In this document: one piece after another, positions 1-24,818 of the stretch | How the letters are laid out: the number at the start of each line of letters is the position of its first letter | Numbering within the stretch: the first letter of the stretch is position 1 | DNA from: a virus | DNA length: 24,818 nucleotides | Reading direction: 5' to 3' (one strand) | Virus record (IMG/VR): IMGVR_UViG_3300035212_001195 | Coordinates: 1-24,818 of that record | Program-made: the position numbers and the translations under genes | Notes under the pieces: model-generated | The model's input: only the letters and a program-made list of their open reading frames with translations | Databases searched by the model: none | Told to the model about the DNA's origin: nothing

Positions 1-1
1 C

Positions 2-184
2 GCAGCAATCTCTACGGCAGCAACAGACGCCACAAGCAAGGCTAACGCAGCTCAAGCCGCAGCAATCTCTACGGCAGCAACAGACGCCACAAGCAAGGCT
101 AACGCAGCTCAAGCCGCAGCAATCTCTACGGCAGCAACAGACGCCACAAGCAAGGCTAACGCAGCTCAAGCCGCAGCAATCTCT
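2..184 (+). repeat. 57-bp perfect tandem repeat (3 copies plus 12 bp)
   Basis: Copies lie at 2-58, 59-115 and 116-172 and are identical base for base; 173-184 starts a fourth copy. The unit is a multiple of three and encodes 19 residues (AAISTAATDATSKANAAQA) of the fibre coiled coil. The array runs off the left edge, so its true copy number is unknown. Perfect identity implies recent expansion or ongoing homogenisation, and such arrays are easily collapsed in assembly. Confidence 0.95.
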
Positions 185-928
185 TACACAGATTTGTTAT
201 CAACATCATTAGATAACACTTTGGCCGAATATGTTTTAGAAAATGATAGAAATCAAATTAATGGATTTGCTGGATTAAATGCTTCTGGCAAGTTGCTAGA
301 TTCAGTCATACCAGATTCAGTAAACGCATATGCAGACTCTAAAGTAGCGGCACTTGTAAATTCTGCACCATCAACACTAGATACTTTGGGAGAGCTAGCA
401 GCAGCATTGCAGGCAGACGAGTCCGCATCAGCTACTTTATCGGCCCTAGTTGGAACAAAGCTATCTTCATCAACTGCTGCATCAACATATGCACCACTTG
501 CCTCACCAACATTTACAGGTACCGTCTCAGGAATTACAAAGACCATGGTTGGACTAGGACTAGTAGACAACACTTCAGATTTATCAAAACCAATTTCTAA
601 TTCACAGCAAACAGCCCTAGACACAAAATTAAATCGGTTAGTACAAACAAACCAACAGTCTGGATCTTATCAAATAGTTCCGTCAGATGCATTTAAGTTA
701 ATTGAAATGAGTGGAGGAGGAACCTTAACAATAGTAGAAAGTTTAAGTTTTCCAGTTGGAACAACAATAGAAGTTTTGCAGACTTCTAATAGCCAAGTAA
801 CAATTGCTGGGGGAGGCTTCGTACCAGATTCTACACCTGGATTAAAATTAAGAGCAAGATGGTCTTCTGCAACTCTTTTAAAAAGAGCAGAAAGCTCATG
901 GGTTGTAATGGGCGATTTGAGCGCCTAA
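2..928 (+). CDS. Tail fibre protein, 5'-truncated (C-terminal 308 aa visible)
   Basis: The frame is open from base 2 with no start, so the gene begins upstream of the window; the TTG at 194 is only an internal codon. The visible N-terminal part is an Ala-rich coiled-coil-like stretch made of perfect 19-residue repeats (bases 2-172). Then follow modules familiar from phage tail fibres: a 'SAPSTLDTLGELAAAL' segment (about 359-406) and 'ASPTFTGTVSGITKTMVGLG' (about 500-559). The last ~95 residues look like a beta-rich tip ending in 'SSWVVMGDLSA'; the 910-aa fibre at 4988-7720 ends similarly ('STDWLIYGDLKA'). Role: part of a virion fibre or receptor-binding apparatus. TAA at 926-928 lies one base before the next gene's GTG, suggesting translational coupling. 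Fibre assignment is from motif recognition; the receptor is unknown. Confidence 0.85.
   Translation, partial: AAISTAATDATSKANAAQAAAISTAATDATSKANAAQAAAISTAATDATSKANAAQAAAISYTDLLSTSLDNTLAEYVLENDRNQINGFAGLNASGKLLDSVIPDSVNAYADSKVAALVNSAPSTLDTLGELAAALQADESASATLSALVGTKLSSSTAASTYAPLASPTFTGTVSGITKTMVGLGLVDNTSDLSKPISNSQQTALDTKLNRLVQTNQQSGSYQIVPSDAFKLIEMSGGGTLTIVESLSFPVGTTIEVLQTSNSQVTIAGGGFVPDSTPGLKLRARWSSATLLKRAESSWVVMGDLSA
491..559 (+). repeat. 69-bp direct repeat, copy A
   Basis: This 69-bp block is identical to 7031-7099 in the 910-aa fibre gene, in the same reading phase. It encodes APLASPTFTGTVSGITKTMV plus GLG. The first bases recur again near 7319. It is a likely substrate for recombination between fibre genes. 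Confidence 0.95.
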
Positions 929-929
929 A

Positions 930-1607
930 GTGGTAACTAGATTTTATGGAATACGAACTGGTGTAAGAAAAGTATCAGTACCTAATATTATAGGTATTAG
1001 TAAAACTCAAGCACGTATTAATTTAAGCAATATTGATTTAACTTATTTAGAGCAAACTACACCAGGAACAGTTCTTTCTGATAATGATATTGTATCTGCA
1101 CAAAATATAGCATCTGGTGCAATTGTTCCAAAAGGATCAATTGTTCAGTATACCTATAAAGTATTCACCTTTACGCCACCTTACTTCCCACCGTTCTTTC
1201 CACCGTTCTTCCCACCACACTTCCCGCCGTTCTTCCCACCGTTCTTTCCACCACACTTCCCACCGTTCTTCCCACCGTTCTTCCCACCACACTTCCCACC
1301 GTTCTTCCCACCGTTCTTTCCACCACACTTCCCACCGTTCTTCCCACCGTTCTTCCCACCACACTTCCCACCGTTCTTCCCACCTTATTTTGCAGCAGAA
1401 ACATGGGGACCATGCACAAGCTATCAAGTTATACAGCCAACATGTAATGGTGAAGATGTGTATCAAGGAATTTATCAAGGAACTAGAAGGACTTCTAGTC
1501 TTGGAAATGTAGAAGTTTGTAGTGGATTGTCATTTATTGGATTTGGTTCATGTATTGCATCAAATAATAGAAGTTGTGGAGGATCGGGACCAGACGGTCC
1601 TTGCTAA
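930..1607 (+). CDS. PASTA-domain adhesin with PP[F/H/Y]F tetrapeptide array and Cys-rich C-terminus
   Basis: 225 aa; the GTG start is one base after the upstream stop (TAA-a-GTG), so it is probably translated by coupling. Residues about 16-78 match a PASTA domain ('[16 protein letters not shown]' ... '[19 protein letters not shown]'), a fold that in bacterial proteins binds cell-wall muropeptides. Residues 83-154 are 18 uninterrupted PPxF units with x = F (11), H (5) or Y (2). Residues 155-225 hold six cysteines (162, 172, 197, 208, 216, 225) and a 'WGPC' start faintly like a thrombospondin repeat, so disulfides are possible. There is no signal peptide. It sits between fibre genes, so it is probably a virion or tail-tip protein touching the cell wall. 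The PASTA call is strong; the array's function is unknown to me. Confidence 0.75.
1176..1391 (+). repeat. 12-bp/36-bp coding array: 18 PP[F/H/Y]F units
   Basis: The basic unit is 12 bp (Pro-Pro-x-Phe). The third position reads Y F F, then H F F four times, then H F Y, giving a 36-bp higher-order period. The last Phe codon of successive 36-bp blocks alternates TTT and TTC, hinting at 72-bp duplication steps. The sequence is strongly pyrimidine-rich on the + strand. Confidence 0.95.
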
Positions 1608-1613
1608 TAAAAT

Positions 1614-1892
1614 ATGGAAGAAAAATATACGCACGAAAACTATCAGGACTGGATGCCTATGCCAGCCGAAAAGTTTATAGAAGAATATGATAAAAAAATA
1701 AGAGCAGTAAAACCTTGGGACCTTTTAAATCCAGAAGCATACACAACAGAAAGCGTTGCTAATGAAAGACTAGAAATATGTAGACAATGCCCAGAGTTTA
1801 TAGCACTTACTAGCCAATGCAAAAAATGTGGATGTTTTATGGCATTTAAAACAAAGCTATCTGAAGCAACATGCCCATTAAATAAGTGGTAG
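1614..1892 (+). CDS. Small putative zinc-binding protein (four-Cys knuckle)
   Basis: 92 aa, hypothetical. The C-terminal half carries a CxxC pair ('CRQCPEF'), a second CxxCxC group ('CKKCGCFM') and a last Cys in 'ATCPLNKW'; this spacing suggests a zinc ribbon or knuckle. Similar short CPEF/CKKCGC proteins are common in phages near structural genes, but I know of no established function. The N-terminal half is acidic and aromatic. ATG is six bases after the previous stop. It lies between two virion-protein genes, so it may be a small structural or assembly factor; an RNA/DNA-binding role is equally possible. Confidence 0.7.
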   Translation: MEEKYTHENYQDWMPMPAEKFIEEYDKKIRAVKPWDLLNPEAYTTESVANERLEICRQCPEFIALTSQCKKCGCFMAFKTKLSEATCPLNKW

Positions 1893-1910
1893 TCTTAGAA
1901 ATACTTACGG

Positions 1911-1916
1911 TATAAT
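1911..1916 (+). promoter_or_regulatory. Candidate -10 box (TATAAT)
   Basis: A perfect TATAAT in the 55-base gap before the fibre gene at 1948. There is no clear -35 hexamer and no TG extension. A transcript would start near 1923 and include the strong AGGAGG site at 1936-1941. Confidence 0.4.
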
Positions 1917-1947
1917 TAGTTTAGGCAACATCGCCAGGAGGACAATA

Positions 1948-2502
1948 GTGGCAAGTACATTTCCAACAAGCAAAGATAACCTTTCAAACCCAGCAGCAAC
2001 AGATGATTTATCTGGACATGCTGCTCAACATGCAAATGCAAATGATGCAATTGAAGCATTAGAAAATGTAGTAGGTGTAACAAACTCTGCAGATTCATCT
2101 ACTTTGACCTACAAAGTAAATGAGCTTTCAACATCACTCAATACTCTTTCAAACCAATCAGCTAATATTGAAACATTAATGGGTTTGGACGGAAACAACG
2201 ATTTAACAATTTCAGGAATACAAAACAAGACTACTGTAGACTCATATAACTCAGCAGACTATCGGACAGCAACATATGCGCTACAGATTGTAAAAGCATC
2301 TACTGGCGAATCTTATTTTTCAAACATAACAGCTTTAAGAGGAGACTCAGACATATATGTATCTGAATCCAATATAGTAACAAATGCCACTTCTTCAATA
2401 GCAACAACAGCTTTTGAATCAACGGGTGGTATAATTAATCTAACAGTCACCCCAGTATCAGGAGAAGTTACTGTAAGATATTTTAGAACAGCGTTAAAAT
2501 AA
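1948..2502 (+). CDS. Short tail fibre / tail-associated protein
   Basis: 184 aa with a GTG start, chosen because AGGAGG (1936-1941) lies six bases upstream. The N-terminus 'MASTFPTSKDNLSNPAATDD' followed by 'HAAQHANANDAIEALENVVG' is a phage tail-fibre pattern: a probable attachment segment and then a short helix likely to trimerise. The C-terminal ~85 residues ('ADYRTATYALQIVKASTGES' ... 'GEVTVRYFRTALK') look beta-rich and resemble the C-terminus of the 654-aa fibre downstream ('ADYRTAKALVKLKNGVNTQ'). It is therefore probably a short fibre or tip protein sharing a distal domain family with its neighbour. Fibre role is likely; exact position in the virion is unknown. Confidence 0.75.
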   Translation: MASTFPTSKDNLSNPAATDDLSGHAAQHANANDAIEALENVVGVTNSADSSTLTYKVNELSTSLNTLSNQSANIETLMGLDGNNDLTISGIQNKTTVDSYNSADYRTATYALQIVKASTGESYFSNITALRGDSDIYVSESNIVTNATSSIATTAFESTGGIINLTVTPVSGEVTVRYFRTALK

Positions 2503-2525
2503 AGCAGTAAGAGGAGTCATAAATT

Positions 2526-4490
2526 ATGGCAATAGTAAATAAGAACTTTAGAGTAAAGAATGGCCTTATCGTTGACGGTTCCGTCGCAACGGTAAACGGA
2601 TATAACGTATTAACAGAGGCATCAACAGCCTTTATCATCAGCACAGTTGGCGGATCAGCAGATACAGCCAATACTCCTAATACTGTAGTAAAGCGTGACG
2701 GCTCAGGTAATTTTGCCGCAGGGACAATTACAGCATCTATTGTTGGTAATTTAACTGGTAACGTAACTGGTACAGTTTCAAGCCTTTCAAATCACACAAC
2801 AGATACATTAACAGAGGGCACATCAAATTTATATTTTACTAATGCACGAGCATTAGCAGCAACCGCTGCCGCATACGACGCAGCAGGTGCCGCATCAAGC
2901 GCACAGGCAAACGCAGCAACAGACGCCACATCAAAGGTTGCCGCAGAAGCTTCAGCACGTAACACCGCAATTGCTTCAGCAATTGCAACAGAAGTTACAG
3001 ATCGTAACTCTGCAATTGCAACTGCTAAAACAGCAGCTGAAGCCACAGCATCAGCAGATGCTACTTCAAAGGCAAACGCAGCGCAGTCTGCAGCATCAGC
3101 AGATGCTACTTCAAAGGCCAGCGCAGCTCAAGCAGCAGCGATCTCTGCAGCAGCAACAGATGCTACTACTAAAGCTAACGCCGCTAAAACAGCAGCTGAA
3201 GCCACAGCATCAGCAGATGCTACTTCAAAGGCAAACGCAGCTCAAGCAGCAGCAGAAGCCACCGCAGCAGCAGCACTTTCTTCACACCAATCAGATACAA
3301 CAAATATTCATGGAATTGCAGATACTTCGCTTCTAGCAACTACAGCAAATGTAGCTACAGCCAAGTCAGAAGCAATTGCAGCAGCAGCATCAGCCTCAAC
3401 ATCAGCAATCTCAGCAGCAATTGCAACAGAAGTTACAGACCGTAACGCAGCAATCACTACTGCAGTTAATTCAGTTGTAGATGGTGCACCGTCACTTCTT
3501 AATACATTAAATGAAATTGCAGCAGCAATTGCAGATGATGAAAATTATGCAACAACCATGACAACAGCTTTAAATACAAAAGCACCACTTGCTTCACCAG
3601 CATTGACTGGCGTACCAACAGCACCTACTGCAGCAGCAAATACTGATACAACTCAGGTTGCTACAACAGCATTTGCTAAAGCAGAAGCAGACGCAGCTCA
3701 AGCAGCAGCAGCAACAGATGCAACAGATAAGGTAGCAGCAGAAGCAGCACTCAGAGTATCAGGCGACGCAGCTTCAGTATCAACTGCAGCAGCAGATGCA
3801 ACAACTAAGGCTAACGCAGCAAAAACCGCAGCAGAAGCCACCGCAGCAGCAGCACTTACAGCACACGAAGCAGACACAACAAATATTCATGGAATCGCAG
3901 ACACTGCACTTCTAGCAACTACTGCAAACGTAGCAACAGCTAAGTCAGAGGCAATCTCAGCAGCAGCAACAGATGCTACAACCAAGGTTGCAGCCGAAGC
4001 TTCAGCACGAAACTCAGCAATTTCAACTGCAATTTCAGGTGAGGTCACAGACCGCAACGCAGCAATCACAGCAGCTCAGTCAGCAGCTCAGTCAGCAGCA
4101 GAATCTACTGCAGCAAGCGCTCTTACAAATGTAAAGAATGGCACAACACCATTCACAGTAGTTAATGTAAATGATGTTGCAGCAGTACGGGCAGCAACTA
4201 CAACAGTAGCATCCGCAGCAACTGTAAATGCTCTGACATGGGCAGCAGCAGATTACAGAACAGCTAAAGCACTTGTTAAGCTAAAAAATGGTGTAAACAC
4301 TCAAGTTTCTGAGGTACTGCTTACACTTGATACAAGCAACAACGTAGCAATAACTGAATTTGGAACAATTACAACAGGAGTAGATCTTGGAACAGTAACA
4401 GCAGCATATGTTTCAGGCGATGTTTCAGTATCAGTAACAACAACCTACGCATCAACAGATGTAATGGTTTACGCAACACTGATTAAATAA
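2526..4490 (+). CDS. Long Ala-rich tail fibre protein
   Basis: 654 aa; ATG preceded by GAGGAG at 2511-2516. Domain order: N-terminal 'MAIVNKNFRVKNGLIVDGS', shared with the gene at 4555 and probably a base-plate or tail attachment element; a 'LTEGTSNLYFTNARALAATA' fibre module; a long Ala/Thr/Asp/Lys-rich repeat region (about residues 105-520) predicted to form a trimeric coiled coil; interspersed modules 'TTNIHGIADTSLLATTANVA' (twice) and 'GAPSLLNTLNEIAAAIADDE'; and a beta-rich C-terminus from about 555 that resembles the protein at 1948-2502. There is no enzymatic motif. Alanine use is extreme, mostly GCA codons. A structural fibre is near certain in kind; the receptor is unknown. Confidence 0.85.
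   Translation: MAIVNKNFRVKNGLIVDGSVATVNGYNVLTEASTAFIISTVGGSADTANTPNTVVKRDGSGNFAAGTITASIVGNLTGNVTGTVSSLSNHTTDTLTEGTSNLYFTNARALAATAAAYDAAGAASSAQANAATDATSKVAAEASARNTAIASAIATEVTDRNSAIATAKTAAEATASADATSKANAAQSAASADATSKASAAQAAAISAAATDATTKANAAKTAAEATASADATSKANAAQAAAEATAAAALSSHQSDTTNIHGIADTSLLATTANVATAKSEAIAAAASASTSAISAAIATEVTDRNAAITTAVNSVVDGAPSLLNTLNEIAAAIADDENYATTMTTALNTKAPLASPALTGVPTAPTAAANTDTTQVATTAFAKAEADAAQAAAATDATDKVAAEAALRVSGDAASVSTAAADATTKANAAKTAAEATAAAALTAHEADTTNIHGIADTALLATTANVATAKSEAISAAATDATTKVAAEASARNSAISTAISGEVTDRNAAITAAQSAAQSAAESTAASALTNVKNGTTPFTVVNVNDVAAVRAATTTVASAATVNALTWAAADYRTAKALVKLKNGVNTQVSEVLLTLDTSNNVAITEFGTITTGVDLGTVTAAYVSGDVSVSVTTTYASTDVMVYATLIK
3762..3799 (+). repeat. 38-bp direct repeat shared by two fibre genes, copy A
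   Basis: Identical to 5303-5340 in the next long fibre gene and in the same phase (GDAASVSTAAADA). It shows exchange of coiled-coil modules between fibre genes. Confidence 0.9.
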
Positions 4491-4503
4491 TTAATAAAAG
4501 GTA

Positions 4504-4524
4504 TGGGGTCCTTTCAAAACCCCA
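4504..4524 (+). terminator. Possible weak terminator hairpin
   Basis: TGGGGT (4504-4509) pairs with ACCCCA (4519-4524) across a 9-base loop, 13 bases after the fibre stop. No T-tract follows, so it could be a weak terminator or an mRNA-stabilising hairpin. Confidence 0.35.
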
Positions 4525-4554
4525 CCAAAAACATTAGGGGATATGTGAACTTAA

Positions 4555-4926
4555 ATGGCAATAGTAAATAAAAACTTCAAGGTTAAAAATGGCCTTAACG
4601 TAGCAGGACCTGCAACATTTGATGCAGCAGTAAATGTAGACAACTTAGTCTTAAATTCAACCCCCCTTGCCTTCGACTCATCAACTGGAAGATTAAAAAT
4701 CCAGATTAATGGTGCTTGGAAGGAAATTGCCCTTTTAACAGATGCGGCAGAAGATCTAGAAGCTCTAACATTTATGGATATTGGATTGGCTATGGATTAT
4801 AATGGTCAGCCAATCTATACAGTATATGCAAACGGAGTAAATACCACAGCCACAAAATTTGCGGACGGTGGAGAGTACTCAACAGAAGTATATAGCATGA
4901 GCTTTGATTCTGGAACAATTGCATAA
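4555..4926 (+). CDS. Short tail fibre-like protein with shared N-terminal attachment motif
   Basis: 123 aa. The N-terminus 'MAIVNKNFKVKNGLNVAGPA' is nearly the same as that of the 654-aa fibre at 2526, and the DNA is alike too, so the two genes share a duplicated attachment element. The rest differs: 'LAFDSSTGRLKIQINGAWKE' is a beta module like those in fibre and tail-spike stems, followed by an acidic helix ('TDAAEDLEALTFMDIGLAMD') and a beta-rich end. The nearest AGGGG (4536-4540) is 14 bases before ATG, which is long for a ribosome site. It may occupy the same virion position as the longer fibre, as an accessory or alternative tip. Confidence 0.7.
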   Translation: MAIVNKNFKVKNGLNVAGPATFDAAVNVDNLVLNSTPLAFDSSTGRLKIQINGAWKEIALLTDAAEDLEALTFMDIGLAMDYNGQPIYTVYANGVNTTATKFADGGEYSTEVYSMSFDSGTIA

Positions 4927-4955
4927 TTGTTTTGGAATTATTGTAGTGCTATAAT
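4927..4955 (+). promoter_or_regulatory. Candidate sigma70-type promoter with extended -10
   Basis: TTGTTT (4927-4932), 17-base spacer, TATAAT (4950-4955) with TG at 4947-4948 (TGCTATAAT). It drives the 910-aa fibre. The same TGCTATAAT string occurs at 8853 and 20546. Confidence 0.6.
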
Positions 4956-4987
4956 TAACAAATAAGTCTAAACAAGGGGTGGCAAAT

Positions 4988-7720
4988 ATGTCAACAGTAA
5001 GAATTCAAGTAAGAAGAGGTACCGCTTCACAATGGACCTCAGTAAATCCAATTTTGGCAGCAGGAGAAATGGGTGTCGAGTCAGACACAAACCTATTTAA
5101 ATTCGGTAACGGATCTTCTACATGGACTGCCCTTGCATATGCAAACAATTCAGATGTAGCGATTGGTGAAATATCCCAAGACGCAATTAACACCGCCCTT
5201 TCAATGGGAGCGGGGCTCACAAAGTCATACAACGATGGAACGAATACAATCCAGATAACAGTAGACTCAACAGTCGTAGCACTTAAGTCTTATGTAGACA
5301 CTGGCGACGCAGCTTCAGTATCAACTGCAGCAGCAGATGCCACTACAAAAGCTAATGCAGCCCAAGCAGCCGCAATTTCAGCAGCAGCAGCAGATGCCAC
5401 TACAAAAGCTAATGCAGCACGAGCAGCAGCAGAAGCAACAGCTGCAGCAGCACTTTCAGGTCTTTCAAATACAGTAGATTCAGATTTTGTACCAGTATCT
5501 GACCTTGGTCAGCCAAATGGTGTTGCAACACTTAATGCAAGCACAAAAGTTCCTACATCACAAATAGATACAGATATAATTGCTCTTAAGACATACGTTC
5601 AATCACAAGATACAGCTGCTATTCTTTCAGCTAACACTTACACTGATGGTCAGGTTGCTAACTTAATTGGTGGCGCACCAGCAGCACTAAATACTTTAAT
5701 TGAACTTTCTACAGCTTTGGGTGCAGATGCAAACTTTTCAACAACAGTAACAAATGCACTTGCTTCAAAAGCACCACTAGCCGCACCAACATTTACAGGA
5801 GCAGTAGTTCTTCCTTCAACAACTTCGATTGGAAATGTTGAGGGTGGGGAAATTGCTTACCTAGATGGAGTAACATCTTCAATTCAAACTCAAATTAATG
5901 ACAAGGCTCCTTCATCTGGCCCAACATTCAGCGGCACAGTAACACTACCTTCAACAACTTCAATTGGTTTAGTAGACGCAACAGAAATTGCTTACTTAAA
6001 CGGAGTAACATCAACAGTTCAGGGTCAGCTCGATGCAAAGGCACCACTGGCTGGACCAATATTTACTGGCTCAGTAACACTCCCATCAACTACAGCAATA
6101 GGCACAGTAGATGGAACAGAAATTGGATACCTAGATGGAGTTACATCAACAATTCAGGGTCAGCTCGATGCAAAGGCACCACTGGCTGGACCAATATTTA
6201 CTGGCTCAGTAACACTCCCATCAACTACAGCAATAGGATCAGTTGATGGAACAGAAATCGGATATCTAAACGGAGTAACATCAACAGTTCAAGGTCAGCT
6301 TGACTCAAAAGCACCACTAGCTGGACCGATATTTACTGGCTCAGTGACACTACCTTCTACAACAGATATTGGACAGGTAACCGCAGAAGAAATTGGATAC
6401 GTAAATGGAGTAACATCTTCAATTCAAGGCCAGCTCGATGCAAAAGCACCATCCGCAGGCGCAGTATTTACAGGAAATATAACCCTTCCATCAACAACAT
6501 CAATAGGACTAGTTAATTCAACTGAAATTGGATACTTAGATGGAGTTACATCTGCGGTTCAAGTACAACTTGATGCACTAGCGCCAAAAGCAAACGCAGT
6601 ATTTACAGGAACATTTGAAGCCCCAGTAGCAACAATTACTGGAGCCATGATGGCAAACGGAACAGTTACATCATCCCAGATTGCAGATGCAACAATTGCA
6701 ACAGGCGATCTTGCAGACGGAGCTGTAACTTCAGCTAAAATTTTAGACGGAACTATTCTAACAGGAGATCTTGCAGACGAAGCTATAACATCAGCTAAGA
6801 TTGCAAATGGAACTATTGTAGATGCAGATATAAATGCGTCAGCAGGAATAGCCACATCAAAGATTGCTGGACTAGATACAGCACTTGGACTACGGGCTAC
6901 TCTAGCAGGTCCAACATTTACAGGTACAGTAGTTCTTCCGTCAACAACTTCAATAGGCCTAGTTGATTCAACAGAAATTGGATATGTAAATGGAGTAACA
7001 TCTGCAATACAGACACAGCTGGATGCAAAAGCACCACTTGCCTCACCAACATTTACAGGTACCGTCTCAGGAATTACAAAGACCATGGTTGGACTAGGAT
7101 CTGTTGATAATACAGCGGATGCTTCAAAACCAGTATCAACAGCACAGGCTACAGCAATCGCAGCTGCCAAATCAGAAGCAATTGCAGATGCAACTTCACA
7201 AGTTAATGCACTATTAACAGGTGCACCAGCAGCTCTTAACACACTTGATGAACTTGCTGCAGCACTTGGTGATGATGCAAACTTTGCCTCATCAGTAACA
7301 ACCTCTCTTGGACTAAAAGCACCACTTGCCTCACCAACATTTACAGGTACAGTAACAGTTGCAGCAGCTGGCGTTGCGTTTACAGATAAAACACAAACAA
7401 AGGCTGGCGTACCTTCACGAACACCAATTGCAAGTACAATTTCTGCAAGCACAACATTGGCAGGAGGCCTACAAGATAACATGGTTCCGCTAGCTGGAGC
7501 TGTAGCAATTACAATTGGCGATGCATCAAATGCACTGTATGCTGTTGGAGAATCAGTCGATTTCTACCAGATATCAGGAACTGGTGCAAGCTTTGCTAAA
7601 ACAGGATCAGTCAACCTTCTCTTCACACCAGGCGCATTGCTTAGAACAACATATTCTTCAGCAACTGCACAAAAAGTATCTTCAACTGACTGGTTGATAT
7701 ACGGAGATTTGAAAGCTTAA
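4988..7720 (+). CDS. Large tail fibre / receptor-binding protein (Mtd_N-like head, 45-aa repeats)
   Basis: 910 aa from ATG 4988; this start leaves 8 bases after AAGGGG (4974-4979), whereas the in-frame GTG at 4979 overlaps that site. Residues 1-53 ('VRIQVRRGTASQWTSVNPIL', 'AAGEMGVESDTNLFKFGNG') match the N-terminal domain found in major tropism determinants and many fibres. Next comes an Ala-rich coiled coil, a 'GAPAALNTLIELSTALGADA' module, six tandem 45-residue units (5810-6619) starting LPSTT, a segment of repeated 'TSAKI'/'GDLADGA' motifs, a seventh LPSTT unit (6935-7069), 'ITKTMVGLG', a second GAP-LNTL module, and a beta-rich tip ending 'STDWLIYGDLKA'. The tip resembles that of the fibre at 2-928. 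It is a structural adhesin without visible catalytic motifs. Confidence 0.88.
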   Translation: MSTVRIQVRRGTASQWTSVNPILAAGEMGVESDTNLFKFGNGSSTWTALAYANNSDVAIGEISQDAINTALSMGAGLTKSYNDGTNTIQITVDSTVVALKSYVDTGDAASVSTAAADATTKANAAQAAAISAAAADATTKANAARAAAEATAAAALSGLSNTVDSDFVPVSDLGQPNGVATLNASTKVPTSQIDTDIIALKTYVQSQDTAAILSANTYTDGQVANLIGGAPAALNTLIELSTALGADANFSTTVTNALASKAPLAAPTFTGAVVLPSTTSIGNVEGGEIAYLDGVTSSIQTQINDKAPSSGPTFSGTVTLPSTTSIGLVDATEIAYLNGVTSTVQGQLDAKAPLAGPIFTGSVTLPSTTAIGTVDGTEIGYLDGVTSTIQGQLDAKAPLAGPIFTGSVTLPSTTAIGSVDGTEIGYLNGVTSTVQGQLDSKAPLAGPIFTGSVTLPSTTDIGQVTAEEIGYVNGVTSSIQGQLDAKAPSAGAVFTGNITLPSTTSIGLVNSTEIGYLDGVTSAVQVQLDALAPKANAVFTGTFEAPVATITGAMMANGTVTSSQIADATIATGDLADGAVTSAKILDGTILTGDLADEAITSAKIANGTIVDADINASAGIATSKIAGLDTALGLRATLAGPTFTGTVVLPSTTSIGLVDSTEIGYVNGVTSAIQTQLDAKAPLASPTFTGTVSGITKTMVGLGSVDNTADASKPVSTAQATAIAAAKSEAIADATSQVNALLTGAPAALNTLDELAAALGDDANFASSVTTSLGLKAPLASPTFTGTVTVAAAGVAFTDKTQTKAGVPSRTPIASTISASTTLAGGLQDNMVPLAGAVAITIGDASNALYAVGESVDFYQISGTGASFAKTGSVNLLFTPGALLRTTYSSATAQKVSSTDWLIYGDLKA
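5303..5340 (+). repeat. 38-bp direct repeat shared by two fibre genes, copy B
   Basis: Identical to 3762-3799; see copy A. Confidence 0.9.
5810..6619 (+). repeat. Six tandem 135-bp (45-aa) fibre repeats
   Basis: Units begin at 5810, 5945, 6080, 6215, 6350 and 6485, each opening with Leu-Pro-Ser-Thr-Thr and containing 'EIxYxxGVTSxxQxQ' and 'FTG'. A separate seventh unit lies at 6935-7069. Within the array, 6018-6102 and 6153-6237 are identical over 85 bp, so this part duplicated or converted more recently than the rest. Confidence 0.92.
7031..7099 (+). repeat. 69-bp direct repeat, copy B
   Basis: Identical to 491-559, about 6.5 kb away in a different fibre gene. Confidence 0.95.
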
Positions 7721-7741
7721 TTGAATAGGGGAATATAAATA

Positions 7742-8815
7742 ATGGCAAAAAAAGTAGGTAAACACTCCGCAGCGGCTAATGATTTCTTAGAGCCAAAGCC
7801 AGTAGTAATAACATCAGCAACCGATATTGGAACTGAACGAGTTTTAAATAACGGAGCAATTAATATAATCTGGACACTCCCAGCTGGATCGCCAGAAGCA
7901 ACACTATATACCATTACCCCATCACCAGCAGTATCTGGAGCACCTTGGACAACAACAGGATTATCATATCTTGCACAGGGATTGGCCTCAGATCAGCTAT
8001 ATACATTTTCAATTGTTGCGTCTAATGGCGCAGGCGCAGCAGCAGCAACAGTAACATCTGCTGTGCGGTCAACAACAAAGCCAAGCGCTCCAACTTCAGC
8101 ATCAGTAGCTTCAGCACACCCAGTAGCTAATCAAGATACAGTTACATGGTCTCCTCCTACATTTACTGGAGGAAAGGCTATTTCAAGCTATACAGTTGTT
8201 TCTTCAGATGGCCCATCTTATCCAAACTCTGTTTCTCCAAAAGCTATCGCAGAGACAGGTGGAACAACTCAAAGTTATACAATTTATGCAGTTAATCCAA
8301 ACGGCTCAAGTCCAGGAACGGTTGTTGGACCAATAACAACATTTACACCACCTCACTTTCCGCCGTTTTTTCCACCTTACTTCCCACCATTCTTCCCGCC
8401 GTTCTTCCCACCACACTTCCCACCGTTCTTCCCACCTTACTTCCCACCATTCTTCCCACCGTTCTTCCCACCACACTTCCCGCCATTTTTCCCACCTTAC
8501 TTCCCACCATTCTTCCCACCATTCTTCCCACCTTACTTCCCACCGTTCTTCCCACCACACTTCCCACCATTCTTCCCACCATTCTTCCCACCTTACTTCC
8601 CACCATTCTTCCCACCACACTTCCCACCATTCTTCCCACCGTTCTTCCCACCTTACTTCCCACCATTCTTCCCACCACACTTCCCACCGTTCTTCCCACC
8701 ATTCTTCCCACCTTACTTCCCACCATTCTTCCCACCACACTTCCCACCGTTCTTCCCGCCATACTTTGCGCCACCAACATTTGGTGGAAGTAAATGGTCA
8801 CCAAGAGCATACTAA
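7742..8815 (+). CDS. Fibronectin type III-like adhesin with long PP[F/H/Y]F tetrapeptide array
   Basis: 357 aa; ATG preceded by AGGGGA (7727-7732). Residues ~20-112 and ~113-200 look like two FN3 domains: '[20 protein letters not shown]' with '[13 protein letters not shown]', then '[10 protein letters not shown]', '[20 protein letters not shown]' and '[11 protein letters not shown]'. Residues 203-342 are 35 uninterrupted PPxF units with x = F (20), Y (8) or H (7). The C-terminus is a short '[15 protein letters not shown]'. There is no signal peptide or membrane segment. FN3 domains are common in phage tail proteins, where they aid weak surface binding. Like the PASTA protein at 930, it joins a cell-surface-type domain to the array, preceded in both by Thr-Phe-Thr. 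It is probably a virion surface protein; the array's purpose is unknown, and it lies just upstream of the oxygenase module. Confidence 0.75.
8348..8767 (+). repeat. 12-bp/60-bp coding array: 35 PP[F/H/Y]F units
   Basis: The third positions read H F Y F F three times, then Y F H F F four times, then Y F H F Y. The higher-order period is therefore five units (60 bp), unlike the three-unit period at 1176-1391, and the H and Y positions swap once part-way. It is pyrimidine-rich on the + strand. Confidence 0.95.
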
Positions 8816-8823
8816 TAAGTAAA

Positions 8824-8849
8824 GTTGGGGGCTAGCAATAGCCCCCAAC
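8824..8849 (+). terminator. Strong GC hairpin after the FN3/array gene
   Basis: GTTGGGGGCTA (8824-8834) and TAGCCCCCAAC (8839-8849) form an 11-bp perfect stem closed by a GCAA tetraloop. No T-tract follows on the + strand. It is followed at once by a promoter, so it most likely separates transcription units. Confidence 0.55.
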
Positions 8850-8852
8850 AAA

Positions 8853-8861
8853 TGCTATAAT
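8853..8861 (+). promoter_or_regulatory. Extended -10 promoter (TGCTATAAT) for the oxygenase module
   Basis: TG at 8853-8854 and TATAAT at 8856-8861; no good -35. The predicted start near 8868 would coincide with AGGAGA (8868-8873), leaving a leader of about ten bases before ATG 8878. It is the likely start of the operon 8878-14303. Confidence 0.6.
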
Positions 8862-8877
8862 TTAAATAGGAGAAATA

Positions 8878-9279
8878 ATGACAAACAAAAGATATGTTTT
8901 AGTAGCAGGCGACTCAGTAGTAGACATCGTTGTATTTAATGACGCCTACTCTCAATATGAAAGATGGTCAGAGGGGTTTTCCTCAGAAAACATAACTTTT
9001 AAAGATGTTTCTGGTAATGAGAATGCAATAATAGGGTCAACTTATGCAGACGGAGTATTCACAAAATACAACGAGCCGTCAATTCCAGTAGACGCATTTA
9101 CTGGAAGATATGCAGCTCTTGCCGACAATAAAATATTCTATTTAAAGTTTGCAGACGACGGTCAGCTAAAAGATTTTTACGACACCAACTGGGAGAATAT
9201 TTCAAATGTAGTAGAAATAGATGAAACCCAAGATGTTAGCTTTTTAAGTAAGTGGGCAGGTCCAGGCTTTATTAACTAA
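8878..9279 (+). CDS. Hypothetical phage protein, first gene of the oxygenase operon
   Basis: 133 aa, not confidently recognised. AGGAGA (8868-8873) sets the start. The N-terminal 'KRYVLVAGDSVVDIVVFNDA' and the later 'IIGSTYADGVFTKY' resemble a class of short phage proteins encoded beside tail fibres that pair a 'VVxVxVWD' strand with a 'GxxYxxGxF' motif; some of those are thought to be fibre-associated or fibre-assembly proteins. The C-terminal half is acidic ('DDGQLKDFYDTNWENISNVV'). No catalytic or membrane features. It lies between the array gene and the first oxygenase, so it might serve either. Confidence 0.6.
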   Translation: MTNKRYVLVAGDSVVDIVVFNDAYSQYERWSEGFSSENITFKDVSGNENAIIGSTYADGVFTKYNEPSIPVDAFTGRYAALADNKIFYLKFADDGQLKDFYDTNWENISNVVEIDETQDVSFLSKWAGPGFIN

Positions 9280-9306
9280 TAAAGTTTTATAGTAGAAAGA
9301 TAAAAA

Positions 9307-9978
9307 ATGGAAAAAAATTTTTCCTATTCATCCAAAGAAGAACTTGCACCTGGAGTATGGGTGTATAGAGATGTATTCAAGCCAGAGTTTGATATTATAA
9401 ATAGACTTGAAGGCACACTAAAATCTAGTAATGGTCTATACAACTGGCAAGACGCAACCGTCGGATATAGAGAAAAAATGCCATCCTATCGTGACTGTGT
9501 AGATTTTAAAATAAACTTCTTTGACTATCCTGGTAAAGATCCATACATGGTTAAATTTGATGAAATATGGAAAGACTCCAGAGACGCACAAAAAGTTGCA
9601 TTAGATGATTACTCTGCTTTTTATAATATTGAATTAAAATATTGGGAAGCAATGAACTTTATTAGATATGGCGAAGGCCAACACTTCTCGTATCATTCAG
9701 ATCACGGATGGTCTTATATTTCAGTAGTATCTATGGTTGGCTATTTGAATGATGATTATGAAGGCGGCGGACTAAGATTTGATAAGATAGACTTAGAAGT
9801 AAAGCCAAGAGCTGGAGATCTATATATATTCCCTTCATCGTATCTATTTTCACATAGCGCATTGCCAGTAAAATCTGGAACAAAGTATTCAGTTGTTACA
9901 ATGACAGACTACAATGATGCCACACACACTCAAGAATTCTACAGACAGTTTAAATCAAGCGCATCAGAGCCAGAGTAA
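9307..9978 (+). CDS. 2-oxoglutarate/Fe(II)-dependent dioxygenase 1 (prolyl 4-hydroxylase-like)
   Basis: 223 aa. The double-stranded beta-helix core is recognisable: HxD iron ligands His130 and Asp132 ('FSYHSDHG'), the loop 'YLNDDYEGGGLRF', 'KPRAGDLYIFPS', distal iron ligand His183 ('FSHSAL') and Lys193 ('GTKYS') at the usual 2-oxoglutarate Arg/Lys position. Such enzymes couple decarboxylation of 2-oxoglutarate to hydroxylation of a substrate, often proline in proteins. N-terminal 'LAPGVWVYRDVFKPEFDIIN' is the helical lead-in typical of the group. Its TAATG junction overlaps the next gene by one base. The substrate is not shown by sequence; context suggests a virion protein. Confidence 0.88.
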   Translation: MEKNFSYSSKEELAPGVWVYRDVFKPEFDIINRLEGTLKSSNGLYNWQDATVGYREKMPSYRDCVDFKINFFDYPGKDPYMVKFDEIWKDSRDAQKVALDDYSAFYNIELKYWEAMNFIRYGEGQHFSYHSDHGWSYISVVSMVGYLNDDYEGGGLRFDKIDLEVKPRAGDLYIFPSSYLFSHSALPVKSGTKYSVVTMTDYNDATHTQEFYRQFKSSASEPE

Positions 9979-10703
9979 TGTTCAATATAGATGTATACAG
10001 AATAAGTCAGTCACCAGCAGAGATAAAACAATTAGGCATTAAAAGAGACTGGATGGATGACACTGATGACTCACACGCATACAAATGTTTTCCATTAAGC
10101 TTAAGCAATTCACTAGGATGGGGACTTTATTTCCCAGAAGACATAACTTTTATCTGGGATGGCATTTCTTCATCCAATACAAGCGATCACGTCAAAATTC
10201 TTAAAGGCGAAAAGTATGCTTATACAAGTAGAGAAAATGCAACTATAAGTTTTAGAACAGGCTTACTGATAAGAACAGATCCAGACGTTACAATGCTTGC
10301 AATGCCTGCTCCAAATTATATATTAGACGGAGTACAGCCATTTACAACATTAATAAGTACATCGTTTTTTAAAGGTGAGTTCCCAGTAGCTTGGAGAATA
10401 ACAAGACCAAATGTAGAAATAACAATTAAAGCTGGTACACCAATAGCTTCTTTGTTGCCAATATCATTATCAGGACTAAATAATTCTGAAGTAAATTTAA
10501 AATCAATGTTTGATTTAGAGCCAGGGTTTTTTCCTGGTGAAGATTATGGTAAAATAGTCCATGACATTAATTCTTCAGGACGGTGGACAAATTTTTACAG
10601 AGATGCTGTAGACCATAAGGGTAAAAAAATTGGAGATCATGAAGTTAAGTCTTTAAGGCTTAAAGTCAATGATGGAAAGCCAGAGATGTGCAATGACAAA
10701 TAA
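9978..10703 (+). CDS. DUF6065-like protein 1
   Basis: 241 aa. 'KRDWMDDTDDSHAYKCFPLS' followed by 'SNSLGWGLYFPEDITFIWDG' is the signature I associate with DUF6065, a family of unknown function seen in phages and marine bacteria, often beside 2OG-Fe(II) oxygenases. A later 'FPVAWRITRPNVEITIKAGT' resembles the 'GTPIAxLxP' strand also found in the next gene, so the two are probably distant paralogues. No known catalytic triad is visible and no HxD motif, so it is not itself one of the oxygenases. Starts at ATG 9978 inside the previous stop (TAATG), i.e. translationally coupled. A partner or recognition subunit for the oxygenases is possible but unproven. Confidence 0.65.
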   Translation: MFNIDVYRISQSPAEIKQLGIKRDWMDDTDDSHAYKCFPLSLSNSLGWGLYFPEDITFIWDGISSSNTSDHVKILKGEKYAYTSRENATISFRTGLLIRTDPDVTMLAMPAPNYILDGVQPFTTLISTSFFKGEFPVAWRITRPNVEITIKAGTPIASLLPISLSGLNNSEVNLKSMFDLEPGFFPGEDYGKIVHDINSSGRWTNFYRDAVDHKGKKIGDHEVKSLRLKVNDGKPEMCNDK

Positions 10704-11418
10704 AATAATATTTCATTCTGCAAAAACGTATAATAATAAAAATGGAGAAAATGGCCCAGTGCCAGCAGCAAACTCAGTACCATTTTGGTGGAAAGACGCA
10801 GATAGATATATTAAAGACCCTAATGGAGAGCCTTATATAAATGCAAGCGGAGTTGGAAAAGTTCTAAGCTACAAGTCCTGTCCAGCAATGCTTGATACAT
10901 TTACATCTGGATACATGCTAAGAACACCATGCGATTTAGATTTTTATATAAAAAGAGGCAGAACCAAAGTAAGAATACCTGTTGGATTTGAAGATATTGT
11001 TGGTGAAAGAGAACCAATGGAAGGATTTCAAACACCCCCAGGATTTGATGATAGACATTTTCATTGGTATTTAAATTGGGCACCGCAAGTTCCCAAAGGG
11101 TACAGCACTCTCTATGTTCAACCACTTAATCATTTTGATTTACCATACGTTACTGTTGCTGGTATAATAGATAGTGATAAGGTTACAAACTCTGGCCTAC
11201 TGCCATTTTTTTTAAAGACTGGCTTTGAAGGCGTAGTTCCAGCAGGAACACCAATTGTTCAAATATTTCCTTTTAAAAGGGAAGACTGGGAAATGGAATA
11301 TAAGTTCTACACCCCAGAAGAAATCTTTGAGCAGACTAGAGAAAATTCATTAAAGTTTAGGGATCCAAATGGTGGTGTCTATAAGAGAGACTACTGGGAA
11401 AAAAGGAAGTATAAATAA
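10693..11418 (+). CDS. DUF6065-like protein 2
   Basis: 241 aa from ATG 10693; in-frame ATGs at 10669 and 10672 would overlap the upstream gene more and have no better ribosome site. Overlap with the upstream gene is 11 bases. Features: 'GPVPAANSVPFWWKDADRYI', 'SYKSCPAMLDTFTSGYMLRT', 'NWAPQVPKGYSTLYVQPLNH', then 'AGIIDSDKV' and 'GVVPAGTPIVQIFPFKREDW'. This pattern (trim to a target, PxGYSxLxxxPLN, aGTPixQifPFKR) occurs in phage proteins of the DUF6065 type and is a cupin-like beta-sandwich in appearance; I do not know its function. It ends two bases before dioxygenase 2. The shared C-terminal 'AGTPI' motif supports paralogy with the preceding gene. Confidence 0.62.
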   Translation: MTNKIIFHSAKTYNNKNGENGPVPAANSVPFWWKDADRYIKDPNGEPYINASGVGKVLSYKSCPAMLDTFTSGYMLRTPCDLDFYIKRGRTKVRIPVGFEDIVGEREPMEGFQTPPGFDDRHFHWYLNWAPQVPKGYSTLYVQPLNHFDLPYVTVAGIIDSDKVTNSGLLPFFLKTGFEGVVPAGTPIVQIFPFKREDWEMEYKFYTPEEIFEQTRENSLKFRDPNGGVYKRDYWEKRKYK

Positions 11419-11420
11419 AC

Positions 11421-12116
11421 ATGTCAATGCAAAAACAGATTAACACAAATGAAGGTCATGATTATAAAAAACTTGGCTCAATAACCCCATCTGGATTTTT
11501 TGGTAATTCAGTAGATAATATTGTTGAATTAAAGAACTTCGTAACCGATGAAGAAGCAAGAAGATTAACAAATTTTGCTCTTAATAATAAGACTTGGGAT
11601 ATAACAAGCTCTCACACAAATGAAAATGGAACAGTAATCTATGATGCAAATGTTTGGGCGGATAGAGTTTGCACAAGAAGATCAATGGAAATTTCAGCTG
11701 ATCCGACAATTGTGAATCTTGTAGAAAGCCTAATTACAAGACTACAGCCAGAAGTAGAAAAGTTTTTTAATGTAAAAATCCAAGCCACAGGACCAGCAAT
11801 TGTTAGATGGCCAATTGGAACAAGACAAGACCCACATGCAGATAAAGAACTGCATGAGGGCCCAGATGCTGGAACACCAAACGATTTCCCACATTATGAC
11901 ATTGCATCATTGTTTTATTTTAACGATGACTATGAAGGCGGAGAGCTATTTTTCCCAGTACAAGGCATTGAGATAAAGCCAAAAGCTGGATCTGCATATT
12001 TTTTCCCAGGAGACATGCATTATGTTCATGGAGTCAGACCAATTATATCTGGTAATAGATACACCTCTCCATTCTTTTGGAACATACTAGAGCACACTGG
12101 AGATAAGAAGCCATAA
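11421..12116 (+). CDS. 2-oxoglutarate/Fe(II)-dependent dioxygenase 2 (prolyl 4-hydroxylase-like)
   Basis: 231 aa, with the most canonical active site of the five. Iron ligands His139 and Asp141 ('DPHADKE') and His203 ('YVHGVRP'), 2-oxoglutarate anchor Arg213 ('GNRYTSPFFW'). Core loop 'YFNDDYEGGELFF' and 'KPKAGSAYFFPGDMHYVHGV' are classic for P4H-type enzymes. N-terminal 'IVELKNFVTDEEARRLTNFA' is the usual helical start. ATG at 11421 is two bases after the previous stop; a second in-frame ATG at 11427 is possible. It overlaps the next oxygenase by one base (TAATG). Catalysis is very likely; the substrate is unknown. Confidence 0.9.
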   Translation: MSMQKQINTNEGHDYKKLGSITPSGFFGNSVDNIVELKNFVTDEEARRLTNFALNNKTWDITSSHTNENGTVIYDANVWADRVCTRRSMEISADPTIVNLVESLITRLQPEVEKFFNVKIQATGPAIVRWPIGTRQDPHADKELHEGPDAGTPNDFPHYDIASLFYFNDDYEGGELFFPVQGIEIKPKAGSAYFFPGDMHYVHGVRPIISGNRYTSPFFWNILEHTGDKKP

Positions 12117-12955
12117 TGTCAATAGAGCATGTAGAAATCTATCCTAAAATCTTTGTTTATAAAAACATGTTTAAAGATTTAGATGGCCTTTTAGATGCAA
12201 TAAAACAGTCAGAGATAAACCCAGAAGGTTCTATTATGAGCGAGTGGGAAGACTGGTATACATTTGGAACAGAGATAGACACATTTAATCTTAATCTTGA
12301 AAAAACAGATAGAGTAGCAAAAGAAGAAGAGCAGATCCAAGACGTAAATAAAGTTTTTTATGAAGTGGTAAACGATTACTTTAAAAAACACAATGTAGAA
12401 TATAGCTTTGATTTATTTTTAGATGAAGTAGATGGTGAAGAAAAAAGCAAATGGATTAAGATGGGCCCGTCTATATGTAGGTATAATCCAGATAAAGATG
12501 TTGCAGACAATTTAGCAATGCAATATCACACAGATTATCAAATTGAAAAAAGAGATGCTAGAGGATATAATTTTTCAGTATCAGTAACAATGTATCTTAA
12601 TGATGATTACGAAGGCGGGGGAATTGATTTTTATATAAACGAAAAGCTATTCTACTATAAGCCAGAAGCAGGAGATATAATTGTTTTCCCAGCGGGGGAT
12701 CCAGGATTCCTTACAGAAGATGAAGAGTTATATAGACATGGGGTTAGAAATATTAAAGGTTCTCCAAAGTACTTTATTAGAAACAATATGCTAAGATTTA
12801 ATGAAGGAACAGAAGAGTGGATAAAAAATCAATCGCTTTATGGCAAAGATTTATGGCAACAGATGGAACAAGAAAAATGGAAAGCTAATAGAGAAATTGG
12901 CTTTTATCAAGAAATTACTGAAAAAGAAATAGAGAGTGCGGTGAGAATTAAATGA
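12116..12955 (+). CDS. 2-oxoglutarate/Fe(II)-dependent dioxygenase 3 (longest, C-terminal extension)
   Basis: 279 aa. Ligands: His138 and Asp140 ('YHTDYQ'), His208 ('YRHGVR'); 2-oxoglutarate anchor is Lys218 ('SPKYF') or possibly Arg222. Core loop 'YLNDDYEGGGIDFYI' and 'KPEAGDIIVFPAGDPGF' are present. N-terminal 'EIYPKIFVYKNMFKDLDGLL' as in the others. About 50 extra C-terminal residues are charged and aromatic ('WQQMEQEKWKANREIG') and not part of the catalytic fold; they could mediate contacts. Its ATG overlaps the stop of dioxygenase 2, and its end (ATGA) overlaps dioxygenase 4 by four bases. Confidence 0.85.
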   Translation: MSIEHVEIYPKIFVYKNMFKDLDGLLDAIKQSEINPEGSIMSEWEDWYTFGTEIDTFNLNLEKTDRVAKEEEQIQDVNKVFYEVVNDYFKKHNVEYSFDLFLDEVDGEEKSKWIKMGPSICRYNPDKDVADNLAMQYHTDYQIEKRDARGYNFSVSVTMYLNDDYEGGGIDFYINEKLFYYKPEAGDIIVFPAGDPGFLTEDEELYRHGVRNIKGSPKYFIRNNMLRFNEGTEEWIKNQSLYGKDLWQQMEQEKWKANREIGFYQEITEKEIESAVRIK

Positions 12956-13695
12956 CATTTAATTTAGAAAATAAGAAAGAGCTAAAAGAAGATATTTATT
13001 TATTTGAAGACTTCCTTACTGAAGAGGAATGTGAAGCAGTAATAAAATACTGGGCGCACTCTGTAGAAAAAGGCACACTGCCATGGCAGGGTATTTCTTT
13101 TTATGAGTCATATGCGTCTAATCTACCAAACGATGAAGACGTTGTTAATTTTGGTCTTCCAAGAGACTTTTTTGATACGCTGGAAAAAAAGATTCAAGAG
13201 GCAATGGAAATAACTAGAGGAGACTCAGTTAAGCTAGTTAGTTACCATGCACAAAAATGGACAGAAGGAGCATTTGCTGGATACCATTCAGACAATAGCC
13301 CACTTGACGATCCAGAGTATAATGCATTTGAAAGAAGTAAATGGGCAGCATTCCTTTATCTTAATGGAGATTTTGAAGGCGGAGAACTAAACTTCCGTGA
13401 CCATGATATTTCAATAAGGCCAAAAGCTGGAATGCTTGCTGCATTTTCAGGTGGTCATCATAATATACACGAAGTCCAGATAATAACAAAAGGAATTAGA
13501 TATACAATTGGATCTTTCTGGGATAACGCCGAAGCAGAGTATTCAGAAGAAACCAAAGCAAAGTGGGAAGAAGAAATAACTGAAGCTAGAATTAGACAAG
13601 CCGACGATCAAAAGGTATGGCAAGAAAATAAGTCTAAAGGGATAATGGAAGAGCCGCCTCCATATCAAAAAGAACGATTGAATAGGGGTAAGTAA
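12952..13695 (+). CDS. 2-oxoglutarate/Fe(II)-dependent dioxygenase 4
   Basis: 247 aa. Ligands: His112 and Asp114 ('GYHSDNS'), His173 ('NIHEVQ'); 2-oxoglutarate anchor Arg183 ('GIRYTIGSFW'). Core loop 'YLNGDFEGGELNF' varies from its neighbours. N-terminal 'DIYLFEDFLTEEECEAVIKY' is the standard lead-in of P4H-like enzymes. Residues ~195-247 form a charged, probably helical tail ('TKAKWEEEITEARIRQADDQ') ending in a Pro-rich stretch ('EEPPPYQK'). Overlaps by four bases upstream and one base downstream, so all enzymes of the run are translated together. Substrate unknown. Confidence 0.87.
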   Translation: MTFNLENKKELKEDIYLFEDFLTEEECEAVIKYWAHSVEKGTLPWQGISFYESYASNLPNDEDVVNFGLPRDFFDTLEKKIQEAMEITRGDSVKLVSYHAQKWTEGAFAGYHSDNSPLDDPEYNAFERSKWAAFLYLNGDFEGGELNFRDHDISIRPKAGMLAAFSGGHHNIHEVQIITKGIRYTIGSFWDNAEAEYSEETKAKWEEEITEARIRQADDQKVWQENKSKGIMEEPPPYQKERLNRGK

Positions 13696-14303
13696 TGGCA
13701 ATGTATGAAGCACAAGAGCTATCAAAGAACATTTTTTATTTTAAAAATGCTATTTCCGAACCAGCTAGGCTTATAGATTTTATTGAAAAGCAAGATGGAG
13801 AAGAAGACGGCAACACAAAAATAATTTCAAAATGGGCACCTTGGAGAGCAAGCAATTCCCCTACAGATATCTACGGGGAAGAAAAGCTAATAAGCTCTAA
13901 TTTTAAAGAAAAAGAATTAGCTCCAAACGCAAAAGAGCTTTATATCATTAACAGCATAAGGTCTAACATGCATTACATATGCACACAGTACAAGATATAT
14001 AACGATCTTGAAGGAGATGTAAAGCTAGACCCAGAATTTGGTATAAAGAAATACTATGTCGGAGAAAGCCTTGGCAAGCATGCAGACCAATATGATGGCA
14101 ATTTTAAGCTTAGGTTTTCAATTGTAGCTTATTTAAATGATGACTACACAGGCGGAGAGCTAGCCTTTGCAAATCAAAACGTAATGATAAAGCCAGAGGC
14201 GGGGAGCATAGTTATATTCCCATCATCTGAGCCATATCTTCATGAGTCAAAAGAACTAAAGTCTGGGGTCAAATATATGTGCCCAGGATTCTGGATGCAC
14301 TAA
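13695..14303 (+). CDS. 2-oxoglutarate/Fe(II)-dependent dioxygenase 5 (shortest)
   Basis: 202 aa. Ligands: His129 and Asp131 ('GKHADQYDG'), His183 ('YLHESK'); 2-oxoglutarate anchor Lys193 ('GVKYMCPGFW'). Core loop 'YLNDDYTGGELAFAN' and 'KPEAGSIVIFPSS' are intact. N-terminal 'ELSKNIFYFKNAISEPARLI' matches the lead-in seen in the other four. It ends shortly after the catalytic core, with no tail. ATG 13695 lies in the previous stop. It is the last gene of the oxygenase run; a new promoter follows at 14316. Confidence 0.85.
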   Translation: MAMYEAQELSKNIFYFKNAISEPARLIDFIEKQDGEEDGNTKIISKWAPWRASNSPTDIYGEEKLISSNFKEKELAPNAKELYIINSIRSNMHYICTQYKIYNDLEGDVKLDPEFGIKKYYVGESLGKHADQYDGNFKLRFSIVAYLNDDYTGGELAFANQNVMIKPEAGSIVIFPSSEPYLHESKELKSGVKYMCPGFWMH

Positions 14304-14315
14304 AGCAATAAAAAG

Positions 14316-14324
14316 TGGTAAAAT
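14316..14324 (+). promoter_or_regulatory. Extended -10 promoter (TGGTAAAAT), probably giving a leaderless mRNA
   Basis: TG at 14316-14317 and TAAAAT at 14319-14324. Only six bases separate the hexamer from ATG 14331, so transcription would start at or next to the start codon. No Shine-Dalgarno sequence is visible. Confidence 0.5.
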
Positions 14325-14330
14325 GAAGAT

Positions 14331-16055
14331 ATGCTATATAAACAAGTCGTATTAAAAGATAATCCAATTGGCTTTTGGCCTCTTGATGAATCTTCTGGTG
14401 CAACTGCTTATGATTATTCTGGATCGCAAAACCATGCTTCCTATAACTTTACCCCAGATAATAAATTTTTACCCCTTGTTCCTGGCGGGATTCTTGGAAC
14501 AAAAATAAGCGGAACAAACAAAATAACTTTTTTAAATTTAAAAAGTCCATACGGCAATTACATCCAAGGCGCACTTGCCGATAAATATAGTTCTGATGTT
14601 TCATTTACAATAGAATGCTGGGTTCAATTTAATGAAGTTACTTCTGCAACAATATTTGCAGACCAATCAAATGATATAGGATTTTATTGGGCAAACGACG
14701 CTATAGTATTTTCAATAGGAACAAATAAAAAAATATATCATCTTGTTAAAGATAAATACAAGTCTATGCATGTTGTGGGAACCTACTCAAACAACCTAAT
14801 GAGCTTGTATCTAGATGGAGATCTGATAGAAACAATCGATGTAACAGATTTTCTTTTTACAAATTCTACATTTGCTCCACAAATAGGAACAGTCTCTGGC
14901 GGCGCATCTTCATATATGATAGTAGATGCCCCAGCTATTTATAGATATCAGCTATCAAACTATTCAATATTAACTCACTATCAAATGGCAGCATTGCCAA
15001 ATTATGTTTCTATTGCAGATCCAGAAAATGGAAGAGCTTTTTCAAATACAGACGGTACATCTTTATTAAGCTTAGTATACCAATACGGATTTAATAGAGA
15101 CATGCAGCTCTTACAAAATGACGATCTATATTACAACACATTGACAAAAGAAATTTCTCTTTTTAAAACAGAAGAAGCAGTGTCTAAAACAACAGAAGTT
15201 ATAGACGTAATATCAATACCCATGATGCTAGACTTTGTTTCATCAAAAATTGAATGGTCTTCTGACAACGGGGTATCCATCTATACTAGCTCAACTGGTG
15301 AATCTAACTCATACGTACAATGCGAAAATGGATTTCCTATACCACAATATCAGTATAACTCTTTGGCTGATTCTGGAATAATATATCTAAAGGTTGTTTA
15401 TTCAACGACAGACTTATCTAAATACACTCCTTCTTTAGAAAATTTATCAATAACACTGTACTCAGAACTTAGCGTCACGGCATCTAATTCACCAGCCACG
15501 CTATCTTCATCTTCTAATATTTCAATAGGATCTAAGTCCGTTCCAGCTATAAAAAGAAATAGGGCATCTGGAATTCGAACTGGTGGGTCAGGATCATTTA
15601 CTGTGTCAGATACAGAAGAAACAAAAACAGTTGAAATGGTGTACACCCCTGAAAATATAAACGCTTCATCTTTAATGTCTAGAGGGTCCAGCCAGATATC
15701 CTGGAATCAGGCGGGAGTCATATCAAAGTCTGGTTTTGATAGCCTATATATCAATGGGTCGCTAGTTTCATGGTCAAGTAATATATGGACGTATTTGACA
15801 AAAAATCAGCCTTCTCACATTGTTGCGGTATTTACGGCTGGCGGGACAGAGGACATTGTGTTTAATAATCAAGGTATAGCCTCTAAATATGAAGGCATTT
15901 CTTTGTATCCATCATCTGTAACAATAAGCCCACCTGTTCATTATGCAATGCATATTGGCTCATATTATGAAAACATATCAAATGAGTCAATGACCGTGAC
16001 AGAAATTGGCACCCCTATATATAATTATGACTTTGTTGTGGTCAAAACCGTATAA
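14331..16055 (+). CDS. Tail-associated protein with two LamG / concanavalin A-like domains
   Basis: 574 aa. Residues ~8-215 are a LamG-type lectin fold: 'NPIGFWPLDESSGATAYDYS' followed by GSQNHA, 'FTIECWVQFN', 'HVVGTYSNNLMSLYLDGDLI' and 'APAIYRYQLS'. A middle region (~216-430) looks beta-rich and unfamiliar. The last ~140 residues resemble a second, more divergent LamG domain ('TVEMVYTPENINASSLMSRG', 'DSLYINGSLVSW', 'HIVAVFTAGG', 'AMHIGSYYEN'). LamG domains in phage tail proteins usually bind carbohydrate. No signal peptide or hydrolase motif. It begins a separate transcription unit without a ribosome site. A role as a glycan-binding virion protein is likely. Confidence 0.8.
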   Translation: MLYKQVVLKDNPIGFWPLDESSGATAYDYSGSQNHASYNFTPDNKFLPLVPGGILGTKISGTNKITFLNLKSPYGNYIQGALADKYSSDVSFTIECWVQFNEVTSATIFADQSNDIGFYWANDAIVFSIGTNKKIYHLVKDKYKSMHVVGTYSNNLMSLYLDGDLIETIDVTDFLFTNSTFAPQIGTVSGGASSYMIVDAPAIYRYQLSNYSILTHYQMAALPNYVSIADPENGRAFSNTDGTSLLSLVYQYGFNRDMQLLQNDDLYYNTLTKEISLFKTEEAVSKTTEVIDVISIPMMLDFVSSKIEWSSDNGVSIYTSSTGESNSYVQCENGFPIPQYQYNSLADSGIIYLKVVYSTTDLSKYTPSLENLSITLYSELSVTASNSPATLSSSSNISIGSKSVPAIKRNRASGIRTGGSGSFTVSDTEETKTVEMVYTPENINASSLMSRGSSQISWNQAGVISKSGFDSLYINGSLVSWSSNIWTYLTKNQPSHIVAVFTAGGTEDIVFNNQGIASKYEGISLYPSSVTISPPVHYAMHIGSYYENISNESMTVTEIGTPIYNYDFVVVKTV

Positions 16056-16057
16056 TC

Positions 16058-16076
16058 TTGTCAAGGCCTTGGACAA
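16058..16076 (+). terminator. Weak hairpin after the LamG gene
   Basis: TTGTCAA and TTGGACAA pair with one bulged G around GGCC, three bases after the stop. There is no T-tract. Terminator function is uncertain. Confidence 0.25.
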
Positions 16077-16100
16077 AACCTAGACTTTAATATCAAATAA

Positions 16101-16109
16101 TGGTACAAT
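16101..16109 (+). promoter_or_regulatory. Extended -10 promoter (TGGTACAAT), probably giving a leaderless mRNA
   Basis: TG at 16101-16102 and TACAAT at 16104-16109; eight bases later is ATG 16118. The in-frame ATG at 16100 lies inside this promoter, which argues for the later start. Confidence 0.5.
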
Positions 16110-16117
16110 TAAGGTCT

Positions 16118-16456
16118 ATGAATATCTTAAACCAAAAATCACAGATTCTAGAAGAAACCACACTTGGCATATACGTGTGGGAAATGCCCGATGGCAGATG
16201 GATTGGAGACGATGATGGCAACTTCCTATCAGTCACATCCAAAAAAGGAAACAGATCTAAAATGGACGCTTTGGCTAGAGAGGTTCGCTCATACGGTATT
16301 TATGAGGGCCAACCTAAATTCCTTTCTGGCAGAAGAAAAATCGATGACGAAGAATTTGAATATCAAAACGAAAGACTAAAGTGGGGCCTAACACCAGACC
16401 CTATGGATATTGGTGTTTATAAAGACTCAATGTTAAGAAATGGTAAGGTCAAATGA
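16118..16456 (+). CDS. Hypothetical protein upstream of portal
   Basis: 112 aa from ATG 16118. An in-frame ATG six codons earlier (16100) overlaps the predicted -10 box, so I take the later one. The protein has 'IYVWEMPDGRWIGDDDGNFL', a basic middle ('KKGNRSKMDALAREVRSYGI') and 'KFLSGRRKIDDEEFEYQNER'. I do not recognise a domain. Short proteins of this kind with a 'W.mPdG.w.gd..GN.l' opening do occur before portal genes in phages. Its stop overlaps the portal ATG (ATGA), so the two are coupled; a head-assembly or packaging role is plausible but only by position. Confidence 0.65.
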   Translation: MNILNQKSQILEETTLGIYVWEMPDGRWIGDDDGNFLSVTSKKGNRSKMDALAREVRSYGIYEGQPKFLSGRRKIDDEEFEYQNERLKWGLTPDPMDIGVYKDSMLRNGKVK

Positions 16457-18045
16457 AAAGGCTAGAATCTATAGAAGACGAAATTGATACAGTATCCACA
16501 ATTGATATATCAAATACTTCAGACTGGTTCCATTTTCAAAAGTTAGACGGACCACAAGATGACCCATTTAAGATTGGTCTAGAAGAAATTAAAAAGCTAA
16601 GAGGCCTTGGAACAAACTTTAAGCGTAAAATTAATCGTGATTTTTCAAAAGCATTTGTTGGAACAAGCGGAGTTGCCACACAGCAAAACCTACTACAGCA
16701 AGCTATTAGCGGATATGCATTATTTGATCTTGTAGAGCCAACATATAACCTAGAATATCTTTCAAAAATTTATGAAGTTTCAACATATAACTATGCCGCA
16801 ATTAATGCAAAGGTTTCAAATATTGTTGGTCTAGGGTATATGTTTACAGAAACATCTAAGGCAAAAGATGCAATGGATGCAATAACAGACGATAAGCAGC
16901 TAGACAGAGCACGTTCAAAGATTGATAGAATTAAAACACAGCTAGATAAATGGCTTGACGATTGTAATGAAGAAGAGTCTTTTACAGAGACCCTCATAAA
17001 GGCCTACACAGACCTTGAGGCAACAGGAAACGGTTACATAGAGATAGGACGTACAGTCACTGGAGATATCGGCTACATAGGCCACATACCCGCTAAAACA
17101 ATGCGTGTGCGTAGATTCCGTGACGGCTTCATTCAATTGCTTTATGGTAAGGCCGTATTCTTCCGCAACTTTGGGGACCTAGAAACACCTAGCCCAATTG
17201 CTGGTCAAGAAGATAGACCAAATGAAATTATACATTTAAAAAAGTATACTCCAATGAATAACTACTATGGAGTTCCAGATATTATTGCAGCGCAACAAGC
17301 GTTGGCTGGAAATGAATTTGCAGGAAGATATAACCTAGACTACTTTGAAAATAAGGCGGTCCCAAGATATATTATTACAGTAAAAGGAGCAAAGCTTTCC
17401 CCAGAGTCAGAAAGAAAACTACTAGAGTTCTTCCAAGTTGGACTAAAAGGAAAGAACCATAGATCCCTATATATCCCATTGCCAGCAGATACTCCAGACT
17501 CAAAAACCGAATTTAAGATGGAGCCAATTGAAGCAGGCGAACAAGAGTCTTCATTTAATATCTATCGTAAATCTAATAGAGATGAAATCTTGCTGGCTCA
17601 CCGTGTCCCAATTAGCAAGATAGGTATCCCAGAAGGAATTAACTTAGCAGCAGCCAGAGATGCAGATAAAACATTTAAAGAGCAGGTATGTCGCCCATCA
17701 CAAGATAGGCTTGAAAAGAAGCTAAACTATTTAATTGCAGAAAAGACAGATGTCGTACAATTAAAGTTTAATGAACTTAGCCTTACTGACGAAGAGACAC
17801 AAAGCCGCATTGACGAAATTTATTTAAGAATGCAGGTAATTACCCCTAACGAAGTTCGCATTAGAAAGAACATGACAACCGTAGACGGTGGAGACGAAAT
17901 GGTGGATTTAAAACCCCAGCAAGTAGCTGACCAAAAGGCAAAGTCTACTGGAAATAAAAAGCGAGATCAGCAAAGATCGGCTAATGCCCCAGACAAAAGC
18001 GGAGAGGCCAGAAACCCAAAGGGAGATGGTCCAAAAGTCAAGTAA
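16453..18045 (+). CDS. Portal protein
   Basis: 530 aa. Portal proteins form the dodecameric ring at the packaging vertex of the capsid. Seen here: 'EVSTYNYAAINAKVSNIVGL' (start of the clip/wing fold), 'ATGNGYIEIGR', 'HIPAKTMRVRRFRDGFIQLL', 'NEIIHLKKYTPMNNYYGVPD', 'NKAVPRYIITVKGAKLSPES' and 'LLAHRVPISKIGI', which together match HK97/PBSX-type phage portals (Phage_portal). The C-terminal ~50 residues are charged and low-complexity ('ADQKAKSTGNKKRDQQRSAN') and probably disordered. ATG overlaps the preceding stop. Length fits the family. Confidence 0.92.
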   Translation: MKRLESIEDEIDTVSTIDISNTSDWFHFQKLDGPQDDPFKIGLEEIKKLRGLGTNFKRKINRDFSKAFVGTSGVATQQNLLQQAISGYALFDLVEPTYNLEYLSKIYEVSTYNYAAINAKVSNIVGLGYMFTETSKAKDAMDAITDDKQLDRARSKIDRIKTQLDKWLDDCNEEESFTETLIKAYTDLEATGNGYIEIGRTVTGDIGYIGHIPAKTMRVRRFRDGFIQLLYGKAVFFRNFGDLETPSPIAGQEDRPNEIIHLKKYTPMNNYYGVPDIIAAQQALAGNEFAGRYNLDYFENKAVPRYIITVKGAKLSPESERKLLEFFQVGLKGKNHRSLYIPLPADTPDSKTEFKMEPIEAGEQESSFNIYRKSNRDEILLAHRVPISKIGIPEGINLAAARDADKTFKEQVCRPSQDRLEKKLNYLIAEKTDVVQLKFNELSLTDEETQSRIDEIYLRMQVITPNEVRIRKNMTTVDGGDEMVDLKPQQVADQKAKSTGNKKRDQQRSANAPDKSGEARNPKGDGPKVK

Positions 18046-18062
18046 GTTTAATCGACTACTAT

Positions 18063-18091
18063 TTGCGTTAGAGTAGATAAACCTATAAAAT
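18063..18091 (+). promoter_or_regulatory. Candidate promoter for the protease/scaffold/capsid unit
   Basis: TTGCGT (18063-18068), 17-base spacer, TAAAAT (18086-18091). Seven bases later is ATG 18099, so the transcript would be leaderless or nearly so; no Shine-Dalgarno is visible. Confidence 0.55.
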
Positions 18092-18098
18092 TAAGCAT

Positions 18099-19409
18099 AT
18101 GAACATTGAAAAAGGCCTATGGTCAAGTAATGGCGACAACTTGCACTTGTCAGTACCATTTACTAAAGTCAACCGTGAAAATAGAACCGTCTCTGGTTTT
18201 GCAACATTAGATAATGTTGATCAAACAGGCGACGTTGTTACTGCTGAAGCAAGCATGAAAGCATTTGAAAGTTTCAGAGGAAACCTTCGTGAGATGCATC
18301 AGCCACTAGCCGTCGGCAAGGTTGTTTCATTTAAGCCAGAGACATACTACGACCAGACAACAAAAGAATTTTACAATGGAGTTTATGTAACTTCATATAT
18401 TTCAAAGGGTGCACAAGATACTTGGGAAAAAGTTCTTGATGGCACTCTTTCTGGTTTTTCAATCGGCGGAAAAATAACAGAGTCTGACAATGAAGTTAAT
18501 AAGGCGGACGGAACACAGGTTAGATTTATCAAGGCTTATGATCTAGTAGAGCTATCAATTGTAGACTCACCAGCAAATCAACTTTGCAATATTCTCTCAA
18601 TTGAAAAGATGAATGGCCAACTTGTATTCAAGGGAATGGCAGCAGATGTTGTTACAGAAAATATTTTTTATTGTGAAGAAAGCGATTCTGTTTTTATGTC
18701 AACAGAAAAAACTTTTGATTCGCCAATCACAGGTAAGCCAGCAAAGATTATTGGCTGGGTAGAAAGTTCAGACATGAACAAGTCAAAAGAAATAGATAAG
18801 ATTCTTGCTTCATTTAAGAAGACAAGATTAGCGTTGCCTGAAACACAAACAATTGCAAAACAGGCAAACGTAGAAGGAGGTAATGAGATGTCAGACGTAC
18901 AAAATGATGTAGTTGTAGAAGCTGTAGAAGCAGAAACAATTATTGAAAAGTCTGTCGAGGTTGTAGAAGAAGTAGCAGCAGTTGAGGCTATTGCAGAAAC
19001 AACCGAAGACACAACTCCTGCCGACTCCGTTGAAGAAACAGTTGAAAAAACAGCTGATCCTGACTTTGCAAAAATGTTAGGCGATCTTAAGGGATTTTTC
19101 TCGGAGACACTCGCAAAGGCTACAGACGCAAATGCGGCTCAAGTTTCAGAAATTAAAGAAACAGTTGAGTCATTCAGCAAGAGCGTAAATGGCCAAATTG
19201 CAGAGTTGGCAGAAAAGCACAATGCATTAAGCACAGCAGTGCTAGAAATCAAAGGCACCATTGATGGTGTTCAAAAGCGTGTAGATGCCGTTGAAGGCGA
19301 CACAGCTATTAAGAAGTCTTCTGATCTTGGCCGTTCAGAGGTTGTAACAAAAAAATCAACATGGAACGGTTCTTTCCTCGGTTCCGTAAATGAAATCTTT
19401 TCAAACTAA
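18099..19409 (+). CDS. Prohead protease (XkdF-like) fused to a scaffold-like C-terminal region
   Basis: 436 aa. Residues ~15-170 match the XkdF/S78-type capsid maturation protease: 'VSGFATLDNVDQTGDVVTAE', likely catalytic His67 in 'LREMHQPLAVGK', a serine in 'GTLSGFSIGGK' (Ser118 or Ser121) and 'YDLVELSIVDSPANQ'. Residues 171-263 are a variable linker. Residues ~264-436 are acidic then helical ('KMLGDLKGFFSETLAKATDA', 'VQKRVDAVEGD'), as in delta-domain/scaffold regions of HK97-like phages. Role: assembles the procapsid, then cleaves scaffold and perhaps capsid protein. A strong ribosome site inside the gene (18874-18881) could make the scaffold part separately. It lies directly before the capsid gene. 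Confidence 0.88.
   Translation: MNIEKGLWSSNGDNLHLSVPFTKVNRENRTVSGFATLDNVDQTGDVVTAEASMKAFESFRGNLREMHQPLAVGKVVSFKPETYYDQTTKEFYNGVYVTSYISKGAQDTWEKVLDGTLSGFSIGGKITESDNEVNKADGTQVRFIKAYDLVELSIVDSPANQLCNILSIEKMNGQLVFKGMAADVVTENIFYCEESDSVFMSTEKTFDSPITGKPAKIIGWVESSDMNKSKEIDKILASFKKTRLALPETQTIAKQANVEGGNEMSDVQNDVVVEAVEAETIIEKSVEVVEEVAAVEAIAETTEDTTPADSVEETVEKTADPDFAKMLGDLKGFFSETLAKATDANAAQVSEIKETVESFSKSVNGQIAELAEKHNALSTAVLEIKGTIDGVQKRVDAVEGDTAIKKSSDLGRSEVVTKKSTWNGSFLGSVNEIFSN
18874..18881 (+). promoter_or_regulatory. Strong internal Shine-Dalgarno (AAGGAGGT) inside the protease gene
   Basis: Near-perfect ribosome site seven bases before an in-frame ATG (18888). It is the best ribosome site in this transcription unit, while the protease start at 18099 has none. 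Confidence 0.7.
18888..19409 (+). CDS. Nested scaffolding protein (internal start in protease gene)
   Basis: 173 aa, in frame with and identical to protease residues 264-436, beginning 'MSDVQNDVVVEAVEAETIIE'. Evidence for separate expression is the AAGGAGGT at 18874-18881 with a seven-base spacer. Nested protease/scaffold pairs are known in other phages (lambda C/Nu3 is the model). Predicted properties fit a scaffold: acidic, Ala/Glu/Val-rich N-terminal half and a long helical C-terminal half. An excess of scaffold over protease would be expected. Inference rests on the ribosome site and domain boundary; it has not been shown experimentally here. Confidence 0.6.
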   Translation: MSDVQNDVVVEAVEAETIIEKSVEVVEEVAAVEAIAETTEDTTPADSVEETVEKTADPDFAKMLGDLKGFFSETLAKATDANAAQVSEIKETVESFSKSVNGQIAELAEKHNALSTAVLEIKGTIDGVQKRVDAVEGDTAIKKSSDLGRSEVVTKKSTWNGSFLGSVNEIFSN

Positions 19410-19427
19410 AGGGTAGGTGAAATAAAA

Positions 19428-20477
19428 ATGAGTAATGAACTATTAGAAAAAGCAGTAGCAGCAGGTACAAACGTAACTGGTAGCTATGCATCCGCAACTG
19501 GTGGAACTGGAGTACACACAGCGTCTGAAAACGGCAACGGTGGACTTCTAAACCCAGAACAATCAGCGCGATTTCTAGACTATATGTTCGACGCTACCGT
19601 AATTGGTAAGGTTGCACGTACTGTCCGAATGAAAGCAGATACAACAGAGATTGACCGTATGTCTATCGGCGAGAAGCTTGTAAAGCTTGCAACTGAAGCA
19701 GACAACACAGGAGTTAACTCACCTGTAACATTCTCAAAAATTTCTTTGACAACAAAGAAGCTTCGCATGGACTGGGAACTTTCAACAGAGTCTCTTGAAG
19801 ACAATATTGAAGGCGCAGACGTCGAAGATCATATTGCCAGAATGATGGCAACACAAGCAGGTAACGATATTGAAGATTTGATCCTAAACGGAGACACTTC
19901 ACTAACAGACGATGCCCTATACAAGTCATTTAATGGCGTTGTAAAGAAGGCAAAGACTTCAGGTCGCGTAGTAGATGCAGCTGGAGCAGCCGTTTCACGT
20001 GCTGTATTCAACTCTGCACTTAAGGCACTTCCACGTAAGTACAAGCAGCGTCGTACAGACCTTCGCTTCCTTGCAGGATCAAACTTGATCCAGGATTACC
20101 TATACTCAACATCTAATTCAACAAACTTTGCAAACCCACAGGATATTGCTTCAGGCATCATCCGTGGTGATGTTCCAGTTGTTGGAGGTCCAGCAGGATA
20201 TGTAGCTCCATACGCATTTGGTATTCCAATCGTTGAAGTTCCACTTCTTAGCGAGACACAGGCTGGTACATATGCTAGCCCATCAGGTTCACACGGAGAT
20301 ATCCACTTGACATTCCCAAATAACGTTGTTATTGGTATCAAGCGTGATGTTACTGTTTACCGCTTCTTCTGGCCACGTAAGGACTCAGTCGAGTACACAA
20401 TGTATACTCGTGTTGGCGTCCAGATCGAGCAAGCAGATGCTTGGGTAGTCGTAAAGAACGTTAAGGTTGCTTCTTAA
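19428..20477 (+). CDS. Major capsid protein (HK97 fold)
   Basis: 349 aa; ATG preceded by a GGGTAGGTG ribosome site. Features typical of HK97-fold capsid proteins: a flexible N-terminus with 'GGTGVHTASENGNGGLLNPE', 'RTVRMKADTTEIDRMSIGEK' (N-arm/E-loop region), 'LTTKKLRMDWELSTESLEDN', 'HIARMMATQAGNDIEDLILN', 'LPRKYKQRRTDLRFLAGSNL', 'GIPIVEVPLL' and a C-terminal 'GIKRDVTVYRFFWPRKDSVE'. Roughly 415 copies would form a T=7 shell if standard. Codon choice differs from neighbours: arginine is mainly CGT/CGC rather than AGA, as expected for heavy expression. It is followed by a universal-stop-like run and a strong terminator. Confidence 0.93.
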   Translation: MSNELLEKAVAAGTNVTGSYASATGGTGVHTASENGNGGLLNPEQSARFLDYMFDATVIGKVARTVRMKADTTEIDRMSIGEKLVKLATEADNTGVNSPVTFSKISLTTKKLRMDWELSTESLEDNIEGADVEDHIARMMATQAGNDIEDLILNGDTSLTDDALYKSFNGVVKKAKTSGRVVDAAGAAVSRAVFNSALKALPRKYKQRRTDLRFLAGSNLIQDYLYSTSNSTNFANPQDIASGIIRGDVPVVGGPAGYVAPYAFGIPIVEVPLLSETQAGTYASPSGSHGDIHLTFPNNVVIGIKRDVTVYRFFWPRKDSVEYTMYTRVGVQIEQADAWVVVKNVKVAS

Positions 20478-20488
20478 TTAATTAAGAA
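20471..20488 (+). repeat. 18-bp perfect palindrome over the capsid stop codon
   Basis: TTCTTAATTAATTAAGAA reads the same on both strands and contains the capsid TAA (20475-20477). The TTAATTAATTAA core puts stops in all six frames. A similar core follows the major tail protein at 24526. Confidence 0.9.
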
Positions 20489-20503
20489 TTAAACTACCGA
20501 AAT

Positions 20504-20529
20504 GCCCCCAATTAATTTTGGGGGCTTTT
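20504..20529 (+). terminator. Rho-independent terminator after major capsid protein
   Basis: GCCCCCAA (20504-20511) pairs with TTGGGGGC (20518-20525) across a six-base loop and is followed by TTTTCATTTT. This is the standard form of an intrinsic terminator. Confidence 0.87.
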
Positions 20530-20545
20530 CATTTTAATTTAACAA

Positions 20546-20554
20546 TGCTATAAT
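20546..20554 (+). promoter_or_regulatory. Extended -10 promoter (TGCTATAAT) for the connector genes
   Basis: TG at 20546-20547, TATAAT at 20549-20554; TTTTCA at 20526-20531 is a possible -35 with a 17-base spacer, overlapping the terminator T-tract. Serves genes 20585-23669. Confidence 0.62.
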
Positions 20555-20584
20555 TAAAGGACCTAGAAAAAGGAGAATATAAGT

Positions 20585-20977
20585 ATGTCGTTTGACACAT
20601 TAAAGGTAGCCGAATTAAAAGTAATTGCAGAAGATTTTGCGGTTGACACAGAAGGCTTAAAGAACAAAAAAGACATTATTGCAGCCCTATCCGAAGAAGG
20701 AGTTTCTTGGTCAGTCTATCAAAAGACAAAGCAAGAAATTGAAGATAATCTAGAAGAGATTGAAATAATTCCTAGACTAGATCCAAAGAAAGTAGACGCA
20801 GACTCTATTTTGGTAAGAATGACAAGAGAGAATTATCGATACGATATTCATGGTCATACATTTACGAAAGAACATCCGTTCGTTGCAATGCCAGAAGAAG
20901 ACGCTCAAAAAATTTTTGATACAGAGGAGGGTTTTCGTTTAGCGACACCAAAGGAAGTCCAAGACTTTTATCACTAA
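20585..20977 (+). CDS. Small head protein with SAP/HeH-like N-terminal helix pair
   Basis: 130 aa; AAGGAG at 20569-20574 sets the ATG. Residues 4-35 ('LKVAELKVIAEDFAVDTEGL', then KNKKDIIAAL) have the two-helix pattern of SAP/HeH/Rho-N domains, which bind nucleic acid in some proteins. The C-terminal part ('ILVRMTRENYRYDIHGHTFT', 'HPFVAMPEEDAQKIFDTEEG') resembles small proteins encoded between capsid and head-tail connector genes in actinobacterial and related phages. Role unproven; position suggests a head or neck component. Confidence 0.65.
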   Translation: MSFDTLKVAELKVIAEDFAVDTEGLKNKKDIIAALSEEGVSWSVYQKTKQEIEDNLEEIEIIPRLDPKKVDADSILVRMTRENYRYDIHGHTFTKEHPFVAMPEEDAQKIFDTEEGFRLATPKEVQDFYH

Positions 20978-20993
20978 ACGTTAACATAAGTTA

Positions 20994-21962
20994 ATGGCAG
21001 AAATATATAAATCTCAAACATCTACAGTAAAAACAAAAATATACTGGGGTGGAGAAATAACGGATGCAGACGGACCAGTTGTAGCAACAGTAAGACAAGT
21101 AACTACTGATGGAACCGTTTATCCTACACTTGCAACTTATACTGCCACAAAACTAGAGTCGGACATTGGTACGTATCAGATTACGATACCGTACAGCCTC
21201 GCCCTACAGCCTAAAAAACTTAGAATAACTTGGACGTATCAGGTAGGCGGAATAGAGGGTAGAAATACTCAAGTTGTAGATATAGTAACTCCATACGTAG
21301 ATATATCTGATGTCATAGATGATTTAAATTTTGGAACAGACCCATCTGACCCAAACTACAAAACTTATGGCGAGCTTCAGCTAGCAGAGAAATATGCTAG
21401 AAAATTAATTGAGGCTTATACAAACCAAGTTTTTTATTCATACAATGGAACACAGGTTGCCCAAGGATATGGGTCAGATATACTTCCTTTGCCAATAAGA
21501 ATAGAAGAGATTACAAGATTACACGAAGAAGATGTTCAAGTATTTGAAGTTGGAGTAAATACAAACAACTGGTTTTATACACCAATAGTCTCTGAATCAA
21601 ATTATGGAATAAGAGTAAATTTGCAGGACATGCAAGACGATTTAGTTTATTCAGCAAATGGAATGATACCTCCATCAATTAACAGCAGAGGATATTCTGG
21701 GACATTTAAAAAAGACTTCAGGTATAAGGTTGAAGGAGTATTTGGTTGGTACTACGTGCCAGACAATGTTAGAGAAGCGTCTAAGATTCTAATGAAACAA
21801 TACTTTGAGCAAGACCGTGCTTGGAAAGATAAATACGTAAAGAACATAAGCACATTTGACTGGAAGTTTGAGTTTATGGAAGATGCACATAGAGGCACAG
21901 GGAATCTGTATGCAGATCAGCTCCTTGCACCATATATAACAAACGGTATGGTTGTATTTTAA
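20994..21962 (+). CDS. Head-tail adaptor (connector) protein
   Basis: 322 aa, longer than a plain gp6/gp15-type adaptor because of an N-terminal ~100-residue beta domain ('VATVRQVTTDGTVYPTLATY', 'SDIGTYQITIPYSLALQPKK') of the Ig-like kind. The connector part starts about residue 100 ('DLNFGTDPSDPNYKTYGELQ', 'LAEKYARKLIEAYTNQVFYS') and ends with 'VREASKILMKQYFEQDRAWK' and 'HRGTGNLYADQLLAPY'. In the virion the adaptor binds beneath the portal and bridges to the head-closure protein. No obvious ribosome site; it is 16 bases after the previous stop. The next gene starts directly after the TAA. Confidence 0.8.
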   Translation: MAEIYKSQTSTVKTKIYWGGEITDADGPVVATVRQVTTDGTVYPTLATYTATKLESDIGTYQITIPYSLALQPKKLRITWTYQVGGIEGRNTQVVDIVTPYVDISDVIDDLNFGTDPSDPNYKTYGELQLAEKYARKLIEAYTNQVFYSYNGTQVAQGYGSDILPLPIRIEEITRLHEEDVQVFEVGVNTNNWFYTPIVSESNYGIRVNLQDMQDDLVYSANGMIPPSINSRGYSGTFKKDFRYKVEGVFGWYYVPDNVREASKILMKQYFEQDRAWKDKYVKNISTFDWKFEFMEDAHRGTGNLYADQLLAPYITNGMVVF

Positions 21963-22388
21963 ATGAGCCTGGCAACTTCCCTAATGCCACTTCAGCTTGA
22001 CATATATCTTCAATCAGATACACAAGATGCAAACACTGGCGCTATCAAAAAAGACTGGGCCTATTCTAAAACAATGCAGTGCTCTGCAAAAGGAATAATA
22101 TCCAACTCAGGCACAGGTCGTGGCGGTGACAGACAAACCCTTAACACAAAATATTCTAACGAGCAAATGCTTGAAATAAGAAGCGTTGATCAGATTACTT
22201 ATAGAGACAAGATAACAAACATTAGAGACATTAAGGGTAACATAGTTTGGAAAGAATTAGACTTTCCATCAGAAACCCCGACAGTATTTGAAGTAATTAG
22301 CTCAACTCCGATAACAGATCCATTTGGTAATATCCTTGCATATAACTCTATTGTTAAAAGATCGGAGAATCAGCAAATTGGAATCTAA
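21963..22388 (+). CDS. Head-closure (stopper/head-tail joining) protein
   Basis: 141 aa. ATG immediately follows the adaptor stop. 'MPLQLDIYLQSDTQDANTGA' followed by IKKDWAYSKTMQCSAKG is the usual opening of head-closure/Hcp-like small barrels; the rest ('YRDKITNIRDIKGNIVWKEL', 'PTVFEVISSTPITDPFGNIL') is beta-rich and fits a joining protein. It lies between adaptor and gp10-like protein, the normal place for it. It overlaps the next gene by 11 bases if that starts at TTG 22378. Confidence 0.75.
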   Translation: MSLATSLMPLQLDIYLQSDTQDANTGAIKKDWAYSKTMQCSAKGIISNSGTGRGGDRQTLNTKYSNEQMLEIRSVDQITYRDKITNIRDIKGNIVWKELDFPSETPTVFEVISSTPITDPFGNILAYNSIVKRSENQQIGI

Positions 22389-23166
22389 TGTCGCACTTCT
22401 TCGAGCCGCAAGCGGACTAGAAAGATTAATGGCTGGAGCCCCAGTGGGTCCAGTAAAAGATAGCAATGTAGCACAGATATCTGCATTCCTATATCATCAA
22501 GCCAATGTGCTTGCCAAATTAGATTCAGATGCAGCATTTAAAAAACTATTTAAAAGAACAATATTTGATAGCATTAATAAAGAGTTCGGTCAGTATATAG
22601 ATGCAAAGGCAAGAGTAAAGCCAAACTCATTACACCATGTATACGAGTGGAATAAAGCTGGACAGCCTACAAGTAGACTATTTCTATTAAAACAAATAGA
22701 TTCATCTGGACTATCATTTAAAATAGACTCAAACTTTATTCTTTCAAGATCAGCTGTTCCATCAAGAAACAAAAAGCAAAAGAAGAAATACATATTTGCA
22801 AATAAGGCGGATGTAATGGAAGCTGGGCTACCAGTTACAATAAGACCAAAGTCTGCAGAAAGACTTGTATTTGAATTAGACGGAATAACAGTCTTTATGC
22901 CAAAGGGCTCATCCGTAACAGTAAAAAGCCCAGGCGGAAAAGCATCAAGCAATCAATTTAAATTGGCCTACTCACAATTCTTTTCAGGCAACCTAGTGAA
23001 TATAGCAATCAAAAATTCTGGATTTCAAAACCTATTTAATGCGGGAATGACAAAAGCGCTAGCAGTCCCAGGATCAATAAAGAAAATCCAATATTCATTT
23101 AGCCCTAACGCAATAAGAGCAGAGGCAGATATGTCATTGGCAAAAGCATTTGGAGGGGCACTATGA
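22378..23166 (+). CDS. HK97 gp10-like neck/tail-connection protein
   Basis: 262 aa from TTG 22378, chosen because GGAG (22364-22367) is ten bases upstream; an in-frame TTG at 22324 would overlap the upstream gene far more. Contains 'AFKKLFKRTIFDSINKEFGQ', 'LHHVYEWNKAGQPTSRLFLL' and 'MPKGSSVTVKSPGG', the pattern of gp10-type neck proteins. Its place between head closure and tail terminator agrees. The C-terminal segment has 'GMTKALAVPGSIKKIQYSFS'. Overlaps the terminator gene by four bases (ATGA). Confidence 0.72.
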   Translation: MESNVALLRAASGLERLMAGAPVGPVKDSNVAQISAFLYHQANVLAKLDSDAAFKKLFKRTIFDSINKEFGQYIDAKARVKPNSLHHVYEWNKAGQPTSRLFLLKQIDSSGLSFKIDSNFILSRSAVPSRNKKQKKKYIFANKADVMEAGLPVTIRPKSAERLVFELDGITVFMPKGSSVTVKSPGGKASSNQFKLAYSQFFSGNLVNIAIKNSGFQNLFNAGMTKALAVPGSIKKIQYSFSPNAIRAEADMSLAKAFGGAL

Positions 23167-23669
23167 TAGATTATAATATAGACGCAATGTATGAGATAAG
23201 AAAGCACCTATGGCAAGAGCTTATATTGAATAAAATATTCAATGACTCAGATTACTATAGTGATAATATAGGCAAAGAGATTATCCCAATTATCCCAGTC
23301 CAGCAACAGCCCGAGTTAAATCAATTTTTAAGCGGGAAGAAGCATATAGTCTATGACAAGATAGGCCTATCCTATGAAGAGAACTGGATGATATGCTGCG
23401 AAAAGATTCTATTTACTATATATGCCACTGATTTTTCAGAGATCAATCAGATTAGAAATTTAATGCTAGACGTATTTAGAAGAATGGACGACTCAGCCAA
23501 AGATCTAAATGCCTCAAAATCAACTCCAAAGATTAAGTTCTTTAACACAATGGTTGCCGAAATATCACCCACTGAGCCATCCCAAGAGCTACAGGGATTT
23601 TTGTCTGCAGATGTGATCCTTGAGGTTAAATATGCAAGAACGACAGACGGAGATGGAAGATTTAACTAG
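23163..23669 (+). CDS. Tail terminator/completion protein
   Basis: 168 aa. Starts at ATG within the previous stop. 'MYEIRKHLWQELILNKIFND' and the middle 'ILFTIYATDFSEINQIRNLM' with 'DVFRRMDD' and 'LQGFLSADVILEVKYARTTD' are typical of tail-terminator proteins, which cap the tail tube at the head end in siphoviruses and myoviruses. Position directly before the major tail protein supports it. Low similarity is normal for this family, so the call rests partly on gene order. Confidence 0.72.
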   Translation: MIDYNIDAMYEIRKHLWQELILNKIFNDSDYYSDNIGKEIIPIIPVQQQPELNQFLSGKKHIVYDKIGLSYEENWMICCEKILFTIYATDFSEINQIRNLMLDVFRRMDDSAKDLNASKSTPKIKFFNTMVAEISPTEPSQELQGFLSADVILEVKYARTTDGDGRFN

Positions 23670-23670
23670 G

Positions 23671-23699
23671 TTGCTTTTGGGTGCATTATACTCTAAAAT
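23671..23699 (+). promoter_or_regulatory. Candidate promoter for the major tail protein
   Basis: TTGCTT (23671-23676), 17-base spacer, TAAAAT (23694-23699). The 121-base gap also holds an AT dinucleotide run (about 23755-23765) and the AGGAGG site (23776-23781). CTCTAA (23691-23696) and TTAGAG (23705-23710) form a small inverted repeat over the -10 and start, possibly an operator. Confidence 0.5.
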
Positions 23700-23790
23700 T
23701 AGTCTTAGAGGAAAAGAGCCTAGCCAGCTTGATTTAAAGTTTTAAAGTAAGTCAATATATATATATTTATTTAACAGGAGGTTTTACAAC

Positions 23791-24528
23791 ATGGCACAAA
23801 ACACAGGTAATGCTAGAAATATTCTCGTTGGTGCGTCTCCACTGTTTCTTTCAGTAACAGACATCACTAGCGGAGACTACGTAGCTTCTGCACCAGCAGG
23901 AGTTAAGAATGATTTCGCAGCAAACAAGAATAAGACAGTTCCAGCATTTAAAACTGGAGAGTCTTACACAGATTCTTTGAACAAAGTAGACACCACGACA
24001 GCAGCAACAGGTGCAGTATCACCAGCTCTTGATACAAAGGGTGCATTTTACCGTAACGTAGGTTACACAAACAATGGTCTTCAGGTTACATACAACCCAT
24101 CATACGGTTCAGTAACAGTAGATCAGCTTCTTGACACAGCAAAGCTTTTCAAGGAGTCTATGGAAGTTATGATCGCAACAGAAATGGCAGAAGGTACTCT
24201 TGAGAACGTTCTTGCAGTATTCGGTCAGCGCTCAACAACACTTACAGAATCTGGCAAAAAGCTAGGTCTTGCAGGTGGAGCTCTTGGTGAAGCGCCAACA
24301 GAGCGTCAGCTTATTGCAGTTGGTCAAGCACCAACTTCAACAGCAGAATCTGCAACTGAGCGTGTATACTATGCACGTCGTGTTCTTTCTGTACAACAGT
24401 CACAGTTCTCTTTGGCTCGTAACGCAGCATCAACATTCCCAGTAACATTCCGTTTGCTACCATCTGGTGAGTTAACTCACGCAGGTGAAGAATACGGTTT
24501 CATCGTAGACCGCGTTCTTTCAGCATAA
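23791..24528 (+). CDS. Major tail (tube) protein
   Basis: 245 aa; the strong AGGAGG (23776-23781) is nine bases before ATG. 'RNILVGASPLFLSVTDITSG', 'AFYRNVGYTNNGLQVTYNPS', 'GSVTVDQLLDTAKLFKESME' and 'MIATEMAEGTLENVLAVFGQ' match phage major tail/tube proteins, which stack as hexamers along the tail. The C-terminal 'YYARRVLSVQQSQFSLARNA' with 'FRLLPSGELTHAGEEYGFIV' agrees. CGT/CGC arginine codons and a strong terminator, as for the capsid gene, indicate high expression. Confidence 0.87.
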   Translation: MAQNTGNARNILVGASPLFLSVTDITSGDYVASAPAGVKNDFAANKNKTVPAFKTGESYTDSLNKVDTTTAATGAVSPALDTKGAFYRNVGYTNNGLQVTYNPSYGSVTVDQLLDTAKLFKESMEVMIATEMAEGTLENVLAVFGQRSTTLTESGKKLGLAGGALGEAPTERQLIAVGQAPTSTAESATERVYYARRVLSVQQSQFSLARNAASTFPVTFRLLPSGELTHAGEEYGFIVDRVLSA

Positions 24529-24549
24529 TTAATTAAATTAATTAATAGG

Positions 24550-24580
24550 ACCCCCCCAAGAAATTGGGGGGTTTCCTATT
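24550..24580 (+). terminator. Rho-independent terminator after major tail protein
   Basis: CCCCCCAA (24552-24559) pairs with TTGGGGGG (24564-24571) closed by a GAAA tetraloop, followed by TTTCCTATT. Similar in build to the capsid terminator. Confidence 0.85.
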
Positions 24581-24607
24581 GCCCTTATATTTTCTATATG
24601 ATACAAT
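24579..24607 (+). promoter_or_regulatory. Promoter with -35 and extended -10 for tail assembly genes
   Basis: TTGCCC (24579-24584), 17-base spacer, TACAAT (24602-24607) preceded by TG at 24599-24600. The -35 overlaps the end of the terminator. Confidence 0.6.
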
Positions 24608-24636
24608 AATTATAAGTAGATCCTAGGAGGATTAAA

Positions 24637-24818
24637 TTGGCAACAACAGTATATGATGTAGAAGAAATTACATTACAAAATGGAGACAAAGTTACGCTTA
24701 AGCCTTTAACAATTAAAGACCTAAGAGCGTTTATGGAAGCCATAAATAAGACAGCAGAAGCAACAACAGAAAATGATACGTTAACAGTATTAATTGATGC
24801 GTGTGCAGTTGCACTATC
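24637..24818 (+). CDS. Tail assembly chaperone, 3'-truncated
   Basis: 60 residues visible before the window ends. TTG start, fixed by AGGAGG at 24625-24630 six bases upstream. The opening 'VYDVEEITLQNGDKVTLKPL' then TIKDLRAFMEAI and 'LTVLIDACAVAL' is the pattern of tail assembly chaperones (lambda gpG-like), which bind the tape-measure protein before tail assembly. Position directly after the major tail protein is standard. Many such genes have a programmed frameshift to a longer form further downstream; that region is outside the window. Confidence 0.75.
   Translation, partial: MATTVYDVEEITLQNGDKVTLKPLTIKDLRAFMEAINKTAEATTENDTLTVLIDACAVAL

Follow-up and report, generated by a model that had tools for sequence, protein, structure and literature searches.

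The stretch of DNA analysed here, called the window below, is a virus record of 24,818 bases with a GC content of 39%. Upstream of its portal region lie fibre-like genes, one of them with an Mtd_N domain, two proteins with long proline-aromatic arrays, five 2OG-Fe(II) oxygenases and two further proteins, one a DUF6065 protein. Genes of portal, head maturation protease and major capsid type, assigned with PHROGs, span 16453-20477. The features used in the analysis are the following.

930..1607, + strand: array protein 1, 225 aa, with a PASTA-like domain, an 18-unit array and a Cys-bearing tail
972..1145, + strand: PASTA domain, residues 15-72 of array protein 1 (Pfam PF03793, E 8.4e-6)
1176..1391, + strand: (PP[F/H/Y]F)18 array, tandem-repeat period 12/36
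1392..1604, + strand: Cys-bearing C-terminal tail of array protein 1, 71 residues after the array (translation)
4979..7720, + strand: fibre-like protein with an Mtd_N domain, immediately 5' of array protein 2 (Pfam PF18454, E 1.5e-12)
7742..8815, + strand: array protein 2, 357 aa, with an fn3 domain, a 35-unit array and a 15-residue end
7853..8041, + strand: fn3 domain, residues 38-100 of array protein 2 (Pfam PF00041, E 2.3e-5, 24.9 bits against a cut-off of 25)
8348..8767, + strand: (PP[F/H/Y]F)35 array, tandem-repeat period 60
9307..9978, + strand: 2OG-Fe(II) oxygenase 1, predicted prolyl-hydroxylase type, HxD..H..K (PF13640, E 2.6e-14)
9978..10703, + strand: DUF6065 protein, predicted dUTPase-type fold, third element of the module (PF19541, E 2e-34)
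10669..11418, + strand: second protein, DUF6065-like by eye, no Pfam match
11421..12116, + strand: 2OG-Fe(II) oxygenase 2 (PF13640, E 3.8e-8)
12116..12955, + strand: 2OG-Fe(II) oxygenase 3 (PF13640, E 1.5e-6)
12952..13695, + strand: 2OG-Fe(II) oxygenase 4 (PF13640, E 1.5e-8)
13695..14303, + strand: 2OG-Fe(II) oxygenase 5 (PF13640, E 2.2e-12)
16453..18045, + strand: portal protein, used as lineage marker (phrog_12, E 2e-55)

In array protein 1, residues 83-154 are 18 consecutive PPxF units in which x reads YFFHFFHFFHFFHFFHFY, and in array protein 2 residues 203-342 are 35 uninterrupted units. Each array begins behind F-T (VFTFT or TTFT) and finishes in PPYFA. Both genes and both unit counts had been given correctly by an earlier sequence-only reading of the window. 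Its statement that both proteins end in the arrays held for array protein 2, where 15 residues follow, and failed for array protein 1, whose array is followed by 71 residues that include several Cys. The same repeat does stand behind different heads, PASTA in the first protein and fn3 in the second, the fn3 match lying slightly below the Pfam cut-off. A protein identical to array protein 2 is present in loci L029 and L083. Among the 16 window proteins measured, proline-rich stretches were confined to the two array proteins. With the amino acid composition of the window and independent residues, the probability that 18 units stand consecutively at a given position is about 1e-77; tandem-repeat scores were 376 for array 1 and 642 for array 2. 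These values and the aromatic bias at x described below ruled out chance or artefact as the source of the arrays, and the DNA periods of 36 and 60 bp indicate that the arrays grew by DNA duplication. An AlphaFold model of array protein 2 made with no alignment had a pLDDT of 41 and no secondary structure in the array.

The claim that the repeat belongs to no recognised family agreed with the searches made here. Pfam returned no match to the array and PHROGs none to either array protein at E 0.1, the collagen Gly-X-Y and extensin Ser-Pro3-5 motifs were absent from the window arrays, and tblastn of both array proteins and of the heads of three relatives against 50,697 phage records gave no match. 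The string PPFFPPFF was absent from the open-licence PMC literature, in whose titles and abstract openings no report of such arrays or of their link to oxygenases was found; six shorter array strings turn up, among the matches listed, in papers that by their titles deal with cathelicidins, KCTD proteins and others.

The search of viral sequences for (PPxF)n that had been proposed was carried out with a DNA pattern for (PPxF)6 with x left free. At least 120 viral stretches matched, which ruled out a repeat peculiar to this phage; counts from such collection scans are lower bounds and are skewed to well-sampled phages. When x was called aromatic if F, Y, H or W filled at least 80% of the internal units, it was aromatic in 118 of the 120 viral loci listed, with all four residues occurring, versus only 5 of 73 loci in the cellular genomes (84,980 bacterial and archaeal species of GTDB), where x was mostly P, V, L or S. 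In these scans the aromatic form is thus nearly restricted to viruses, and a cellular repeat was rejected as its identity. The cellular loci with aromatic x comprise three from metagenome bins whose heads resemble phage array proteins (L150, L165 and L184) and two with H-only arrays (L181 and L198).

The array loci listed and the window together hold 121 distinct proteins with at least four aromatic units. Pfam heads among the 61 full-length array proteins were fn3 (31), PASTA (8), the Ig-like He_PIG (3) and Peptidase_S74 (1). Simple pattern rules were used to sort the ends of complete array ORFs of every type, 177 distinct ones from loci other than the window. In 88 the protein stops no more than 8 residues beyond the array, 45 of these ending in Lys; a Hint-like domain follows the array in 30 and a Cys-rich tail with at least 5 Cys in 22, and 37 end otherwise. 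By profile, the Hint-like domains match several inteins and, at E 2e-8, the bacterial intein-like domain 2lwy; in 16 aligned domains Cys1 is invariant, Pfam Intein_splicing is found in 11, and a C-terminal HN lies close to the end in most, though not all. The number of units varies even between near-identical heads (24 and 29 in L027 and L064). The unit itself also differs from locus to locus. Near the same genes in relatives chosen by their portal, units of the types ([ASG]PP[GSANTVR]FF)n and mixed PFF/PPYF were seen, and loci fetched by their oxygenases range widely over PPFF, PFFPPFF, APPGFF and PFFPNFC. Every array type seen retains Pro and Phe, with x variable. The conserved trait is a property, tandem Pro two residues before Phe, and not one sequence, and the window arrays represent one variety within a large family of proline-aromatic repeats in phages.

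The array genes of the window sit in its tail-fibre region and adjoin fibre genes, and the order of a large fibre-like gene, an array gene and then oxygenases is repeated in related loci. Of 193 non-redundant non-oxygenase neighbours of arrays, 75 were compared with known families; matches were to tail-fibre, minor-tail and structural families, and Mtd_N occurs in 14 of these 75. Together with the portal, protease and capsid genes downstream, this supports a tail or virion context for the two array genes. The portal of the window is 54-56% identical to portals of large Streptomyces phages (Stanwilliamsviridae) among the 15 matches listed, a resemblance in sequence from which the host is likely to be an actinobacterium. 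No glycosyltransferase was found in the 20 window proteins scanned by Pfam.

The feature singled out by the earlier reading stops at 8815; the oxygenase cluster starts at 9307. All five window oxygenases carry the 2OG-FeII_Oxy_3 domain above the curated cut-off, and all five have HxD..H..K/R, the iron triad with the basic residue for 2OG, which a loose pattern also recovered in 923 of 994 homologues from four locus sets. A profile built from the five sequences and run against the PDB matched best a prolyl 4-hydroxylase (E 7e-12), then prolyl 3-hydroxylase 1 (4e-10) and PKHD hydroxylases, with weaker matches including prolyl 4-hydroxylase 5c5t (5.8e-6) and with LH3 lysyl hydroxylase also present; for oxygenase 1 alone, LH3 ranked first. 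By their closest PDB relatives the window oxygenases may be classed as peptidyl-prolyl hydroxylase type. The family PF13640 includes enzymes with other substrates.

Homologues of the DUF6065 protein occurred in all 80 oxygenase loci, in 62 of the 120 array loci, in 31 of the 80 portal-relative loci and in none of the 120 random ones. Its AlphaFold model (pLDDT 90.6, 56 sequences) resembled dUTPases with VIA Z 10-11, all 50 matches listed being dUTPases. Searched by tblastn against the 50,697 phage records, the protein gave no match, and DUF6065 is not named in the open-licence PMC literature. The protein encoded at 10669..11418 has homologues in 58 of the 80 oxygenase loci and 15 of the 120 array loci; none of the 120 random loci has one.

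For the association in the direction from array to oxygenase, 50 array records were selected by length from 80 listed of at least 120. The control was 50 random viral records, selected by length from 80 listed of at least 120 matches to an arbitrary 14-mer. PF13640 was present in 44 of the 50 array records, in 41 with at least two copies and up to 11, versus 7 of the 50 random records with one copy each (Fisher p 3e-14), a control that differs from the array records in sample type and lineage. Within the loci, the window-oxygenase profile matched 87 of the 120 array loci, with 324 matches in all, and a single one of the 120 random loci, with 1 match, each set covering about 1.0 Mb. The distance from an array gene to the nearest oxygenase had a median of 489 bp and was 2 kb or less in 77 of 86 cases, with both genes on the same strand in 59 of 86, and oxygenase density was flat across about 12 kb around the arrays, as in a cluster or cassette. 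PF13640 was missing from six array records (L014, L016, L052, L054, L058 and L073). L054 and L058 match the window-based oxygenase profile and the other four do not, and in L058 and L073 the array lies at the contig end; L014, L016 and L052, with neither a profile match nor an array at the contig end, are exceptions to the linkage.

In the reverse direction, arrays were scored by at least 10 Pro and at least 10 F/Y/W/H per 32 residues, a score whose maximum in 120 random loci was 8. The wider array definition ([ASG]PPxFF and mixed units) and the score cut-off were chosen after inspection of the portal relatives and then applied to an oxygenase-fetched set that was mostly new. These loci were fetched by oxygenase similarity alone and are the best 80 of at least 561 confirmed, so that they come from related phages. 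A proline-aromatic array was found in 72 of these best 80 loci and in 44 of the 44 that are at least 12 kb long, and by the same score in none of the 120 random loci. Of the 80 contigs, eleven overlap earlier samples, all of them positive; excluding these gives 61 of 69, and 36 of 36 at 12 kb or more. Fibre genes resembling two of the window were present in 49 and 48 of the 80 loci.

Within one lineage, defined by 41 records of at least 16 kb with portals 74-100% identical to that of the window, (PPxF)4 was present in 3 records and oxygenases in 35, by which a simple rule equating a PPxF array with an oxygenase cluster was rejected; the link holds in this lineage only when other proline-aromatic unit types are counted. 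By the array score, 28 of the 41 carry arrays and all 28 have at least five oxygenases, and the 13 array-less relatives comprise six with no oxygenase, three with one, one with two and three with 3-5 (p 3e-7 for array against oxygenase cluster). In two of the last three (G101 and G123) the contig terminates close to the oxygenase genes; the third, G107, is 116 kb long with five oxygenases and no array and is a true exception. Portals in the 50 array records were at least 52% identical to that of the window in 11, distant (24%) in 2 and not found in 37. One of these, G028, has a portal of a different family (phrog_9232), and the portal of G047 is a distant relative (24%) that matches phrog_2662 and phrog_12; the large records G006, G028 and G047 have some other genes in common and are not wholly unrelated. 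The linkage of arrays and oxygenases is strong, runs both ways and is found in more than one phage lineage. The earlier interpretation was supported on the tail or virion context, the differing heads and the unfamiliar repeat, and it overlooked the oxygenase linkage and the wider repeat family. What lies here is larger, a phage family of proline-aromatic arrays with a tightly linked module that is of prolyl-hydroxylase type as judged from homology.

We consider it fairly probable that phage prolyl hydroxylases act on the arrays and that the arrays serve as stiff or sticky segments of a fibre, in effect a hydroxyproline scaffold. The array proteins would be fibre- or tail-associated surface proteins in which a variable folded head (fn3, PASTA or Ig-like) carries a long repeat with a P-x-F core. 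The neighbouring oxygenases, five in the window, would act as peptidyl-prolyl hydroxylases, some perhaps on other residues, and would modify the array after translation using 2-oxoglutarate, O2 and Fe(II). Hydroxylation could stiffen a polyproline-II rod and alter the stickiness of its aromatic faces, and the outcome would be a stalk or an adhesive brush on the virion.

The linkage could also reflect a co-inherited fibre cassette instead of an enzyme with its substrate. The array would then stay unmodified and serve as a structural or adhesive part of the fibre, and the oxygenases would only travel with it and act on fibre side chains, the host surface, nucleic acid or 2-oxoglutarate metabolism. 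We judge this unlikely, although it is the alternative with the most in its favour: the oxygenases are spread over about 12 kb with no decay away from the array, DUF6065 and fibre genes are linked as well, the cyanophages checked retain several 2OG oxygenases with no arrays, and DNA repair or 2OG/nitrogen signalling has been proposed as the role of phage 2OG oxygenases in passages of PMC9146016 and PMC3037559. However, arrays follow the multi-copy cluster within a single portal lineage and are present in all 44 long oxygenase loci. Window-like fibre genes recur less regularly across the 80 oxygenase loci. The units vary widely in sequence, and what persists is a composition rather than one inherited sequence. 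In addition, the nearest solved relatives of the enzymes act, by their PDB names, on peptidyl proline.

That the oxygenases hydroxylate array residues other than Pro (Phe, Tyr, His or the terminal Lys), for instance to give cross-linking or metal-binding side chains, appears improbable. It would fit with several oxygenases per array, with LH3 lysyl hydroxylase among the PDB relatives and with the Lys that ends 45 of the 177 complete array ORFs within 8 residues of the array, but the five-sequence profile finds its best PDB relatives in prolyl 4-hydroxylases, and Pro and Phe stay constant across array types while x varies.

Proline-rich cathelicidins such as PR-39 raise a further reading, that the array is a wall-acting or antimicrobial-like peptide. 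The PR-39 sequence contains PPxF-like stretches, the string PPFFPP is found in papers on PR-39 and similar peptides, and PASTA domains, as in some of the heads, may bind the cell wall. The window arrays, however, have no Arg and are borne on proteins next to fibre genes, and the hydroxylase linkage would be left unexplained, which makes this reading very improbable. Functionless low-complexity DNA spread neutrally by slippage, to which the higher-order DNA repeats and the 24 versus 29 units behind near-identical heads (L027/L064) could point, is the least credible of all and was already disfavoured by the aromatic x of the viral loci against mostly P, V, L or S in cells, by the same composition being reached through different units and heads, and by the enzyme linkage.

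The substrate reading can be extended, and this broader form is put forward tentatively, as possible rather than probable. A widespread family of tailed phages would build hydroxyproline-rich fibres, with a dedicated and horizontally moving module of several prolyl hydroxylases and the dUTPase-fold DUF6065 protein maturing P-x-F arrays. In some of these phages a self-cutting Hint domain would finish the process and perhaps join the end of the array to a further molecule. If this broader form is true, viruses of bacteria are the origin of a collagen- or extensin-like material, and a large share of the phage 2OG-Fe(II) oxygenases outside cyanophages would be accounted for.

2OG-Fe(II) oxygenases are frequent in marine phages, and the viral use of prolyl 4-hydroxylase 'remains cryptic' according to a passage of PMC9301287. 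For the phages examined here at least, a proline-rich close genetic partner makes the role of the oxygenases directly testable, and it would supply this puzzling group of phage enzymes with a target. If the substrate reading is true, hydroxylated protein materials are made by viruses of bacteria, and their virions require oxygen and 2-oxoglutarate to mature.

Among known systems, an algal virus offers a parallel, since a 1999 study reportedly described a virus-encoded prolyl 4-hydroxylase and proposed proline-rich viral repeats as its substrates. The PDB entry 5c5t, which we take to be the prolyl 4-hydroxylase of PBCV-1, is matched by the window oxygenase profile, as given above. The algal virus differs in infecting a eukaryotic alga and in having a different repeat, whereas in the window several oxygenases are clustered next to a phage protein of tail-fibre type that bears P-x-F arrays. 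Cyanophage 2OG-Fe(II) oxygenases belong to the same Pfam family and also occur in several copies per phage, but they are distant (28-44% identity over part of the protein, among the matches listed) and, in five cultured cyanophages checked, are spread through the genome and not clustered as in the window. In each of these five, PF13640 is matched 7-11 times at E 0.001, with 4-7 of the matches above the curated cut-off. (PPxF)3 is absent from all five, as is a proline-aromatic array from the two of them read whole. For the cyanophages tested, we therefore rejected the proposition that all multi-copy 2OG oxygenases of phages serve such arrays.

Plant extensins and other hydroxyproline-rich glycoproteins are alike in having tandem proline blocks, some with Tyr motifs, that are hydroxylated post-translationally, as described in a passage of PMC4769139; they differ in the Ser-Pro3-5 motif and in being glycosylated, whereas the Pfam-scanned window proteins include no glycosyltransferase. 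Collagen-like phage fibre proteins are likewise phage-encoded with proline-containing repeats (PMC3368898), but they form a Gly-X-Y triple helix and the window arrays have no Gly. Some relatives of the window do carry APPGFF units with Pro-Gly.

Two further proteins of the window were considered beside the tandem PP[F/H/Y]F arrays and the 2OG-Fe(II) oxygenases:
1614-1892, small DUF6171 protein (phrog_13558), flanked by the first array gene on one side and the fibre genes on the other
9978-10703, DUF6065 protein, described from its dUTPase-type predicted fold and homologue counts

The DUF6065 protein is predicted to adopt a dUTPase-type fold, as its structural model (pLDDT 90.6) gave a VIA Z of 11 against dUTPases. 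Its homologues were detected in 80/80 oxygenase loci (the best 80 of 561), whereas none was found in the 120 random loci. The end of the DUF6171 protein is rich in Cys, and homologues were present in 19/120 array loci, 23 of the best 80 of 561 oxygenase loci and 2/120 random loci.

Among the array neighbours, the glutathione peroxidase model GSHPx was matched by 6 proteins in alignment A2, which covered 75 of 193 non-redundant non-oxygenase neighbours. These matches were unexpected in fibre-like genes and may reflect a short chance motif. Array proteins of phage type also occurred on metagenome-bin contigs labelled Verrucomicrobiales and Gammaproteobacteria (L150, L165 and L184), which are probably viruses binned with bacteria.

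The repeat itself varies. In the viral locus L109 the third residue is not aromatic, and the array consists of PP[S/D]F units (13 S and 4 D). Short NPGPxF / PGFNPGF repeats were observed in G136 (L428:9368-10492) and G128 (L426:9394-10458), portal relatives of the window with one oxygenase each; these repeats may be either an ancestral version of the arrays or a degenerate one.

Some relatives carry a further domain C-terminal to the array. Pfam analysis of 61 full-length array proteins returned one Peptidase_S74 match (E 3.6e-11), which was placed by reading the sequence of L036, where 1082-1762 encodes a PASTA-like head, a nine-unit array and a Peptidase_S74-like tail-spike chaperone domain in this order. 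Hint/intein-like domains follow the array in L486:7444-7926, L328:508-999, L488:170-673 and others. They begin with Cys and frequently end with HN or HNK, and they might cleave themselves off or couple the end of the array to another molecule.
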